From a virus, in the IMG/VR virus record IMGVR_UViG_3300036944_000273, positions 1-64,000 of that record: a stretch of 64,000 bases of DNA; one strand, 5' to 3'. Positions 1-64,000 of this stretch are shown in pieces. Every line of letters starts with the position of its first letter. Within the stretch, counting starts at the first letter, position 1. Position numbers and translations under genes: made by a program. The notes beneath the pieces are model-generated. The model was not told where the DNA came from, did not search any database, and saw nothing but the letters and a program-made list of their open reading frames with translations.

Positions 1-218
1 TTAAAGTTTATGACTACAAATGGAAAGCATCAGATAGCAGAATGGATGGTGTGCTTGCTCACGAATTACAAGAAGTTTTGCCTTATGCAGTAAACGGAGT
101 AAAAGACGGAGAACAAATGCAAGGTGTTGATTATTCTAAAATTGTTCCTGTCCTAGTCAAAGCCATCCAAGAACAGCAAACTCAAATTAACGAACTCAAA
201 GCATTAATAAACGCTTAG
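1..218 (+). CDS. Tail fibre, C-terminal S74 chaperone end (5' truncated)
   Basis: This is an open frame entering from the window edge. It encodes 71 residues that begin KVYDYKW and include AHELQEVLPYAV and VDYSKIVPVLVKAIQEQQ. That is the typical end of a Peptidase_S74 intramolecular chaperone, the domain that trimerises a tail spike or fibre and then cleaves itself off. The last helix is a short coiled coil. It lies 4 bases before the next fibre gene. It is probably the missing end of the fibre that runs off the right edge of the window, if the genome is circular; that is an inference. Confidence 0.8.
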   Translation, partial: KVYDYKWKASDSRMDGVLAHELQEVLPYAVNGVKDGEQMQGVDYSKIVPVLVKAIQEQQTQINELKALINA

Positions 219-222
219 TAAT

Positions 223-1431
223 ATGTCAAAGAATACTCAATTAGGAAATTTAGTTAATGGGATCTATGTCGATTCAATAGGTAACGTAGGAATAGGCACT
301 CAGAGTCCTGACAATTATGACAGCACAACACTTACCATTGCATCGTCTAGTAGCTCAAATATCGGAGGATTAGTTGTTAGAAATAGCACAGGAAGTATAT
401 TAGGTAATTTGTATAGTAATGGTGTAAATGGGTATGTTACAATTGGTTCTGCATCTAATCACCCTTTAACTATAGCAACTAATAATACCGAACGAATGCG
501 GATTACCCCTGCAGGAAACGTAGGTATTGGGACAAGTTCGCCTGGTGCGACTTTGCATATTTTAAAGTCTACTTCTGGAGAAGTATTACGAATAGAATCA
601 ACTGCTACAAATAGTGGTTCGGTTTCTCCTTATATGCAATTTGTTTCAGCTAACCAAGTAGGAGGTGCTGGATTTTCCGCTGGATACATTGGTTCAGTAT
701 GGACTGCCGAAGGAAATGGATTTAGTATGTCATTTGCTACCAAAGCAGTTGATGGTGGTCAAGTTGAGCGTATGCGAATACTTCATAACGGCAATATTGG
801 AATTGGAGGGGCTAGTTCTGAAGGGGCAGCTTCGGATGACAGAGTAGTTACTATTCATAATTCGAACTCTACTGGAAGTATGCGTTCTATGATTCGTTTT
901 ACGAATTATAATAGCGGGACTGCTTGGCCAAATGGTGCTTTTATTACAACAGATTCGTCTAATAATTTTTATATTGGTAATCTTGAGCCAAATGATATAA
1001 TATTTCAAACTAATGGAGCTGCACGTCTTTACCTTACAGGAGATGGTAAAATGTCTATTCCATATACAACATTAGCATATACAGGTAATATGACTATGTA
1101 TTGGAACAATAGTACAGGCGTAGTTGGTGTATTAACTTCTTCTCGTAGATTTAAAAAAGATATTGTATCTCTTACATCTGATAAGGCAAAACTTGCTTTA
1201 AACTTAAATCCAGTAGAATATACTCGTCTTGAGACAAATGAAAGAGAGTATGGATTTATTGCAGAAGAAGTAAAAGAAATTGGATTGGGAATGCTAGTTC
1301 CAGAAATGGATGGTAAACCAATCACTGTTGACTATGCTAGAATATCTGTTATTGCTATTGCAATGATAAAAGAACAACAAAAAGCCATTCAAGAATTATC
1401 TGCCGAAGTACAACTTTTAAAAAATAAATAG
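223..1431 (+). CDS. Tail fibre with C-terminal S74 self-cleaving chaperone
   Basis: The protein has 402 aa. Residues 1-300 are a Gly/Ser/Asn-rich beta shaft with repeated GNVGIGT-type motifs (near 20, 98 and 192). About residues 305-402 form a Peptidase_S74 domain: the SSRRFKKDI segment carries the expected Ser and Lys of the autocleavage site, followed by YGFIAEEV, an ITVDYARISVIAIAMI helix and a coiled-coil tail. It is expected to be a receptor-binding fibre that matures by self-cleavage. It follows another S74 end by 4 bases, so two fibres lie in tandem. The ATG at 223 is the first start after the upstream stop. Confidence 0.85.
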   Translation: MSKNTQLGNLVNGIYVDSIGNVGIGTQSPDNYDSTTLTIASSSSSNIGGLVVRNSTGSILGNLYSNGVNGYVTIGSASNHPLTIATNNTERMRITPAGNVGIGTSSPGATLHILKSTSGEVLRIESTATNSGSVSPYMQFVSANQVGGAGFSAGYIGSVWTAEGNGFSMSFATKAVDGGQVERMRILHNGNIGIGGASSEGAASDDRVVTIHNSNSTGSMRSMIRFTNYNSGTAWPNGAFITTDSSNNFYIGNLEPNDIIFQTNGAARLYLTGDGKMSIPYTTLAYTGNMTMYWNNSTGVVGVLTSSRRFKKDIVSLTSDKAKLALNLNPVEYTRLETNEREYGFIAEEVKEIGLGMLVPEMDGKPITVDYARISVIAIAMIKEQQKAIQELSAEVQLLKNK

Positions 1432-1439
1432 TAAATTTG
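1432..1439 (+). promoter_or_regulatory. Bacteroidetes-type -7 box TAAATTTG
   Basis: The sequence matches the Bacteroidetes sigma-ABfr -7 consensus TAnnTTTG. It lies directly after the fibre stop and 21 bases before the ATG at 1461. It probably starts the packaging transcript. Confidence 0.5.
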
Positions 1440-1460
1440 TTTAACTAAATAAAATTAATA

Positions 1461-1871
1461 ATGAAAAAGAAATATGCCGACCTACTAAACTTGGTCCGTT
1501 TTATTAACTTCTCTTTACCTCAAGAACAAAATACAGACTGGTCAAAAGGGCAAAAGAAACTAACAAAAATTGGCGAGCGACTAAAGCCGTACATCGACGA
1601 TTACAACGAGAAGCGTGATGACATCATGCTTGACAACGCTCTAGAGATTGATGGTAAGGTTCAAATCAAAGCAGATGGTACCTTTGAGTATAACAAAGAA
1701 GGGATCAAACGCAGAGACAAAGCAATCTACAATCTGTTCAACTCCGAGTTTAACTACGAAGTAATCCAAATCCTTAACCCAGACGAGTTAGAAAAATACC
1801 ACTTCCTTAACGGATGGGTATCTGGCGTAACATTTCCTGAAATTATCACTGAAGAAGAAATAGAATTATAA
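1461..1871 (+). CDS. Hypothetical protein, first gene of packaging operon
   Basis: I do not recognise this 136-aa protein. It is mostly charged and helical with an acidic end (ITEEEIEL), and has no signal peptide or membrane segment. Its stop overlaps the next ATG by one base (TAATG), showing translational coupling. A TAnnTTTG box lies 21 bases upstream. Its place before TerL suggests a packaging or head role, but nothing in the sequence proves this. Confidence 0.75.
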   Translation: MKKKYADLLNLVRFINFSLPQEQNTDWSKGQKKLTKIGERLKPYIDDYNEKRDDIMLDNALEIDGKVQIKADGTFEYNKEGIKRRDKAIYNLFNSEFNYEVIQILNPDELEKYHFLNGWVSGVTFPEIITEEEIEL

Positions 1872-2128
1872 TGGCAAATCTAGAAAAAGAAGAATTAGAG
1901 CGTTTGAATAACGCAACCAAATCATTGCGTGAGGCTCGCAACACAATTGCAGACATTGAAATCTCAACGTACCGCTTAGAGTCTAAGAAGAAAGCTGTCC
2001 TATTTAATGCCGAACAAGCTGCCGAGGAGTTGAACAACATCCAAGGTGAGCTTCAAGCGAAATACGGCAATGTTCTTATTGACACGCAGACAGGCGAGAT
2101 TAAAGAAGAGAACCATGATAATTCGTAA
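1871..2128 (+). CDS. Small coiled-coil protein
   Basis: The protein has 85 aa and is almost wholly helical with heptad-like spacing (KEELERLNNATKSLREA, AEQAAEELNNIQGEL). It overlaps the previous gene by one base and the next by 14. The function is unknown. A coiled-coil assembly factor fits the shape and the neighbours. Confidence 0.75.
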   Translation: MANLEKEELERLNNATKSLREARNTIADIEISTYRLESKKKAVLFNAEQAAEELNNIQGELQAKYGNVLIDTQTGEIKEENHDNS

Positions 2129-2333
2129 ATTATCAGTTGGCGTTGACTATAAGTCATCGATGAATTATATTACCGGTCAGTCAGTTCTGAACGGCAATTA
2201 TGTTATTCACTTAATTAAGATAACGGATGCTGGATCCTATCAGATTTTCATTGAACAAAATAAAGAAGTTGTTCTGTGGAAAGAGATAGGTAGCACAGTA
2301 CCTGTATCGGTCGAGTACAACATAGAATTCTAA
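2115..2333 (+). CDS. Hypothetical small protein
   Basis: The protein has 72 aa, beginning MIIRKLSVGVDYKS. The ATG at 2115 is chosen because a purine-rich AAAGAAGAG precedes it and it overlaps the previous gene by only 14 bases. Extending the frame further upstream would overlap that gene by over 80 bases. It looks like a small beta-rich fold with no recognised domain. Confidence 0.7.
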   Translation: MIIRKLSVGVDYKSSMNYITGQSVLNGNYVIHLIKITDAGSYQIFIEQNKEVVLWKEIGSTVPVSVEYNIEF

Positions 2334-2337
2334 TCTA

Positions 2338-2922
2338 ATGAAGTCTCCTTTTTATTTTGTCGTCCGATCACGAGACGGCAAACGATACGACAATGAGCGT
2401 AACGGAATTATCATTTCTACTTCTAAAGAGGACCACCTAGCAACAATGCGTGAGGCTGTTGTCATCTCTACTCCTATTGGCTATGAAGGTCCGATAGAGC
2501 CAGGTGACATGGTGCTTGTTCATCACAACACTTTCCGTATCTACTACGACATGCGTGGTAGAGAGAAGTCATCATGGAATTACTTCATGGATGACTTGTT
2601 TTTTATTGATGACCCATATGCCTACAAAAAGACGGACGGCACGTGGAAAGGAATCGGCAGGTATGTATTTGTTTCTCCCGTTGAGAACGACTACACTGGC
2701 ATCACTACTGTGGATGCAGAGAAGCCTCTTGTAGGCACGATTAAGTTTGCAAATGAAGAAGTACTAAGCCTCGGTATAAACGAGGGCGACACGGTCATAT
2801 TTGAGCCTGAATCAGAGTACCCTTTTTATGTGGATGGAGAAAAAGTTTATCGAATGTATACCAAGAATATAACAATCAAATTAAATGAACAAGATAACGG
2901 ACTTAAAGAAGAGGATAATTGA
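2338..2922 (+). CDS. Tandem GroES-like (two-barrel) co-chaperonin
   Basis: The protein has 194 aa. Two copies of the GroES pattern can be read. Copy 1 (about 5-92) has a disordered loop, then NGIIISTS (like GroES GGIVLT), a REAVVIST strand, IEPGDMVLVHH (like VKVGDIVIF) and NYFMDDLFFID. Copy 2 (about 106-182) has RYVFVSPV, LVGTIKFAN, INEGDTVIFEP, YPFYVDGEKVYRM and KNITI. This resembles the double Cpn10 arrangement of plastid Cpn20. It sits two genes before TerL, far from the phage GroEL/GroES pair near 53 kb. It may help a chaperonin fold capsid or terminase proteins. The assignment is by motif reading only. Confidence 0.6.
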   Translation: MKSPFYFVVRSRDGKRYDNERNGIIISTSKEDHLATMREAVVISTPIGYEGPIEPGDMVLVHHNTFRIYYDMRGREKSSWNYFMDDLFFIDDPYAYKKTDGTWKGIGRYVFVSPVENDYTGITTVDAEKPLVGTIKFANEEVLSLGINEGDTVIFEPESEYPFYVDGEKVYRMYTKNITIKLNEQDNGLKEEDN

Positions 2923-3166
2923 TTCTGGGTATAAAGCCGTTGAAGAATTAATTAAGGTTGCAGAAGAGAAGATTGTTACGCATGCTGAGGATGACCTTAG
3001 TGCAGACAAGTTAAAGAATGCCGCTCAGGCAAAGAAGCTCGCCATCATGGATGCGTTCGAGATTCTTAAGCGTGTCGAGGAGGAGAATAACATCATCGAA
3101 GGCGTTGTCAATAATCAAGTAAATACAAACAGAGGATTTGCAGAGTCTAGAGCTAAGAACAAATGA
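2885..3166 (+). CDS. Helical protein before TerL, candidate small terminase subunit
   Basis: The protein has 93 aa and is helical and charged. It overlaps the previous gene by 38 bases and TerL by 4. Position directly upstream of the large terminase and the small helical build suit a TerS, which recognises DNA and forms a ring. I see no clear helix-turn-helix, so this is inferred from context only. Confidence 0.55.
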   Translation: MNKITDLKKRIIDSGYKAVEELIKVAEEKIVTHAEDDLSADKLKNAAQAKKLAIMDAFEILKRVEEENNIIEGVVNNQVNTNRGFAESRAKNK

Positions 3167-5376
3167 GTTTACACAAACTTCTTGTTGATGTAATCCCACA
3201 GAAAGTTCTTGATAAAAAGAACGCTAAGAATCAGTGGGAATATGGGTGGGATCCGGAATATGATATGGTTGTCATATCTAAAGATGGAACCGTCGGAGAT
3301 GTATATGACATACAAGGCTTAAGAGTTGCTTTGCCTAAGACTCCAAATAAAGTTGACTATAAAGTCAATAAGTGGCAAGCTACTGAACTTCCTAAAGAAC
3401 TATCCCGTATCAAGACAATCTTTGATTGGAATAGACGGGACAATTCTTTTAAGAATCAATGGGTTGACTTTATCGAGCAAGAGTTTGATCGACGTGAACT
3501 TGGCTATTGGTTTATCAACAATGGCGTAAAGACTTACATTACCGGGCATCACTACATGTATCTTCAGTGGACAAAGACTGATGTGGGTCACCCTGACTTC
3601 CGTGAATCAAACAGAATATTCTTTTTATTTTGGGAGGCATGCCGAGCTGATGCAAGATGCTTTGGTATGTGTTATTTAAAGAACCGTCGTTCCGGATTCT
3701 CGTTTATGGCCTCCTCGGTATCTGTTGATATTGCAACCCTTGCAAAAGATGCACGTATTGGTATGGTCTCCAAGACTGGACCAGATGCTAAGAAAATGTT
3801 TACCGACAAGGTTGTTCCAATTGCAAACAACTATCCATTCTTCTTTCAGCCCGTGCGTGATGGTATGACCACGCCAAAGACCGAACTTGCGTTCCGTGTC
3901 CCTGCTTCTAAGATTACACGTAAGAACATGGACCAAGAGCAAGATGAAGAGATAGACGGATTAGATACATCCATTGACTGGCGTAACACAGCAGACAACT
4001 CGTACGATGGTGAGAAGCTTCGATTCTTGATTGAGGACGAGGCTGCAAAGTTAGAGAAGCCAATGAACATTGAAAATGGTTGGCGTATTCGTAAGACTTG
4101 CCTCCGCTTAGGTGCAAGGATTATTGGTAAGTGTATGATGGGATCAACATCCAACGCACTTGATAAAGGTGGAGAAAATTATAAAAGATTATATGAAGAT
4201 TCTGATGTTAGGAAACGCAATAAAAACGGGCAAACGCTTTCAGGCTTGTATGCTCTTTTTATCCCGATGGAGTATAATTTTGAGGGATATATTGATGAAT
4301 TTGGCCACGCTGTATTAGAGACTCCTGAGAAACCAATTAAGTCGGCTGAGGGAACTTGGATTACCCAAGGCGTTATCGAGTATTGGAACAATGAGGTGTC
4401 ATCCTTAAAATCAAACCCGGATGCACTCAATGAATTCTATCGTCAGTTCCCACGTACTGAGTCGCACGCTTTCCGTGATGAGACTAAGTCATCTATCTAT
4501 AACTTAACCAAAATCTATCAGCAGATAGATTACAACGACGGCATGATAGCTGATCGTGTACTAACGAGAGGGTTCTTTCACTGGAAAAATGGTGAGAAGG
4601 ACACAGAGGTTATTTGGACACCCGACAAGAACGGTCGGTTCATCGTGTCCTGGATTCCAGATATTGCAATGCGTAATAACTATATAACAAAAAATGGAAT
4701 CAAATACCCTATTAATGAACACGTTGGTGCGTTTGGATGTGACCCTTATGATATTTCGGGTGCTACATTTGGTGGTTCGAACGGTGCTCTTCATGGTCTT
4801 ACTAAGTTTAATATGGCGAATGCTCCGTCAAATGCGTTCTTCCTAGAGTACGTTGCTCGTCCACAGACGGCAGAGATATTCTTTGAAGAGGTCCTAATGG
4901 CTTGCGTATTCTATGGCATGCCAATACTTGCAGAGAATAATAAAGCCCGTCTACTGTATCACTTTAAGAACAGGGGCTACCGTGGATTCTCAATGAACAG
5001 ACCCGACAAGCATAAGGCTAAGTTGTCTTTTACTGAGATTGAGATTGGTGGCATACCATCATCTAGCGAAGATATGAAGCAAGCACACGCTGCAGGTATC
5101 GGTACTTACATTGAGAAATATGTAGGGTATGATTTAGAAGCTACTTACCGAAATCCAGATGAGATTGGTAACATGCCATTCAACAGAACTCTTTTAGATT
5201 GGTCTAAATTCAATGTAAACGATAGAACAAAGTTTGATGCTTCTATCAGTTCCGGTTTAGCGATTATGGCAAACCAAAAGCATATTTATATGCCTGAGAA
5301 AAAAGAGTCAAAAATAAGCATTAAATTTGCAAGATACGATAACAGCGGTTCAGCGAGTAGACTGAAAATAATATGA
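3163..5376 (+). CDS. terL: Terminase large subunit (packaging ATPase/nuclease)
   Basis: The protein has 737 aa. The ATPase part shows a Walker A-like KNRRSGFS at 173-180, with the Arg-rich P-loop variant of large terminases, and a Walker B with catalytic acids, LRFLIEDEA, at 286-294. MGSTSN lies further on. The nuclease part has the first acidic residue in GAFGCDPYD near 527 and later acidic segments. It pumps and cuts DNA at the portal. It overlaps the portal gene by ATGA. The length and the RRSGFS form resemble the terminases of crAss-like phages and aquatic Bacteroidetes podoviruses. Confidence 0.93.
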   Translation: MSLHKLLVDVIPQKVLDKKNAKNQWEYGWDPEYDMVVISKDGTVGDVYDIQGLRVALPKTPNKVDYKVNKWQATELPKELSRIKTIFDWNRRDNSFKNQWVDFIEQEFDRRELGYWFINNGVKTYITGHHYMYLQWTKTDVGHPDFRESNRIFFLFWEACRADARCFGMCYLKNRRSGFSFMASSVSVDIATLAKDARIGMVSKTGPDAKKMFTDKVVPIANNYPFFFQPVRDGMTTPKTELAFRVPASKITRKNMDQEQDEEIDGLDTSIDWRNTADNSYDGEKLRFLIEDEAAKLEKPMNIENGWRIRKTCLRLGARIIGKCMMGSTSNALDKGGENYKRLYEDSDVRKRNKNGQTLSGLYALFIPMEYNFEGYIDEFGHAVLETPEKPIKSAEGTWITQGVIEYWNNEVSSLKSNPDALNEFYRQFPRTESHAFRDETKSSIYNLTKIYQQIDYNDGMIADRVLTRGFFHWKNGEKDTEVIWTPDKNGRFIVSWIPDIAMRNNYITKNGIKYPINEHVGAFGCDPYDISGATFGGSNGALHGLTKFNMANAPSNAFFLEYVARPQTAEIFFEEVLMACVFYGMPILAENNKARLLYHFKNRGYRGFSMNRPDKHKAKLSFTEIEIGGIPSSSEDMKQAHAAGIGTYIEKYVGYDLEATYRNPDEIGNMPFNRTLLDWSKFNVNDRTKFDASISSGLAIMANQKHIYMPEKKESKISIKFARYDNSGSASRLKII

Positions 5377-7802
5377 ACGACCCTTTAATAATGATTAATC
5401 CTTCTAGCTTTCCAACGCAACTGGCGACGGATGCAGAAAAAGCATCAAAAGAATTCGGATTAAAAGTAGGACAGAGTATCATGTGGGAATGGTTTGCCAA
5501 GACAGGTAATAACTGTCGCTACTATTCTCAATGGATTGACTTTCATCGCATTAGATTATATTCTCGTGGAGAGCAACCGATAAGTAAATACAAAGAACAA
5601 TTCCAAGTAGATGGTGATATGTCACATATCAACCTAGACTGGACTCCTGTTCCTATCATCCCTAAGTTTGTTGATATCGTTGTTAACGGGATGAATGACC
5701 GTCTTTTTGAGGTTAAGGCATATGCACAAGATGCAATGTCTATTGAGAAAAGAAGTAAGCATCAAGAAATGGTTGAATCAAATATGCTTGCCAAGGATGT
5801 TCTTATGCAAATTAAAGAGCAGTTTGGTGTAGATACATTTGATGTTAACCCTGATGAATTACCTGCAAGTGAAGAAGAATTAAGCCTATACATGCAGCTT
5901 AAATATAAGCCTGCTATTGAGATTGCCGAAGAGGTGGCTATTAATACTATCTTAGATTCAAACCACTACAATGATGTTAGGAAGAGAGTTGATTACGATA
6001 TCACTACAATTGGTATCGGTATGGTTAAGCATTCATTTGTACCTGGAACTGGCGTAAGAGTAGAATATGTGGACCCTGCAAATATGGTATATAGTTACAC
6101 GGAGTCACCAACTTTTGACGACTGTTTCTATTTTGGCGAAGTTAAGCAAGTACCTATTACTGAACTTATTAAAATCAAACCGAACATTACTAATGAAGAA
6201 CTTGCAGAAATTCAGCAACTTGGTACAGCTTGGTATAATTATTATGGGGTACTTCGCCCTTATCGTAGCGACTTATTTAACAGAGACGTTGTTACTTTGT
6301 TGTATTTCAATTATAAGACTGATAAAACGTATGTATACAAAAAGAAATACACGGACAACGGAGGATCAAGAGTAATTGAGAAAGACGAGAGCTTCCAAGT
6401 TCCAGAAGGAATGGAGGAGCGTTTCGAACGTATTGAGAAGCGTATCGATGTTTGGTACGAAGGCGTTATGGTTATGGGCTCAAGTTACCTATTGAAATGG
6501 GAACTTGCTAAGAACATGGTTCGTCCTAAGTCTGCATCTCAGTATGCGTTGCCTCAGTACATTGCTGTTGCTCCACGTATGTACAAAGGAGTTATCGAGT
6601 CATTGACTCGTCGTATGATTCCTTTTGCTGACTTAATTCAATTAACTCACTTAAAGCTACAACAAGTATTACAGCGTGTTGTGCCAGATGGTGTGTACAT
6701 TGATGCTGATGGTATCAATGAGGTTGACTTGGGTACAGGAGCAGCATACAATCCAGAGGATGCATTAAGATTGTATTTCCAAACTGGTAGTGTTATTGGT
6801 CGTAGTTCAACTATTGATGGCGACTTTAACCATGGCAAGATACCAATCCAAGAACTTAATACGAATAGTGGACAAGGTAAGATTACTGCATTGATTAATG
6901 CGTACAATCAGTATCTATCTATGATTAGAGATGTAACAGGATTGAATGAAGCAAGAGATGCTTCGTCTCCAAACCCTGATGCATTAGTTGGCGTACAGAA
7001 ACTTGCTGCATTAAACTCTAATACAGCTACCCGCCATATCTTAGAAGGAAGTTTATTTATTACTCGTCGTTTATCTGAGGCGTTGTCATGCCGCGTTGCT
7101 GACATCTTAGAATATTCTGATTTCAAAGAGCAGTTTACAATGCAGATCGGAAAGTATGCTGTAGGTATTCTTGATGAAATCAAAGACCTATACATGTATG
7201 ACTTTGGTGTGTTTATTGAAGTGTCTCCAGATGAGGATCAGAAAGCACAGCTCGAAGCTAACATTCAGATGGCGTTACAACGTGATCAGATTAGCCTAGA
7301 AGATGCTATTGATATCCGTCAGATGAAGAACCTTAAACTTGCCAATGAGTTGCTTAAGTTTAAGCGTAAGCAGAAGCAGAAGCAAGACATGGAGCAAGAG
7401 CAAGCTAAGATTCAGATGCAAACTCAAGGCAATATCCAATCTTCTCAAGCATCTGCTCAAGCGGCATTACAGAAGGTTCAAGCAGAAGCTCAAGCTAAAA
7501 CTCAAATTGCTCAATCACAAATGCAGTTTGATATTCAACGCATGCAAGCCGAGGCTCAAATCAAAGAGCAACTTATGAGTGTGGAGTTTAACTACAATAT
7601 GCAACTAAAAGGCATGGAGGTAGAACAGATTAAGAATATTGACATGGACAAAGAAAAGGCCAAGGACAATAGAACAAAATTACAAGCTACACAGCAATCA
7701 AAGTTGATTGAGCAACGTCAAAAAGACCTACCTGCTATGAACTTTGAGTCTGATGAAGATTCGTTGGATGGGTTCGATTTAGAGCAGTTCAATCCAAGAT
7801 AA
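5373..7802 (+). CDS. Portal protein
   Basis: The protein has 809 aa and follows TerL with a 4-base overlap. The body has the mixed alpha/beta pattern of large podovirus portals. The C-terminal third (about 625-770) is a Gln/Ala/Lys-rich helical tail with many QAQ and AEAQ runs, like the barrel or crown helices of P22-type portals. It ends in an acidic DEDSLDGFDLEQF segment. It forms the dodecameric DNA channel and the site for the terminase and neck proteins. The call rests on position, size and architecture. Confidence 0.85.
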   Translation: MNDPLIMINPSSFPTQLATDAEKASKEFGLKVGQSIMWEWFAKTGNNCRYYSQWIDFHRIRLYSRGEQPISKYKEQFQVDGDMSHINLDWTPVPIIPKFVDIVVNGMNDRLFEVKAYAQDAMSIEKRSKHQEMVESNMLAKDVLMQIKEQFGVDTFDVNPDELPASEEELSLYMQLKYKPAIEIAEEVAINTILDSNHYNDVRKRVDYDITTIGIGMVKHSFVPGTGVRVEYVDPANMVYSYTESPTFDDCFYFGEVKQVPITELIKIKPNITNEELAEIQQLGTAWYNYYGVLRPYRSDLFNRDVVTLLYFNYKTDKTYVYKKKYTDNGGSRVIEKDESFQVPEGMEERFERIEKRIDVWYEGVMVMGSSYLLKWELAKNMVRPKSASQYALPQYIAVAPRMYKGVIESLTRRMIPFADLIQLTHLKLQQVLQRVVPDGVYIDADGINEVDLGTGAAYNPEDALRLYFQTGSVIGRSSTIDGDFNHGKIPIQELNTNSGQGKITALINAYNQYLSMIRDVTGLNEARDASSPNPDALVGVQKLAALNSNTATRHILEGSLFITRRLSEALSCRVADILEYSDFKEQFTMQIGKYAVGILDEIKDLYMYDFGVFIEVSPDEDQKAQLEANIQMALQRDQISLEDAIDIRQMKNLKLANELLKFKRKQKQKQDMEQEQAKIQMQTQGNIQSSQASAQAALQKVQAEAQAKTQIAQSQMQFDIQRMQAEAQIKEQLMSVEFNYNMQLKGMEVEQIKNIDMDKEKAKDNRTKLQATQQSKLIEQRQKDLPAMNFESDEDSLDGFDLEQFNPR

Positions 7803-7813
7803 ATTTATTTATT

Positions 7814-7821
7814 ACTTTTGT
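7814..7821 (+). promoter_or_regulatory. -7 box TACTTTTG before scaffold/capsid genes
   Basis: The sequence matches TAnnTTTG exactly. It lies 20 bases before the scaffold ATG, in a 39-base gap after the portal gene. It would let the scaffold and capsid be made at higher levels than the packaging genes. Confidence 0.55.
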
Positions 7822-7841
7822 GCAAATTAAATTAAATAATA

Positions 7842-8975
7842 ATGGAAAATTTTCAAGTAAAACTGGTAGACTTTGAAGAGAAGTCTGTCCAAGAAGTAGA
7901 AGAAACTCTACTTAAAGTACACGAAGAAAAAACAGGCATTCCTCAAATTGAGGAGCAAGAAACTTTAAAAGTAGAAATCCCTGCTGAACCCGACACAGCA
8001 GGAGGTTTTAATGGAGATGAGCAATCAAATCCACCATCGCCATCATTTGATGACGAAGACGTTCTTTCATATATTAGAAGCAAGTATAATAAAGAAGTCA
8101 ATTCTATTGACGACTTATTTAAACCAGCTGAAGCACAACAGGAATTATTACCTGAAGATGTATCAGCTTTTTTAAAGTTCAAGAAAGAAACAGGTCGTGG
8201 GCTAGAAGACTTCTATCGTATTAACAAAGATTTCTCAACTGAGAATCCGGAGCGTTTATTAGCTACGTATTTAAAGGAGATTAACCCTGAGTTGGACGAC
8301 GAGGATATCCAGTATGAAATGGCTGATAAATTTGGCTATGATGAAGATTTGGATGACGAGCGTGATATCAAGAAGAAAAAACTTGCATTTAAAAAAGAGC
8401 TAACTAAGGCATCGAAGTATTTTGATGAACAGAAGGAGAAGTATAGAACGCCACTCGAGTCGATTGGCACATCGTCTATCTCTCAAGAAGATCAGCAAGC
8501 TTTGGAGTCTTATAAGCAATATGTGAACCAGGCTACTGCTCAACAGCAGGACCAGGTTAAGAAATCTGAATACTTTGTTCAGAAGACTAATGAATTGTTC
8601 AGCAATGAATTTGAAGGTTTCAAGTTCGGAATTGGTGATAAAGATTTGTCTTGGAAACCTAGTAATACAGAAGACTTAAAAAACAAGCAGATGGACATAT
8701 CTAAATTCTTCGGCAACTTTGTTGATGATAACGGATATATTAAAGATGCTAAGTCGTATCATAAGACAATGGCGGTTGCAATGAACCCTGACTCTTTTGC
8801 AAAGTTCTTTTACGAACAAGGCAAATCTGATGCAATAGATGATTCTGCAAGGCAGAGCAAGAATATTGACATGGGTAGCGTTCGTACAACAGGACAGCCA
8901 ATTGACAAAGGAGGATTTAAAGTAACATCATTGGATAGTGATCACGGCAATAGATTAAAAATTAGAAAACTTTAA
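7842..8975 (+). CDS. Probable capsid scaffolding protein
   Basis: The protein has 377 aa and is strongly acidic and helical: the N-terminal 90 residues are rich in E, D and P, and the middle carries long charged helices (about 165-260). The C-terminus is basic (LKIRKL), as in scaffolds that bind the capsid protein through a positively charged tail. It sits 20 bases before the major capsid gene. It is expected to shape the procapsid and then leave. The family was not recognised by motif. Confidence 0.75.
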   Translation: MENFQVKLVDFEEKSVQEVEETLLKVHEEKTGIPQIEEQETLKVEIPAEPDTAGGFNGDEQSNPPSPSFDDEDVLSYIRSKYNKEVNSIDDLFKPAEAQQELLPEDVSAFLKFKKETGRGLEDFYRINKDFSTENPERLLATYLKEINPELDDEDIQYEMADKFGYDEDLDDERDIKKKKLAFKKELTKASKYFDEQKEKYRTPLESIGTSSISQEDQQALESYKQYVNQATAQQQDQVKKSEYFVQKTNELFSNEFEGFKFGIGDKDLSWKPSNTEDLKNKQMDISKFFGNFVDDNGYIKDAKSYHKTMAVAMNPDSFAKFFYEQGKSDAIDDSARQSKNIDMGSVRTTGQPIDKGGFKVTSLDSDHGNRLKIRKL

Positions 8976-8995
8976 AAACAAAAACAAATTAAAAA

Positions 8996-10411
8996 ATGGC
9001 TGGATCAGTTCAAAGTACCCCAGGCTTTGCTTTACAACCGTCAGCGGTAAAAGCTACATTGCCTACAAACTACATTACTAACTTCGACTTCATGAATCAG
9101 TATCTTCCAGATACTTACGAGAAGGAATTCGAGCGTTATGGTAATCGCTCTATTGCATCTTTCTTACGTTTAGTAGGAGCTGAGATGCCGTCTAACTCTG
9201 ACTTAATCAAATGGGCAGAGCAAGGACGTTTACACACTAAGTACACTAACGTGACTACTGATGGCGTTGTTGGAGACAACACTGCTACTTGGACTGTTAA
9301 TGATGCTAACGTGACAGTTAACTTCCGTGTTAACCAAACTGTATTCTTATCAGCTAACGCTGGGGCTGCTTCTGATCGTGCGGTTATTACTGCAGTTGAT
9401 GCTGCTAACAACACTTTCGATGTAGCTTACTACTCAGCTGATGGTCAAGCTATCGCTGCTGCTGCTGCTTCTACTGCTTTCGTTTACGGTTCTGAATTCA
9501 CTAAGGGTTCTACTGGTATGATTGGTTCTTTGGAATCTGAAGATGTATTCTTCGAGAACAAGCCTATCATCATCAAGGACAAGTACACTGTATCTGGTTC
9601 TGACATGGCTCAAATCGGATGGGTTGAAGTAACTTCTGAGAATGGTGCTACTGGATACTTATGGTACATCAAATCTGAGCACGAGACTCGTTTACGTTTC
9701 GAAGATTACTTAGAGATGTCAATGGTTGAGGGTGTTCCTGCAGAAGCTGGTTCAGGTGCTTTGACTTACTTGACAGTTGCTGCTTCTCAAGTACAACCTG
9801 GTGCTGCTGGTACTGAAGGTTTATTTGATGCAGTTGCTACTCGTGGTAACGTATGGTCAGGTGGTAACCCATCTACTTTGTCAGACTTCGATTCAATCAT
9901 TCAACGTCTTGACAAGCAAGGAGCTATCCAAGAGAACGTAATTTTCTTGAACCGTCAATTCTCATTCGATATCGATGATATGTTGGCTTCTCAAAACTCT
10001 TACGGTGCTAACGGTACTTCTTACGGTTTGTTCGACAACGATGAGAACATGGCTTTGAACTTAGGTTTCAAAGGCTTCAAGCGTGGTTATGACTTCTACA
10101 AGACTGACTGGAAATACTTGAACGATGCAACTCTTCGTGGTGGAATCGTAGGTGGAGCTATCAACGGTATCTTGGTACCTGCAGGTTCTACTACAGTTTA
10201 CGATCAAATCTTAGGTAAAAACGCTAAACGTCCGTTCTTACACGTTCGTTACCGTGCTTCTGAGACCGAAGATCGTCGTTACAAGACTTGGATCACAGGT
10301 TCTGCTGGTGGTGCTCAAACTAGCGACCTAGATGCAATGGAGGTTAACTTCTTATCTGAGCGTGCATTATGTACACTTGGTGCGAACAACTTCTTCTTGT
10401 TCGAAGCATAG
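8996..10411 (+). CDS. Major capsid protein
   Basis: The protein has 471 aa. It lies between the scaffold gene and a strong terminator, which is the usual capsid position. Codon use differs sharply from the neighbours, with mostly GCT, GGT, ACT, TCT, CGT and AAC, as expected for the most expressed gene. The protein is Ala/Gly/Thr-rich with no Cys in the first 440 residues, and an inserted region about 80-170 could form a surface domain. An HK97 fold is expected for this class but cannot be shown from sequence alone. Confidence 0.85.
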   Translation: MAGSVQSTPGFALQPSAVKATLPTNYITNFDFMNQYLPDTYEKEFERYGNRSIASFLRLVGAEMPSNSDLIKWAEQGRLHTKYTNVTTDGVVGDNTATWTVNDANVTVNFRVNQTVFLSANAGAASDRAVITAVDAANNTFDVAYYSADGQAIAAAAASTAFVYGSEFTKGSTGMIGSLESEDVFFENKPIIIKDKYTVSGSDMAQIGWVEVTSENGATGYLWYIKSEHETRLRFEDYLEMSMVEGVPAEAGSGALTYLTVAASQVQPGAAGTEGLFDAVATRGNVWSGGNPSTLSDFDSIIQRLDKQGAIQENVIFLNRQFSFDIDDMLASQNSYGANGTSYGLFDNDENMALNLGFKGFKRGYDFYKTDWKYLNDATLRGGIVGGAINGILVPAGSTTVYDQILGKNAKRPFLHVRYRASETEDRRYKTWITGSAGGAQTSDLDAMEVNFLSERALCTLGANNFFLFEA

Positions 10412-10420
10412 TAAAATATT

Positions 10421-10448
10421 GGGGAGGAGAAATCCTCCCCTTATTTAT
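10421..10448 (+). terminator. Terminator after major capsid gene
   Basis: A perfect 8-bp stem, GGGGAGGA / TCCTCCCC, with a GAAA tetraloop is followed by TTATTTATTTTT. It lies 9 bases after the capsid stop. Confidence 0.9.
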
Positions 10449-10472
10449 TTTTAAAATTTAAATTATAATCAA

Positions 10473-11216
10473 ATGTCAAAATTAACAATCGAGGACAAGG
10501 TCTATGTCCTTAAAAGAAAATCATTCCCAATGTCTTTGATGTTGTCATCAAAAAACACTTCTCGTAAACCATTATTGTGGTTCGATGAAGAGACAGGACA
10601 GAATCGCCCATTGCGTTACGCAACAAATCAGAAGTCCCCATTTGAAGATGAGCAAGATGGCCACGCTATCTTAGAACCAATTGTCTTTGAAGACGGGTTA
10701 CTAACTGTACCAAAAAATAATCAAGTATTACAAAAGTTCTTAGCACTTCACCCAGAAAATGGCGTGATTTACGAAGAGGTAGATACTAAGAGAGATGCAT
10801 CTGCACAGATTGACTGGATGAACATCCAATTAGATTCACAGATTGCAGCTCGTAACTTAGACTTAGCTACTAAAGAAGCTATCGGCCGTATCCTATTAGG
10901 TGCTCGTGTTGATAAATTATCTAGCGAAGAATTGAACCGTGATATCTTAATGTATGCTCGTAACAATCCAAAAGAATTCTTAGACATGTTAGATGATCCG
11001 GAGTTGCGTTTACGTAACATCGCATCTAAATCTTTTCAAGAAGGCTTATTTGTATTAAAGAACAATAAGAGAGATATCTACTTTAATTTAAATGAGAATA
11101 AGAAAAAGCTAATGGGTATCCCATTTGGTGAGGATCACGTTAAATTACTGATGGCTTATTTACAAAGTGATGATGGTCTCGAATTGTATAAAATGATCGA
11201 GAAGAAATTCAAGTAA
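10473..11216 (+). CDS. Head-associated hypothetical protein
   Basis: The protein has 247 aa and no enzyme motif. It contains KPLLWFDEETG, an NQKSPFEDEQDG segment and a long helical C-terminal half (about 110-247). It is isolated between two terminators, just after the capsid gene, which suggests a separately controlled structural or head-completion protein. The function is unknown. Confidence 0.75.
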   Translation: MSKLTIEDKVYVLKRKSFPMSLMLSSKNTSRKPLLWFDEETGQNRPLRYATNQKSPFEDEQDGHAILEPIVFEDGLLTVPKNNQVLQKFLALHPENGVIYEEVDTKRDASAQIDWMNIQLDSQIAARNLDLATKEAIGRILLGARVDKLSSEELNRDILMYARNNPKEFLDMLDDPELRLRNIASKSFQEGLFVLKNNKRDIYFNLNENKKKLMGIPFGEDHVKLLMAYLQSDDGLELYKMIEKKFK

Positions 11217-11223
11217 CACTAAG

Positions 11224-11248
11224 GGAGGACAAAAGTCCTCCTTTTTTT
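11224..11248 (+). terminator. Terminator GGAGGAC/GTCCTCC
   Basis: A 7-bp perfect stem with an AAAA loop is followed by seven Ts. The T-run touches the next promoter box, so termination and re-initiation sit back to back. Confidence 0.9.
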
Positions 11249-11249
11249 A

Positions 11250-11257
11250 TATCTTTG
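11250..11257 (+). promoter_or_regulatory. -7 box TATCTTTG, leaderless candidate
   Basis: The sequence matches TAnnTTTG. Only 5 bases separate it from the ATG at 11263, so transcription would start at or next to the start codon. The upstream T-run could supply the -33 element. Confidence 0.55.
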
Positions 11258-11262
11258 TCATC

Positions 11263-11955
11263 ATGATAAATTCTATCCGAAACACCGTGATGTCCATTCT
11301 TAACAAGGATAATAATGGATATATAACTCCTGAGGAATTCAACTCGTTTGCAAAGCAAGCTCAGTTGGAAATCTTCAATCAATACTTCGTGGACTTTAAG
11401 AACTCTAAACTAGAGGATTTTAAAGGAATGGAATCATCTGGTTACTCTGACATAACTAAACAGATGGACCAAACCATTGACTATTTTTCTAAAAATGTGC
11501 CATTGACTTACGACTCAGGAACGCAAACATTTGCTATGCCTAGTGGATGGTTCTTGCTTAATGCATTGTATTATAACCAAAAAGAGATTGAGCACGTAGA
11601 CCAAAGAAATGTTTATAAATTGCTACAATCTAACTTAACGGCACCTAACGAATTGTACCCTGCATATGTTATGCAAGGGGACAGTATGACCGTTTATCCA
11701 TTAAGTATTATTAGTGGTGTTGAGACATATTATGTTCGATATCCATATGATCCAAAATGGACATATACATTAGTTAACGGTAGCCCATTGTTTAATCAGT
11801 CGGCTAATGACTATCAAGATTTTGAATTAACAGATTCAGATTTTCCTAAACTTGTTATTAAGATTTGCGAATACGCTGGTACAAGTATCAGAGAACAGGA
11901 AGTTGTTGCAAACTCTAAACAGCAAGAAGTTTACATGGATCAAATGGCACAATAA
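11263..11955 (+). CDS. Neck/connector protein with EF-hand-like loop
   Basis: The protein has 230 aa. Residues 14-25 (NKDNNGYITPEE) match the spacing of an EF-hand calcium loop: N, D, N, Gly at 6, Ile at 8 and Glu at 12. The rest is a mixed fold with no enzyme signature. Position after the head genes and a TAATG overlap with the next gene suggest a ring or head-to-tail connector subunit, as in crAss-like and P22-like podoviruses. Whether calcium is bound is unknown. Confidence 0.65.
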   Translation: MINSIRNTVMSILNKDNNGYITPEEFNSFAKQAQLEIFNQYFVDFKNSKLEDFKGMESSGYSDITKQMDQTIDYFSKNVPLTYDSGTQTFAMPSGWFLLNALYYNQKEIEHVDQRNVYKLLQSNLTAPNELYPAYVMQGDSMTVYPLSIISGVETYYVRYPYDPKWTYTLVNGSPLFNQSANDYQDFELTDSDFPKLVIKICEYAGTSIREQEVVANSKQQEVYMDQMAQ

Positions 11956-12851
11956 TGAATCAAGAACAATATTACACCAATGACGGGGTTACACCTACGG
12001 ATGCAAATTGGGGAACATATCAGAATGTAACATTAAAGGAGGTTGTTAATAACTTCCAATTAATGTATATGGATGATGGCGATTTATTGAATAATATCAG
12101 CCGTTACAAGATTTTATTTCATGCAAAGCGTGCAATTCAAGAATTGCAATACGACGGCAATCGTCAAGTAAATGTTTTGCAACTAGAGGTAGGTGACAAT
12201 TTAAAATTTGTCTTGCCTCCAGACTATGTTAACTGGGTTCGTATCTCACTATTTTGCGGAGGCGTACTTTACCCTATGCATGAGAATTTGCAAGCTAACT
12301 CTGCTACAGAATTCTTGCAAGACCAATACTATAACATTCTTTTTGATGAGGATGGAAATGCTCTAATTGGTACATCTAAGTTAGACGAGTCTCGTCTTAT
12401 TGGCTTGAACCAATGCTACTGTGAGCAGAACGATCAGTGGGGATGGTACTTGGATGGCTTGTGGTATTTTAATTACCCAGGTGGTCAGTATTATGGCTTA
12501 AACACAGAGGCTGCTACAGCTAATCCTACTTTTACAATTAATAAAGTAGAAGGTGTAATTAACTTTAGCACAGGCGTTCATCGTCAGTCAGTTGTAGTTG
12601 AATATATCTCTGACGGCTTATATGGCTTAACAGATGAGGAAATTCCTGTGCCAAAATTGGCAGAAGAGTTTATTTATTCTTATATTAAATGGGCAATTTT
12701 AAATACAAAGGCAAATCAGCCTGAGTACGTTATTAATAGAGCACGTAAAGAAAAGGTTTCTAATTGGAGAAACGCTAAAATCAGATTAAGTAATTTACAT
12801 CCTGGCCGATTGTTAATGAATATGAGAGGTCAATCTAAGTGGATAAAATAA
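11955..12851 (+). CDS. Probable tail-tube or ring protein
   Basis: The protein has 298 aa and is rich in Tyr and Trp. It has a helical start and end (a conserved-looking VINRARKEKVSNWRNAKIR near the C-terminus), which fits a gp4/gp11-like gatekeeper or ring protein. It abuts the next, giant tail gene directly with zero spacing. The function is inferred from position. Confidence 0.65.
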   Translation: MNQEQYYTNDGVTPTDANWGTYQNVTLKEVVNNFQLMYMDDGDLLNNISRYKILFHAKRAIQELQYDGNRQVNVLQLEVGDNLKFVLPPDYVNWVRISLFCGGVLYPMHENLQANSATEFLQDQYYNILFDEDGNALIGTSKLDESRLIGLNQCYCEQNDQWGWYLDGLWYFNYPGGQYYGLNTEAATANPTFTINKVEGVINFSTGVHRQSVVVEYISDGLYGLTDEEIPVPKLAEEFIYSYIKWAILNTKANQPEYVINRARKEKVSNWRNAKIRLSNLHPGRLLMNMRGQSKWIK

Positions 12852-15800
12852 ATGGCTGAGTTACAAAGGAACTTCCTACAGGGTATAATGAACAAGGATT
12901 TAGATCCTCACTTTTTACCCGATGGACAATATCGTGATGCATTAAATATTATCGTTGGAGACTCTGATGGGCAATACGTTGCTATCGAAGGATCTAACAA
13001 TGGTGCTGCACAAAACTATCTAGGAAATACCTTAATGAACTCGGCATTAGGTTTGACTAATGCAAAATGCATTGGGTCATTAGCCTATGACGCTTCCAAC
13101 CTTATTTATTGGTTAGTTGCTGCAGATAATGCAGATGCTATTTATGAATACAATGAGGCATTAGATTTAACTACAATTGTATTAAAAGCCACAAAAGCTA
13201 CACCTACTACACCGTCATTGTTGAATTTCAATAAGACGTTTTACGTAACAGGTATTAATTATATCAATGGTTTATTATTCTGGACGGATAACTATAATCC
13301 TCCAAGAAGAATTAATATTGAGCGTGCAAAAAACTATGGTGTTGATAATTTTACTGAAGATGACATCAGTGTTATTCTAGCACCACCATTAGATGCCCCA
13401 GCTATTGAATTATCCAATACAGGAGATTCGAACAATTTAGAAGATAAATTTCTTTACTTTGCGTATCGCTATAAATATATTGATAATGAGTATAGTGCTT
13501 TGTCTCCATTTTCTCCGGTAGCTTTTTTTCCAAAGCAATTTGCTTATGACTATGGTGTGTCTGAGAACATATCCATGACAAATTATTTTAATACAGTTAC
13601 TTTGACTTATGACAGAGGTGGCGATAATGTTATTGAAGTTCAGCTCGTTTATAAAGACACAAGAAGTCTAAATGCATATATTATAGATAATATTCAAACA
13701 AGAACTTTATCTTCTTCTCAATCTCAAACATATCAATTTAAAAACAATAAAGTTTATTCAATACTTGATGCAGATCAAGTAAATAGACTTTTTGATAATG
13801 TGCCATTAAAAGCTAAGTCACAAGAATTAATTGGTAGCCGTTTAATTTATGGTAACTATACACAGTTTTTTAATTTGGTCAATTGTATTGGTGAGCCAAT
13901 AAATCCTGTGTTTAATTTATCATTAACTGATGAAATTATATCAGATAATATTCCAAAGCCTACATTTAAGAGTAATAGAGATTACGAAATTGGTTTAGTG
14001 TATCTAGATGATTATGGAAGAAGTACGACAGTCGTTATACCTGAAGGCGATAATACTACTGATCTTACAAATACCATTTTTATTCCAGCAGAAAATGCCA
14101 ATGTAGCTAATAACATTCGTGTTACAATAGACAAGAATTTTGAGCCACCTTGTTTTGCTACATATTATCGTTTTTATATAAAACAAAATAAGCAGGATTA
14201 CTATAACGTATTTCCATTGACTTATTTTACAGAAGGTCAATTTAAATGGTTCCTAATTAACCAAGCTGATGTAGATAAGATATCAGTTGGTTCTTATGTT
14301 TATTTAAAGAATTCATCTAATGTATCAAAAGATGTTCAATTTAAAATATTAGATATTGAAAGTAAGTCGGCTAACTTTTTAGATAATGATAATATACAAC
14401 CTGCTGGCGTATATTTTAAAGTAAAGATATCAAGCAGTGTATTGCCAGATGTATTTACTTATTATGGATATGGCTCTAGAACAGGATCAACAGATCCAGT
14501 AACAGGTGATTTTCAGGTAGCCGAAGAAACAATATTTTACGGTGTAGGTCTAAATAACTTAGAGACATCAAATGGGAATATTTATTCTACAACAATTCCT
14601 TCAGGTAAACCAAATGTAGATGCAAGATTTTATGTAGAGATAAATGGATCTGGAACTCCGGATACATACAGATACTACGTTATGTTTGGCGGTAGTGGAA
14701 AGAAATTAGTTGCTTCGGGGATAAATATTGTTGCTGGAGTTGATGCTGTATTGACATATACGGGTCCAGTCGAATCTTTGACAATATATGGTAATTATAC
14801 AGTAACAATATCTTGTACGGTTAGATTTGATACAAGTACAGGACACACTACAGGTGACTATTGGGTAGTTAATTGTCGTGCTTCATTTGGCACATTTACA
14901 GGACCAATTAATATATTTGGTGGAATAGCAATACTTAGCACATCTACTTGGGCTGCTGTATATGTTACTACACAAAGTTGGACTCTTAGTTCTTTGACTA
15001 GTAGTGTTCGTCCTGTTTACCCTGGAGCTATTTTAAAATTTGCAGTTCAATATGGCTCAACAGGAACTAAATTAGAAAAACAATTTATATCTAGTGCTTA
15101 TTACGCAAATATTGAAGAATGGTTTATTGAGGATAATGCATATATCAATTTTAGCATTTTAGATAATGGTAGTAAGGATGTAAACTTTAGAAGAATACAA
15201 AATCTTCCAGTAAATACTTCTTCTCAGACAGGTACTCAAGGTGGTTCAATATCTGGTGATAGTTTAGTTTATCCAATGGCAATGTTTATTGGACCTGATT
15301 TTAATACTACAGCACCAGATTATTTCTTTGCTTCTTTAAATGTAGTTCAACAATCAATTTCAACTGTGTTTGAAACTGTTCCTGTTGATTTTAATCAAGA
15401 TGTTTATTACGAGCTATCGGATACTTTTGCTATTATAGATGGAGTTCATACAGGTAATTATCAAAATCAAATATTACCTGATCCTGATGTAATACCTCCA
15501 GTAACAGGACAGTCTGCTATTGTTGATTTAAATACATTTACACAGAATTCAAACTTCAATGCTTTTGCATGGGGTAATAATGTCGAAAGCTATAGAATTA
15601 GAGACGACTATAACGCAGCTACAATGGAGTTTAGCCCTAGAGCTAACTCTACTATCGAAGGATATGAACAGCAAACTCTTGTTCAAGCTTTAACATATAG
15701 TGGTGTTTACCAACAAACAACTGCATTAAATAGACTCAATGAGTTTAACTTATCACTTGGTAACTTTAAATACTTAGATAGATTCTTTGGATCTATTCAA

Positions 15801-18743
15801 AAGTTATATGCAAGAGATACTGACTTAGTTGTATTCCAAGAGAATAAAATATCTAAGGTATTATATGGTAAAAACTTATTAAGCGATTCTACAGGAGGAG
15901 GTACAATTGCTTCTATTCCTGAAGTACTTGGTACGCAGATTGCCTACTTAGGTGAATATGGGATTAGTAATAATCCTGAGAGCTTTGCTATATGGGGTAA
16001 TGATTTATTCTTTACTGATACTAGAAGAGCAGCAGTCTTAAAACTTGCTGAGAACGGATTGTTTGAGATATCATCTGATGGTATGAAGAACTGGTTTAAA
16101 GCAAACTTGGATAATAATACTCAAAAACTTGGAATATTTGATCCATACTTTGAGCATTATGTTTTATCTAACAATGATGTTTCTGTAAACTATTGTGTAT
16201 TTGATGTGAATGAGCAAGATGTTGATTTTGCTAAAGAAGCAAAAACAAATGTATATGCATTTACGGTAGATTCAAATAATGAATGGTATATCACAGTGCC
16301 TACTAATGATTGGTTAACATTAAGTACATTATATGGTAATGATACGACATTAATTTATTATAGTGCCACTGCTAATACAGGTAACATTCGTAACCTAACA
16401 GTTACAGTTCAAGGATGTGGTGGAACAAGAAATATTATATTTAATCAGGCTAGTGGAGTAACTACCACTACAACTACAACCACATCTGGACCTACCACTA
16501 CAACTACAACCACCACTGGTGGACCAACTACAACTACAACGACTACTACACAGATACCTGTATGGTATAGATTAATATCTTGTATTAATGGAGATATAGT
16601 TAACTCCATTAGCTATCCTGTAGATTCATTCTCAATTGGAGATATTGTTGAATTTGGTGGAGCTTATTTTACAGTTGATTTACAATTATTTTCTAATCCA
16701 GGTGGTCCGTTAATACCAATCACATCAACAGTATTTACAAGTTGTCCTCCTCCTACTACAACAACTACAACAACCACACATGCACCGTATGTGTTAGAAG
16801 TTGCTCCTTGTGGAGGTGGGACTAATTACTTTATTACACTTGCTAGTGGGTTAAGTTATCCTGTTGGATTTGCTTTGGTATTACAAAAGACAGGTGTGCC
16901 TGCTTTCCCAGGTAATATTTGTTATGAAGTGTTAAATGCTGACTCTCCTACTACACCTGATTATTTAGCTGTAAATGTAGTTGGCGAATCATTATCTTGT
17001 GCAAGTTGTGTTCCACCGACTACAACCACTACAACTACAACTACGTTACCGCCAGTTTGGTATCAAATGACCGCATGTTCTAATGGAGATACTGTTAATT
17101 CACAACAATATACTTTAGGCTCATTTTCAGTTGGACAAATTGTTGAATTTGGTGGAGCTTACTTTACTATTGTTTCTGAATTATATGCAAATCCTGGTGG
17201 ATCTCAAATACCAATTACTTTAACAGGGTTAACTAGTTGTCCCGCAACAACTACTACTACCACAACTACTACTCATGCACCTTACGTATTGGAAGTTGCA
17301 CCTTGTGGAGGTGGTACAAACTATTTCATTACATTGTCTAGCGGACTAAGTTATCCTGTAGGATTTGCATTGGTTCTTGAGAAGACAGGTGTTCCTGCAT
17401 TCCCGGGCAATATTTGTTATGAAGTGTTAAATGCTGACTCTGCTGCCACACCTGATTACTTGGCAGTTAATGTTGTAAGTCAATCATTGTCGTGTGCCAG
17501 TTGTGTACCTGCTACTACAACTACAACTACTACGACTACCTTAGCTCCTGTTTGGTATAGAACTACTTCTTGTGCTGACGGGTCTACAGTATATACAACA
17601 CAGCGTACAATTGGAACATTTGCAATAAATGACCGATTGACTTTTGGTGGGGCATTCTTTGTGGTTGCACAAGAGTTAACTACTAATCCAGGCGGCTCTC
17701 AAATTGAAATGACAGGTACTGGATTAACAGGGTGTCCTGCAACTACAACGACCACAACTACTACTACTCTGCCTCCAATGTCGTTTACTTATTCGACTTC
17801 TTGTGCTGGCGGAGAAGGAACTGGAGTTATAACTATTAATAGTATATCAGGCGGTACAGGAACAGGATACCAATACAGTATTCAGCCTACTCCTGGGACA
17901 TGGTTTAACTATCCTGCAACTAATCAATTGACGGGCTTAGGAAACGGAACGTATACTGTTGCGGCTAGAGATAGTGTTGGTAATGGGACAAGTACACCTG
18001 GTATATCTATATCTTGTATAACTCCTACGACTACTACAACGACATTAGCTCCTACTACTACGACTACAACTTGTACTCCAAATGGTACTTTATTATCTAC
18101 GTTCTGTTCAGGGTTTGATTTGATTGGGGTTTATGCTAATGGTTCTTGTGGTACTTATAACTCAGTTATTCAGTTTAACTCACCTAGCTGTGGATATGTA
18201 ACTCCTACAACAACTACTACTTGTACGCCAAATGGTACATTGTTATCAACTTATTGTTCAGGTGTTAACTTGGTTGGAGTTTATGCAAATGGTTCTTGTG
18301 GAACTTTTGATTCGATTATAGAATACAATTCTCCAAGTTGTGGATATGTGCCACCAACAACTACAACAACTTGTACTCCAAGTGGTACTTTATTATCTAC
18401 ATTCTGCTCAGGATTTGATTTGATTGGAGTATATGCTAACGGAAGTTGTGGTACTTACAATTCACCAATAGAGTTTAATTCGCCAAGTTGTGGATATGTA
18501 GCACCAACAACAACCACAGCTGCACCTACTACTACTACTACTACCGTTCCTCCTGCTGCATGTTATACTTATAATTGGGTTTGTGATAATGGCTTTGGAG
18601 CACCTTGCGATTTAAGTTGGACAAATTGCGATGGTAGTCCTGGTAGTGATTTTGTATCAGATGGTTCAGGAGGATCTGTATGTGCCCAAGTTGATACCTT
18701 TGGTATAGGAAATGGTTCTTGGACTCAAGGAGGAAGTTGCTAA
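12852..18743 (+). CDS. Giant tail-hub/adhesin protein: stabilisation part, BACON, SprB repeat, poly-Thr-linked modules
   Basis: The protein has 1963 aa. Residues 1-1115 resemble a tail hub or stabilisation protein; the start (GIMNKDLDPHFLPDGQYRDALN) is the form seen in P22 gp10-like proteins. Residues 1116-1203 form a BACON-type domain (NEWYITVPTNDWLTLS, GGTRNIIFNQAS). From 1204 on, poly-Thr linkers of 5-10 residues join modules: three A (VWYR..SC), two nearly identical B (VLEVAPCGGG), one SprB-like repeat (about 1644-1721), three nearly identical Cys-rich D (about 1740-1883) and a unique Cys-rich end. The modules carry paired Cys, suggesting disulfides. It probably projects from the tail and binds surface glycans. 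Two glycosyltransferases follow it. Confidence 0.85.
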   Translation: MAELQRNFLQGIMNKDLDPHFLPDGQYRDALNIIVGDSDGQYVAIEGSNNGAAQNYLGNTLMNSALGLTNAKCIGSLAYDASNLIYWLVAADNADAIYEYNEALDLTTIVLKATKATPTTPSLLNFNKTFYVTGINYINGLLFWTDNYNPPRRINIERAKNYGVDNFTEDDISVILAPPLDAPAIELSNTGDSNNLEDKFLYFAYRYKYIDNEYSALSPFSPVAFFPKQFAYDYGVSENISMTNYFNTVTLTYDRGGDNVIEVQLVYKDTRSLNAYIIDNIQTRTLSSSQSQTYQFKNNKVYSILDADQVNRLFDNVPLKAKSQELIGSRLIYGNYTQFFNLVNCIGEPINPVFNLSLTDEIISDNIPKPTFKSNRDYEIGLVYLDDYGRSTTVVIPEGDNTTDLTNTIFIPAENANVANNIRVTIDKNFEPPCFATYYRFYIKQNKQDYYNVFPLTYFTEGQFKWFLINQADVDKISVGSYVYLKNSSNVSKDVQFKILDIESKSANFLDNDNIQPAGVYFKVKISSSVLPDVFTYYGYGSRTGSTDPVTGDFQVAEETIFYGVGLNNLETSNGNIYSTTIPSGKPNVDARFYVEINGSGTPDTYRYYVMFGGSGKKLVASGINIVAGVDAVLTYTGPVESLTIYGNYTVTISCTVRFDTSTGHTTGDYWVVNCRASFGTFTGPINIFGGIAILSTSTWAAVYVTTQSWTLSSLTSSVRPVYPGAILKFAVQYGSTGTKLEKQFISSAYYANIEEWFIEDNAYINFSILDNGSKDVNFRRIQNLPVNTSSQTGTQGGSISGDSLVYPMAMFIGPDFNTTAPDYFFASLNVVQQSISTVFETVPVDFNQDVYYELSDTFAIIDGVHTGNYQNQILPDPDVIPPVTGQSAIVDLNTFTQNSNFNAFAWGNNVESYRIRDDYNAATMEFSPRANSTIEGYEQQTLVQALTYSGVYQQTTALNRLNEFNLSLGNFKYLDRFFGSIQKLYARDTDLVVFQENKISKVLYGKNLLSDSTGGGTIASIPEVLGTQIAYLGEYGISNNPESFAIWGNDLFFTDTRRAAVLKLAENGLFEISSDGMKNWFKANLDNNTQKLGIFDPYFEHYVLSNNDVSVNYCVFDVNEQDVDFAKEAKTNVYAFTVDSNNEWYITVPTNDWLTLSTLYGNDTTLIYYSATANTGNIRNLTVTVQGCGGTRNIIFNQASGVTTTTTTTTSGPTTTTTTTTGGPTTTTTTTTQIPVWYRLISCINGDIVNSISYPVDSFSIGDIVEFGGAYFTVDLQLFSNPGGPLIPITSTVFTSCPPPTTTTTTTTHAPYVLEVAPCGGGTNYFITLASGLSYPVGFALVLQKTGVPAFPGNICYEVLNADSPTTPDYLAVNVVGESLSCASCVPPTTTTTTTTTLPPVWYQMTACSNGDTVNSQQYTLGSFSVGQIVEFGGAYFTIVSELYANPGGSQIPITLTGLTSCPATTTTTTTTTHAPYVLEVAPCGGGTNYFITLSSGLSYPVGFALVLEKTGVPAFPGNICYEVLNADSAATPDYLAVNVVSQSLSCASCVPATTTTTTTTTLAPVWYRTTSCADGSTVYTTQRTIGTFAINDRLTFGGAFFVVAQELTTNPGGSQIEMTGTGLTGCPATTTTTTTTTLPPMSFTYSTSCAGGEGTGVITINSISGGTGTGYQYSIQPTPGTWFNYPATNQLTGLGNGTYTVAARDSVGNGTSTPGISISCITPTTTTTTLAPTTTTTTCTPNGTLLSTFCSGFDLIGVYANGSCGTYNSVIQFNSPSCGYVTPTTTTTCTPNGTLLSTYCSGVNLVGVYANGSCGTFDSIIEYNSPSCGYVPPTTTTTCTPSGTLLSTFCSGFDLIGVYANGSCGTYNSPIEFNSPSCGYVAPTTTTAAPTTTTTTVPPAACYTYNWVCDNGFGAPCDLSWTNCDGSPGSDFVSDGSGGSVCAQVDTFGIGNGSWTQGGSC
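16458..18545 (+). repeat. Repeated ACN-triplet (poly-Thr) tracts separating duplicated modules
   Basis: At least ten runs of five or more ACN codons occur, for example near 16461, 16493, 16522, 16756, 17018, 17246, 17513, 17741, 18028 and 18527. Between them two B modules (about 16785-17010 and 17275-17510) and three D modules (about 18072-18500) are near-copies. The repeats are coding and in frame. Confidence 0.9.
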
Positions 18744-18761
18744 AAAATAAAATAAAATAAA

Positions 18762-19694
18762 ATGAATCTAAGATTTGTATCTGCCCAACCTGCCATAAAG
18801 TATTACACGTGGCAGGTTGAGACTATGCTTAACAATTTTGCTGAGATGGGAATCAATCTCAACAATGTTGATGTTGTCTGCTGTAAGGAAGACTCAACAG
18901 TTCCAGAAGACTGGTCTAAACTTGCTAACAGATATCCTGCAAGATTTTTCTTTTATGAAGATACCCGTGAAACTAAAGGGTATATTTCATCAATCAGGCC
19001 CAATATATTGAAGCAACATTGGACTGCTCATCCTGAGTTAGAGCAAGAAGCAATTTTTTATCATGATTGCGATATTGTATTTACTCGTCCAATAAATTGG
19101 ATTTACAATTACGTTGAAGATAATGAGTGGTATGGATCTGATACACGTTGGTATATTGGACATGATTATATTATATCAAAAGGTGAAGATGTATTAGATG
19201 CAATGTGTGAAATTGCTAATATCAATAAATCGATTGTTAAAGAGAATGAATTGAATTCTATTGGTGCTCAATACCTAATGAAGGGATTAACATATGATTT
19301 TTGGAATAACGTAGAACACATTTCAGAAAAATTATTTGTTGATATAACCAATTTAAATAATCAAAAAAAGATACAAGACCCTAAGCATCATGAGTTACAA
19401 ATATGGTGTGCGGATATGTGGGCTGTTCTTTGGGAAGGATGGAAGAGAGGATACAAAACACACTGCGAAGATGATTTTCAATTTTGTTGGGCTACTACTC
19501 AAGAGTCTGATTGGTTTAAGTTTAATATATTTCATAATGCTGGAGTAGTCTCTTCTAAAGAAGGATTATTTTATAAAGGCGAATATGCAAATGACCTGCC
19601 GTATAATAAACCATTAAATATAAAAGAAAATACAGCAAGTTGGCACTATTGGAATGAAATACAAAAGACAGCTAAAAAAAGTTGCTTAATATGA
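18762..19694 (+). CDS. Glycosyltransferase-like protein (GT-A, DxD)
   Basis: The protein has 310 aa. IFYHDCDIVFTRP near 105-117 is a DxD-type nucleotide-sugar site following a Rossmann-like N-terminal half, and WYGSDTRWYIG follows it. This fits GT-A glycosyltransferases that move a sugar from a nucleotide donor. It lies 18 bases after the giant tail gene and overlaps the next glycosyltransferase by ATGA. The likely target is the phage's own poly-Thr tail protein or a host glycan. The exact family is not determined. Confidence 0.65.
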   Translation: MNLRFVSAQPAIKYYTWQVETMLNNFAEMGINLNNVDVVCCKEDSTVPEDWSKLANRYPARFFFYEDTRETKGYISSIRPNILKQHWTAHPELEQEAIFYHDCDIVFTRPINWIYNYVEDNEWYGSDTRWYIGHDYIISKGEDVLDAMCEIANINKSIVKENELNSIGAQYLMKGLTYDFWNNVEHISEKLFVDITNLNNQKKIQDPKHHELQIWCADMWAVLWEGWKRGYKTHCEDDFQFCWATTQESDWFKFNIFHNAGVVSSKEGLFYKGEYANDLPYNKPLNIKENTASWHYWNEIQKTAKKSCLI

Positions 19695-20485
19695 ATAAGG
19701 TAAGTTTTGTATGCACAACCTTTAGAAGATTCACATGCGTAAAAAGAATATTAGCTCAGTTTGATGCACAGACATATCCTAACAAGGAGTTAATTATATT
19801 TAATACTGATGAAGAGTATCCTTATGTATTGGCTGAGGAAAGGGATGATGTTATAATAGTAAACAATGGTATTGATTACCAAACTGGTTTACCATATACT
19901 AATAGAGGATATATTTGCAGAGATGCTATTACACATGCTACAGGTTATTACTTTATGTTGGCGGATGACGATGATATTTATTTGCCTTGGCATTTGCAAC
20001 AAGCAGTAGAAGGAATTGAAGAGTTAGGAACAGATGCTTGGAAGCCAGAGAAGTCATTCTTTGCTACGTCTCATAAATTAGAGCTTGCTATGAATATTAT
20101 GGAAGCTTCAGTAATTGTAAAGATGGATAGAATAAGAGAGATTGGATTTAGATCTGACTTAACTGGATACGAAGGTTTAAGTTGGTATACTAAACTAAGA
20201 GATGAAGGCCATATAGATGAGCATAATAAAAAATACATTCCATCTTATTGCTTTAATTGGTCTGATCCAATAGAAGTAGCTGGACATAAGCAAAGTGGCG
20301 ATATTAATAATCCTAATAATTTTGAAGAACACAAAAAGAAAAGTTTAGATGTGGCTGATAAGCCTCTTGTTTTAATACACAGAAACGAATTATTTAATAT
20401 TTACGATAATTATTATAAATTTATATTTAACAATATAGAATTATTTGACAAAGAGTTACTTGAAAAGTATATTTTATTAAAATGA
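19691..20485 (+). CDS. Family 2 glycosyltransferase
   Basis: The protein has 264 aa. The N-terminus, VSFVCTTFRRFTCVKRIL then PNKELIIFNTDE, is the classic GT2 donor-binding fold. FMLADDDDIYLPWHL near 94-108 carries the DxD metal site, and a conserved Trp lies in GLSWYTKLRDEG. The ATG at 19691 is chosen because it makes an ATGA overlap with the upstream gene, so the two are coupled. It is placed in the tail cluster, which is unusual for a host-range or DNA-modification enzyme and suggests virion glycosylation. Confidence 0.8.
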   Translation: MNKVSFVCTTFRRFTCVKRILAQFDAQTYPNKELIIFNTDEEYPYVLAEERDDVIIVNNGIDYQTGLPYTNRGYICRDAITHATGYYFMLADDDDIYLPWHLQQAVEGIEELGTDAWKPEKSFFATSHKLELAMNIMEASVIVKMDRIREIGFRSDLTGYEGLSWYTKLRDEGHIDEHNKKYIPSYCFNWSDPIEVAGHKQSGDINNPNNFEEHKKKSLDVADKPLVLIHRNELFNIYDNYYKFIFNNIELFDKELLEKYILLK

Positions 20486-20492
20486 TAATGTG

Positions 20493-20500
20493 TAAATTTG
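20493..20500 (+). promoter_or_regulatory. -7 box TAAATTTG, leaderless candidate
   Basis: The sequence matches TAnnTTTG and lies 7 bases before the ATG at 20508, so little or no 5' leader would be made. Confidence 0.5.
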
Positions 20501-20507
20501 TAAATAT

Positions 20508-21233
20508 ATGGCTAACTACACAATTACATATTCTCCGAAAGATAATGGATGGACTTCGTACCATTCTTATTATCCGGATTGGATGGTTACAATGAATAAC
20601 TCTCTTTATACATTTAAGGGAGGAAATTTGTATAAGCATTATAGTAATGAAACACGTAATAGTTATTATGGAGTTTTATATCCATCTACAATAACTACTA
20701 TATTTAATAACGAGCCTTCTCAAACTAAGCAATTTAAAACTATTGCTACTAACTCAACTACTGCCTGGGAAACAGCTGTGCTATCTGATCAAGGTGAGGG
20801 CTATATTAATTCTGATTACTATGCATTAAAAGAAGGTACATGGTACGCTTATATCAGAAGAAATCCTGATGATAACAGTTTGGCTATGATTTCAGCTCAA
20901 GGCGTAGGTAATGTTACAGCTTACGCATCTAACGTACTTACATTTGCATTTAATATTGGTGATATTGTCAGTGATGGCGATAGTTTATATATGTTAAATG
21001 GAGCTAATATTCAGTTTTGCGGTGTTATAACAGCTCACACAGATAATACAATAACTATTAATAGAACAGGAGCAATTCCAATTAATGGCAGCTTTATTCT
21101 TTATCTTAAGAGCAGCGTTGCTGAGTCAACTCCAACAAGAGGAACATACCTTGAGGTGCAGTTTACTAATAATGATACAGAGTATACCGAAATGTACATG
21201 ACTTCATCTGAGGTATTCAAATCATATTCTTAA
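20508..21233 (+). CDS. Tail structural protein
   Basis: The protein has 241 aa, all beta-type and rich in Tyr, Thr, Ser and Asn. It starts with DNGWTSYHSYYPDWMVTMNN and YTFKGGNLYKH, a pattern that recalls tail-tube or stabilisation proteins of podoviruses. It has no signal peptide or enzyme motif. It is flanked by two promoter boxes and lies between the glycosyltransferases and the GNAT gene. The exact structural role is not known. Confidence 0.65.
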   Translation: MANYTITYSPKDNGWTSYHSYYPDWMVTMNNSLYTFKGGNLYKHYSNETRNSYYGVLYPSTITTIFNNEPSQTKQFKTIATNSTTAWETAVLSDQGEGYINSDYYALKEGTWYAYIRRNPDDNSLAMISAQGVGNVTAYASNVLTFAFNIGDIVSDGDSLYMLNGANIQFCGVITAHTDNTITINRTGAIPINGSFILYLKSSVAESTPTRGTYLEVQFTNNDTEYTEMYMTSSEVFKSYS

Positions 21234-21239
21234 TATAAC

Positions 21240-21247
21240 TATCTTTG
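21240..21247 (+). promoter_or_regulatory. -7 box TATCTTTG 3 bases before ATG
   Basis: The sequence matches TAnnTTTG. With only CAA between the box and the ATG at 21251, the transcript should be leaderless or start inside the gene. Confidence 0.5.
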
Positions 21248-21250
21248 CAA

Positions 21251-21658
21251 ATGAAATTTAATATTAGGTTGCTTAACGACAGCGACTATGATAATACAAT
21301 AGCTGGATGGTGGAAAGATTGGGGGGGGCAAGCACCGCCAAAAGATTCATTACCATTAGATGGTACCGGTGGATTTATGGTGTCAAAGGGTTATGTAGAT
21401 ATTTGTGCAGGATTTGCATACTTTACAAACTCTGGAATTGCCTTTTGTGAATTTGTAGTGTCCAACTTTAATTATAGAGAAGAAGATAGAAAACAAGCGA
21501 TTGAAACTCTTATAAATACTATTAGCGAAGCTAGTAAAAATGCAGGATACAAATATATGTGGGTGTCTTCATTTAATAAAAATTTAGTTAAGAGATACGA
21601 GGCTTGTGGTTATATTAAAACGCAAGAAGATTGCGTAGAAATGATTAAAAAACTATAA
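21251..21658 (+). CDS. GNAT-type acetyltransferase with G8 tract
   Basis: The protein has 135 aa. It shows the GNAT layout: IRLLNDSDYDN start, CAGFAYFTNS and AFCEFVVSNF strands, REEDRKQAIETLI helix, and SSFNKNLVKRYEACGY end. It would transfer an acyl group from acyl-CoA; the substrate is unknown. The ATG at 21251 is preferred over a TTG six bases upstream. Eight Gs in a row (21321-21328) lie in the WGGQ codons, so a one-base slip would break the gene after 25 residues. GNAT genes are often found among tail genes in phages. Confidence 0.7.
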   Translation: MKFNIRLLNDSDYDNTIAGWWKDWGGQAPPKDSLPLDGTGGFMVSKGYVDICAGFAYFTNSGIAFCEFVVSNFNYREEDRKQAIETLINTISEASKNAGYKYMWVSSFNKNLVKRYEACGYIKTQEDCVEMIKKL

Positions 21659-21659
21659 C

Positions 21660-22478
21660 ATGGGAGTAGAAACAGCAATCGCTTTAGCCGGACTTGGTAT
21701 CTCAGCATACCAGGGATTTAAAGGTGCTCAAGCAGAATCGGCAGCTAATGAGGCTGCTGCTCAGGCAGCAAGTGACGCAAAAAGAATTTCAGAACAAGAT
21801 AAGTTTGCTTCACTAAAAGTTCCAACATTGGGTGCTGAATTAGCACAGCAAAACATTCAAGCTCAACAGGCTAGTACTTTGAGAGCATTACAAGAATCAG
21901 GTGCAGCTGGAGTACTTGGAGGCTTGACAGGATTAGGTCAACAATCTCAAGCTCAAAACTTGCAATTGGCTGCACAAGCTGACCAAATGCAGTATCAAAG
22001 AGACGCTGCTTTAGCACAGAATGCTCAACAAATTGAGCAAGGTCGTATGCAGCGTGAGTTTGCTATGAACCAATCTAAATTAGCTGGTGCTCAATCAGCT
22101 GCAGCAGAAGGGAGACAACAACAGAATATGGCAATTCAAGGCGGCTTAAGTGCTTTATCTAATGCTGCCTCTTTAAAAGCTTATACGGATGTTAATACAC
22201 CTCAGCCGCCAATGATTATTAATGAAAAATTAAATGGTAAAGGTCAGGTTCCGGTTTCTTCTAATATACAACCAGCGTCTAATGCATTTGCTGCTCAAAT
22301 AACTTCAATGAGACCTCAAAATATTCAGATAAATAACCCAGCATTAAATCAAATTAAGGGGAATAGTTTATCAAGTATTCCAGGATCCGGTGTTCAAGTA
22401 TTAACTCCTATGGATTGGATGTCAGCACCAAATTCTCCATACAATTGGATGTATGGTAACGTAACAACAGGAAAATAA
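21660..22478 (+). CDS. Internal virion protein (T7 gp14-like role)
   Basis: The protein has 272 aa. A short hydrophobic start (AIALAGLGISAYQGFKG) is followed by about 150 residues of Ala/Gln-rich helix, then a Pro/Asn-rich tail. This is the usual look of the smallest podovirus ejection protein, which makes the outer-membrane pore. It is the first of three consecutive genes of rising size (272, 497 and 3148 aa), like T7 gp14, gp15 and gp16. The role is inferred from layout. Confidence 0.65.
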   Translation: MGVETAIALAGLGISAYQGFKGAQAESAANEAAAQAASDAKRISEQDKFASLKVPTLGAELAQQNIQAQQASTLRALQESGAAGVLGGLTGLGQQSQAQNLQLAAQADQMQYQRDAALAQNAQQIEQGRMQREFAMNQSKLAGAQSAAAEGRQQQNMAIQGGLSALSNAASLKAYTDVNTPQPPMIINEKLNGKGQVPVSSNIQPASNAFAAQITSMRPQNIQINNPALNQIKGNSLSSIPGSGVQVLTPMDWMSAPNSPYNWMYGNVTTGK

Positions 22479-22485
22479 TAATAAT

Positions 22486-23979
22486 ATGGCAGAATACGCA
22501 GGATATGTTGCATCGCCCCCTATAAACTACGGAGAGATATCTGACGGATTGGTTAGTAATATTATTGCTATTGACCAAGCAAAAAGAGAACAAGATAGAA
22601 AGACGCAAGAATCTTTTGATAAATATTTTGATGAGAACGTAAAGACTATAAAAGATTTTGAATATTCTAAAAGTCCTACGTTTAATAGTAAGGTTGTGCC
22701 TCTTGCCGATCAATATAAAAAGGTTATTTATAATGCAAAGAAAACTGGATCAAAGCAACAAGTTGGTTTAGTTACATCAAATGCAAAGACTAGCATTAAC
22801 AACATCAATCAAGCTATGAAATCTATTAGCGATAATGTTGGTATTATTGAAAAAACTACCTTGGAGGGCAAAAACTCTGCAATGGGAAATGTTTATTCAG
22901 ATTATTATGCAGATATTGTTAGCCCTAATAATGGTGAATTTACTGTTTTAGATGACGGAACAACAGCATATACTTTATACAATAAAGATGGCAAGATTGA
23001 GTCAACTAATAGTATGTTTGATCCTGCTACATTGACAAAACCTGCTCCTTTTCTTGATGCTCCTGTAGATTATGAAAAGAATTTAACTGATTGGGTAGCA
23101 AGTATTGGCACAGTTCAAGATGAGCAAGGACGTATTACTACAGTTAGCCCTGCATTAAATCCAGCGTTTGGTAATGCTAAACAAACAAAGATTGCAGAAT
23201 TAACATCTACTCCGAGAAATGCCGCACGTTTTTTATCATCTGTTGCGGGATATAAAGGATTTAAAAATGAAGAATCAAGACAAGAATTAATTGCAAGTGG
23301 AGTTCCCAAAGAAAAGTTAATTCAAGTATCATTGGTTGATGGTATCCCTCAGCCCATTTTAACTGACACACAAAAGAAGGCTGCAAAGGCAATTGCAGCT
23401 CAACAAATTGACCAACGTGTTGGTATTAAAAAGATGGAAGATGAGGAGCCAAGAGATCCTTTTGCATATTATGATTACAAAAAACAACAAGAGGACGCTG
23501 CAAAAATGGCTCCTAAAATAAAAGCTGTTAAAAATGCTGAGGCAATTTATAATGCTTTTAGAACTGCAGGTGAAGCCGGAAAGATGGGTCAAATTCCCGA
23601 ATTCTCTCCATTAAAAGAAGCAGGCCGATTAAAAGGATGGACTAATTTATCGGTATCAAATGTTGGAGGTGAAGTGGTTGTGTATGGAAAGGCTAAAGGT
23701 GCTAAAAAATCATCTGATTTAAAAGAACTAGCTAGATTAAGTTCTCCTGGCGAAGTTTATGCATTCTTAACTGGTAAAGAAAATATTATTGATGCAAAAT
23801 CTGATTTTGATGTAACAAAAGATTATATGCAATATAATCAACCATCTGAACCTGAGAAACAACAGGAAAATGTTGTAACTTTATCCCAAATTAAGTCACT
23901 AAGCACTCAGCAAAGAGGTGGACTTAACGAGCAGGAGTATGCTGCGTTCTTAAAAAGTCAAGGTTATACAGTAAAATAG
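22486..23979 (+). CDS. Internal virion protein (T7 gp15-like role)
   Basis: The protein has 497 aa and is helical, with no signal peptide and no enzyme motif. It lies 7 bases after the gp14-like gene and 6 before the giant ejection protein. The C-terminus (LNEQEYAAFLKSQGYTVK) looks like a small helical domain. It is probably the middle part of the periplasmic DNA tube. The evidence is context only. Confidence 0.6.
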   Translation: MAEYAGYVASPPINYGEISDGLVSNIIAIDQAKREQDRKTQESFDKYFDENVKTIKDFEYSKSPTFNSKVVPLADQYKKVIYNAKKTGSKQQVGLVTSNAKTSINNINQAMKSISDNVGIIEKTTLEGKNSAMGNVYSDYYADIVSPNNGEFTVLDDGTTAYTLYNKDGKIESTNSMFDPATLTKPAPFLDAPVDYEKNLTDWVASIGTVQDEQGRITTVSPALNPAFGNAKQTKIAELTSTPRNAARFLSSVAGYKGFKNEESRQELIASGVPKEKLIQVSLVDGIPQPILTDTQKKAAKAIAAQQIDQRVGIKKMEDEEPRDPFAYYDYKKQQEDAAKMAPKIKAVKNAEAIYNAFRTAGEAGKMGQIPEFSPLKEAGRLKGWTNLSVSNVGGEVVVYGKAKGAKKSSDLKELARLSSPGEVYAFLTGKENIIDAKSDFDVTKDYMQYNQPSEPEKQQENVVTLSQIKSLSTQQRGGLNEQEYAAFLKSQGYTVK

Positions 23980-23985
23980 CAAAAG

Positions 23986-26900
23986 ATGTCAGATCAAATA
24001 CCTCAATTACCAGTACCTTCAGCCGAAGAAATTAAAAAGTTTAAAGCTAAAGTGCCATCGGTAGGGGTTTCAGGTGGAACGGGTTTACCTATTCCATCAT
24101 CCGAGGATATAAAAAAATTCAAGGCACCTGTAGTTGAAAAAAAAAAGCCTATGGCTTCTCCTTCAGTTTTGGAGAAACCAGCTGCTTCATCGGTTGCCGG
24201 ATTACGTCCAATGGCACCTTTATCGGTATCTACTTCAACTAAAAAGCCTGAGCAATTAGTTGCACCAACACCTGTCGCTAAACCAGTTCAAGCACCCACA
24301 CAAAACGTGAGTGTGACTGGCAGCCAAGGCAAGCTTTTAATTCCTGATCCAATCCAAAAGGTGCCAGCTGTTAAAGAAACAGTTACATCTTTTAAGAAAG
24401 TACCTGTATTTAAATCAGATAAAGACTTAGCTTTGAATCCAGAGCTAATGCTTAAGGCTATCTTTAAAAATGAGCAGGGTACACTAGGCAAGACGACAAG
24501 CGTAAAAGCTTCAGGCGGTATGCGTAACACGGCATCTGGTACATATCAGATGACTGATGAAACCAAGAGAGACGTATACAATAGAAACAAAGAATTTCAA
24601 AACCAATTCGGTAATTATAATTCATTCTTAAAAGAGTTTAACAAGAACCCTTCATTGGAATTTGAGGCTGCGTTGAGCCACATGACTGACTTGGTTAAGC
24701 AGTACGGCAAGTATGCTATGGCTGCTTGGTACTCACCTAGCCATGCTGCTCAAGCGGCAAATGGTAATGTGCGTGCACTAAATACTGTACCAAGAAAAGA
24801 TGCTGGAAATAAAATGACCGTTAAGGCATATTATGACAATGCAATCAATGAGTACAAAAGATTATCCAAAGGCTTTAAAGGAGAGAAAGACTTTGTTAAA
24901 GTTCCTGTAAAAACAGAAGTTATCAAACAACCTGCGGTGAACGTGCCTTCTCTTGAGAAGTTTAACGTGTTAAACCCTAACTGGTATGGTGGGCCTGTAA
25001 CTAATGAAGCAAAGCCTGCTGTTGCACCTAAGAAAGTTGGGGCAATCGAAGATATCAATAACAGATTCTTGTCTTCTGCTTCTAATCTTGCTAGTGGTAT
25101 TGCTGGCTTGCCTAATGCTGCTAACAAAGCAGGGTTAATGATGACTGCCAAACTTCTTGGCATTGACGATGAGTATAATGCTCTACCTGTTCAAGCAAAA
25201 AAAGAAGTTGACGCAGTCGTGTCAAATATTGCACAAAAGGGGGGCGTTCCCTCAGGAGTTGTTTCTAGCCAAGTACAAGATTATTTTATTAGAAAGAGCG
25301 ATGAGTTTCTTGAGAATACAAATAAGTCTGATAAATATATTAATGAAAGATTTGGGGATTTCTTTAAAGCACCATCTGTAGATAAAGCTACTGATTTGTT
25401 TCTTGAGATTCCTAGAGGTTTTGCTGGTAGCTTGCCGTACATGATAAACCCATTACTTGGGGCTATCAGTGCTGGTAGCGAGCAGTACAATAAAGATATA
25501 AAAGAAGCAGATGGCAAGTTAGGTTGGGGGCAATTAGTTAACGCTGGTGTTACTGGTGTCAGCGAATATTATATTGAGAAAATTACAAAGGGTATTTTAA
25601 ACCGTTCAGTTGCAAGTGCTATTGGTGTCCCAAAAGTTGCTAAAGAATTAGCTGATGGATTTGTTAAGTCTGTGTTGAAAGACGTTGGAATGGAGTCAGC
25701 CGGTGAAGGATTAACTCAATTGATTCAGTCAGTGAGTAATGATATCACAAAGGGCAACGAGATTGACTGGGTAAAGACTGCTAATGAAACACTCGATGCA
25801 GCTATAACTGGTGCTGGTATTGCTGGCGGCATGAGAACAACTGGTGCTGGTATTGGATACCTAGCCAAGAAAGTTATGCCTCCATCTGAAAAGAATGAGA
25901 TTGATCGTAACACTAGAGCTATCATGGACCTCAATAGCAAAAAAGGTCCTGACAATTCACCTGAGGTGAATGCTGTTATCGATAGCAGAGTAAAAGAATT
26001 AGACGATGTCAATAAGAATATTATCAATACTAACATTGATAAAGTTAAGTCTATGTCAGACGATCAACTTAAAGAGATCGTAAACATCGATAAAGGTATT
26101 AGTGATATTTATACACAGCGTGATGCTGTTGTTTCTAATGAAAATCTTAACGATGAAGAAAAACAATCATTGTTAGATTATTTAAAATCCAGAGCTACAA
26201 AATTAAACGAACAAAAAGATGCCATTCAAAAGCAAACAACAAGTGAAGTTCCTATTCAGCCAGAAGCCGGAGCTGGCGTCCAAGTGGCGGAAGGAGAATC
26301 CCAAGCAAAACCTCAAGTCGCTGCCAAAGAAGGTCAAGAAGTAGTAGACATTACAGCCAGTATACCTAAGCAAGATTTGCCTAAGGTGATGGACTTGGTT
26401 GGCAAAATTGAGAAAGGCGAGCAAGCGTCTTCTCCTGAAGACTTGCAGACACAGCAGAACTATGCCAAGGAAGTGGAAGCACTTCTAGCTAAACGTGCTG
26501 CTGATGTTAAAGCTGTGGAGTATAGCTTTGATGTTAATACTCCTACTAAATTTAACGAATCAGAAATGCCTGAGGTGTCAGTTGATAACATCGACTGGGA
26601 AGCAAGCGGTATGGGTAATGTGTATGATGCAATCGACTCATATGGTGGCATCAATGATATCACAGTTGTTGACGTTCGTGGCAAGAATGCAGATGGATTG
26701 TATGAGGCAAAAGTTCGCGTTAAAGGACAAGATGTGTCTCGCGAAGGTGTTGTTTTACTTAAGGATCCGAACGCTCAACAGAAGCCACGTGTGGCTCGCA
26801 AAAAGAACGTATCGCCTGAGTTCTTGGCAGTAGAAAAAGTATTGTCAGACAATGGCGTGTATCCTTCATTTGATAACGTAGAAGAAATTGTTAAGATTAC

Positions 26901-29900
26901 TAAAGGTAAGGCTGGCAACATTACTCAGCAAGACGTTCAAGATGTAGTTAAGGTATATAATAAGAAAGCAAAAGCAATTGCTGATGCATTTAATAAACAA
27001 AAGCCAAATGAAAATATACAAGCTAAAAAGCCTAGAGCCGATGTCGCTGCCGAGGAAACTACGCAGGGGACACAACCTGAAGCTGGAGCAACTGAGCAGC
27101 CTGCACAAGCTATTAGTAAAAGGCAAGAAATCAAAAGCTCTCTCGAAAACCTTAAAGATGTCGGCCTCCTAAGGTCAGCTATAACTGGCAAGAAAGATAT
27201 ATCTCAAGGAGAGATAGATTCTCAAATGGCACTAACAGATGCCATGGCTAATGTATGGAGAGAGACAACTGGCCGTGATGACTTCTATGAAAACTTCTTT
27301 AATGACGTTAGTCAAGGAGACATAGACAGTATTATGGAGAAGGGTGGCGTATTGTTCCAAAACATAGAGCTACCACAACGTCCACTTACTCGTGTTTCGT
27401 TAGGCGTGTTTGACTTGCTTGAGTTTAAGAAGATGGAGGGTCAAGAGGTATCTATTAATTCAGTTAAAGACTTAGCTAGAACAAGAGGCAAGCAAATCGA
27501 GAAAGATTTAATGCAGACTGTTCTTGACTACGATAAATATAAGGAAGCTAAAAAGATTTCATACGACGAGTTTAAGAGCGACGTAGAGATGCAAGTAATG
27601 AAGCTTGAGAAGATTGTAACTTCTTCTTATGCTTCATATGGTGCTGACAATCTTGGAGATGATGGTGTATATGGTGATGCAAATACTATTATATACAATA
27701 GTCCAATAGATCATGGTGAGTATGGCCACTTTAGAGGAGACTTTAAATATAGTGGTATTAAAAAAAATATAAGCGATTTTGATAATACTGAATGGGAAAT
27801 AAAACAAATCCCAGGAACTGATCAATATGTAGCTGTTGATAAGTCAATGCCTGATAATGTTTCTCAAGATCAATTATCAAACTATATTGGTACAGCAGGG
27901 AATAAGGAGTCTGTTGAAAGATGGGTGAGTCAACGTAACTTATGGCAAATGACAAATGAGCAGGCACGTCAAGGAGACGTGAACGTAGGCTTATTTGGTC
28001 ATACACGTGTTTGGTATGACGAAGGCAATCCATATTACTTAGCTGAACTTCAAAGTGATTACTTCCAAAAGAACGACCCAAATGATTTGTATGCTAGTCA
28101 GGTAGATAGAGAAGAAGGAATAGATTATGCGTATGAAAAATATAATAAAGAACATCGTCCTGAAGTTTTAAAAGAAATAAAAAAGGCATTAAATGTAAAA
28201 ATAGAAATTGAAAATAGGGGTAAAGGTGAAGAAAAGTATTCTTGGGCAAAAGCATATGTATACAAGGATAATGGCGATAAATTAATAGAATCTCCAGTAT
28301 ATGAGCAATTGAGAGCTGATGGAGGTAGTATGGATAACGAAGATTGGGATGAATTTTTACTTAATGAAGTTGGTGGTACTTTGTTATTGCAACGGCCATT
28401 TAACAGCGAAAAAACCAAAAAAGAGATTGAGGAATTATTAAATAATGATCCAGAATCGTTGCGTACTATTGGATATAGATATAAAAGTTTAGATAAAACT
28501 TATACGGAAGCTAAATATGAATTAATTCAACAATACAGAAACGAGTACACTAAAAACGAAATAGAAAAAATTAAGAACTCTGAGAAGGGCGTATCAATGC
28601 TTAAGCAATTTGTGGCATCTCAGAAAGTTCATGAGCTTAGATTACTTCGTGAGTCATTCCGTAACGCTGCACAAGAAGGAGCTGAGACTTTACGTTTCCC
28701 TACACCTTTTACACTTGCTGTAATTGAAGGTTATGTGAATAAGCCAGGAGAAAATGGAGCTCCGTATGAAATTGTTTCTGGGAATAGCGACAGATTATAC
28801 CAAGGCGACATCATTGATTATGGTGGGACTGAGATGGTTGTTGTGGGTCAAGATGGGCTTAGGATAATGGTAGCACCTAGAGATGAAGTGCAGATATATG
28901 ACTACTATGATTATGTAAACAGCGAAGTAGAATATTTTTTAGATGAAACTTTATCTTATTTAAGAAGAGATTTTAATGATGTTAATAATATAACAGAATC
29001 AGATATTGAGAATTTTGATTTTGAAAATTTAGATTGGCAAGCAAGTGACACTCAAGATATATTATTAGCTGCTATTAATGATTCAGAGACAGGAATTATA
29101 TCTTTAAAAGATGTAGAAGAAAAAATTGAAGATGCAATTAGAAGCAGTTTTGATAATTTATCTGTTGGTGATTTATTTATGGGAGATGAAATATATTCAG
29201 ATGGTGATCAAACATATTACGTTATAGAAAGAAGAAACCAAGTAGAGACTTTTTATCAGCCAGATGAATATGATGACACTACTGATCCTGATCTATACGA
29301 AGCTAATCTAGGCGATGCACAAAAAACAGTTGTCAATAAGTATAAGGAGCTTAATAAGATATTTAAAAAAATGCGTCCCGATGCTGAGGTTATTACCGAT
29401 GACAACGGCATGCAATGGCTTGAGACTAAACTTACTCCTGAGGATGCCAACAACCCTCTTATTGCGTTCCAAGAAGAAGGCGGTAATATTAAAGGTGCTG
29501 TTGACTTCTCGAATGATAATAAGGCATCTGTGTACATGTTCGATGGTGCAGACATCACAACATTGGCTCACGAAATGTCAGGCCACTTGGGCCGTAGATT
29601 CTTAGAGCAACTGTCAAGTGTAGACGAAGACTTTGCTAAAGACTATGAGGCGGCAAAAGAATGGGCGGGCGTTAGAGATAATCAATGGACAATTGCTGCA
29701 GAAGAGAAATGGGCTCGTGGATTTGAGAAATACTTAAGAGATGGCAAGGCTCCAACAAAAGCCTTGAAGTCTGTGTTTGATAATCTGCGTGATTGGTTGA
29801 AGAATATCTATAAGTATATCAAAGGTAGTAGCATCGACATAGAGTTAACTCCTCAGATAACCAAAGTATTTGACAACTTGTTAGGAGCTCGTAGCGAAGA

Positions 29901-32900
29901 CGTAGGCATTAAAGAACTACCTGGCTATGATCGAATGATGGGTGAGGTAGAAGGCATTGTCGATAAGTCATTTAAGCGTGGCGTTTCTTACAATCAAACT
30001 TTAGAAAATGCTCTTAGTTATCTATCTACATCAAAAGTGTATGAGGATGCAACAGACATCCAGCGTGAGGCAATGGTGCGTGAGATTCGTAAGATGTTTA
30101 AGCAGAAAGAAAAGAAAGCTCCGACTGTACAAAAGATCTTAGGCCAAGAGCCAACATTGACAACTGTTGTTATTGACGAAGCAAAAGAAATAAACAAAAG
30201 ACTCAAGGCTCTTGATGCTGCGGAGACAGCAGGAAGAAAGAAGGGATACAAAGAAGGAACAAAGGAATCAGAAGATGCAAAGAAAGATATCATTGATATC
30301 GTCAGATCAATGAAGGTTAATAACAAGATTTCTGGTTCACAGTTTAAGGCTATTGTTAATGCACTTAAAGGTAACCTCCTAAATCCTGTAATCCGTAAGC
30401 GTGTTGAAGAGCGTATTGCAAAGATTATTAATCGGGCAAACTATGCTGATCAATTAGAGCGTGCCAATAAACTTAGCAAAGCAATTAAAAAAGCTTCTAA
30501 GTCTAATACATTGCCAGCTAACATAGCTAAGATGGCTAGAAACTTTGGTAAGATTAAGCCAAATTCTGTGCCAAATATTGAAGAGTATATGGACATGGCA
30601 ACTTTGGTTTATGACTCTATTGGTAAGCCTATGCGTAGCATTGCATCAGAAGATATGATCAATGAATACACAGAACTTAGATTGCAAGAAGCTAGAGATG
30701 CAAAAAATGATGTCTTGGCAGAGCAATATAAGGCACTTGTTGATGGTGGTATTTTACCTTCAGGTATGCCATTAAAAGAAATCCAAGATTATATTTTAAG
30801 TGTTGAGCAAAAGAAAGCACAAGAAATAAGCAAGGAAAAAGAAAAAGAAATGCGTGCCAACCTAAAGGCAGTATTTGAAGCTTTATCTGACATATCCAAT
30901 ACAATTGTTACAGAAGGTATAAATCCATTAACAGGGGAGGAAATAGAGGTTAGTGCTGAAGATAAGAAGATGATACAAGAGTTCACTAATATGGACTTGG
31001 ATAAACTATCAATTCCATCTGCTTACCGTGCTCAAGAAGCACTAATGAACTACGTTATCAATGGTAAAAAGTTTGGCATGAGATCAATCTTGGCTAAGTA
31101 CCAAGGACAAGAAAATGTTAAGATTGCTGTTGATAAAGGGTTGAAAGCTGCTGATTTTAGATGGGCAGTAGGTGGTAGCTGGTGGGGTTCACGCAAGTGG
31201 GCTAAAGAAGTTGAGTCAATACCAGGATTATTTACTTGGTTATTTAGAGGTAGAAATCGTGGTGGCGAAATGATGAAGCTTATGGGACTTGATGAATTCA
31301 TGGCTGGTGCTGCCGAAGGAAAGCTTAAGCGGATTGAGGCTGAGAATGAATACATTGCTAAGTTCTTAAATAAGAAGCCTAACGGCAAGCGTTTTAATAA
31401 CATCAACAATACATATGAGAGATTAGTGTATGCTTATTTATCTCGTACGGTTGATGGAACTCCAGAGCAAAAGCAAGACGAGTTTGATCGACGCAAGAGA
31501 ATTCTTTTACAAAACGTGCAAGCAATGTATCAATCAAGAAATAAAGAATTGATTGAAGAAGGTAAAGTATTGGAGAAAGAATTAAATAAAGTCAAGAATG
31601 CAAAGACTTCATCTGAGATGCAAGGTAAGTTTGATAAGATAAATGAGGAGGCTGTACAGTTTATCTCAAATAAATTTGATCAAAACTTTGACTTTGTTGA
31701 AGATGTAGCAGAAGGGGTATACAACTTGATACTAAACAAAGACGAGCTATATACTCCTGACATGTTTAGAAGTATTGTAGAGAAAGATGTCAATGTAGCT
31801 GAAGCTCAGGAGACTGTCGACTTGCCTTTTGATTTATTAAACAAGAAGCCTGCAGGCACAATGATGGAGAACAAACGTATCCAGAATTTACCAGGCTACG
31901 ACGTTGAGAATAAAGATGCATCTAATGTAGAGAAGATTCTTAGATTAGACTTTGATGCTAGTTCATTTAATGCACTAGAAAAGGCACTTGTTGACGCAAA
32001 TACAGCGGAGGCAGTACAGAAGTATAGTGCATTTGTTAATTCAAAAGACTTTATTAAGTTATTTGATAACATTAAGGACCAGCAATTATTTAAGGAGATT
32101 GTAAACTTCTATATAAATAACGAGCGTGGTAAGATTGGTTATAAGTCTGATTGGAAAGCTGTACAGAACTTTACAAACAGAATTAAATCTTTATCTACAT
32201 ATCGTGCACTAGGATCACTTACTGCAATTGTTAAGCAGTCTGCATCAGCAGCAATTAACACGGCAATTAACTTATCTAATGATCCATATGCAATGAAGCA
32301 AGTTGCTAATGCGATGTTCTTTAATTCAGACATCCAAGATTTTATTAGCAGAAATAGAAGTGAGATTAATCTACGTGGTGCGGAGTCAACAGCCGACATT
32401 AAATCTGCTGAAAAATTAATCCGTGATTCAAAATATCAGACAGTTAATGATGTATTAGATACTGTTGATAAACTAGGTAGATTTCAAATGAAGTCTTTGG
32501 CAGCAGGTGACGTGCCTTTGGCTCGTGCTTCTTGGTTTGGTTATTATATACACGCTCTTAAAAAAGAAGGCAAGCCTTATAATAATATAGACTGGGCTAC
32601 AGAAAATATTGACAAAGATGCTCTTGCTTATGCTAACAGAGAGGTGTCTCTTAATCAAAATGCTAGTATGCCATCTACTATGGGTAGAGCTTTTGCTAGT
32701 AAGAACCCGGCTACTAAACTTATTATGGCTTATGTATTCCCATACACAAGTTTCTTGTTTAATGCTAAGAGTAGATTGAAGACTGACATTACGGTGTTAA
32801 CTAGTAAGTTGGCTACTGCGGAAGACAAGCAAGCTGCAGGCCGATCAATGGTTGCGACATTAGCTGAGTTACCTGCATATATAATGATGCAAACAGCTAT

Positions 32901-33432
32901 CAACTATGGACTAGTTACATTAGCTAATATGTTCCTTGGATACGAAGAAGATGAGGAAGATGAGAAATTAAGATTAAAGAGATACTCTGAGTTGGCGGTA
33001 ACAAGAATCATAACAGACTTATTATCACCGACTCCAAACGTAGGTGACGTTGCTACTGTTGCTGCATTCAATGCATTACTAACAAAGATGCAAGAGGAAC
33101 CAGAAATGGATCAGGAAGATAAGATGGATATGTTTAAGCTTTTTGAAAGCAAGCCAGACTCAATGGCTGGGGCAATGGCTGAGTTGTTATTGCAACCAAT
33201 TGCATCGACAGGTAGACGTGCTGCTGATATCTATACTACAATTGACATGGCTGTCGGAGACTATTATGTAACCGATACTGGCAAGGAGATAGAGTTTACA
33301 GAAGAAAATAAGAAGTTCTTAAAGATAGCTGCTACTATGCAAGTAATGGGTAGCTTGAACTTACTACCATCGGAAGCTGAGTCGCTGGCCAAGAAGATGG
33401 TCAAGACGATCGAAAAGAGTGCTAAGGAATAA
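23986..33432 (+). CDS. Giant polyvalent ejection protein (murein hydrolase, zincin-like, LPD-type domains)
   Basis: The protein has 3148 aa. The N-terminus has a duplicated LPxPSxExIKKFKAx motif, then Pro-rich linkers. About 145-305 is a lysozyme/transglycosylase-like domain (KNEQGT, SGGMRNTASGTYQM, AMAAWYSP). A helical part with hydrophobic stretches lies at about 355-620. About 1330-1600 has polyvalent-protein signatures (GHTRVWY, YYLAELQSD, EGAETLRFPTP). Near 1860 TLAHEMSGHLGRRF resembles the zincin domain of polyvalent proteins, with EEKWARGFEKYL downstream. The C-terminal 500 residues resemble the LPD38-type helical module. It is likely ejected with DNA, opening the cell wall and acting on host targets. 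An A10 run lies at about 24138-24147. Confidence 0.8.
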   Translation: MSDQIPQLPVPSAEEIKKFKAKVPSVGVSGGTGLPIPSSEDIKKFKAPVVEKKKPMASPSVLEKPAASSVAGLRPMAPLSVSTSTKKPEQLVAPTPVAKPVQAPTQNVSVTGSQGKLLIPDPIQKVPAVKETVTSFKKVPVFKSDKDLALNPELMLKAIFKNEQGTLGKTTSVKASGGMRNTASGTYQMTDETKRDVYNRNKEFQNQFGNYNSFLKEFNKNPSLEFEAALSHMTDLVKQYGKYAMAAWYSPSHAAQAANGNVRALNTVPRKDAGNKMTVKAYYDNAINEYKRLSKGFKGEKDFVKVPVKTEVIKQPAVNVPSLEKFNVLNPNWYGGPVTNEAKPAVAPKKVGAIEDINNRFLSSASNLASGIAGLPNAANKAGLMMTAKLLGIDDEYNALPVQAKKEVDAVVSNIAQKGGVPSGVVSSQVQDYFIRKSDEFLENTNKSDKYINERFGDFFKAPSVDKATDLFLEIPRGFAGSLPYMINPLLGAISAGSEQYNKDIKEADGKLGWGQLVNAGVTGVSEYYIEKITKGILNRSVASAIGVPKVAKELADGFVKSVLKDVGMESAGEGLTQLIQSVSNDITKGNEIDWVKTANETLDAAITGAGIAGGMRTTGAGIGYLAKKVMPPSEKNEIDRNTRAIMDLNSKKGPDNSPEVNAVIDSRVKELDDVNKNIINTNIDKVKSMSDDQLKEIVNIDKGISDIYTQRDAVVSNENLNDEEKQSLLDYLKSRATKLNEQKDAIQKQTTSEVPIQPEAGAGVQVAEGESQAKPQVAAKEGQEVVDITASIPKQDLPKVMDLVGKIEKGEQASSPEDLQTQQNYAKEVEALLAKRAADVKAVEYSFDVNTPTKFNESEMPEVSVDNIDWEASGMGNVYDAIDSYGGINDITVVDVRGKNADGLYEAKVRVKGQDVSREGVVLLKDPNAQQKPRVARKKNVSPEFLAVEKVLSDNGVYPSFDNVEEIVKITKGKAGNITQQDVQDVVKVYNKKAKAIADAFNKQKPNENIQAKKPRADVAAEETTQGTQPEAGATEQPAQAISKRQEIKSSLENLKDVGLLRSAITGKKDISQGEIDSQMALTDAMANVWRETTGRDDFYENFFNDVSQGDIDSIMEKGGVLFQNIELPQRPLTRVSLGVFDLLEFKKMEGQEVSINSVKDLARTRGKQIEKDLMQTVLDYDKYKEAKKISYDEFKSDVEMQVMKLEKIVTSSYASYGADNLGDDGVYGDANTIIYNSPIDHGEYGHFRGDFKYSGIKKNISDFDNTEWEIKQIPGTDQYVAVDKSMPDNVSQDQLSNYIGTAGNKESVERWVSQRNLWQMTNEQARQGDVNVGLFGHTRVWYDEGNPYYLAELQSDYFQKNDPNDLYASQVDREEGIDYAYEKYNKEHRPEVLKEIKKALNVKIEIENRGKGEEKYSWAKAYVYKDNGDKLIESPVYEQLRADGGSMDNEDWDEFLLNEVGGTLLLQRPFNSEKTKKEIEELLNNDPESLRTIGYRYKSLDKTYTEAKYELIQQYRNEYTKNEIEKIKNSEKGVSMLKQFVASQKVHELRLLRESFRNAAQEGAETLRFPTPFTLAVIEGYVNKPGENGAPYEIVSGNSDRLYQGDIIDYGGTEMVVVGQDGLRIMVAPRDEVQIYDYYDYVNSEVEYFLDETLSYLRRDFNDVNNITESDIENFDFENLDWQASDTQDILLAAINDSETGIISLKDVEEKIEDAIRSSFDNLSVGDLFMGDEIYSDGDQTYYVIERRNQVETFYQPDEYDDTTDPDLYEANLGDAQKTVVNKYKELNKIFKKMRPDAEVITDDNGMQWLETKLTPEDANNPLIAFQEEGGNIKGAVDFSNDNKASVYMFDGADITTLAHEMSGHLGRRFLEQLSSVDEDFAKDYEAAKEWAGVRDNQWTIAAEEKWARGFEKYLRDGKAPTKALKSVFDNLRDWLKNIYKYIKGSSIDIELTPQITKVFDNLLGARSEDVGIKELPGYDRMMGEVEGIVDKSFKRGVSYNQTLENALSYLSTSKVYEDATDIQREAMVREIRKMFKQKEKKAPTVQKILGQEPTLTTVVIDEAKEINKRLKALDAAETAGRKKGYKEGTKESEDAKKDIIDIVRSMKVNNKISGSQFKAIVNALKGNLLNPVIRKRVEERIAKIINRANYADQLERANKLSKAIKKASKSNTLPANIAKMARNFGKIKPNSVPNIEEYMDMATLVYDSIGKPMRSIASEDMINEYTELRLQEARDAKNDVLAEQYKALVDGGILPSGMPLKEIQDYILSVEQKKAQEISKEKEKEMRANLKAVFEALSDISNTIVTEGINPLTGEEIEVSAEDKKMIQEFTNMDLDKLSIPSAYRAQEALMNYVINGKKFGMRSILAKYQGQENVKIAVDKGLKAADFRWAVGGSWWGSRKWAKEVESIPGLFTWLFRGRNRGGEMMKLMGLDEFMAGAAEGKLKRIEAENEYIAKFLNKKPNGKRFNNINNTYERLVYAYLSRTVDGTPEQKQDEFDRRKRILLQNVQAMYQSRNKELIEEGKVLEKELNKVKNAKTSSEMQGKFDKINEEAVQFISNKFDQNFDFVEDVAEGVYNLILNKDELYTPDMFRSIVEKDVNVAEAQETVDLPFDLLNKKPAGTMMENKRIQNLPGYDVENKDASNVEKILRLDFDASSFNALEKALVDANTAEAVQKYSAFVNSKDFIKLFDNIKDQQLFKEIVNFYINNERGKIGYKSDWKAVQNFTNRIKSLSTYRALGSLTAIVKQSASAAINTAINLSNDPYAMKQVANAMFFNSDIQDFISRNRSEINLRGAESTADIKSAEKLIRDSKYQTVNDVLDTVDKLGRFQMKSLAAGDVPLARASWFGYYIHALKKEGKPYNNIDWATENIDKDALAYANREVSLNQNASMPSTMGRAFASKNPATKLIMAYVFPYTSFLFNAKSRLKTDITVLTSKLATAEDKQAAGRSMVATLAELPAYIMMQTAINYGLVTLANMFLGYEEDEEDEKLRLKRYSELAVTRIITDLLSPTPNVGDVATVAAFNALLTKMQEEPEMDQEDKMDMFKLFESKPDSMAGAMAELLLQPIASTGRRAADIYTTIDMAVGDYYVTDTGKEIEFTEENKKFLKIAATMQVMGSLNLLPSEAESLAKKMVKTIEKSAKE

Positions 33433-33436
33433 AAAT

Positions 33437-33458
33437 GGGGACCAAGAGTCCCCTTTTT
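33437..33458 (+). terminator. Terminator between converging transcripts
   Basis: The stem GGGGAC / GTCCCC with a CAAGA loop is followed by TTTTT. AAAAAT on the other side gives a T-run on the minus strand too, so it can stop both the late plus-strand and the early minus-strand transcripts. Confidence 0.85.
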
Positions 33459-33484
33459 AATTTAACAACCTCACGCAAAATGAA

Positions 33485-33838
33485 TTATGAAAGAAAACGC
33501 AATTTATAAATTGTAGTATTAATGAGCTCTAGCATATTGTCAACTAACTGCTGAAGATATCCTTCAGTAAGCATGCCACGATATTTCTCAATCTCTGTAG
33601 CTTTGCCTTTTAGATAAGTAACCATGTCACCACCTTCTGTAATTTTAAAACTCTTGTACCCTTTAACGATACCATACTCGCCTTGGTAAGCCTCAGCGTA
33701 TGCATCTAATTGGTCCTCTAGACCATCGTACAATTCACCTAAAGCTTTGTGCTCTGCATATGAACTTGTTTGTAGGTGAGCAATATGTGTCACCACTGTA
33801 ATCTCAAATAATGAGCTTAAAAATTCTCCGCAATTCAT
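33485..33838 (-). CDS. Helical hypothetical protein
   Basis: The protein has 117 aa and is almost all helix, with AHLQTSSYAEHKALGELYDGLEDQ near the start. The His/Glu spacing recalls a small four-helix (Dps/ferritin-like) bundle found in phages, but function is unknown. It is the last gene of the minus-strand cluster, and its ATG shares one base with the stop of the gene before it. Confidence 0.65.
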   Translation of the reverse strand: MNCGEFLSSLFEITVVTHIAHLQTSSYAEHKALGELYDGLEDQLDAYAEAYQGEYGIVKGYKSFKITEGGDMVTYLKGKATEIEKYRGMLTEGYLQQLVDNMLELINTTIYKLRFLS

Positions 33839-34053
33839 TAGTCTATTAATTTAGAAATAAAACTTCTTGGCACGACATCCTCAGGATTCTTCTTGCCACG
33901 TGAAATAGCATTGCTTAATTCAACCTCGCTCAATAGCAATGGCTTGTAGCCAGCTTGGTCCTTAATCCAAATGCAAACGTACTCATCTTTCTCAAGATGA
34001 CTCTTCTTTGATTTGTTCTTAACAGTGTTTAGTTTACCTAGTCTTGTTCCCAT
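33838..34053 (-). CDS. Hypothetical basic protein
   Basis: The protein has 71 aa. The N-terminal third is Lys-rich and the C-terminal half (LLLSEVELSNAISRGKKNPEDV) is helical. A TAACTTTG box lies 4 bases before the ATG. The function is unknown. Confidence 0.65.
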   Translation of the reverse strand: MGTRLGKLNTVKNKSKKSHLEKDEYVCIWIKDQAGYKPLLLSEVELSNAISRGKKNPEDVVPRSFISKLID

Positions 34054-34057
34054 AATG

Positions 34058-34065
34058 CAAAGTTA
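34058..34065 (-). promoter_or_regulatory. Minus-strand -7 box TAACTTTG, leaderless candidate
   Basis: Read on the minus strand it matches TAnnTTTG, 4 bases before the ATG at 34053. It overlaps the stop codon of the upstream gene. Confidence 0.45.
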
Positions 34066-35259
34066 CAATTTCTTTTCTAATTCAAAATAATAGTCAGTAT
34101 GAGATATCTCTCCGCTGAACTTAGGAATAGTCTGAATTGAGTAGCCACTATAGCAATCACCAAAGTTATGCTGTACCCATGCAGATGGCGGAGCAAATGT
34201 CATGTAGTTACGATAGTCAAACTTCTTTGTTCTGTCGTATCCCACACGATGCAAGTCCCCCTTCTCTAAATGGATATACTTTGAGCGAATGTTATAATGG
34301 TCGATGTAATCGTTAATGAATGACACAGCCTTATCATTTAGATTGTAAGGCAAGCCTTTGAACATGTGCTTGGCATCTTTGCCATGCGTAAGAATAAATG
34401 TATGGTCACCATACTCAAAGTGCTCCATGAACCGGTTAAGAATATGAAACTTAACATCGTCCTGTGAATAAGTGCGGTTAAGTATCATCTGTATCGTCAT
34501 GTTGGCTATGCCTGCAAAACTTCCTGCGTGGTTATCGTTAGCCACGTTGCGAACAATCACCTCGTTGGCTATGCCTGCTTGGATGCAATTCTCGATAAGA
34601 TTGAGCTTGCCTTCAACAAACACACGGAACATATCCTCGTTGGACATATTCTGATCTAGCGGGTGGCCTCCTCTCGTAGTATGACCATTGTAACCATCCA
34701 AGCCGTCACCAAGATCGTCGATAACCAAAACATCAAACTTGCCGTTTGCTGCGTGCTCCTTGCATAGGGATCGAAATACCTTGTCAAGGTTGTCTTTAAA
34801 TATCTTTTCATTGTACTCGTAAGCGAATAGTGAGTTGTTACCAGGGTTAGGCTCAAGTCCAACGTGCATGTCGGAGACGGTCGCTTTAATTGCCACAGGA
34901 GAGTCGATAACTGACTTCTCTATAGTTCGGAGCTTATCTGGATTATAGTTGCTGACGATGTCACGAATGACGTCTACCATGGCTTCTGCTTGCTCGTTGT
35001 CGGAGACTTTAACAAATGCAGAGTGGGTTTTTGTTTTTACCCAGTAGTGCGACACGTTTGTGATTGGTGCACCTACGTTATCACACTCATCTTTGAGGCC
35101 GGAGTGTTCGTGCTCAATTATAGTTCTTGAAATCCTTTTGCGTAGTGTTTCGGTGTCTGCTTCGAGATTAAACTTTTCTTTTACTTGTCTAGCAATCTCA
35201 GCTTTAGTCTTGTTCCCTTCTTGGTACAACTCTAGAGCGTACTTGATGTAGTCTGTCAT
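34063..35259 (-). CDS. Calcineurin-like metallophosphoesterase
   Basis: The protein has 398 aa. Residues 1-60 look like an HTH-type segment (NKTKAEIARQVKEKF). The catalytic part has the metal-binding series of the family: a SDMHVG block, DDLGDGLDG, NVANDNHAG (in place of GNHD) and THGKDAKH. These are expected to bind two metal ions and cut phosphodiester bonds in nucleic acid or nucleotides. The downstream gene region is separated by a -7 box. The fused DNA-binding-like start is suggestive of a nuclease or regulator of DNA ends. The substrate is unknown. Confidence 0.75.
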   Translation of the reverse strand: MTDYIKYALELYQEGNKTKAEIARQVKEKFNLEADTETLRKRISRTIIEHEHSGLKDECDNVGAPITNVSHYWVKTKTHSAFVKVSDNEQAEAMVDVIRDIVSNYNPDKLRTIEKSVIDSPVAIKATVSDMHVGLEPNPGNNSLFAYEYNEKIFKDNLDKVFRSLCKEHAANGKFDVLVIDDLGDGLDGYNGHTTRGGHPLDQNMSNEDMFRVFVEGKLNLIENCIQAGIANEVIVRNVANDNHAGSFAGIANMTIQMILNRTYSQDDVKFHILNRFMEHFEYGDHTFILTHGKDAKHMFKGLPYNLNDKAVSFINDYIDHYNIRSKYIHLEKGDLHRVGYDRTKKFDYRNYMTFAPPSAWVQHNFGDCYSGYSIQTIPKFSGEISHTDYYFELEKKL

Positions 35260-35413
35260 TCTGTAGTTTAATTAGGTATTCGATTAGAATTGAGGTAGAG
35301 TCGTAAAGATCTTCGTACTCTTTATCGATAAGTGATTCGTAGATTTCGTCGGTCAGTTTATTGATGAAACGTAATGTTTCATTTGTAAAATCAATATGTT
35401 CCTTGTCCTTCAT
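35204..35413 (-). CDS. Small helical protein
   Basis: The protein has 69 aa, acidic and helical. It overlaps the phosphoesterase gene by 56 bases, which is long for this genome, but the ATG follows directly after a terminator and the frame is open throughout. The function is unknown. Confidence 0.55.
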   Translation of the reverse strand: MKDKEHIDFTNETLRFINKLTDEIYESLIDKEYEDLYDSTSILIEYLIKLQNDRLHQVRSRVVPRREQD

Positions 35414-35418
35414 TCAAT

Positions 35419-35459
35419 AAAAAAAACAGGGGAACTGCCAACCAACTAAACAGCTCCCC
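35419..35459 (-). terminator. Minus-strand terminator after tRNA-like genes
   Basis: A 9-base stem with one mismatch (GGGGAGCTG / CAGTTCCCC on the minus strand) has a 13-base loop and is followed by a T-run on the minus strand. It lies between the tRNA-like sequences and the gene at 35413. Confidence 0.7.
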
Positions 35460-35529
35460 TTATAATCACATTTAACCGTGATAAATTTAGTGAATAAAAT
35501 AATAAGTTGTATACTTTTTGAAAAAAAAT

Positions 35530-35648
35530 AGTCAGGACAGGACTCGAACCTGTACGAAGAGTATGTGTGTCTCTTCTCCTATGGGTTTACCTCAAGGGTT
35601 TCCACCTGCCATCGCACGTTGTAGCGTCTACCATTCCGCCACCTGACT
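35530..35648 (-). tRNA. tRNA-like sequence, Leu/Ser class II form, with oversized middle
   Basis: On the minus strand it has a 7-bp acceptor AGTCAGG / CCTGACT, a D arm GCG-GAATGGTAGA-CGC very like tRNA-Leu, a hairpin GAAGAG / CTCTTC where a long variable arm is expected, and a T arm ACAGG-TTCGAGT-CCTGT. A TTGAGGT heptamer as in tRNA-Leu(GAG) loops is present, but its flanks do not pair. The region between D and T arms is 70 bases, some 30 more than normal. No CCA is encoded. A T-run follows. It could be interrupted, degenerate or a tRNA mimic. Confidence 0.55.
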
Positions 35649-35659
35649 ATTTTTTTTTA

Positions 35660-35732
35660 ATCGAGTGCCCGATTCGAACGAGCATTACCCTCAGCCTCGA
35701 GGAGGGCGTGTTACCATTTACACCAACCCAAT
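35660..35732 (-). tRNA. tRNA-like sequence, 73 nt, odd anticodon loop
   Basis: The minus strand folds as acceptor ATTGGGT / ACTCGAT (with wobbles), D arm GTGT / ACAC, anticodon stem CCCTC / GAGGG, and T arm GCTCG-TTCGAAT-CGGGC. The anticodon loop has nine bases (CTCGAGGCT) instead of seven, so the isotype cannot be set; CGA and CTC are readings. No CCA is encoded. It lies 11 bases from the other tRNA-like sequence. Confidence 0.6.
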
Positions 35733-35852
35733 CAATAATTCTAGCGTTTCAATTATTGAGTCTACTGTAATATCGATAGAATGAATATCAAACTCAGCAC
35801 TCGACCCATTCTCATGAACCACATAAAAATAAATACTATTTCCTTTTTGCAT
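35718..35852 (-). CDS. Small hypothetical protein overlapping tRNA-like gene
   Basis: The protein has 44 aa (MQKGNSIYFYVVHENG... ending LIGLV). The ATG lies 17 bases inside the end of the upstream gene, typical for this cluster. The stop falls inside the 5' part of the tRNA-like sequence. The function is unknown. Confidence 0.5.
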   Translation of the reverse strand: MQKGNSIYFYVVHENGSSAEFDIHSIDITVDSIIETLELLIGLV

Positions 35853-36126
35853 TTTTAGCAGCGAGTATGAACTCAGTTAGAGATTCAATAGTATCAAAAT
35901 AAAACCGGTAATAGTCAAACAACTCAACTGTCCAATTCTTATTAACAGCCTCGTCGTTTGCACAAGAGATAAGACACATAGAATATCTATCGTCATCATC
36001 TCCGAATAAAGAATGCACATAATAGTAGAAGTCATTATCTCCACCATGTTCTTCCTTACTAACAAATACCATCTTGAAGTCCAAGTCTACTAAGTCTTGC
36101 TCCACTATTGGATGAGTCTTTATCAT
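35836..36126 (-). CDS. Hypothetical acidic protein
   Basis: The protein has 96 aa, rich in Asp and aromatic residues, with a helical Lys-rich end. It overlaps the MazG-like gene by ATGA. No domain was recognised. Confidence 0.65.
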   Translation of the reverse strand: MIKTHPIVEQDLVDLDFKMVFVSKEEHGGDNDFYYYVHSLFGDDDDRYSMCLISCANDEAVNKNWTVELFDYYRFYFDTIESLTEFILAAKNAKRK

Positions 36127-36428
36127 TGCTTTATGAATACACCGTTGTTAGTTTTGCCCTTACGATCCTTAATTTCATTCCATGCTACATTCAATACTTC
36201 TTGTGGTGTTACCCCACATTGTAATGTCAAGATAATTAATGTTACAAATGTATCCCCTAATCCATCGATTAGTTCATCACGCTGGTTCTTGCTGATAGCT
36301 GAGGCAGCCTCGCCTAACTCCTCAATAACTTTTACAAACTGAGACTTAACATAGTCAGGATTAATTAATCCCTTATCGTCAGCCCATCCATGTACGTTTT
36401 CAATCAATTGGTCAAATGTCAATTCCAT
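36123..36428 (-). CDS. MazG-like nucleotide pyrophosphohydrolase
   Basis: The protein has 101 aa. It carries the all-alpha NTP pyrophosphatase signature: EELGE at 36-40 and DELIDGLGDTFVTLII at 51-66, giving the four acidic residues that bind magnesium. It would split NTPs or dNTPs to monophosphates, cleaning the pool or lowering alarmone levels during infection. It is in the minus-strand early cluster, coupled to its neighbours by short overlaps. Confidence 0.8.
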   Translation of the reverse strand: MELTFDQLIENVHGWADDKGLINPDYVKSQFVKVIEELGEAASAISKNQRDELIDGLGDTFVTLIILTLQCGVTPQEVLNVAWNEIKDRKGKTNNGVFIKQ

Positions 36429-36765
36429 AAGTTTTAAGTAATATATTTAATTGTGTGTCAAACCCTTGGGCTTTCACCTCGTCTAACTCTTGAAGCTTCA
36501 GTCCAACTCTAAAAAACTCAAGCATTCTATCGGCCGCCTCCACGTGTTGCTCGGCTGCTCGATCCCAATCTTCCTTCGTGCAATCTGACATAGGTAGCAC
36601 TCGGTCGATTTGTTTATTGATAGTTCTTGTCAAGTCCCATACTCTTTCTTTTACGATGGGCTTATTGAACGGCTTGGCCTCGAAGTCTATGTCCGTTGCT
36701 AAGTCATACGTTGCCTGCATCAATGCCAGGAACGTAAGTGCCTTGTCTTTCTCAGTCGTTGTCAT
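36412..36765 (-). CDS. Helical hypothetical protein
   Basis: The protein has 117 aa and is all-helical, with acidic and basic faces. It overlaps the MazG-like gene by 17 bases and the next upstream gene by 14. The function is unknown. Confidence 0.65.
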   Translation of the reverse strand: MTTTEKDKALTFLALMQATYDLATDIDFEAKPFNKPIVKERVWDLTRTINKQIDRVLPMSDCTKEDWDRAAEQHVEAADRMLEFFRVGLKLQELDEVKAQGFDTQLNILLKTYGIDI

Positions 36766-36988
36766 GAGTGAATTTTTCTAAAGCTTTCTCAAACTGAGAC
36801 TTAGTAATTCTTTTCCACTCGTGGCGACGAAGACGATCTTCAAGTCTGTCCATGTAACTGCCAAGTAATTGGCGTTTACGTCCCTGCCATTGCTTAGAGT
36901 AGTAATCGTGGTTCAGGGTGTCGTAGTTAATCTCTACTACTTCTGCTCCATCTTTTGATTTGTACCGGTTAATGTTTTGCTTTTTCAT
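36752..36988 (-). CDS. Hypothetical basic protein
   Basis: The protein has 78 aa and is Arg/Lys-rich (QGRKRQLLGSY, EDRLRRHEWKRITKSQFEKAL), suggesting nucleic-acid contact. It overlaps the upstream gene by ATGA. No domain was recognised. Confidence 0.65.
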   Translation of the reverse strand: MKKQNINRYKSKDGAEVVEINYDTLNHDYYSKQWQGRKRQLLGSYMDRLEDRLRRHEWKRITKSQFEKALEKFTHDND

Positions 36989-37359
36989 GTGTAACTGTAG
37001 TTTATTAAAATACGTTTTAATTCTTTATTCTTAATTAATTCTTTACCTTCTAGTAAGCAATCCAGAAACTCATCGACATCAATCTTCTCTAGTGAGTCAA
37101 CGACAATCATATCTCTATCTTTCTCGTCTTCATCTAGAGCAATTACTCCATGTCCAATCTCTAGTTTAAAATACTCAACGGTATCGCCAATGATAGGGAA
37201 TACAATTTCTGTCTCTTCTTCAAACTGATTATCGAAATGCGATATGGCATCCATGAACTGGTCGAACACATCATCCTCAAATGATTCAATCCATTTGAAT
37301 ACACTCGTTGGCATGATAACCAACTCAACTCCCTCTAAATACTTCACAACGGAATCCAT
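36985..37359 (-). CDS. Acidic hypothetical protein
   Basis: The protein has 124 aa from the ATG at 37359 (MDSVVKYLEGVELV). A longer frame exists upstream but would run through most of the VRR-NUC gene in another frame, so the short start is chosen; it overlaps that gene by 35 bases. It is very acidic in the middle with a Lys-rich end. It could be a DNA mimic or inhibitor; this is only a guess from charge. Confidence 0.6.
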   Translation of the reverse strand: MDSVVKYLEGVELVIMPTSVFKWIESFEDDVFDQFMDAISHFDNQFEEETEIVFPIIGDTVEYFKLEIGHGVIALDEDEKDRDMIVVDSLEKIDVDEFLDCLLEGKELIKNKELKRILINYSYT

Positions 37360-37567
37360 ATTCTTGTAGTTCTTTAAGTCTATACTCCTGTAATTTTGAT
37401 AACCTACCTTCTGGTGTTTTGACCTCAGAGAACAAGACTCCTTTGTCAGGGTGCAAAGCCAAGATATCAGGAAGGCCATTCTTGTTTGCCTTGATAATCT
37501 TGATGACGTAGTATCCTTCTGCTTCAAGTTGCTTGATTCTTTTAGATTGTATTTGTTGCTCAGTCAT
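37325..37567 (-). CDS. VRR-NUC domain nuclease
   Basis: The protein has 80 aa, a full minimal VRR-NUC domain of the PD-(D/E)xK class: GLPDILALHP holds the Asp, and VLFSEVKTPEGRLSKLQ holds the Glu and Lys. Such stand-alone domains are common in phages next to SNF2-type helicases, as here, and probably act on branched or modified DNA. The ATG lies 3 bases after the helicase stop. Confidence 0.85.
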   Translation of the reverse strand: MTEQQIQSKRIKQLEAEGYYVIKIIKANKNGLPDILALHPDKGVLFSEVKTPEGRLSKLQEYRLKELQEYGFRCEVFRGS

Positions 37568-37570
37568 GCG

Positions 37571-38803
37571 TTACGAAGATAAAAAATCTTTCTTGAAATA
37601 AGATAAGGTGTAATCCTTTTTTTCTTGCACAGCTTGATAAATCTTATCCTCAATACCACCCTTAGAGAATATCCAATAGACATTATTGAACTTACGATCG
37701 ATCGTTGTCATCCTATCCCTTGACTGCCAATAAGATACAGCTGAGAAGTCTATGTTAAAGTATACCAACACATCTGCATTGCGGAGGCTGATGCCCTCAC
37801 GTCCACTAACAATCTGAAGGGCAATGTTCTTATCGGTCGCATTAAACTCATCAAGATCATCGGTGATGTTGTCACCATAAACTTGCTTAAGCAAATCCCA
37901 CTCAGCCTTAAACTTGTAAAAGATTCCAATCTTTTTGCCACCGAAAGCTTGCAGTATAAACTGAGCCTTGCTATCATCAATAACTTGTCTCTTGCCTGAC
38001 TCGAGGATGATGGTACCGCTGTACATCTGATGTAACTTGTTCATCAATTTAGCCCCAGTGTCGGCCAATATTACATCGTCCTTACCTTGGATGACTAAGT
38101 CTTTCTTTAGTCTGTCGCATAGTGCATACGTAGATGCCTTCATCGGAACTCGGTATATACTTTCGGTGATACTGGATTCAAAACCTGCCTCCTCCTGCGT
38201 ATAGTTAATCATCAATGGATCAACCTTAGCTGATATCTTTTCTTTTAACGCAGCTGAGTAGTCGTTGACCTTCATTGCTCCAATGTACTTAATCTTTACA
38301 CTGACGTGATCGTTAGCCCATCGGTAGAAGTTAATGTACTCCTTGAATGGATTGTTAGGATGCACGTACAATTGATGGTACATCTGACTATGCGACTCAG
38401 GTGTTGGTGTGCCCGACAAGAATATAACCTTAGACTTATACTTTTTAACTAAGTCTTTTACTTGCTTGGCACGCTTGCTTGGCTTAGGGAATGCTCCTAA
38501 GGTGTGAGCTTCATCACAGATAATTACATCAAAGTTTAAACCTTTAAGTTTATGCAACGACTCATAATTTAAACACGTAAGTTTAAATGAGCAGTTAAGT
38601 GCCTTATGGTCCTTCTCAATACCTGATATAACTTTCTTCTTAGTTATGAAGAGAACATCGTTAGCAGCTATTGCATCACATATCGTTAGTGATGTTGCTG
38701 TCTTGCCTGTCCTCACCTCCATAGCCAAATAGAGCAGTCCATTTGTACTTAAAATCTTTGCACCTTGGCCTACGATTTTACGTTGGTAATCCCTTAGTTC
38801 CAT
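37571..38803 (-). CDS. SNF2-type superfamily 2 helicase
   Basis: The protein has 410 aa from the ATG at 38803. A TTG 18 bases upstream is less likely. Motifs in order: Q-motif-like LRDYQRKIV, Walker A EVRTGKT at 29-35, DEAH box ICDEAHTLG near 96-104, SGTPTPE, and C-terminal motif V/VI GREGISLRNA and YWQSRDRMTTI. It is an ATP-driven DNA translocase. With the VRR-NUC partner just downstream it probably serves replication fork processing or recombination. Confidence 0.88.
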   Translation of the reverse strand: MELRDYQRKIVGQGAKILSTNGLLYLAMEVRTGKTATSLTICDAIAANDVLFITKKKVISGIEKDHKALNCSFKLTCLNYESLHKLKGLNFDVIICDEAHTLGAFPKPSKRAKQVKDLVKKYKSKVIFLSGTPTPESHSQMYHQLYVHPNNPFKEYINFYRWANDHVSVKIKYIGAMKVNDYSAALKEKISAKVDPLMINYTQEEAGFESSITESIYRVPMKASTYALCDRLKKDLVIQGKDDVILADTGAKLMNKLHQMYSGTIILESGKRQVIDDSKAQFILQAFGGKKIGIFYKFKAEWDLLKQVYGDNITDDLDEFNATDKNIALQIVSGREGISLRNADVLVYFNIDFSAVSYWQSRDRMTTIDRKFNNVYWIFSKGGIEDKIYQAVQEKKDYTLSYFKKDFLSS

Positions 38804-38807
38804 GTTA

Positions 38808-39065
38808 TTATTTTTTTTCAAAATATTTCATTGCTATGTAGTGCATACTGATACTTCCTATTACAGAACCTACCAAGTAAGAAATCATTAATTCTGGTTT
38901 ATCTAAATTAGAAACAACATTCCTAATTACTAACAACCAAATTCCATTACTCAAAACAGATGCAATAGCATGATAAGAAATGCTATTACTATTTCTTGCC
39001 CTGCTAATTAAAGTAAAACTTGCATTTTGCAAGATTGTTAACCCAATCATTTGTAATATTTCCAT
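38808..39065 (-). CDS. Small membrane protein
   Basis: The protein has 85 aa with two or three hydrophobic segments (about 5-20, 36-52 and 60-78) and a Lys-rich cytoplasmic end. No family was recognised. It lies between the helicase and a Cys-rich small protein. Confidence 0.6.
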   Translation of the reverse strand: MEILQMIGLTILQNASFTLISRARNSNSISYHAIASVLSNGIWLLVIRNVVSNLDKPELMISYLVGSVIGSISMHYIAMKYFEKK

Positions 39066-39066
39066 A

Positions 39067-39255
39067 TTAGCGGTGCCAAGCTCTACGTTTCTTATCTTTT
39101 TTATCTTCTAGTGGCCAAAATCTTTCACATTTTTCTTCACCATCTTCGGGCTGGAAATCTATGTAAGATTGATAATCACTAGGTTCTGCCTTGTATCTAT
39201 AACATAAGTTACGTGACAGGCATTCTTCGTTCAAACACATTGAAATATCTGGCAT
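39067..39255 (-). CDS. Small Cys-rich protein
   Basis: The protein has 62 aa with four Cys (MCLNEEC, LCYRY, KCERFW) and a basic C-terminus. The pattern suggests a metal-binding finger. The function is unknown. Confidence 0.6.
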   Translation of the reverse strand: MPDISMCLNEECLSRNLCYRYKAEPSDYQSYIDFQPEDGEEKCERFWPLEDKKDKKRRAWHR

Positions 39256-39256
39256 A

Positions 39257-39505
39257 TCAAAAAAAGTCTGTGTAGATTAAAATAGGTGCGTTCTCAATGT
39301 AAGGTACAGCCCTAGCTGTATTATACTCATAGTATTCAATAGCTTCGTCAGGCTCCATGCCTTGTTCAACAAAGCAATCAACGATGTCGTTAATTGAATA
39401 CACGAGCCGTTCTGCATTTTGGTCTACGCCAATCACAGCGTTGTCCAATCCATCCAATATAACAAATGGGTAGTCAGGGTAATTATCTAATATCTGTTGG
39501 AGCAT
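39257..39505 (-). CDS. Hypothetical protein
   Basis: The protein has 82 aa with mixed alpha/beta prediction (YPFVILDGLDNAVIGV, VEQGMEPDEAIEYYEYN). It overlaps the upstream gene by 23 bases. No function was recognised. Confidence 0.6.
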   Translation of the reverse strand: MLQQILDNYPDYPFVILDGLDNAVIGVDQNAERLVYSINDIVDCFVEQGMEPDEAIEYYEYNTARAVPYIENAPILIYTDFF

Positions 39506-39758
39506 CTAAGTATCTGTTTATAGCGTTAGTTAATTGCTTGTAATCTATTGCGTAGGCTGTCTTAATATTAAAATGCCTACGTTGGTACATCCATTTCTCC
39601 GGCATCTCAAAAAACTGTATGACTAGATAGTGGTACTCACCCGATGCCTTAAGCACCATAAGGTTGTGCGAATCATTGACATTAATGAAGGGTAAATCTC
39701 TTTCCTTGAGATACTTCTTCGTCTTATTAATCAGACTTTTTGTTGTGTTATTTGCCAT
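39483..39758 (-). CDS. Hypothetical protein, nuclease-like size
   Basis: The protein has 91 aa. A Lys-rich helix is followed by FINVNDSHNLMVLKASGEYHYLVIQFFE, which has an alpha/beta pattern recalling small PD-(D/E)xK folds, but the full active site cannot be read. It overlaps the lipoprotein gene by 11 bases. Confidence 0.55.
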   Translation of the reverse strand: MANNTTKSLINKTKKYLKERDLPFINVNDSHNLMVLKASGEYHYLVIQFFEMPEKWMYQRRHFNIKTAYAIDYKQLTNAINRYLDAPTDIR

Positions 39759-39930
39759 TGTATTTTAAGATTGGTATATACTTTGGGTATATGGTTACGC
39801 CATTATACTGAGGCTGAATCGTATAACTCCGAGTATAGTCAGGAGTCTTAACTGGCTCCGGCATATCAGGTGCCTGGCACGATGATACGATGATTGCAAG
39901 GGCGATTAGTTTATTTGCCATAGGTTTCAT
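39748..39930 (-). CDS. Small lipoprotein
   Basis: The protein has 60 aa. ANKLIALAIIVSSC is a signal peptide with a lipobox cysteine, followed by QAPDMPEP and a Tyr-rich domain. It is predicted to be lipidated and exported. A further ATG at 39921 is an equally good start. Placed among early genes, it could alter the cell surface, for example in superinfection exclusion; that is inference. Confidence 0.6.
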   Translation of the reverse strand: MKPMANKLIALAIIVSSCQAPDMPEPVKTPDYTRSYTIQPQYNGVTIYPKYIPILKYNGK

Positions 39931-40108
39931 CGTAATATTGTTTTCCATCAATAAAGTAATATGAATTATTAAAAGATTCTTCTATCTGCTCTTTCTCCAT
40001 TTGTTTGGCATATTCAATATATTTTCTCATTGAAGCCATACCAAATTCGAAATTGTAAAGGTTTATTTTTTCTTCCAACCAATCTACTGCCGTTTGTTTA
40101 GTTTCCAT
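39911..40108 (-). CDS. Hypothetical small protein
   Basis: The protein has 65 aa and starts METKQTAVDWLEEKINLY, a form seen repeatedly in small proteins of Flavobacterium phages. It is helical and charged. The function is unknown. Confidence 0.65.
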   Translation of the reverse strand: METKQTAVDWLEEKINLYNFEFGMASMRKYIEYAKQMEKEQIEESFNNSYYFIDGKQYYDETYGK

Positions 40109-40119
40109 TGTCTTGTTGT

Positions 40120-40398
40120 TTAATATACACTTGAAGGTCTTACAATTTCTAATTGCCTCTTACCAAAGTTATCTGTGTATTCTACATGATAGTCTTGAAG
40201 ATTAGGTAATGCACCTATAACTACTACCTTCAATGAATCTGGCTTTAGATATACAACATCACCTACTTTATACTTCAATGTAGGTTTTGGGCTAGTGAAC
40301 GGGTGGGTCATGCAAAACCAAATAAAATACCCTGATAATACAATCAATAATATTACTCCTAATATTGCTTGTATTGATTCCTTTCTATTCTCAGTCAT
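40120..40398 (-). CDS. Membrane-anchored small protein
   Basis: The protein has 92 aa. One transmembrane segment (about 9-30) is followed by a small beta domain starting YKVGDVVYLKPDSLKVVVIG, similar to SH3/KOW-like barrels. It overlaps the upstream gene by 8 bases. The function is unknown. Confidence 0.65.
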   Translation of the reverse strand: MTENRKESIQAILGVILLIVLSGYFIWFCMTHPFTSPKPTLKYKVGDVVYLKPDSLKVVVIGALPNLQDYHVEYTDNFGKRQLEIVRPSSVY

Positions 40399-40777
40399 TG
40401 TCTTGTTGTTTAGCTATTTCAATTAATTTATCAATACAAGCATTCTCTGCTCCTTCGTATGTTTTAAACGCTTCGCTATCCCAGTCTCCGTAGCGAACTA
40501 CATAAATATTTTGCATAAGCCTTGATGGGTGCATATGAGCATTATACTTCTCCCTAAACCATCTAAATACCTGTTGTTTAAGCGGGGCTGTCGTTTGTGT
40601 TTCGTCATCATATATTCTGTAACCATTAAGGGTATTTAATGTCATTATCCAGCTTATTTCAAGACCTTTCTTATAATCTCTTAGTTCAGATAATTGATAA
40701 CACCCAAAACATTTTTCATCAAACCCTAATTCCTTCAAAGCTAATGCTTGTTCGTGTGTTACAAATTCTTTTTCCAT
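40391..40777 (-). CDS. Conserved-type hypothetical protein
   Basis: The protein has 128 aa. It starts FVTHEQALALKELGFDEKCFGCY and has TAPLKQQVFRWFREKY in the middle, a form I associate with small proteins of Bacteroidetes and their phages. It ends two bases before the primase-helicase region. The function is unknown. Confidence 0.7.
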   Translation of the reverse strand: MEKEFVTHEQALALKELGFDEKCFGCYQLSELRDYKKGLEISWIMTLNTLNGYRIYDDETQTTAPLKQQVFRWFREKYNAHMHPSRLMQNIYVVRYGDWDSEAFKTYEGAENACIDKLIEIAKQQDND

Positions 40778-40778
40778 T

Positions 40779-43151
40779 TTATAAAAGTTCTAATTGTTCT
40801 TTGTACTCAATTGTCATCCACTTACCGGCAGCATCACGACCCTCATCAGGGTTGCGACCTGTCTTATGCAATGCATATGTCCGTAACCAAGAATTAAATC
40901 TCTGCTTAGACAGCATTCTGAACATGCCATTGTTGTCCATGATGAACTTATCAAACGCCTTGTCAGGTCTGAACTTCTCATTAAACGGCACAACCGTTGA
41001 CCCAAACTCAGCTATCCACTCAACAAACTCAGCGTTAGTCTCAGCCCGGAACTTACGCTCCTTAAGGTTGACAAACTCGCACTTGATTAGCCCCGTGTGT
41101 AAGTAGCTTCTTAGCACCTTGACCATGTAGTTGTCGAATGCACACCAATCTTCTACGTTCCAATCGTTGAATAGCAACCTGCCGAACTCGTCTTGTGGCG
41201 TGAAGTCTTTGCTGTAGAATTGCTTGAACTCCATCTCCCACTTACGTCTCTCAAATGAGTTACCCTTACCTTGGATAGCGTAGTTAGTTGTTATCACTAC
41301 CTTGGGTGACTTATGGAATGGAATCTTTATCGCATCCTTGTTCTTACGTTCAATGGTTATACCCTCAGTAATGACAGAGAATAATCGCTCGAAGTCAAAG
41401 TTCTTCTTCACGTCATCGAACACGAGCACCTGCGTGTCTGTTGTCACCAACTGATAAGCAAATGACTTGTCGAACGAGAATGACTTGCCATCAATGGTCA
41501 CTAGCTTCTTCATGCGACTGATGCCGTTCATGAACAAGCCCTTACCTGTACCACCCTCAGGGTTCTCAGATATCACCTCGTCATTAATAATCACCGCAGG
41601 GCAATACCCACCATTCTTGAACGCATGCAGAACGAAGCCAATTGTAGACTCAATAGATGCCACACGCTTGTCATCATTACCGCCAATGTTGCGTATGAAT
41701 GTTTTGTAGTCACACTCATCTGAAGGACAGAATATAAAGTCTCGCTGTATCACCTGGTCTGACCAAATGTACCCACCAAGATCCTCATAATTAAGTAGTA
41801 TCACATCATTCTTTGTAACCTTCACCACGCCATTGCGGTAGTATAGGTACGCCTCATCCTTTGTATCCTCAACAAAATATATTGAGATGGAATCTAGCAT
41901 CGACAGAAAGTCTTCCCTAAAGAATCGAGTCTTGTCTGCAAAGAAATTGTACACGCTTAAGTCTTGGAAATTAGTTAGTATATGGTTAAGCACAAAGTCT
42001 TTGATGTCATCCTCACTGCACATCTCTATCAGGTTCTGATTGATACGTACAAAGATGAATCCTTTGTTGCCCTCAGGCACATACTTACGATACCCATTCT
42101 CTTCCAAGAATCGCTTAAGGTCGTAGTGTATCAATGTCACCACGCCCTTGTCGTTCTTAGTCCAAAATATATTCTTACTCTCCTCCTCTTCAATCTTAGT
42201 TAAGACTGAATCAATAGTTCCGTCCTCCACCCCGGAGGCTTTCAATTGAGAACGGACTTCTTTTTTTGGCACGCCACGATTTAACTGCACCTTCACCTCG
42301 TTGACCTTGTGTGTGTCCTCAAAGTATTTAGTTGCGTGTTGGTCCTTAAGCTTGTATGCCGACTCGATGACAGACTGAATCTCCTTGGAGTTAAAGTCTT
42401 CTGATGCGAACGCCATCAATCTGTACATGGCCTCAGACTTAGTAACCCCGTACTGGTTGAATGCGGAGGCCAAGATGAATAGGTTATTGTTTCTTGACCC
42501 CTGCACAAAGCCATACTTGCCTTCCCACCATTTAGCTAGGCGTGAGATAATCTCATCCTCGTCATCGATAGGTATGGTCGGACGTTGGTCTTTAGTCACG
42601 TGGTCAATCTCACCCTCTTCAATTTGATTCCACTCGTGTGAGTTTAAGTTCACATAGATGGTAGGGTCATACGACTCATAGCATACACGTGAGATGTTCT
42701 TGGAAGTTACGTCAAACTCAGGGCAATTGTAATACTTTTCTAAAGCATTGAAGTATGCCTTATGCTTCTCAGGGTTAGTAGGTATCTTAACCAATACCTT
42801 CAATCCATTTCCTGATGGAGATACGAATACGGAGAACGTATAGTTGTCAGCAGATAACTCCTCCTTCTTAGCCAGCATCTCTGCGTGCGAGGGGAAATTG
42901 TCCATGTCTATACATATCAATCCGCTGTGCTTAAGCAATGATGCATCATCACGCTTAGAGAATGTACCGGAGAAACAAATAGCAGGCAAGTCCTGCTTAA
43001 GTTTATTACGCTCCTCCTTATTCTTCTCTAATCTGATCTTGCGAACAAGCTCCTTAGTCTTTCCTTCCTTGATGCGAACAAGTATATCTAACACATCCTT
43101 GTGGAAAGGTACAGCGGTCTCTTTTATGTTGCGAAAGATTGTTACTTCCAT
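40779..43151 (-). CDS. Primase-helicase (BT4734/VirE-type N-domain, SF3-like ATPase)
   Basis: The protein has 790 aa. Residues about 1-180 resemble the BT4734/VirE_N-type primase domain (ICIDMDNF, TFSVFVSPSGNGLKVLVKI). A PriCT-like helical part follows (about 215-270). The ATPase part has Walker A GGTGKGLF near 532, Walker B VLVFDDV near 575 and a sensor-like KVVITTNYAI. It primes and unwinds DNA at the fork. It is the largest early protein. The upstream 230-base gap carries an element duplicated near 52.3 kb. No DNA polymerase gene accompanies it. Confidence 0.85.
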   Translation of the reverse strand: MEVTIFRNIKETAVPFHKDVLDILVRIKEGKTKELVRKIRLEKNKEERNKLKQDLPAICFSGTFSKRDDASLLKHSGLICIDMDNFPSHAEMLAKKEELSADNYTFSVFVSPSGNGLKVLVKIPTNPEKHKAYFNALEKYYNCPEFDVTSKNISRVCYESYDPTIYVNLNSHEWNQIEEGEIDHVTKDQRPTIPIDDEDEIISRLAKWWEGKYGFVQGSRNNNLFILASAFNQYGVTKSEAMYRLMAFASEDFNSKEIQSVIESAYKLKDQHATKYFEDTHKVNEVKVQLNRGVPKKEVRSQLKASGVEDGTIDSVLTKIEEEESKNIFWTKNDKGVVTLIHYDLKRFLEENGYRKYVPEGNKGFIFVRINQNLIEMCSEDDIKDFVLNHILTNFQDLSVYNFFADKTRFFREDFLSMLDSISIYFVEDTKDEAYLYYRNGVVKVTKNDVILLNYEDLGGYIWSDQVIQRDFIFCPSDECDYKTFIRNIGGNDDKRVASIESTIGFVLHAFKNGGYCPAVIINDEVISENPEGGTGKGLFMNGISRMKKLVTIDGKSFSFDKSFAYQLVTTDTQVLVFDDVKKNFDFERLFSVITEGITIERKNKDAIKIPFHKSPKVVITTNYAIQGKGNSFERRKWEMEFKQFYSKDFTPQDEFGRLLFNDWNVEDWCAFDNYMVKVLRSYLHTGLIKCEFVNLKERKFRAETNAEFVEWIAEFGSTVVPFNEKFRPDKAFDKFIMDNNGMFRMLSKQRFNSWLRTYALHKTGRNPDEGRDAAGKWMTIEYKEQLELL

Positions 43152-43182
43152 TGTACTTTTCTTAGATAAATTGGATTATTTA

Positions 43183-43383
43183 TAAATTTGTACATTTTTA
43201 TGTATAAAAAGTGTACAAAATATTTTAAAGTTGGTATGGATAACTAATTGATTATTAGTTATTTATATTCTTTAGTGTACAAAATGTAGAAAATAAAAGG
43301 GGAAAACGAAAAAAAATAAAAAAGCACTAAGTAAGTTTTTATATATAGTCGTAAGCCCCCTCTATTTTATACATTTGTACATG
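43183..43383. repeat. Non-coding element A, paralogue of the element at 52.2-52.48 kb
   Basis: It shares three identical blocks in the same order with element B: ATAACTAATTGAT (43240), TGTACAAAATGTAGAAAA (43276) and TTTTATATATAGT (43337). It also has TTTGTACA / TGTACAAA palindromic motifs near 43187 and 43211, and plus-strand TAnnTTTG boxes at 43183 and 43370. It lies between the SSB and primase-helicase genes and holds no gene. Confidence 0.75.
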
Positions 43384-43701
43384 CTAGAACGGCAAGTCAT
43401 CACCCTCTTCTACTACAGGAGCAGGAGCAGGAGCAGGCGTTGGCGTAGCAGGAGTTTTCTTAGCTGTTGAGCCACCTTCTGTTGTCCATACTAACTTTCC
43501 ATTAGCCAAGTAGTTTCTATTAGCCTTAGCCTCACGTTCTTCCTGGGTCTGAGACTCAATAATAGTTAAGGTGTTACCATACTTATCTGCCTCGTCATTG
43601 ATAGAGATAGTAATGTTAAGGTAGTTGCCTTTTTCTCCTTTAACTAACTTGTCCTTGGAGATTTTTGATACATCTAATGATGCTGAAAATAATTGTGCCA
43701 T
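43384..43701 (-). CDS. ssb: Single-stranded DNA-binding protein
   Basis: The protein has 105 aa: a short OB-type part (MAQLFSASLDVSKISKDKL, NYLNITISINDE) then a Thr/Pro/Ala linker and a terminal EEGDDLPF. The acidic tail ending in Pro-Phe is the hallmark by which SSB recruits replication and repair proteins. It is shorter than host SSB (about 110-180 aa). It forms a block with the RecE-like nuclease and annealing protein. Confidence 0.85.
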   Translation of the reverse strand: MAQLFSASLDVSKISKDKLVKGEKGNYLNITISINDEADKYGNTLTIIESQTQEEREAKANRNYLANGKLVWTTEGGSTAKKTPATPTPAPAPAPVVEEGDDLPF

Positions 43702-43715
43702 AATTTATTGTTTGT

Positions 43716-43898
43716 TTAATTGTTTCTATATTTTGGTCTTGGGATCCAACCCCATACTGGAATTACTCTATTATCAAATAAAATCCATACATCTCCGTTC
43801 CATCTTCCTAAGTGAACTCCATTATAAGGTCCTGTGTCGCAAATGTATAATCCTTCTTCATTGGGATTATCGGTATTCCATATTATTTCCTGTTCCAT
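43716..43898 (-). CDS. Small hypothetical protein
   Basis: The protein has 60 aa with many Trp and Gly (GVHLGRWNGDVWILFDN, VWGWIPRPKY), resembling short phage proteins of unknown function. It overlaps the nuclease gene stop by one base. Confidence 0.6.
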   Translation of the reverse strand: MEQEIIWNTDNPNEEGLYICDTGPYNGVHLGRWNGDVWILFDNRVIPVWGWIPRPKYRNN

Positions 43899-44632
43899 TA
43901 TAAAGTCTCTGATTTAAAATACTGAGTGATGTCATCGGTAGCATTTGCTCCGAAGAACTTTTGATAAACCTCGATAGCCTTGTATACCTTCTCTCGTCCC
44001 TTGTCTAGGAACTCATCACTGCATTCAAATAGACCTGTCCGACAGGTTTCTTTTTCAACAGCGATGAATACCATAGGCTTACCGAACAATTGATTATATA
44101 TATATGCTTGACTATCGTAATTATATTTGCGTGCAGAGAATCGGAAATCATCTAGGTTTCCAGTACTCTTCAGGTCAATGAGTATCTCACTGCCCACAAT
44201 ATCTGACTTGCCCTTCCATTGCACACCACCAATCTCACCGACAGCTGGCACCTCATACTCGTTGCCTGCATCACGGATCATGTCATAGAATGTAAAGTTG
44301 GCAAGCAAAGCCTTGACCATGCGGTCAATGTCATCAGCTTCCTTCTGAAGCAGTAACATGTCCACACCATGTGATGCGATGGCCTCCTTGTAGATGTTGG
44401 TCGTGCGTGTAGATGCCTCCACCTTAGGGAAGTTCACCACCTTCTCAGGCTCAAGGATAGATGCGTGGAAGTAAGACCCTGCAAGCATAGCAGGAGTCTT
44501 ATCTTTGTCCTTACCAAACTGCATCGGGTTGTATAGCAACGCACCGATGTCTGAGTTAGATAAGTAGTTCTTGCCGATACCCGAGTAATACTCGGTGTCG
44601 TTGCGTAGGGTTTCTAAAATGTTATTGCTCAT
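43898..44632 (-). CDS. RecE-like PD-(D/E)xK exonuclease
   Basis: The protein has 244 aa. Active-site residues are seen in order: His56 and Glu61 in YFHASILEPE, Asp144 in WKGKSDIVG, then Asp153 and Lys155 in LIDLKST, followed by a Gln/Tyr helix (YDSQAYIYNQLF). This is the lambda-exonuclease/RecE fold that chews DNA ends. Two genes away lies a Rad52/Sak-like annealing protein, and SSB lies on the other side, so the three make a single-strand annealing recombination module. Confidence 0.85.
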   Translation of the reverse strand: MSNNILETLRNDTEYYSGIGKNYLSNSDIGALLYNPMQFGKDKDKTPAMLAGSYFHASILEPEKVVNFPKVEASTRTTNIYKEAIASHGVDMLLLQKEADDIDRMVKALLANFTFYDMIRDAGNEYEVPAVGEIGGVQWKGKSDIVGSEILIDLKSTGNLDDFRFSARKYNYDSQAYIYNQLFGKPMVFIAVEKETCRTGLFECSDEFLDKGREKVYKAIEVYQKFFGANATDDITQYFKSETL

Positions 44633-45029
44633 TTACGTGTGGGTTTTTAGTTGTCATTTCTGCCCATGTGGCTGCCAATTCTTTAATTCCAAAAATAGAT
44701 GCAAGATACTTATCACCTGATTTTCCAAAAAAATGAGAAACTCTCCAATCTACGAAACCATATTCTCTAACCCAAACAATGTCACCTATCTTTGGTAGTT
44801 CTTCAGGGCGTTCTTGTGAAAATCCTTCAAGCGTGTATTCGGTGAAGGATAACATTATTGGCCCTTTTTCATGATAACGCCCATCTTCGGTGAAAGAAGC
44901 ATTACCTATTGGGAAAGAACATCTAAGAGGGAAATGAGTATGATCAGAATCATATTTTCTAAACACCTCGCCCCATCCTCCAAAATAATAGCAAAATACC
45001 TTGTCTCCTTCTCTAAATATAGCCTCCAT
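44622..45029 (-). CDS. Hypothetical protein in recombination block
   Basis: The protein has 135 aa. The start (FREGDKVFCYYFGGWGEV) looks like a small beta barrel, and a second such part follows (PKIGDIVWVREYGFVDWRV). It overlaps the nuclease gene by 11 bases and the annealing-protein gene by one. The function is unknown. Confidence 0.6.
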   Translation of the reverse strand: MEAIFREGDKVFCYYFGGWGEVFRKYDSDHTHFPLRCSFPIGNASFTEDGRYHEKGPIMLSFTEYTLEGFSQERPEELPKIGDIVWVREYGFVDWRVSHFFGKSGDKYLASIFGIKELAATWAEMTTKNPHVNEQ

Positions 45030-45628
45030 TACTTGCGTAGTTTATCAATTGCTTTCTTAACTGAATCTGATATCTCATACTTAACCGACAACTTCTTAAT
45101 GATGTCAGCAGTGGATGTGCCCATGTTGTCAATGACAAATGTCGACACCTTCTCCCAATTAGCATCGCCCTCTACCAACGCCACCTTAGCCGTAGCTTTA
45201 GGCTGTGCCTTTACCGCCTGCATGTTAGAGTCTGACTCCGATGGGAAGTCCTCCTTAGCGTAGATGTTCAACGCCAAGCCATGTAACGCCAACGCCTTAA
45301 CGGTCGAACGCTGAATAGTCTTGTTCACCTGCATTGATGTAAGATTAGCCAATGGCACAGACTGATTACGCATGTCCATGACAGGCAAGTAGTCAATGTG
45401 CTCCTGACCTTGAATGGTCACGCCAACCTTGACCCACGCAGTTGAGCCATCCGTGAAGTAGTTCATGCACGTATCACTCTCATAAACCGTGCGTGTCATG
45501 TCGGGGAATAACTTCTTGCATTCCGCCCAGGCATGTGCCCATGATAAGTAAGTTAGATTACCTCTCTTCTCTGTTTTACTCGAGAGATTAAGCGAGCTGA
45601 GTTGCTCGAATACTGATTTGTTTGACAT
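45029..45628 (-). CDS. Single-strand annealing protein (DUF1071, Rad52/Sak-like)
   Basis: The protein has 199 aa. LTYLSWAHAWAECKKLFPDM at 25-44 is the DUF1071 signature, followed by MQVNKTIQRSTVKALALHGL, a conserved helix. The C-terminal 60 residues form a separate helical part. The family anneals complementary single strands and works with a 5' exonuclease, here the RecE-like protein. A clear minus-strand promoter box lies 25 bases upstream. Confidence 0.8.
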   Translation of the reverse strand: MSNKSVFEQLSSLNLSSKTEKRGNLTYLSWAHAWAECKKLFPDMTRTVYESDTCMNYFTDGSTAWVKVGVTIQGQEHIDYLPVMDMRNQSVPLANLTSMQVNKTIQRSTVKALALHGLALNIYAKEDFPSESDSNMQAVKAQPKATAKVALVEGDANWEKVSTFVIDNMGTSTADIIKKLSVKYEISDSVKKAIDKLRK

Positions 45629-45653
45629 ATTTGATTTGATTAAATGTGTGCGA

Positions 45654-45661
45654 CAAAGATA
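45654..45661 (-). promoter_or_regulatory. Minus-strand -7 box TATCTTTG before recombination genes
   Basis: It matches TAnnTTTG exactly in a 59-base intergenic gap, 25 bases before the ATG at 45628. It is the best minus-strand promoter in the early cluster. Confidence 0.6.
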
Positions 45662-45687
45662 AAATTAAAATTGATATATACAAAAAG

Positions 45688-46008
45688 TTATTTATTTTGT
45701 TCATCACTTTCTTTATATAGTGCAAAACCTAGTAATAAGTAATTGTACAAATCAGCCCATCTGCTATCCAATGGCTCGGCCTCAGGTAGATTAGTATTCT
45801 TGATATGTGCCTGTATGCTAGACAATTGCTTATCAAAAAATATTGACCATACCTGCAATGGCGTAATGCCTGCTCGTGATGCCGCCTTCTTGAAATTATT
45901 TAGCACATCAGATGACTCCATTGTATACTCAGGTTCTTTTGCGATTCTGATCTTGCGTGACATTTCATGTAACTCATCAACCACAATTTTAAAATCTTTC
46001 TTTTTCAT
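45688..46008 (-). CDS. Hypothetical protein, possible nucleotide-pool enzyme
   Basis: The protein has 106 aa and is helical: SSDVLNNFKKAASRAGI, TPLQVWSIFFDKQLSSIQ, SRWADLYNYLLLGFALY. The layout is like small all-alpha phage proteins related to DUF1599/MazG nucleotide hydrolases, but the metal residues are incomplete. Its ATG overlaps the upstream stop (ATGA). Confidence 0.6.
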   Translation of the reverse strand: MKKKDFKIVVDELHEMSRKIRIAKEPEYTMESSDVLNNFKKAASRAGITPLQVWSIFFDKQLSSIQAHIKNTNLPEAEPLDSRWADLYNYLLLGFALYKESDEQNK

Positions 46009-46184
46009 AACTTGTCAATTTCTTTTTTAACTCCATTAAAATATTTTGATGCCTTATCAAGGCTATTCAATTTAATCTCATCAACAATTAGATGAGCCAC
46101 TTCTTTTATCTCATCAAGATGAGTAAGTGATGTGCTGAACATAATCTTATGTATCAGCATGTTAGTGTATTCTTTTTCTGTCAT
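46005..46184 (-). CDS. Small hypothetical protein (59 aa)
   Basis: It begins MTEKEYTNMLIHKIMF and ends GVKKEIDKL, all helical. It is supported by overlaps at both ends: its TGA overlaps the next ATG, and its ATG overlaps the zinc-ribbon gene stop. The function is unknown. Confidence 0.7.
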   Translation of the reverse strand: MTEKEYTNMLIHKIMFSTSLTHLDEIKEVAHLIVDEIKLNSLDKASKYFNGVKKEIDKL

Positions 46185-46663
46185 ACTTCTTTAGTTTTAG
46201 GGAAGCGTACTTGTACCCATCCCGATTTGATTTTACGTTGCTTCTTGTAGTCCGTGTATGGATATAAATTATAATACCCAGACTTACTCCTGTTGACTAG
46301 CACCTTCACCTTGCAGTGCTCACATGTTAGGTTCATCGCAGTCTTATTACCTGACTTGACAAAGAACTTATCTATTACCCCAACATCGTTAGCCTCCTTA
46401 CAATGTGGACAATTAGGGCGGTGCTTTAAGTACCCACCCCTATCTCTGTCCATGTCCTCGCCAACATCTAAGTACCCATTATGCAATGGGTAAATCTTTA
46501 CTGCCCCACTCGTATTGATCCGTATCGTTACTCGCTTAGTACACTTCTTGCAGAAGCCTGATACAATCCTTAAACTCGAGGTTGTGTCAAATCTCTCAGC
46601 TACGTACTTCTTAGTAAACTTATACTCACAATGTGGGCATCCCAACTCATCTACTCTGACCAT
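46181..46663 (-). CDS. Double zinc-ribbon protein
   Basis: The protein has 160 aa from the ATG at 46663 (MVRVDELGCPHC). Two similar units each hold two CxxC pairs: CPHC...CKKC (about 9-45) and CPHC...CEHC (about 85-120). The start is chosen for its AGAAGAG-like upstream sequence and a 13-base overlap with a tiny upstream gene. It is probably a zinc-binding, nucleic-acid-contacting protein and could modulate host transcription. No family was identified. Confidence 0.7.
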   Translation of the reverse strand: MVRVDELGCPHCEYKFTKKYVAERFDTTSSLRIVSGFCKKCTKRVTIRINTSGAVKIYPLHNGYLDVGEDMDRDRGGYLKHRPNCPHCKEANDVGVIDKFFVKSGNKTAMNLTCEHCKVKVLVNRSKSGYYNLYPYTDYKKQRKIKSGWVQVRFPKTKEV

Positions 46664-46758
46664 CTCTTCTTGGTTAAAAATCTTAAGATTATACATAGGG
46701 GCAAAACAAATACAATACCTATAACACCCCAAAATAGAAATTCAATTATACTACGCAT
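46651..46758 (-). CDS. Tiny membrane protein (35 aa)
   Basis: It begins MRSIIEFLFWGVIGIVF and ends LTKKRWSE: one transmembrane helix with a basic tail. Its ATG overlaps the upstream stop as TGATG, and its end overlaps the zinc-ribbon gene. The function is unknown. Confidence 0.55.
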   Translation of the reverse strand: MRSIIEFLFWGVIGIVFVLPLCIILRFLTKKRWSE

Positions 46759-46889
46759 CATAAGTCAAATTTTTTAAGTTCTTTTAAATATGTACTCTTC
46801 TTCATGCAATATACTCGTGTGCCCAATCGGTCGACATATGAGCTGTCAATCACGTCGGACCAATCACACTCACGCTGTGGCCTTGGCAA
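46758..46889 (-). CDS. Small hypothetical protein, start uncertain
   Basis: A TTG at 46889 gives 43 aa (PRPQRECDWSDVIDSSYV... KELKKFDL) with a 20-base overlap of the DnaA-like gene. An ATG at 46979 would give 73 aa with a signal-like start but would overlap that gene by 110 bases. The coupling TGATG to the next gene argues that something is translated here. Confidence 0.4.
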   Translation of the reverse strand: MPRPQRECDWSDVIDSSYVDRLGTRVYCMKKSTYLKELKKFDL

Positions 46890-47223
46890 GTTTCTTAAGA
46901 CGTCGGTCTTCTGCCCTGTCCCTGCGAGATAACTTCCGGATAGAATTAAACTTCCCAGAATCAATGAGTTCTTTTTCATAAGATTTAATTTTGTTAACAC
47001 CATATATCACGGCCGAATGTGCAACCGGAAAATTATACCGCTCGCAGTATCGTTGGATATCACATACCCTGAAGCCTTCCTCCGTGCATAGCAAATAGAA
47101 ATGAAAGCGTGCGTCTGCAATAGCAGCTAACCTCGTGTGTAAAAACAAATCTCTTTTAAGTAGTCGATGGCGGTAGCATATCATGCGTGCAAGCTCATCC
47201 ATTTTTTCAACGTCAGTAATCAT
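46870..47223 (-). CDS. DnaA domain IV-like HTH protein
   Basis: The protein has 117 aa. The central part (KRDLFLHTRLAAIADARF, YLLCTEEGFRVCDIQRYC, FPVAHSAVIYGVNKI) follows the DnaA C-terminal DNA-binding layout, where the last stretch corresponds to the DnaA-box reading signature (V.HSTVI). It lacks the AAA+ part. The C-terminus is very basic. It may bind the phage or host origin and steer replication. ATGA coupling links it to a tiny membrane gene upstream. Confidence 0.65.
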   Translation of the reverse strand: MITDVEKMDELARMICYRHRLLKRDLFLHTRLAAIADARFHFYLLCTEEGFRVCDIQRYCERYNFPVAHSAVIYGVNKIKSYEKELIDSGKFNSIRKLSRRDRAEDRRLKKLAKATA

Positions 47224-47324
47224 AAAAATTTAATTATTAAATATATAATATAACTCCAGATGGCAATCTGACCAATGAGTATCATTCGTCCTTGCCTTAT
47301 AATTTTCTTCGGGTCGTGTATCAT
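47220..47324 (-). CDS. Tiny membrane protein (34 aa)
   Basis: It begins MIHDPKKIIRQGRM and continues ILIGQIAIWSYIIYLIIKFL: a basic start and one transmembrane helix. Its ATG overlaps the upstream stop and its stop overlaps the DnaA-like gene start, both as ATGA. Confidence 0.7.
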   Translation of the reverse strand: MIHDPKKIIRQGRMILIGQIAIWSYIIYLIIKFL

Positions 47325-47416
47325 ACGTGATAAATAAAATGTGCCAAGTAAAATATAATGATGCAACAAATGACCCATATAAGTATGGCCCTATAAATTA
47401 TTTTTTGATCTTCCAT
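47321..47416 (-). CDS. Tiny membrane protein (31 aa)
   Basis: It begins MEDQKIIYRAILIWVICC and ends LAHFIYHV: one transmembrane helix. It overlaps the upstream gene by 26 bases and the downstream gene by ATGA. Confidence 0.6.
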   Translation of the reverse strand: MEDQKIIYRAILIWVICCIIIFYLAHFIYHV

Positions 47417-47543
47417 TCTTAATTAATATATAAACTGAGTAAATACATAGTGACAACATTATGGCCTGCCAACTATAGCCTAGCATCATGCAGATAAACA
47501 CTGCGATTGCTAATAAGTATTGGATAACAATTAATCCCAACAT
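47391..47543 (-). CDS. Small membrane protein (50 aa)
   Basis: It begins MLGLIVIQYLLAIAVFICMM and ends IKNGRSKNNL: two transmembrane helices. Its start overlaps the previous gene end by 13 bases. It is the first of three consecutive tiny membrane genes. Confidence 0.65.
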   Translation of the reverse strand: MLGLIVIQYLLAIAVFICMMLGYSWQAIMLSLCIYSVYILIKNGRSKNNL

Positions 47544-47776
47544 AAATATTCATTCATTAAGTTATCGAAGTCTCTTACTATTTGTTCAAGTGCATGGCTA
47601 TGCGTAGTGAATAGCCATGTTGCATTCTCAAATGCCTGCAGTATAAATCTATTAGTGATAGGGTCTTTATCGAACGTCACTTGTAGCTGACTCCAGTTGC
47701 TCAATGGCAGTATAAGTCGTCCTTTCTTTTTGCCCAAAAGAAGTAATTCGCGAAAATGATTTAAGTTTTGATTCAT
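47531..47776 (-). CDS. Hypothetical protein
   Basis: The protein has 81 aa, with GRLILPLSNWSQLQVTF and a helical Asp/Glu-rich end. It overlaps the upstream frame by 110 bases in another frame, much more than usual here, so the two could be one gene joined by a frameshift at GGGCAAAAAG, or the true start is further in. The function is unknown. Confidence 0.55.
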   Translation of the reverse strand: MNQNLNHFRELLLLGKKKGRLILPLSNWSQLQVTFDKDPITNRFILQAFENATWLFTTHSHALEQIVRDFDNLMNEYLCWD

Positions 47777-47873
47777 CTAATTTTTGTTTTGATAATGCTA
47801 ATTGAAAATCTAAATTCTCTAGCCACTCAACGGGTGCGTAGGCTATGTTAAAGGTTGCAGGTCTTTCGTCCAT
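47667..47873 (-). CDS. Hypothetical protein, possibly first part of a frameshifted gene
   Basis: The protein has 68 aa (MDERPATFNIAYAPVEW...). The first 33 residues are free of overlap and look coding. The rest shares DNA with the next gene. A +1 shift near 47735 would fuse the two into about 115 aa. The function is unknown. Confidence 0.5.
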   Translation of the reverse strand: MDERPATFNIAYAPVEWLENLDFQLALSKQKLDESKLKSFSRITSFGQKERTTYTAIEQLESATSDVR

Positions 47874-47874
47874 A

Positions 47875-48177
47875 TTATTTATTGTTTATTTTTTTATCTG
47901 AAAATAGTTTAACAATTTGATCGGAATCAACATTGAGGTCGTATTGGAAATACCCCTCCATGGGAATAAATACTTCGAACTTATTGTACTTATTGTACAC
48001 CGATAATGACATCTTCGTACTAATTCTTTTGCCATCTACGTAGATGTTCACGTGATAGTAATCCGTGGGCATTAATTCTAATTTAGAAACCTCTACATCT
48101 ACGTCATGATTTTTTTCTAAGCTATGCTTTATCTCATCACAAAGCATTTCAATTTGATTAATATCCATGTTATTCAT
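47875..48177 (-). CDS. Hypothetical protein
   Basis: The protein has 100 aa, a helix then beta strands (DYYHVNIYVDGKRISTKMSLS). A second ATG three codons in is possible. It overlaps the upstream gene by 8 bases. The function is unknown. Confidence 0.65.
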   Translation of the reverse strand: MNNMDINQIEMLCDEIKHSLEKNHDVDVEVSKLELMPTDYYHVNIYVDGKRISTKMSLSVYNKYNKFEVFIPMEGYFQYDLNVDSDQIVKLFSDKKINNK

Positions 48178-48511
48178 TATCTAAAAGGTTAAGGATTGGA
48201 CAAATAGTTTCTTGAATATCTTCAATGGTTGAGTACGCTTCATCATCTTCATCAAGTGTCTCTTTAATCCAATCAAGCTTGCAGTAGTACACATCGCCAA
48301 GTTTATGTGGCTGACCCGTATCCTCGTCTTGCCAATTGTCCCAATTGACTGCATTGATAGCTTTTTTAATACACTTATGCATATCACCTTTATCGTGAAA
48401 TCCGCTGGCACTATAGCCACGTCTAACTAACTCAGACACTAAGTCTGATGTACTGAATAAATCTAACTCTGATGCGTTCTTGTTAAGCATCGTTAAGGTT
48501 GTTGGTTTCAT
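48170..48511 (-). CDS. Hypothetical protein
   Basis: The protein has 113 aa. LFSTSDLVSELVRRGYSASGFHDKG near the start resembles SAP/LEM-like helical DNA-contact units, and a similar EL..KGYA unit occurs in the next gene. The rest is acidic. The function is unknown. Confidence 0.6.
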   Translation of the reverse strand: MKPTTLTMLNKNASELDLFSTSDLVSELVRRGYSASGFHDKGDMHKCIKKAINAVNWDNWQDEDTGQPHKLGDVYYCKLDWIKETLDEDDEAYSTIEDIQETICPILNLLDNE

Positions 48512-48512
48512 G

Positions 48513-48749
48513 TTATTCTATGCGTTTAGTTACTTGTTCTTCTAATATTCCAATAATTAAATCATTTACCCTATCATCCTGCAATACTTCCTCCATAATC
48601 TCACTGCACTCCCATGCAGTAAGGCGGTGATTGGTTTCATTGCATTCGTTGTATTCGTCAAGTATTACTTGCACCGCTTCCATGTGCCACAATGACCTAG
48701 TGGCATAGCCTTTCTTGCTTAATTCAATCTTTAATTCTTTCGCATCCAT
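48513..48749 (-). CDS. Hypothetical acidic protein
   Basis: The protein has 78 aa, helical, with LKIELSKKGYATRSLWHMEAV near the start. The arrangement resembles the beginning of the neighbouring 113-aa protein, suggesting relatedness. The function is unknown. Confidence 0.6.
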   Translation of the reverse strand: MDAKELKIELSKKGYATRSLWHMEAVQVILDEYNECNETNHRLTAWECSEIMEEVLQDDRVNDLIIGILEEQVTKRIE

Positions 48750-48750
48750 A

Positions 48751-49089
48751 TTATAAGTGGTCTAAGTGAATAAATTCTGGTACTTTATAAAACTGCATCA
48801 TGTAGTCAATGGTCTCACCATCGGTCATGTTTGCATCGGGATCGATTCTACTGAAAAAATCTCTCCAATCCCTATTGTTCTTCTCTATCGTAATCTGCTT
48901 GATGTCTTCGTAGAATATCTCTACGTATCCATCCCATCCTACAACTGCATCCATTAAATCTTTGAGTAATGAGGTGCGTTCGTTGTACTTGATGATACCA
49001 TAGTTATCACCACTATCTAGGAGTCCTTGTACTCCATGCTCTTTAAATGCTTGAACTGAATCTAGTCCCATTAAAAAATACTTGTCCAT
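48751..49089 (-). CDS. Hypothetical protein
   Basis: The protein has 112 aa from the ATG at 49089 (MDKYFLMGLDSVQAF), which follows the upstream stop by 2 bases. A TTG further upstream would overlap. It is acidic, with RDWRDFFSRIDPDANMTDGETIDYM in the middle. No domain was recognised. Confidence 0.6.
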   Translation of the reverse strand: MDKYFLMGLDSVQAFKEHGVQGLLDSGDNYGIIKYNERTSLLKDLMDAVVGWDGYVEIFYEDIKQITIEKNNRDWRDFFSRIDPDANMTDGETIDYMMQFYKVPEFIHLDHL

Positions 49090-49091
49090 AA

Positions 49092-49292
49092 TTAATTTGC
49101 GTTTAATTGATTTAAAATTTCCATCTGCCAATGTGTAGGTAAATCAGTACACGGAATTACAATCTCATTTCCGTGGCAGTCATTTAAAGCCTCTTGCTTA
49201 TCAGCATACAATACAATTTCTCCATTTGAGAATTTGATTGGATTATCATTTGCAAAATCGTAAATGACATAATCTAATTTTAAATTTCCCAT
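49092..49292 (-). CDS. Hypothetical small protein
   Basis: The protein has 66 aa, ending LNQLNAN, the same NAN ending and AATTAATTTGCG codon context as the neighbouring 69-aa gene, so the two ends may be a local duplication. The function is unknown. Confidence 0.6.
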   Translation of the reverse strand: MGNLKLDYVIYDFANDNPIKFSNGEIVLYADKQEALNDCHGNEIVIPCTDLPTHWQMEILNQLNAN

Positions 49293-49294
49293 AA

Positions 49295-49504
49295 TTAATT
49301 TGCGTTTAAATAGTTTACAATTTTATCTGAATCAAATCCCGTGGACTCCACGTAGTCAGTCAACTCATCACCAACCTCGGTGAATACTTTCTGCTCAAGA
49401 ATCTCACGTGTAAGCTTATCGATAAGCTTCACAATCATCACTCCCGAGGAGGATGTAAGAAGGTGGATAATATACTCCTTTGTTTTAAATACTTTGCGTG
49501 CCAT
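49295..49504 (-). CDS. Hypothetical small protein
   Basis: The protein has 69 aa, starting MARKVFKTKEYIIHLLTSS and ending VNYLNAN. A basic beta-rich start is followed by an acidic helix. The function is unknown. Confidence 0.6.
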   Translation of the reverse strand: MARKVFKTKEYIIHLLTSSSGVMIVKLIDKLTREILEQKVFTEVGDELTDYVESTGFDSDKIVNYLNAN

Positions 49505-49505
49505 G

Positions 49506-49640
49506 TTAAATCTTTTTAAGTTTATGAATAATAGTTAAGCCAATGATACCATAGCCTAGGAAATCCCAAAAGCCAAAGGGCTCATGGATGCCTACGAATA
49601 AGCACCCAATCCCCATGTATAGTCCTAGTAATGTTCTCAT
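49506..49640 (-). CDS. Small membrane protein (44 aa)
   Basis: It begins MRTLLGLYMGIGCLF and ends IIHKLKKI: two hydrophobic segments with a basic tail. Its ATG overlaps the upstream stop as ATGA, and it ends one base before the next start. Confidence 0.7.
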   Translation of the reverse strand: MRTLLGLYMGIGCLFVGIHEPFGFWDFLGYGIIGLTIIHKLKKI

Positions 49641-49870
49641 TTGAATGAATGTCTATCAGTTGTATAAATTACATTATCATTCTTCCACATGAGCGTAGAG
49701 AAGGCCACGCCCTCATCTATCACCTCATACTTACGTCTAGTCATTTCCTTTACGAAGTCGTAATTAAACTCCACGTATACGTATACATTGCCACTACCAA
49801 TTGTTATCTCTGAGATTTCAAATGATTTGTCGTCCAATAGGACGCTCGCTTGTTTTAATAGTTCTTTCAT
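49637..49870 (-). CDS. Hypothetical protein
   Basis: The protein has 77 aa: a helix then strands with VYVYVEFNYDFVKEMTRRKYEV. It is coupled to the 44-aa membrane gene by ATGA. The function is unknown. Confidence 0.6.
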   Translation of the reverse strand: MKELLKQASVLLDDKSFEISEITIGSGNVYVYVEFNYDFVKEMTRRKYEVIDEGVAFSTLMWKNDNVIYTTDRHSFK

Positions 49871-49883
49871 GTTGTTATGTTAT

Positions 49884-50270
49884 CTATCCAAATATTACGT
49901 CACCCATTACTGCCAGCTGGAACCATACGTCCGAGTCATCGCCATCGTAGTTGCCCGCTAAGATATTGCTTAGTTGCCTAGGGTAATCTTTGCTCATGAT
50001 GCTGAACGCCTTAGCCATGCTATCGTAGGTCACGTCGCCTAGCTTGTCCATATCCTCGAACTCTTCAGTACTCTCTATGTCATACACGGGTAGCTTGTAG
50101 TTCTTGTCTGCAAAAAAAGATCTTGTCAAATTATCCACCAATGTTTGGCCCTTGATAAAGTGTGTTCGATCGATATCACCTAGGTAATACCAATAGTTTG
50201 AGCCACCCTCTAGTGCCGTGCACAATTGGTCGCTGATTGCCTCTTCTGAAATGTTAAATGTGATTTCCAT
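49884..50270 (-). CDS. Hypothetical protein of a phage-common type
   Basis: The protein has 128 aa. It contains CTALEGGSNYWYYLG and ends DSDVWFQLAVMGDVIFG, a form I know from many phage genomes without a known role. It is acidic. It lies 4 bases downstream of a Cys-rich gene. Confidence 0.65.
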   Translation of the reverse strand: MEITFNISEEAISDQLCTALEGGSNYWYYLGDIDRTHFIKGQTLVDNLTRSFFADKNYKLPVYDIESTEEFEDMDKLGDVTYDSMAKAFSIMSKDYPRQLSNILAGNYDGDDSDVWFQLAVMGDVIFG

Positions 50271-50274
50271 CGTA

Positions 50275-50964
50275 TTAATGTTTAAGGATTTTAATTGATT
50301 TTGCTTTACTAGTTGTGCCCATGCATAGCTTACATTGCTCGCACGTTGCTTTGTTGCCTGCCTCTTTACTAGCTGGACATGTCACGTTCTCACTGCCTAT
50401 ACTATCACCGACAAAGAACGTACGCCACCCCATATTTTTAGCGGCCTTATCTACCAGTGTAGTCTCTACGCTCGCCATGAAATAACTTTTGGCCCAGGGA
50501 TTTTTATGCCACTGGTGGGTGTATCCAGTCCAAAATTTAGCACGCTTTGAAATTTTATCTACCAGTTCTTCACCCAGTAAAACCGGTTCACCATATGAGC
50601 CAAAACGTATACCACGCCCCTGGATTGCATCTAACAAATCCGCCTCCAGTTCTGGGCTTAGTTCTGGTATACTATCCAGGCCCCTGCGACGTAAACTAGC
50701 TAGTTTACTTTGCAGTCCTCGCAAACTATTTGCTTTTGTCACGTAGCAATCACCGTCGCCAGTAGTGTGGTTATGCACGCAATCACCACAAATTGCCTTG
50801 TCGTCCAGGTCACGTACTTTGCCTGGTGTTTTTATCCATGCTTCTGGTAGCATGAAGTTTTGAATTAGGTCACCAGTTTTCTGGTTAGTAGTTTGAAATT
50901 GGAAATTAAAAACTATTCCGTCTTTACGGTAAAAAAGATTTTTGATTTTTGCTTTGCGTCTCAT
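50275..50964 (-). CDS. Cys-rich phage protein with four CxxC-type pairs
   Basis: The protein has 229 aa. Cys clusters lie at CGDC (about 59-62), DCYV, CPAS, CEQC and CLC near the C-terminus, with a central RFGSYGEPVLL, GYTHQWHKNPWAK and MASVET between. The layout, with metal-site ends around a TIM-barrel-like middle, recalls radical-SAM-like or zinc phage proteins of unknown role. No CxxxCxxC motif is seen, so classical radical-SAM activity is unlikely. Confidence 0.65.
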   Translation of the reverse strand: MRRKAKIKNLFYRKDGIVFNFQFQTTNQKTGDLIQNFMLPEAWIKTPGKVRDLDDKAICGDCVHNHTTGDGDCYVTKANSLRGLQSKLASLRRRGLDSIPELSPELEADLLDAIQGRGIRFGSYGEPVLLGEELVDKISKRAKFWTGYTHQWHKNPWAKSYFMASVETTLVDKAAKNMGWRTFFVGDSIGSENVTCPASKEAGNKATCEQCKLCMGTTSKAKSIKILKH

Positions 50965-50971
50965 ATATATT

Positions 50972-51286
50972 TTATTTTAGTGCTTTCTTTAATGCTTTTA
51001 ATATTACTGATAGGTCATATTTCAAACCCCTCAATCCGTAGTCATTGAAATAGTCGTCGTTGGTTACGTCGTATTCCTGGACGTCAATATAATTATGAGA
51101 GCCACGTAGGTCGTTCGCCTTGATAGTAACTTTCAACCCGTCTACCTGGATAGGCTCGATATCTACGTAGTAAGGCCACGTACCGCCATTGTAGGTGTAT
51201 GCGTATTCGTCCAGGAGAGCGACCTGGTCTAACAATGAATTGATTTCAGTAATTCTGTTCCCAATTGACTTTGGTAGCTTGTTCAT
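50972..51286 (-). CDS. Hypothetical protein, first gene of minus-strand cluster
   Basis: The protein has 104 aa, with a helical start and a beta-rich middle (TWPYYVDIEPIQVDGLKVTI). It is the first gene leftward from the repeat-rich divergence region, so it should be transcribed earliest. No clear TAnnTTTG box lies before it. The function is unknown. Confidence 0.6.
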   Translation of the reverse strand: MNKLPKSIGNRITEINSLLDQVALLDEYAYTYNGGTWPYYVDIEPIQVDGLKVTIKANDLRGSHNYIDVQEYDVTNDDYFNDYGLRGLKYDLSVILKALKKALK

Positions 51287-51892
51287 ATTTGCGTTGTTTT
51301 GTTCTACATTTCAAATATTGCACTTTTATTTGGAATAACAATAACATGTATATAAAATATTTAAATAATTTACATCTTTTTTTTAAAATAGGACAATACG
51401 TGCAGTGAAGGCAGTTTTTTAGGTTAAAAATAATTTGATATTTTTTTACCTGGACGCAAAAATAAATAAATAGGTTTGAAAATTAGGATATCAATTGAAA
51501 TTTGATATAGGTCTAATGCAGTCAATCCCTCAACCTAATCCATTTTTTAGGCTCGCCTAAATTTTATTTTAGGCCGCAGCTATTCCACTCGGTTCGATAG
51601 TTAGCCAAACGTCTAACCAACTTGACGCTTTCGGTTTCGATTAGATAGTTAGACAAATATCTAAATGATCTTCCGCTCCCATGGCCATGCATACTACTAT
51701 GCATTGCATAGTACTAGGTCATGCCTACAAAAACCTAAAAAACTCCTAGGGTTTTGCCAGTTTCCGACCCCCCCCGCCAACTTTTGATCCGTTTTCCTTT
51801 TGCCCCCGGCCGCGTGGTTTATGGTGGTTGCCCAATATCCATATATATCTAACAAAATTTTTACCTTTGCTAAACAAAAAACATAAAAGACA
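51287..51892. other. Repeat-rich non-coding divergence region, candidate origin/regulatory region
   Basis: This stretch of about 600 bases holds no credible gene and separates the two transcription directions. It contains TTTAGGC-TC-GCCTAAA (51546-51561) plus a third TTTTAGGC (51567), two imperfect 26-base direct repeats built on GATAGTTAG (51593 and 51641), a perfect 9-bp palindrome TACTATGCA / TGCATAGTA (51695-51713), overlapping CATG-rich repeats and a C8 run (51769-51776). It is AT-rich on the left and GC-rich on the right. Confidence 0.6.
51862..51869 (+). promoter_or_regulatory. -7 box TACCTTTG
   Basis: It matches TAnnTTTG and lies 23 bases before the ATG at 51893 at the right edge of the divergence region. 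It is the first plus-strand promoter after it. Confidence 0.55.
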
Positions 51893-52018
51893 ATGGCTAA
51901 GAAAATGATCAAAGAGTATGGCGGAAAAGAGAAGTACGCATCAAAGGCTGCTATGGCAAAACACGAGAAGATGGAAGGGAAGAAAGTGGAGAAGATGGAG
52001 AAGATGAAAAAGAAGTAG
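51893..52018 (+). CDS. Tiny Lys-rich protein (41 aa)
   Basis: It begins MAKKMIKEYGGKEKYASK and ends EKMKKK. Almost one residue in three is Lys, with Glu and Met. A promoter box lies 23 bases upstream, and the next gene starts 4 bases after the stop. It is similar in style to the Lys-rich genes at 55.6-58.3 kb. It is possibly DNA- or RNA-associated. Confidence 0.65.
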   Translation: MAKKMIKEYGGKEKYASKAAMAKHEKMEGKKVEKMEKMKKK

Positions 52019-52021
52019 GTT

Positions 52022-52150
52022 ATGGCGAAGGGTAAGTCGTCGGATACTTCTAGAAAGATTTCCTTTGGCAAGAAGGGTACTGGTAAGGCTAAAAAAAGCT
52101 ACGGACCTAAAGAAGAAAAACCCAAAAAGTATCGGGGACAAGGGAGATAA
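52022..52150 (+). CDS. Tiny basic protein (42 aa)
   Basis: It begins MAKGKSSDTSRKISFGKK and ends KYRGQGR, rich in Lys, Gly and Ser. It is followed within 10 bases by a terminator, so this two-gene unit is transcribed alone. The function is unknown. Confidence 0.65.
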   Translation: MAKGKSSDTSRKISFGKKGTGKAKKSYGPKEEKPKKYRGQGR

Positions 52151-52158
52151 GATTAATA

Positions 52159-52185
52159 GACTTGGCTAGGCCAGGTCTTTTTTTT
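52159..52185 (+). terminator. Terminator GACTTGGC/GCCAGGTC
   Basis: An 8-bp stem with one G-T wobble and a TAG loop is followed by eight Ts. It ends the two-gene basic-protein unit. Confidence 0.85.
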
Positions 52186-52190
52186 GACTA

Positions 52191-52482
52191 TATTTTTGTA
52201 CGTTTCGACAAAGCGTACACTTTTGTGTAGACTTTGTGTACAAAAAATGCTTGCTTTGTATTTTTATACAACCTTATAACTAATTGATATATAGTAAGTT
52301 AAGTATATATTTATTTCTTTAATGTACAAAATGTAGAAAAATAAAAGGAAAAATAGAAAAAATCCTTTCACCCCCAATAGTATTTTATATATAGTAGTAA
52401 TTGGGCAAAAAAGTTTGCAAGTTTACATGTTGTACATTTTAATTGTTTTCAGTATATTTGTACAAACAATAAAAAATATAAC
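52191..52482. repeat. Non-coding element B, paralogue of the element at 43.2 kb
   Basis: This gap of about 290 bases shares with element A the blocks at 52276 (13 bases), 52323 (18) and 52383 (13) in the same order. It holds several GTACA-type motifs (52198, 52216, 52238, 52326 and 52433) and plus-strand TAnnTTTG boxes at 52191 and 52453. No gene is seen. Confidence 0.75.
52453..52460 (+). promoter_or_regulatory. -7 box TATATTTG within TTTGTACAAA palindrome
   Basis: It matches TAnnTTTG, 22 bases before the ATG at 52483, and merges into TTTGTACAAA, a perfect palindrome that could be a repressor or activator site over the promoter. Confidence 0.55.
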
Positions 52483-52758
52483 ATGAAACTTTACAAAAAG
52501 AGACCTGATAAGATAATTCGGGTAAACATCATTCGTGCTGGGAGTGTCACTAAGCATATAGCATTTCACGAATGCGAGTTAGTTGAATGCTTCAATGAGT
52601 TAATGGCATTTGTTCACAAGAACATGGATGGTAGCAATAAGACTATGCTACAATGTAGGGAGTGGGTCAACTCAAAAAATAAGGCATCGATGAGCTTTTC
52701 ATTTATGGGTCCAAGTATGGACGAGATTGAGTCGTTAATTAATAGCCATTTTAATTGA
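52483..52758 (+). CDS. Hypothetical protein upstream of GroEL
   Basis: The protein has 91 aa, a basic start (LYKKRPDKIIRVNIIRAG) then a helical part. It is controlled by element B and its own promoter box, 47 bases before GroEL. Placement after a complex control region suggests an early or regulatory role. No domain was recognised. Confidence 0.65.
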   Translation: MKLYKKRPDKIIRVNIIRAGSVTKHIAFHECELVECFNELMAFVHKNMDGSNKTMLQCREWVNSKNKASMSFSFMGPSMDEIESLINSHFN

Positions 52759-52777
52759 TTGGCATAGTAATTGTATA

Positions 52778-52785
52778 TAGATTTG
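52778..52785 (+). promoter_or_regulatory. -7 box TAGATTTG before groEL
   Basis: It matches TAnnTTTG, 19 bases before the GroEL ATG. A TTG about 19 bases further upstream could be the -33 element. Confidence 0.55.
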
Positions 52786-52804
52786 TAACAAATTAAAATA
52801 GAAT

Positions 52805-54352
52805 ATGATAGTTAAAAATGTAGAGTCTGGAGAAATAGCTAGACAGAAATTAATCAAAGGGGTTGACACTGTTGCAAATGCAGTGGGTTCAACTTTAGGT
52901 GCGAGAGGTCGGACTGTGTTGATGGAATCAGAACAACACATTGGTGGTATCACAGTTACAAAAGATGGAGTTACTGTAAGTAAAGGTATTAATCTTTTAG
53001 ATCCAACCGAGAACCTAGCGGTGATGATCATGCGTGAGGCATCGGAGAAGACTGCCAACTCGGCAGGCGATGGCACGACCACGAGCATGGTGCTGGCACA
53101 GGCCATCATCCATGAGGCGATGGGACAGATTAAGCCGAGCGATAACTTAACTCAAGTATTGCGTGACATTCAAGAGGCGAGCATTGAGGTGCTGGCTAAG
53201 TTGGACGAGATGTCGGTTGAGATTACAGACGAGAAGCTTGAGTCAGTTGCTACAATCTCTGCGAACGGGGATGAGGACACGGGTGCAATTATTGCAGATG
53301 CGTACAGTAAGGTGGGGCTGACCGGAGTGGTGACAGTTGAGCCGTCAAAGGATGCGTTGACATACTCGGAGATTATTAGTGGGATGAAGATAGACAGGGG
53401 CTTTGCCAGTAAGTATTTTGTTACTGACCACAAGAAGCAAGAGTGCGTGCTAGATGACCCATACATTTTGGTGACCGACCAGCCAATTAGTCATATCAAT
53501 GACATATACCCAATACTTGAGTTTATTCTTGATGGGAACAGGTCACTATTAATTGTGGGCGAGATTGAGGAGAATGCGTTGAACACGCTGAACGCTAACA
53601 AGATTAAGGCTAAGTTAAAAGTGTGCTCTATCATCCCACCGCAGTTTGGCTACAAGAAGCATCAGTTGATGCAAGACATTGCTCATGCGACGGGGGCTAA
53701 GTACTTCAGCGAGCAGACGGGTGACAACCTTGCCTTGGTGACAATTGACGACCTAGGCCGTGCTAAGAAGGTGATCAGTGGTAGGTTCAATACGCTGCTA
53801 AGAGATCCGGGTCAGCAGGGTGACGTGGAGGCGAGAGTAGAAGAGCTGCAGGAGCAGTTAAAGGTGGAGGAGAGTGCAATCGAGAAAGACTTCTTAAAAG
53901 AAAGGATCGCTAATCTTGGTGGTGGCGTGGCAGTAATTTATGTTGGGGCTCAGTCAGACATTGAGCAGAAGGAGAAGAAGGACCGGGTGGACGATGCGGT
54001 GTGTGCTGTGAGGGCTGCACTAGAAGAGGGCATTCTGCCAGGTGGTGGCGTAGCACTAAAAGATATCTCAGAGTCAATGGCGATAAAGAACAAAGGAGCA
54101 GCTATATTAATGCATGCACTGGTGAGCCCAATGAAGAAGATTGTTCAGAATGCAGGTGGGTCAATAGAAGATATCGCTGGCTGCTCTAAGGAGGGCGTGG
54201 GCATAAACGTGGTGACCATGGCTAAAGCTAACATGATGGAGGCTGGAATCATCGACCCGACAAAGGTGACCAAGGAGAGTTTAAGGAATGCTGTTAGCGT
54301 TGCTACAACTTTACTTTCAACAGATACAGTCATAACTAACATCAGAGCATAA
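52805..54352 (+). CDS. groEL: Phage chaperonin GroEL
   Basis: The protein has 515 aa against about 545 in bacteria. It keeps the nucleotide site: VTKDGV at 51-56, GDGTTT at 88-93, the GGGVAL loop and an Asp in DRVDDAV before it, matching the catalytic Asp398 of E. coli. The apical part is diverged and shortened, and the GGM-repeat tail is missing. It is expected to form folding rings with the GroES encoded next (TAATG overlap). From about 53000 codons become G/C-rich, unlike the first 200 bases and the flanks, hinting at mixed ancestry. Confidence 0.93.
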   Translation: MIVKNVESGEIARQKLIKGVDTVANAVGSTLGARGRTVLMESEQHIGGITVTKDGVTVSKGINLLDPTENLAVMIMREASEKTANSAGDGTTTSMVLAQAIIHEAMGQIKPSDNLTQVLRDIQEASIEVLAKLDEMSVEITDEKLESVATISANGDEDTGAIIADAYSKVGLTGVVTVEPSKDALTYSEIISGMKIDRGFASKYFVTDHKKQECVLDDPYILVTDQPISHINDIYPILEFILDGNRSLLIVGEIEENALNTLNANKIKAKLKVCSIIPPQFGYKKHQLMQDIAHATGAKYFSEQTGDNLALVTIDDLGRAKKVISGRFNTLLRDPGQQGDVEARVEELQEQLKVEESAIEKDFLKERIANLGGGVAVIYVGAQSDIEQKEKKDRVDDAVCAVRAALEEGILPGGGVALKDISESMAIKNKGAAILMHALVSPMKKIVQNAGGSIEDIAGCSKEGVGINVVTMAKANMMEAGIIDPTKVTKESLRNAVSVATTLLSTDTVITNIRA

Positions 54353-54609
54353 TGCGAGTAATTGGACAGAACATACTAGTCTTGCCTCAAGAAGAGGAGA
54401 CAAAAACAAAAGGAGGCTTGCTTATGTCGGCATCCGACACAAAGGAGCTACGCTACAAGAAGGCAACGGTGGCTGCTGTAGGCTCAGAGTCAGGCGGCAT
54501 CATGCCGGGTAACTTTATTTACTTTGACAAGGCTGCAGGCCATGGCATACGTGTGAACGATGACCTATATACGGTCATTACAGTTCGGGACGTTGTTGTT
54601 GTTCTTTGA
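54352..54609 (+). CDS. groES: Co-chaperonin GroES
   Basis: The protein has 85 aa. It shows NILVLPQEEETKTKGGLLM (first strand and mobile loop), ATVAAVGSES, IMPGNFIYFDKAAG and a final YTVITVRDVVVV. It caps the phage GroEL. It overlaps the convergent minus-strand gene by 32 bases with no terminator between. It is a single-barrel protein, unlike the two-barrel one at 2338. Confidence 0.88.
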   Translation: MRVIGQNILVLPQEEETKTKGGLLMSASDTKELRYKKATVAAVGSESGGIMPGNFIYFDKAAGHGIRVNDDLYTVITVRDVVVVL

Positions 54610-55111
54610 TAGAACGCTTCATTCTTTTAATGACTCTAGTGTACTGTCGATCGATGTACCTAGAGTCTTTTTTTTCTGCCAGCTGTATGTCAGTAACAAA
54701 CTCATTGATCGGCTCTTGGCCTAGTAGCTTCTTATAAACGCTACGCATGATGCCTTTGGCACTGGCAGATAGCTCGTACATCGGGGAGAATCCACGGCCA
54801 CCCTTACGGAACATAATAATTAGTCCACGCTCCATCATCTGTGGTACTCTATTTTGATTGAATCCAAATAAGCGACCATACTGCATGAGCGTGCACTCGT
54901 CAAATATGTGCTCAGAGTACAGAAATGAGATCAATTCAAAGTCAGCATAGGACCATTTGTGCTTAATACGCACCCAGGCACGCACAACTTTAATATATTT
55001 CAAGAAATCATGCTCAACTTCAGCCCTTTTAAAAGAAAATGGGCGGTTTCCGTACTCCCTAATCTTAATATTGCGGGGTTTGTACTCTCTTGGCTTAAAA
55101 TATGTCTTCAT
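54578..55111 (-). CDS. Winged-helix-like protein
   Basis: The protein has 177 aa: a basic start, then a helical region with FELISFLYSEHIFDECTLMQY and NQNRVPQMMERGLIIMFRKGGRG, resembling a MarR-type winged helix with a wing after the recognition helix. The end is basic. It may bind DNA as a regulator. It is paired by ATGA with the membrane gene upstream, and both are read from a divergent promoter. Confidence 0.6.
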   Translation of the reverse strand: MKTYFKPREYKPRNIKIREYGNRPFSFKRAEVEHDFLKYIKVVRAWVRIKHKWSYADFELISFLYSEHIFDECTLMQYGRLFGFNQNRVPQMMERGLIIMFRKGGRGFSPMYELSASAKGIMRSVYKKLLGQEPINEFVTDIQLAEKKDSRYIDRQYTRVIKRMKRSIKEQQQRPEL

Positions 55112-55575
55112 CGTACGATCAAACCAATAATAATGGCTAAGAAAGAGGCGATTTCAACCCAAAAGATGGCATTCTTCGTCTTATTTATGGCACAAATGGC
55201 TGAGAATGCTACAATAATCACAGTAGGTTGCCATAATCCTGACTCAAAATATAGTCCCATGAGGGCACATCCGATGCCTAAAACGGCTCCAAGGTAGTGC
55301 ACAATGTGGGTATTGGCACCGGTCCATTTAAACTGAGTGGCTGCACCGACAAAAGCTAGGCCCATACCAGAGAAGAAGTATAGTGGCGTTGACTCGTCAG
55401 ATTGGAAGACCATGGTGGTGGCGAGGAGCCAGCAGAAGATTGTAAAGAAATATCCTTGTCGAACGGTATTGAGCTTATAGTGCGACTCGGAGATAGAAGG
55501 TAGGATGCCAAATCGGTAGGTGATGTAGGCAACGTATGTTACAAAAATTAAAAACTGTGCAAGTGTTAGAATCAT
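55108..55575 (-). CDS. Polytopic membrane protein
   Basis: The protein has 155 aa with about five transmembrane segments (about 3-20, 43-58, 67-80, 91-108 and 113-152). No family was recognised. The minus-strand promoter box lies 20 bases upstream, and the gene overlaps the winged-helix gene by 4 bases. It could be an exclusion or superinfection protein; that is only a guess. Confidence 0.65.
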   Translation of the reverse strand: MILTLAQFLIFVTYVAYITYRFGILPSISESHYKLNTVRQGYFFTIFCWLLATTMVFQSDESTPLYFFSGMGLAFVGAATQFKWTGANTHIVHYLGAVLGIGCALMGLYFESGLWQPTVIIVAFSAICAINKTKNAIFWVEIASFLAIIIGLIVR

Positions 55576-55595
55576 TACGGTATATTTTATTTTAA

Positions 55596-55603
55596 CAAAT
55601 TTA
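55596..55603 (-). promoter_or_regulatory. Divergent minus-strand -7 box TAAATTTG
   Basis: Read on the minus strand it matches TAnnTTTG, 20 bases before the ATG at 55575. It is one base from the plus-strand box at 55605. Confidence 0.6.
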
Positions 55604-55604
55604 C

Positions 55605-55612
55605 TATCTTTG
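55605..55612 (+). promoter_or_regulatory. Divergent plus-strand -7 box TATCTTTG
   Basis: It matches TAnnTTTG, 23 bases before the ATG at 55636. It is one base from the minus-strand box, so polymerase binding on one strand should block the other. Confidence 0.6.
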
Positions 55613-55635
55613 TTTGAATTTTAAAATTATTGAAA

Positions 55636-55965
55636 ATGGGCAAGCAGAAAGCACCTAAGATTACAGTTGGAGAATTAAAGAAAGTTGTTGGCGGATTAAA
55701 GTCAGAGACTCAAACTCTAACTGATAGATATAATAAAACTTCTAATGCTATTGGTAATAGCATCGGCATGTCACGTGATTACGAGACATTAAAGATGCAA
55801 GAGAATCGTGGTAGAATGATCAAGCACAACGAGGACAAGATTGGTCGATATAGCAAGTTAATTGATAGTACAACTATTGTACACGACAAAGCTAGATTAG
55901 CAGAGAAGGAAGCCGCTTACAAGCGTGACTACCCTTTATCAAAAACATTTAATAGCAAGATGTAA
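55636..55965 (+). CDS. Small Lys-rich structural-type protein
   Basis: The protein has 109 aa from the ATG at 55636; a TTG two codons upstream is less likely. It is helical and basic (GELKKVVGGLKSETQTLTDRY, EAAYKRDYPLSKTF). It is the first gene of a run of tightly coupled small genes and overlaps the next by one base. The function is unknown. Confidence 0.7.
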   Translation: MGKQKAPKITVGELKKVVGGLKSETQTLTDRYNKTSNAIGNSIGMSRDYETLKMQENRGRMIKHNEDKIGRYSKLIDSTTIVHDKARLAEKEAAYKRDYPLSKTFNSKM

Positions 55966-56318
55966 TGGCAACTAAAAAAACAGAAATACCAGGCAAGTTG
56001 GTTAAAGGTGCAGTTAAAGGCTGGACTAATAAAGGGATGGCAGATACATTGACCGAAGTAAAGGTTATGCCAAAGACTAATCGCCTTAAGACATTTGCAC
56101 AAGATGTTAAGTCGGGCTTGAAAGGTGTTAATGCTGCTGTAGGTGGAGGTTTATTAGGTAAGGTAGCAGCAGTTGCACAAGCTCCTAATATTGTTGGCAT
56201 TTCTGCAATGGCTCAATCAGGCTACAAGAATAGAAAAGCTAGTGGTGCTACTCCTGGTGGCAAGAAGCCTTTATTTGGTCGTGATATTCCTCTTCCTGAT
56301 TCATCATCTTTATTCTAA
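55965..56318 (+). CDS. Small Gly/Ala/Lys-rich protein
   Basis: The protein has 117 aa, with a Gly-rich hydrophobic stretch (VGGGLLGKVAAVAQAP) in a basic context. TAATG overlaps lie at both ends. It could be a minor virion protein that interacts with DNA or membrane. Confidence 0.65.
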   Translation: MATKKTEIPGKLVKGAVKGWTNKGMADTLTEVKVMPKTNRLKTFAQDVKSGLKGVNAAVGGGLLGKVAAVAQAPNIVGISAMAQSGYKNRKASGATPGGKKPLFGRDIPLPDSSSLF

Positions 56319-56419
56319 TGAAAAAGATTATTAAGAAAGCTGCTAAGTATGAGTCTGAGAAATCTTTGGACGGAGCAATGAAGTTCTTAAAAGGAAATGT
56401 AAAGAAAATTAAAAAATAA
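56318..56419 (+). CDS. Tiny basic protein (33 aa)
   Basis: It begins MKKIIKKAAKYESEK and ends NVKKIKK, with about twelve Lys. The ATG overlaps the upstream stop (TAATG), and the next gene starts 2 bases after the stop. Confidence 0.65.
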   Translation: MKKIIKKAAKYESEKSLDGAMKFLKGNVKKIKK

Positions 56420-56420
56420 T

Positions 56421-56555
56421 ATGGCTAAGAAAGTACAAGAAAAATCGTCAATCAATAAACCAATGCCTACACAAACAATGGGCATTACGGATATTGTAAG
56501 AGCAGCTAAAGTAATGAAGGCGGCTAAGAAAATGGCTCTTAAAAAAATGTTCTAG
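56421..56555 (+). CDS. Tiny basic protein (44 aa)
   Basis: It begins MAKKVQEKSSINKPM and ends KKMALKKMF. It is a basic helix with Met/Ala. The next ATG is 2 bases after the stop. The function is unknown. Confidence 0.65.
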   Translation: MAKKVQEKSSINKPMPTQTMGITDIVRAAKVMKAAKKMALKKMF

Positions 56556-56556
56556 C

Positions 56557-56748
56557 ATGGAAAGCTTAGGAGATTTGGTTGCTAAGGTAACCGAGGTTAC
56601 CGGCATCAAGGCCGTAGTTGAGGCAGTTGCAGGAAAAGACTGCGGCTGTGCACAACGCCAACAAAAAATGAACGAGATGTTTCCGTTCAATACACCAAAA
56701 GAACAGTTCTACGCTGACAAAATAAACAACCAAGAGATTGGTCTATAA
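56557..56748 (+). CDS. Small protein with CGC motif
   Basis: The protein has 63 aa: a helical start (GDLVAKVTEVTGIKAVVEAV), KDCGCAQRQQKMNEMFPF in the middle, then an acidic-neutral tail. This DCGC..R..K.N..FP pattern recurs in marine and freshwater phage proteins of unknown function. Confidence 0.7.
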   Translation: MESLGDLVAKVTEVTGIKAVVEAVAGKDCGCAQRQQKMNEMFPFNTPKEQFYADKINNQEIGL

Positions 56749-56750
56749 CC

Positions 56751-57416
56751 ATGCCTAATGTACCTTTAGATACTAGATTTGTTGGATTCGCCCCTCAAAC
56801 TAATTTGCAAGAGCGAAAGAGTGCTTTAATCAACTCATTATCTCAGCCATATACAATGGCTGATATTAAAAACTCAATATCTAGCCCAACGTTAGATATA
56901 GTTTTAAATAATGGTAATATTGTTTATGCAGATTCTACAGTATATACCAACTGTATTCATCCTGTAGTAAATAATACACTCGAGTTTGATTCTTTTTATA
57001 ACTTACAGATTACAATAGATGCAAATGACATTACAATTTCAACTGCATCATGTTTTTTTAATTTAATCATAATCCCTTTAGGTAGTCAAGATTTACAAAG
57101 TATTAGTGTCCCAAATTTAGCTGAATGTTTAAGTGAATTACGTTGTCAAAATCAAACAAATTTAACAACTATTAATATTGGACAGATAGGACAATTGAGA
57201 CAAATGAATGCTATTTTTCTTGAAGATAATGCTTTAACAGAAGAAACTGTAAATTATATTCTAGCATTATTAGTTAGTTTAGATGGTAATAATAACACAG
57301 TATATTGGGATGGTAGTATATATTTAACTGGAGGTACAAATGCTGCTCCAGCCGGGCAAGGATTAATTGACAAGCAGACTCTTATTGATAGAGGTGCAAG
57401 TGTAGATACTAATTAA
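56751..57416 (+). CDS. Beta-rich hypothetical protein with repeat-like strands
   Basis: The protein has 221 aa. Repeating Leu/Ile/Asn segments (VPNLAECLSELRCQNQTNLTTINIG, ALTEETVNYILALL) suggest a small leucine-rich-repeat or solenoid fold. Positioned in the structural small-gene run, it may be a virion appendage. It is coupled to the next gene by one base. Confidence 0.6.
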   Translation: MPNVPLDTRFVGFAPQTNLQERKSALINSLSQPYTMADIKNSISSPTLDIVLNNGNIVYADSTVYTNCIHPVVNNTLEFDSFYNLQITIDANDITISTASCFFNLIIIPLGSQDLQSISVPNLAECLSELRCQNQTNLTTINIGQIGQLRQMNAIFLEDNALTEETVNYILALLVSLDGNNNTVYWDGSIYLTGGTNAAPAGQGLIDKQTLIDRGASVDTN

Positions 57417-57706
57417 TGAAAGCGACAGCTAAATATTACGCGACACATCCGGAGGCTCGCAAAAAACGCTTAGAATATCAGGCCGACTATAACAAACGTG
57501 CTGATCAACTCAAAAAGCGTATAGAGTTAAACCGGGAAAACCGCAAACGTGGCACATATGGTGACAAAACTGGACCTCATGCTGGGAAAGATTTAGCACA
57601 TCACTCAAGTGGTCGTTTAACATATAAATCGCCATCTAAAAATAGGGGTGATAAAAATGACACAGATGGTGATAAAAGAGCGAGGGGAACTAAAAAGAAA
57701 AAGTAA
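57416..57706 (+). CDS. Highly basic protein
   Basis: The protein has 96 aa and is about one third Lys/Arg. A helical basic start is followed by KDLAHHSSGRLTYKSPSKNRGDKND, a form known from phage proteins that look like degenerate HNH folds, and a tail of Lys. The function is unknown. It probably binds DNA. Confidence 0.65.
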   Translation: MKATAKYYATHPEARKKRLEYQADYNKRADQLKKRIELNRENRKRGTYGDKTGPHAGKDLAHHSSGRLTYKSPSKNRGDKNDTDGDKRARGTKKKK

Positions 57707-58011
57707 TGGCAGATATTAAGAACATGTTGGACCGATATGGACTAGCTGGTGTTAATAAGCCCAAGCGGCAAACATCAGGTGGCAAGTCGCATGTTGTCCT
57801 AGCTAAGGAAGGTGACCAAGTTAAGTTAATTCGCTTTGGTCAAGCAGGAGTAAAGACTAACCAGACAGCTGGTCAACGTGAAGCTTTTAAATCTCGTCAT
57901 GCTAAAAATATTGCTAAAGGTAAAATGTCTGCTGCATATTGGGCAGATAAAGTTAAGTGGTCACCAAGCAAAACTGCATCGCCATCTAAAAAATGGGTAA
58001 AAGGATCTTAA
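57706..58011 (+). CDS. Basic protein of phage-common type
   Basis: The protein has 101 aa. VLAKEGDQVKLIRFGQAGV and FKSRHAKNIAKGKMSAAYWADKVKW match a conserved style of small basic phage protein of unknown function (similar to DUF5872-type). A Ser/Lys-rich tail follows. Confidence 0.7.
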   Translation: MADIKNMLDRYGLAGVNKPKRQTSGGKSHVVLAKEGDQVKLIRFGQAGVKTNQTAGQREAFKSRHAKNIAKGKMSAAYWADKVKWSPSKTASPSKKWVKGS

Positions 58012-58012
58012 T

Positions 58013-58165
58013 ATGAAAAAGCTAAACAAATTAGGAGTAGAAAACTCTTTGTGGAATAACATCCGGGCAAGCAAAGGCTCAGGCAATAAGCCTACCAAAG
58101 AAATGCTCAAGCAAGAAAAAAAGATCAAAAAGCAAGAGAAAAAAAGTAATATCTTTGTAGCATAA
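58013..58165 (+). CDS. Tiny basic protein (50 aa)
   Basis: It begins MKKLNKLGVENSLWNNIR and ends KKSNIFVA, helical with many Lys. It starts one base after the previous stop. Confidence 0.65.
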   Translation: MKKLNKLGVENSLWNNIRASKGSGNKPTKEMLKQEKKIKKQEKKSNIFVA

Positions 58166-58174
58166 ATAATTAAT

Positions 58175-58309
58175 ATGAAGAAGGTAACTAAAAAGACTGC
58201 GTTTGATATCAAAGAGGCAAGCAACCAAAAGCTTAAGCCTGCTGCTCGTAAGCACTATGCAGAAAATGCACAAGCTGCTATGAAGAACCAAATGAAAAAG
58301 AAGAAATAA
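58175..58309 (+). CDS. Tiny basic protein (44 aa)
   Basis: It begins MKKVTKKTAFDIKEASNQK and ends QMKKKK. It is helical and Lys/Ala-rich, and the next gene starts one base after the stop. The function is unknown. Confidence 0.65.
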   Translation: MKKVTKKTAFDIKEASNQKLKPAARKHYAENAQAAMKNQMKKKK

Positions 58310-58310
58310 G

Positions 58311-58574
58311 ATGGGAGTTTTAAATTATACACAATCGGGTCGTGCCGCTGCTGTTACTAAATCAGACACGGAATTAATCCCTAGTGTTTCAGGTGGTACA
58401 AATGCCGAAGGATGCATTCTTTACATTGGAGGAACAGGCAACGTGCGTGTTCTAACAATCGGTGGAGATGATGTAATCTTCTACGGTGTGCCTGCAGGTA
58501 CAACACTACAAGTTAAAGTTAGACAAGTGTTTTCAACAAATACATCTGCTACTAACATTGTAGCTCTTTGGTAA
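58311..58574 (+). CDS. Small structural protein, candidate decoration or spike protein
   Basis: The protein has 87 aa, all beta and Gly/Thr-rich (CILYIGGTGNVRVLTIGGDDVIFYGV), ending in IVALW. Such C-terminal ALW beta proteins are often found with head or tail genes. The next ATG immediately follows its stop. Confidence 0.6.
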   Translation: MGVLNYTQSGRAAAVTKSDTELIPSVSGGTNAEGCILYIGGTGNVRVLTIGGDDVIFYGVPAGTTLQVKVRQVFSTNTSATNIVALW

Positions 58575-58748
58575 ATGAACGAATCTGATTTCAGACTTGG
58601 TATAATCAATGTAGCAGCTTTAGCTATGTCATATTCTAATCTTGAATCATGGTTTAAGGTAGTACTACTTGGCGTGACCATTGGATATACGATTACAAAA
58701 TGGGTCATGTTATTTTATAAAAAAAATGAACCAATCGAAGATAAGTGA
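58575..58748 (+). CDS. Candidate holin component (57 aa membrane protein)
   Basis: It begins MNESDFRLGIINVAALAMS and has two hydrophobic stretches (about 8-20 and 26-48), ending in KKNEPIEDK. It lies before a second small membrane gene and the endolysin, so it probably helps form the membrane lesion. It overlaps the next gene by 23 bases. Confidence 0.6.
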   Translation: MNESDFRLGIINVAALAMSYSNLESWFKVVLLGVTIGYTITKWVMLFYKKNEPIEDK

Positions 58749-58968
58749 TTTCTTAAAATCCAAAGGCGAATATTCACACACGAGACTCATTTCTATAATT
58801 GGGTCTTTTGTTGTTTTTGGGGCTTTCATATATGACTCATCGAATAATGGTTTGCAGGATTTGATGGCCATTGTTATCTCGGGTTCTTTAATTAACGCAA
58901 CCGCATCTAAATTTTCAAAACATGAAACTATCAGAACACCTAGACCTGGTGGAGGTGACGAGATCTGA
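58726..58968 (+). CDS. Candidate holin (80 aa)
   Basis: It runs from the ATG at 58726: MNQSKISDFLKSKGEYS, then two transmembrane segments (about 20-36 and 42-60) and a charged C-terminus. It is coupled to the 57-aa gene and overlaps the endolysin by 47 bases. A two-gene holin or holin/antiholin pair fits the layout. Confidence 0.6.
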   Translation: MNQSKISDFLKSKGEYSHTRLISIIGSFVVFGAFIYDSSNNGLQDLMAIVISGSLINATASKFSKHETIRTPRPGGGDEI

Positions 58969-59368
58969 GTATGCTAAAAGAAATGGCATTAATAATATGC
59001 CTAATGCTGAGTATACTGAGAATCTAATTGAACTAGCAAAGAAAATATTTGAGCCAATTAGGGTTCACTTTAATAAGCCTATTCATATCTCAAGTGGCTT
59101 TCGCTCAAAGATGTTAAATGCTGCTATTGGTGGTGCTAAGAATTCACAGCATACCAAAGGTCAGGCAATTGACATTGACCAGGGCAATAGGAAAGAGAAC
59201 ATGGAGATTTTTGATTTCATCAAAAACAATTTAGAGTTTGATCAGCTTATTAATGAGTTTGGCTACGATTGGATACACGTGTCTTACAACACAGATGGCA
59301 AGCAAGCCAAGCAGGTATTAGATGCCATCAAAGAAGGGAAAGTAACTAAATACATTACACATAAATGA
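58922..59368 (+). CDS. Endolysin, M15 family D-Ala peptidase
   Basis: The protein has 148 aa. The M15_3 signature is complete: HISSGFRS at 55-62, SQHTKGQAIDID at 75-86 with metal ligands His77 and Asp84, and DWIHVSY at 116-122 with His119. It cuts peptidoglycan peptides. No signal peptide, so it needs the holins encoded just upstream. It overlaps the spanin gene by 4 bases. Confidence 0.92.
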   Translation: MKLSEHLDLVEVTRSEYAKRNGINNMPNAEYTENLIELAKKIFEPIRVHFNKPIHISSGFRSKMLNAAIGGAKNSQHTKGQAIDIDQGNRKENMEIFDFIKNNLEFDQLINEFGYDWIHVSYNTDGKQAKQVLDAIKEGKVTKYITHK

Positions 59369-59817
59369 GAAATCTATTAGCCATCCTGTCAATTTTTTTA
59401 ATATTCTCTTGCAAGCCTGCAAAGACTGTAACGGTTACAAAAGAGATTGTTCGAATTGACACGGTACGTGATTACAAAGTAATTACAAAGTATGATGCGG
59501 TGCATGACACGCTAACCATTGAGAACCCATGCGATTCTTCTGGCATCTTAACGAGTTTCTATAGCCGGATCAAGATACCACAAGGAAAGGTAGTCGTTCG
59601 TTCTGTACGTGGCAAGATTCAGGCCATATTAGACATTGATTCGATTGAAAGTGTTTATGAAAAAAAGTATCGATCATTAGTCGGAAAAAGTGTGCAAAAC
59701 AAAGAAATATTGGTCGTAAAAAATGTGATACCTAAATGGGCTATTTGGTTTATGGCTATAAGTGGAGTTTTTTCTTTCTTGTATATTAGAAATTTTATCC
59801 TTAAATTTACAACGTAA
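59365..59817 (+). CDS. Candidate u-spanin (lipoprotein with C-terminal TM)
   Basis: The protein has 150 aa. A lipoprotein signal ends with IFSC at 13-16 (Cys16), followed by a periplasmic region with strands and helices (about 20-120) and a C-terminal transmembrane helix at 125-146. An outer-membrane lipid at one end and an inner-membrane anchor at the other is the topology of unimolecular spanins such as T1 gp11, which fuse both membranes at the last step of lysis. It follows the endolysin directly. Confidence 0.7.
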   Translation: MRNLLAILSIFLIFSCKPAKTVTVTKEIVRIDTVRDYKVITKYDAVHDTLTIENPCDSSGILTSFYSRIKIPQGKVVVRSVRGKIQAILDIDSIESVYEKKYRSLVGKSVQNKEILVVKNVIPKWAIWFMAISGVFSFLYIRNFILKFTT

Positions 59818-59831
59818 TAAACCGAGTGTTA

Positions 59832-59910
59832 GTGTAGGACCTAATATTCGATTTAAACAGTTGTAAAACTAAACAGCCCCGACGGTCCTACACGTTGGGG
59901 TTTTGTTTTT
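59832..59910 (+). ncRNA. Pseudoknot-capable terminator RNA
   Basis: The hairpin CCCCGAC / GTTGGGG (59877-59900) with a T-rich tail looks like a terminator of the lysis operon. Its ten-base loop GGTCCTACAC is perfectly complementary to GTGTAGGACC at 59832-59841, 35 bases upstream. The two pairings can form a pseudoknot or compete as alternative structures. Confidence 0.6.
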
Positions 59911-59911
59911 T

Positions 59912-60442
59912 ATGGAAGATTTAATATGGTTCCCTATTGTCGGGTATGAAGGATTGTACGAAATAACTAAATGCGGTAAAGTTAAATCGTTGGATAAAAC
60001 TAGAATTGGAGTTTGCAAAAGAAATTATAAAGGAAAATATATTTCAATTGTAAAAGTTGGAATAGGATATTATTCTGTTTCTTTATTTAAAAATGGAATA
60101 AAAAAGAAATGGCTTTTGCATAGATTGGTTGCCATGTGTTTTTTAGATAAAATAGAAGGTAAAGATTTTGTTAATCATAAAGACAGCAATAAATCAAACA
60201 ATCATGTTGACAATTTAGAATGGGTTTCTTCAATAGAAAACAATTGTCATATGCAAAAAAATAAAAAAACAACTTCAAAGTATACAGGAGTATATTTGCA
60301 TGTAGATAAAAAAAGATATGTTGCTAAAATAAATCATAATGGTAAAAAAAATCATTTAGGTATATTTGAAACTGAAGAAATGGCTTATTTGGCTAGGGTT
60401 AACTTTGAGGTAGCAAATAATATAGATAATAAGTATCTTTAA
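59912..60442 (+). CDS. HNH homing endonuclease (NUMOD4-HNH-AP2)
   Basis: The protein has 176 aa from the ATG at 59912. NUMOD4-like part: WFPIVGYEGLYEITKCGKVKSL (about 5-27). HNH: LLHRLVAMCFLD, DFVNHKDSNKSNNHVDNLEWVS (about 68-110). AP2 DNA-binding: SKYTGVYLHVDKKRYVAKI, HLGIFETEEMAYLARVN (about 123-170). It would cut an uninserted allele and copy itself by repair. It is AT-richer than its neighbours and sits between the lysis operon and the tail fibre, a free-standing insertion. Confidence 0.88.
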   Translation: MEDLIWFPIVGYEGLYEITKCGKVKSLDKTRIGVCKRNYKGKYISIVKVGIGYYSVSLFKNGIKKKWLLHRLVAMCFLDKIEGKDFVNHKDSNKSNNHVDNLEWVSSIENNCHMQKNKKTTSKYTGVYLHVDKKRYVAKINHNGKKNHLGIFETEEMAYLARVNFEVANNIDNKYL

Positions 60443-60449
60443 AAATATG

Positions 60450-60457
60450 TATTTTTG
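60450..60457 (+). promoter_or_regulatory. -7 box TATTTTTG before long tail fibre
   Basis: It matches TAnnTTTG, 26 bases before the ATG at 60484. Confidence 0.5.
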
Positions 60458-60483
60458 TAAGATAATAAATAAAAATATCTTAT

Positions 60484-63400
60484 ATGTGTGCTAGGATTTC
60501 AACGTACCCTAATGATACTAATGTTATTGGAGCTGATCGGTGGATAGGCAGCCAATCTGATAATAATGATGTAACCAAGAACTTTACAGCTGATGCGGTT
60601 GCATCTTATTTTAATAGATCAGCCATTATTGATACTGGCCAATTCTCATGGGACTTCATTCCTTATAATAATACACAGCCTCAACCTGAGAAGACTTTTA
60701 TGAAGGTTGGCTATCTAAACGATAGCATCAACATTAATAACCTAGAAGGCGTATTGCGTGTATCTGCACTAACGCTTGGTAATCAACAGCCTGGTGATTT
60801 TATTGCAGGTGAGTGGGTGGGCCAAAACATCTTAATCCATATACCTGGAGCACCTAGTGCGTATTGCATCTATACTGTAGATTCATTGGTTCTAGATGGA
60901 TCATGGTATTACTTAATGGAGCTTTCGTTTGTATCAGGAGTCTCATTTACACTTTTAAAAAATAAGCCATTAGTATTTGGCTATTTTGGAGGAGCCAATC
61001 TTTCGGAAGTATACTCTGTCTTTGGTAGAACGGGTGATATAGTTGCAGAATATGGCGACTACACGACTTCTTTAGTGCCGGAGGGAACAAACCTTTACTT
61101 CACTACCGCTCGTGCCCGTGAGTCGATTTCTACCACGGTAACTGGCTTGCTATATAGTAATTCAACTGGTATATTGTCACTTGACACAGGATACTTTATT
61201 CCAACAACTACCCAAGAGGCAAACTGGAACTTAGGGTATAATAACTCTATTGTATCTGCTAGTGTAACTGGTACATCAAGTAAGACTTTAACTTTGAACC
61301 AACAAGACGGTGGTACAATTACTACCGTTTGGTCTGACTACTCCCCTGTCGATTCCGTCTTTGGGCGTACAGGTGCGATTGTTGCGGCTAATGGTGACTA
61401 TAATACATCTCAGGTTACCGAGCAGACAAACTTATACTTCACGGATGCTCGCTCTCGGTCGGCTATCTCACTTACCACAACAGGTACGTCAGGAGCTGCG
61501 ACATATAGCTCGAGCACAGGAGTATTAAATATTCCTCAATACCAAGGGGGTGTTACTAGCTTTAATACACGTACAGGTGCAGTTACATTAACATCAGGCG
61601 ACGTAACAGGTGCGTTAGGGTTCACTCCTTACAATGCAACCAATCCCGATGGATTTATTACATCTGCAGCTTTAGCTGGATATGTGCCAATCACACGAAC
61701 AATTACTGTCAACGGAGATACGCAAGCATTATCTGCCAACGTAAGTTTTAGTGTTGCAGGTGGTGTGACTAGTTTTAATACTCGAACAGGAGCAATTACT
61801 CTTACATCGGGTGATGTGACAACAGCGTTAGGTTTTACTCCTGAGAATGCAGCAAACAAAGGCATCGCTAATGGCTATGCAAGTTTAGATTCAAATGGCA
61901 CAGTACCAACGACTCAGCTTCCTGCTTCAATTGTTGGAGGATTAAATTACCAAGGGGTATGGAATGCAACGACAAACACACCAACCTTAACCCAACCTCA
62001 GACAGGTGTCGACGGGTACTTCTACATTGTAAATGTAGCAGGTGTGCAGTTTGGGATTGACTTTGAGATTGGTGACTGGATTGTTAACGGAGATAATATA
62101 TGGTCCAAAATTGACAACACGGATAAAGTGGCGTCAGTATTTGGTAGAACAGGTATTGTTACTGCACAATCTGGCGATTATACAACAACATTAGTAACAG
62201 AAGGTACAAACCTTTACTACACAGATACACGTGCAAGAGCATCTATCTCTCTAACAACAACAGGGACAAGTGGGGCAGCTACGTATAACACAGCTACAGG
62301 TGAATTAAACATCCCTAACTATGCAGCAGCTGGAACAGGCTTGCCTGCAGGGGGAACAGCAGGTCAAATCTTATCTAAGATTGATGCAGTAGATTACAAT
62401 ACAGAATGGATTGATAACTATGCTACTCAAGTTAAAAATGAGGTAAAGTTAGGTGCGGCATTAACTATTGGTACGCCTGTTTATGTATCAGGTGCCAATG
62501 GTACAAATATAATTGTTTCTGCTTCCTCAAATACAACAGAAGCCGGGTCATCTAAGACATTTGGTCTACTTGAGATAGGTGGTGCATTAAATGATATTGT
62601 CAAATGTGTGACGTATGGCTTAATTGATGGGCTAGACACATCTGCTGCTAATGCAGCTGGTGATCCGGTTTGGTTGGGACCAAATGGCACATTATTATAT
62701 GGACTTGCTAACAAGCCTTATGCACCTGCTCACATGGTGTACATTGGAGTTGTAACAAGAAAGCAGTCTAATAACGGAGAGATTTTTGTTAATATTCAAA
62801 ATGGATTTGAGTTAGATGAGCTTCACAATGTGTCAGCAAGAACTCCATCTAATAATGACATTTTATATTATAGCACAGCTACATCATTATGGCAGACGGC
62901 CTCAATACCAACTGTATTAGGGTATACGCCTGAGCAGCAATTGACATTTAGCTCTCCCCTATCAAGAAGTGTTAATACAATCTCAATTCCTGCAGCCACA
63001 TCTAGTGTAAATGGATATTTAACATCTACAGATTGGTCAACATTTAACAGCAAAGAACCTGCCATTACAGCAGGCACAACTGCTCAGTATTGGAGAGGAG
63101 ATAAGACCTTCCAAACATTAAATACATCAGTTGTTCCTGAGGGAACAAATCTTTACTTCACCAACTCACGTGCTAGACTAGCTATCAGTTTAACGAACAC
63201 AGGCACGAGTGGTGCAGCGACGTACGACAACGCAACAGGTATATTTAACATTCCTACCTACCAAGGTCAGATTACTTTGACTACGACAGGTACGAGTGGC
63301 CCGGCAACATTTAGTTCTAACACATTAAATATTCCGCAGTATAGTGTCAACCCATCAGCTAGAAATGAGAATACATTTACAGCTACTGCAGGGCAGACAA

Positions 63401-64000
63401 CATTCACCATTACAGGTGGCTACACGGTAGGCTTAGTTGACGTATATGTCAACGGTGCTAAGTATGCACCTGCTGACTTTACAGCGACGAACGGCACGAC
63501 AGTCGTGCTAGGTGTGCCTTTACTTGTGGGCGACATTGTTGACATTATTAACTACACTTCTGCGATTGCTGTCCTTCCGACATCAAGAGATGTGATTGAC
63601 TACACAGCAACGGCCGCTCAGACTACTTTCACGGTTAGTGGAGGCTACACAGTTGGCTTGTTAGATGTGTATGTGAACGGAACGAAGCTAACGTCTTCTG
63701 AGGTGACAGCGACGAACGGCACAACATTTGTGTTAACAGTTGCTTCGGTGGTTGGGGATCAGGTGCAGGCCATTAGGTACAACTCTTCGGTGACAGGTAT
63801 CTCGGGAAGCGGTACGGCAAACTATGTGCCTAAGTTTACTGCGACAGGGACGATTGGGAATAGTAGTATAATAACTGATGCCTCCAATAACGTATTAATA
63901 AATACTACAAGTTCTACTGGTGCAATTAATACTGATGCAAATAGATCAAATTTAGTATTAGGAGCCGCAACAAGTAGTAAAATTTCTTTTAATAATGGTT
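60484..64000 (+). CDS. Long repetitive tail fibre (3' truncated by window)
   Basis: The frame is open for at least 1172 codons to the window end and has no stop. The first 180 residues are a unique, probably virion-anchoring part. Then units such as SVFGRTG, EGTNLYFT.AR, LTTTGTSGAATY and SFNTRTGAVTLTSGDVT recur, with two near-identical stretches around 63391-63770 (TFT.TGGYTVGL.DVYVNG). The end is like the start of a GNxGIGT-type shaft, so an S74 domain probably follows, as in the fragment at 1-218. It is expected to bind the host surface. Confidence 0.88.
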   Translation, partial: MCARISTYPNDTNVIGADRWIGSQSDNNDVTKNFTADAVASYFNRSAIIDTGQFSWDFIPYNNTQPQPEKTFMKVGYLNDSININNLEGVLRVSALTLGNQQPGDFIAGEWVGQNILIHIPGAPSAYCIYTVDSLVLDGSWYYLMELSFVSGVSFTLLKNKPLVFGYFGGANLSEVYSVFGRTGDIVAEYGDYTTSLVPEGTNLYFTTARARESISTTVTGLLYSNSTGILSLDTGYFIPTTTQEANWNLGYNNSIVSASVTGTSSKTLTLNQQDGGTITTVWSDYSPVDSVFGRTGAIVAANGDYNTSQVTEQTNLYFTDARSRSAISLTTTGTSGAATYSSSTGVLNIPQYQGGVTSFNTRTGAVTLTSGDVTGALGFTPYNATNPDGFITSAALAGYVPITRTITVNGDTQALSANVSFSVAGGVTSFNTRTGAITLTSGDVTTALGFTPENAANKGIANGYASLDSNGTVPTTQLPASIVGGLNYQGVWNATTNTPTLTQPQTGVDGYFYIVNVAGVQFGIDFEIGDWIVNGDNIWSKIDNTDKVASVFGRTGIVTAQSGDYTTTLVTEGTNLYYTDTRARASISLTTTGTSGAATYNTATGELNIPNYAAAGTGLPAGGTAGQILSKIDAVDYNTEWIDNYATQVKNEVKLGAALTIGTPVYVSGANGTNIIVSASSNTTEAGSSKTFGLLEIGGALNDIVKCVTYGLIDGLDTSAANAAGDPVWLGPNGTLLYGLANKPYAPAHMVYIGVVTRKQSNNGEIFVNIQNGFELDELHNVSARTPSNNDILYYSTATSLWQTASIPTVLGYTPEQQLTFSSPLSRSVNTISIPAATSSVNGYLTSTDWSTFNSKEPAITAGTTAQYWRGDKTFQTLNTSVVPEGTNLYFTNSRARLAISLTNTGTSGAATYDNATGIFNIPTYQGQITLTTTGTSGPATFSSNTLNIPQYSVNPSARNENTFTATAGQTTFTITGGYTVGLVDVYVNGAKYAPADFTATNGTTVVLGVPLLVGDIVDIINYTSAIAVLPTSRDVIDYTATAAQTTFTVSGGYTVGLLDVYVNGTKLTSSEVTATNGTTFVLTVASVVGDQVQAIRYNSSVTGISGSGTANYVPKFTATGTIGNSSIITDASNNVLINTTSSTGAINTDANRSNLVLGAATSSKISFNNG

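Follow-up and report, generated by a model that had tools for sequence, protein, structure and literature searches.

A 64,000-base stretch of DNA (the window), out of a 64,937-base virus record, encodes a virion protein studded with threonine runs, followed by two glycosyltransferases. Here we describe these proteins, their predicted folds, their order in the genome, and the joint presence and loss of Thr tag and enzyme in other phages. The comparison makes it very probable that the first enzyme (GT1) would O-glycosylate the virion poly-Thr in the cytoplasm and that the second (GT2) would extend or decorate the resulting glycan. Members of PHROG 4417, the family to which GT1 belongs, lie beside virion proteins with Thr runs in unrelated phages of many bacteria, which suggests that such phages may sugar-coat their own particles by means of a threonine tag.

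To our knowledge, glycosylation of phage-particle proteins has been shown mainly in mycobacteriophages, the primary study reportedly being that of Freeman et al. 2023. If the present proposal is true, virion glycosylation would be common and could be read from sequence alone, wherever a capsid or tail protein ending in a Thr tail is encoded next to PHROG 4417. The prediction would reach well-studied dairy, enterococcal and staphylococcal phages together with crAss-like phages, and it would assign a function to PHROG 4417, a family annotated as 'unknown function'. It would also provide a simple acceptor tag for bacterial protein glycosylation, and the purpose of virion sugars (adsorption, protection, recognition) would become testable in laboratory phages.

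The poly-Thr locus and its two enzymes

The long virion ORF matches PHROG 14478 'virion structural protein' (E 7.8e-184, best over residues 369-1179) and is laid out as a crAss-like muzzle-type N-terminal part followed by an array of small domains on poly-Thr linkers, with the alternation of domains and runs starting at residue 1204 (Table 1). Threonine makes up 21.4% of residues 1184-1963, against 8.5% upstream of them. The runs hold 100 Thr in total, eight of the 14 being 8-9 residues long, and no other ORF of the window contains comparable runs. Because their codons are mixed (48 ACT, 33 ACA, 12 ACC and 7 ACG, with neighbouring Thr codons identical in only 23 of 86 cases), the runs look selected as peptide and unlike a simple DNA microsatellite, a reading that was rejected.

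Table 1. Features of the poly-Thr locus (window positions)
Feature	Coordinates	Strand	Basis or remarks
Virion protein, 1963 aa	12852..18743	+	PHROG 14478; Thr runs
14 poly-Thr runs (at least 4 Thr; 4-9 Thr)	16461..18545	+	Mostly Pro/Ala-flanked
GT1, GT-A glycosyltransferase (predicted fold), 310 aa	18762..19694	+	PHROG 4417; AF2 fold; invariant DxD
GT2, GT2-family GT-A enzyme, 264 aa, LADDDD motif	19691..20485	+	PF00535; AF2 fold
Muzzle C-terminal domain ORF	20508..21233	+	PF25729 (E 9.1e-14)
Small ORF, PHROG 17252 (unknown function)	21245..21658	+	phrog_17252 (E 1.5e-38)

Two matches place the locus among crAss-like muzzles: PHROG 14478 on the 1963-aa ORF and PF25729 on a separate ORF, with the GT1/GT2 pair sitting between the muzzle ORF and this separately encoded C-terminal domain. 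Since PF25729 falls on the next ORF, the proposed acceptor is a crAss-like muzzle-type protein. An earlier note on this DNA had called the acceptor a tail protein; the poly-Thr virion protein stands, and its identity is here refined. The small ORF that follows the muzzle C-terminal domain, which has a marginal match to an acetyltransferase family (phrog_1758, E 0.051), is retained at this position in relatives and is probably not glycan-specific. An Rfam search of the window returned no match.

GT1 begins 18 nt past the stop codon of the poly-Thr ORF. Its own stop codon and the ATG of GT2 share a 4-nt ATGA overlap, this ATG, rather than a TTG at 19682, being most likely the GT2 start, and both genes are surrounded by structural genes. 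ORF spacing, folds and neighbours thus agree with the earlier note, which had placed a poly-Thr protein and then two GT-A enzymes within a structural operon, and the overlap bears out its description of the two enzymes as coupled.

GT1 matches PHROG 4417 over its full length: residues 4-303 align with positions 2-291 of the 293-position profile (E 2.2e-64). An AF2 model built from an alignment of 65 diverse sequences has a mean pLDDT of 97.5, and in it the 310-residue chain is confidently predicted as a single GT-A domain that leaves no additional segment. Across the 65 sequences D102, D104, H258, G261 and K272 are invariant; the first two form the DxD (D102-C-D104), while the C-terminal H-x-x-G...K recalls what we take to be the metal-binding motif at the C-terminus of GT8-type enzymes. 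Compared with the PDB, the model gave 240 fold matches at E <= 0.001, and the best 50 of the 240 were nearly all glycosyltransferases. The closest among the matches listed were UGGT (GT24), XXYLT1 and LARGE1 (GT8-like), alpha-1,3-galactosyltransferase (GT6) and glycogenin, which have the GT-A fold and DxD in common with GT1 but differ from it in their low TM-scores (about 0.4-0.5), in an identity of 8-14%, and in the lack of a family sequence match. By its predicted fold and DxD, then, GT1 is a GT-A enzyme, and its model most resembles enzymes of the retaining type, including UGGT and glycogenin. Several of these closest-fold enzymes, UGGT and glycogenin among them, are retaining and act on proteins.

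Sequence searches with GT1 found nothing in Pfam at E <= 1, no match in NCBIfam, and no glycosyltransferase among the matches in the PDB. This rules out a known Pfam or NCBIfam family and argues against placing GT1 in CAZy families GT8, GT24 or GT6, to which the likeness is one of fold only. A defence function was likewise rejected, as PADLOC gave no match.

GT2 is a member of glycosyltransferase family 2: it scores above the curated cut-off of PF00535 (26.8 bits against 23.3; E 5.6e-6), and its AF2 model (pLDDT 86) has a fold of that type, with SpsA, WrtF and TarP among the top matches and RmlT matched as well. In two relatives of the window phage (L312 and L338) GT1 and GT2 are fused into a single protein of 584 aa, which argues that both enzymes act on the same product. 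The place of GT2 as partner of GT1 is well supported; its proposed role would be the extension or decoration of the glycan.

Co-occurrence of GT1 and threonine tags

If GT1 acts on poly-Thr, both should travel together in unrelated phages. Thr-tagged structural proteins adjoin GT1 homologs in crAss-like podoviruses, in jumbo phages, and in siphoviruses and myoviruses of Bacillota. IMG/VR loci were retrieved with the window GT1, and the 62 non-identical ones with enough upstream sequence were counted: a poly-Thr ORF was present in 51 and ended within 150 nt of GT1 in 41. The misses were mostly short fragments of one aquatic clade. Its longer members do have a small poly-Thr ORF, which is not adjacent to GT1 and lies several kb from it. 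Among named bacterial genomes, 34 of 35 GT1 loci (prophages) had poly-Thr-tagged structural proteins within 8 kb, the tagged ORF ending no more than 150 nt from GT1 in 31 of them; a Mucilaginibacter locus (L420) has GT1 and no poly-Thr.

Strict poly-Thr was found in 14 of the 16 named phages with GT1, which infect Enterococcus, Lactobacillus, Lactococcus, Staphylococcus, Arcanobacterium and Chryseobacterium, and the remaining two have Thr-rich C-terminal tails. The tail reads TTVAPTTVKP in Lactobacillus phages 521B and SAC12B, and TETQTQTQ in LP65. In Bacillota phages the tag is a C-terminal tail of Thr6-10 on the capsid protein, the tail-tube protein or both, and the C-terminal form was seen in phages of the first five of the above hosts. 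Lactococcus phage 1706, for example, carries the tail TTTTTTTTTTHHD on its major structural protein and TTTTTTTTTHHD on its capsid protein. The tagged proteins near GT1 fall into approximately 35 sequence families (single linkage), so the shared element is the tag and not the protein.

Joint presence and absence was followed in three sets. The first comprised 161 genomes of one bacterial family, whose selection was blind to both features apart from the centre genome. Intact PHROG 4417 occurred there at 12 loci in 11 genomes, and (ACN)7 codon runs in only 30 genomes. At ten of the 12 intact loci a run of this kind lay on the same strand, no more than 3 kb upstream; the remaining two had 6-Thr tags on capsid and tail-tube proteins, Thr tags thus being present at 12 of 12.

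The second set consisted of capsid homologs retrieved by a scan with an enterococcal capsid protein. A Thr tail with GT1 next door was found in 57, a count that takes in the phage supplying the query and one locus truncated where its contig begins, while 12 homologs (55-90% identical) had neither; two further homologs have a Thr tail with the contig end directly behind. The association (57:0 against 0:12) gives a Fisher p of 1e-13, uncorrected for relatedness. Since loci of one lineage are not independent of each other, p-values exaggerate the evidence, and the case rests on the number of unrelated lineages. In the third set, muzzle relatives without GT1 were also without poly-Thr linkers. One of them (L323, 63% identical over the muzzle) has similar repeated domains joined by short ordinary linkers in place of Thr linkers, and PHROG 4417 has no match anywhere in its 63,986-bp record.

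The relationship is asymmetric. Of 63 viral contigs, taken without selection, that combined long Thr runs with 1 kb or more of downstream sequence, only 12 had GT1, ruling out poly-Thr as a sufficient predictor of GT1, and in one prophage (L429) a tail-tube-like protein ends in Thr8 with no GT1 in the 13 kb read; poly-Thr must therefore have other uses or other enzymes. In the loci of 8 kb or more from these scans that lacked GT1, almost every poly-Thr ORF ran up against the end of its contig, so that a GT1 there would be invisible. One phage (L061) has kept GT1, yet its tail ORF ends at the point from which its sister L018 continues into poly-Thr. Reading through the GT1-negative contigs, we saw no single shared alternative enzyme behind poly-Thr. 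In two of these contigs (L197 and L208) GT2-like ORFs adjoin poly-Thr, again as judged by reading.

Proposed mechanism and alternatives

Synthesis and assembly of virion proteins take place in the cytoplasm, beyond the reach of secreted host glycosylation systems, and a sugar-bearing phage would therefore need a cytoplasmic enzyme of its own. The scheme that we infer for the reaction, the sugar, the order of the enzymes and the benefit to the phage (stiff linkers, decoys or protection) is as follows. GT1, acting as a metal-dependent cytoplasmic enzyme, would transfer a sugar from a host nucleotide-sugar to the Thr hydroxyls of virion poly-Thr. The acceptor would be, in the window phage, the poly-Thr linkers of the muzzle-type protein encoded just upstream and, in Bacillota phages, the C-terminal Thr tail of capsid and tail-tube proteins. 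GT2 would then extend or decorate the first sugar, a position that other phages would fill with other glycosyltransferases, methyltransferases or epimerases. Genes 3' of GT1 do vary (GT2-family, Gly_transf_sug and GT25 enzymes, FkbM and other methyltransferases, radical SAM proteins, an epimerase), and the finished glycan is accordingly expected to vary from phage to phage. The outcome would be virions with dense, phage-specific O-glycans, which on the muzzle protein may make the linkers that join the small domains stiffer and shield them, and on capsids and tail tubes may coat the surface.

The idea in the earlier note that the phage glycosylates its own poly-Thr virion protein gains strong support from comparative genomics: the enzyme repeatedly neighbours the tag in a fixed direction in unrelated phages, close relatives have or lack the two jointly, and tags are present at 12 of 12 loci in unselected genomes. 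The GT1-GT2 fusions, the protein-modifying enzymes among the nearest folds, the variable sugar-modifying genes behind GT1 and the like endings of tags within a phage (see below) point the same way. We also consider it likely, if with less assurance, that PHROG 4417 and a short poly-Thr tract compose a portable 'tag and enzyme' pair, by which unrelated phages with hosts in two or more bacterial phyla would sugar-coat any tagged virion protein, exchangeable downstream genes giving each phage a specific glycan in the manner of surface-polysaccharide serotypes.

Phage glycosyltransferases that alter host serotype exist (PMC12619734) and many viral contigs carry poly-Thr without GT1, as would be seen if the Thr tracts were plain flexible linkers or tails, the enzymes modified host surface glycans (receptor masking, seroconversion), and the linkage reflected chance or common inheritance. 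We judge this unlikely: tag and enzyme are gained and lost together in close capsid and muzzle relatives, the tag persists while its partner protein changes between phages, and GT1 lies within structural gene blocks and is modelled as a lone GT-A domain. The neighbouring ORFs scanned against Pfam and PHROG included no GtrA/GtrB-type match.

Among 44 pairs of tags on different proteins of one phage, 22 end alike where 3.7 would be expected (0 of 10,000 shuffles), as if they had been copied or were co-recognised. Common last residues of this kind would suit a recognition element, and GT1 might accordingly glycosylate virion proteins at sites outside the runs, with the runs serving as a docking or recruitment sequence. 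This seems to us very improbable, as the dense Thr hydroxyls are the obvious acceptor and the tracts, which vary in length and in Ser/Pro admixture, remain hydroxyl-rich throughout. Glycosylation of phage DNA (hypermodified bases), with the place in the structural operon accidental, is scarcely credible even though phage glycosyltransferases are well known for glucosylating DNA (PMC12619734), because DNA modification leaves unexplained why GT1 tracks poly-Thr tags across unrelated genomes, and because the accessory genes behind GT1 encode sugar- and methyl-transfer enzymes.

Relation to known glycosylation systems

Mycobacteriophages Che8, Corndog and Myrna use their own glycosyltransferases to glycosylate capsid and tail-tube proteins (PMC12363180), and the virion glycans are placed at the C-termini of these proteins (PMC12619734); both papers and PMC11600133 cite Freeman et al. 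2023. Bacillota phages carry Thr tags, the putative glycan sites, at the C-termini of the same two proteins. Che8 has tandem GT2, GT25 and methyltransferase domains, and accessory genes behind GT1 belong to these same classes. Unlike the Thr-tagged phages, Che8 has capsid and tail-tube proteins with no poly-Thr tail. The GT1 profile scored below zero against Che8 gp108-gp110, which rules out homology of GT1 to the mycobacteriophage glycosyltransferases in the case of Che8, and the phage collection held no mycobacteriophage relative of GT1. The proposed system would work in the manner of mycobacteriophage virion glycosylation, yet with a non-homologous enzyme, a recognisable acceptor tag and a broad distribution. 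We found no report on poly-threonine or PHROG 4417 in phage virion glycosylation in the open-access literature, and an earlier mention elsewhere is possible.

A further parallel is offered by bacterial serine-rich repeat adhesins, which are O-glycosylated in the cytoplasm by GtfA-GtfB and then by variable downstream glycosyltransferases. Both arrangements have a conserved initiating enzyme (in the phages, putatively GT1) beside a low-complexity Ser/Thr acceptor, followed by variable glycan-building genes. GtfA and GtfB are cellular GT-B enzymes, whereas GT1 is a phage-borne GT-A enzyme by its predicted fold, and its acceptor would be a short virion poly-Thr tract.

Threonine-rich tails and their distance from GT1

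GT1, the proposed O-glycosyltransferase for virion poly-threonine, is present in two sister contigs, L061 and L018, that differ in the tail ORF adjoining it. In L018 this ORF is closed by a long poly-threonine domain, and its counterpart in L061 terminates right before the position of that domain. The Lactobacillus phages 521B and LP65 carry divergent threonine-rich tails, in both cases on the protein immediately upstream of GT1. Poly-threonine and GT1 are non-adjacent in one aquatic clade (L019 and similar loci), where a 112-142-aa ORF with terminal TTTTTTEAP-type repeats lies several kb upstream of the enzyme.

Locations of the features discussed
Feature	Location	Remark
Sister contigs with GT1 and tail ORF	L061:7807-14471; L018:10001-16595	
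Thr-rich tail, Lactobacillus phage 521B	L004:5431-5973	TTVAPTTVKP repeats
Thr-rich tail, Lactobacillus phage LP65	L096:5058-5940	TETQTQTQ
Aquatic-clade Thr-repeat ORF	L019:478-888 and similar	
Prophage tail-tube-like protein	L429:6094-6558	C-terminal Thr8
GT1/GT2-homolog cluster	L420:5468-16692	Mucilaginibacter oryzae chromosome
3148-aa ORF	window 23986-33432	downstream of structural genes
tRNA-Leu (gag)	window 35658-35733	
GroEL-like, then GroES-like ORF	window 52805-54609	515 aa, 85 aa
tRNA-Gly (acc)	window 55693-55792	

Poly-threonine without GT1

A prophage tail-tube-like protein (L429) ends in eight threonines, and GT1 was not found near it in the 13 kb read; this locus is a counterexample to the pairing of poly-threonine with GT1. 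Two further loci, L197 and L208, encode a poly-threonine ORF without GT1, and a different GT2-like ORF, recognised by reading, begins 12 nt downstream. At these two loci the GT2-like enzyme may fill the role that GT1 has elsewhere.

A possible cellular use of the enzyme pair in Mucilaginibacter

Homologs of both GT1 and GT2, the proposed glycan extender or decorator, occur in Mucilaginibacter oryzae, the former longer (566 aa) and the latter 33% identical. Their neighbours, named from sequence rather than from a profile, are a small GG-leader-like peptide, a LanC-like ORF and a C39-type ABC exporter. By appearance the locus looks like a ribosomal-peptide cluster, suggesting a cellular use of this type of enzyme pair on a peptide.

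Other features of the window

The single 3148-aa ORF probably encodes a giant virion or ejection protein. Elsewhere, sequence reading alone suggests a phage GroEL-like chaperonin ORF followed by a GroES-like ORF, and the window also carries two tRNA genes.
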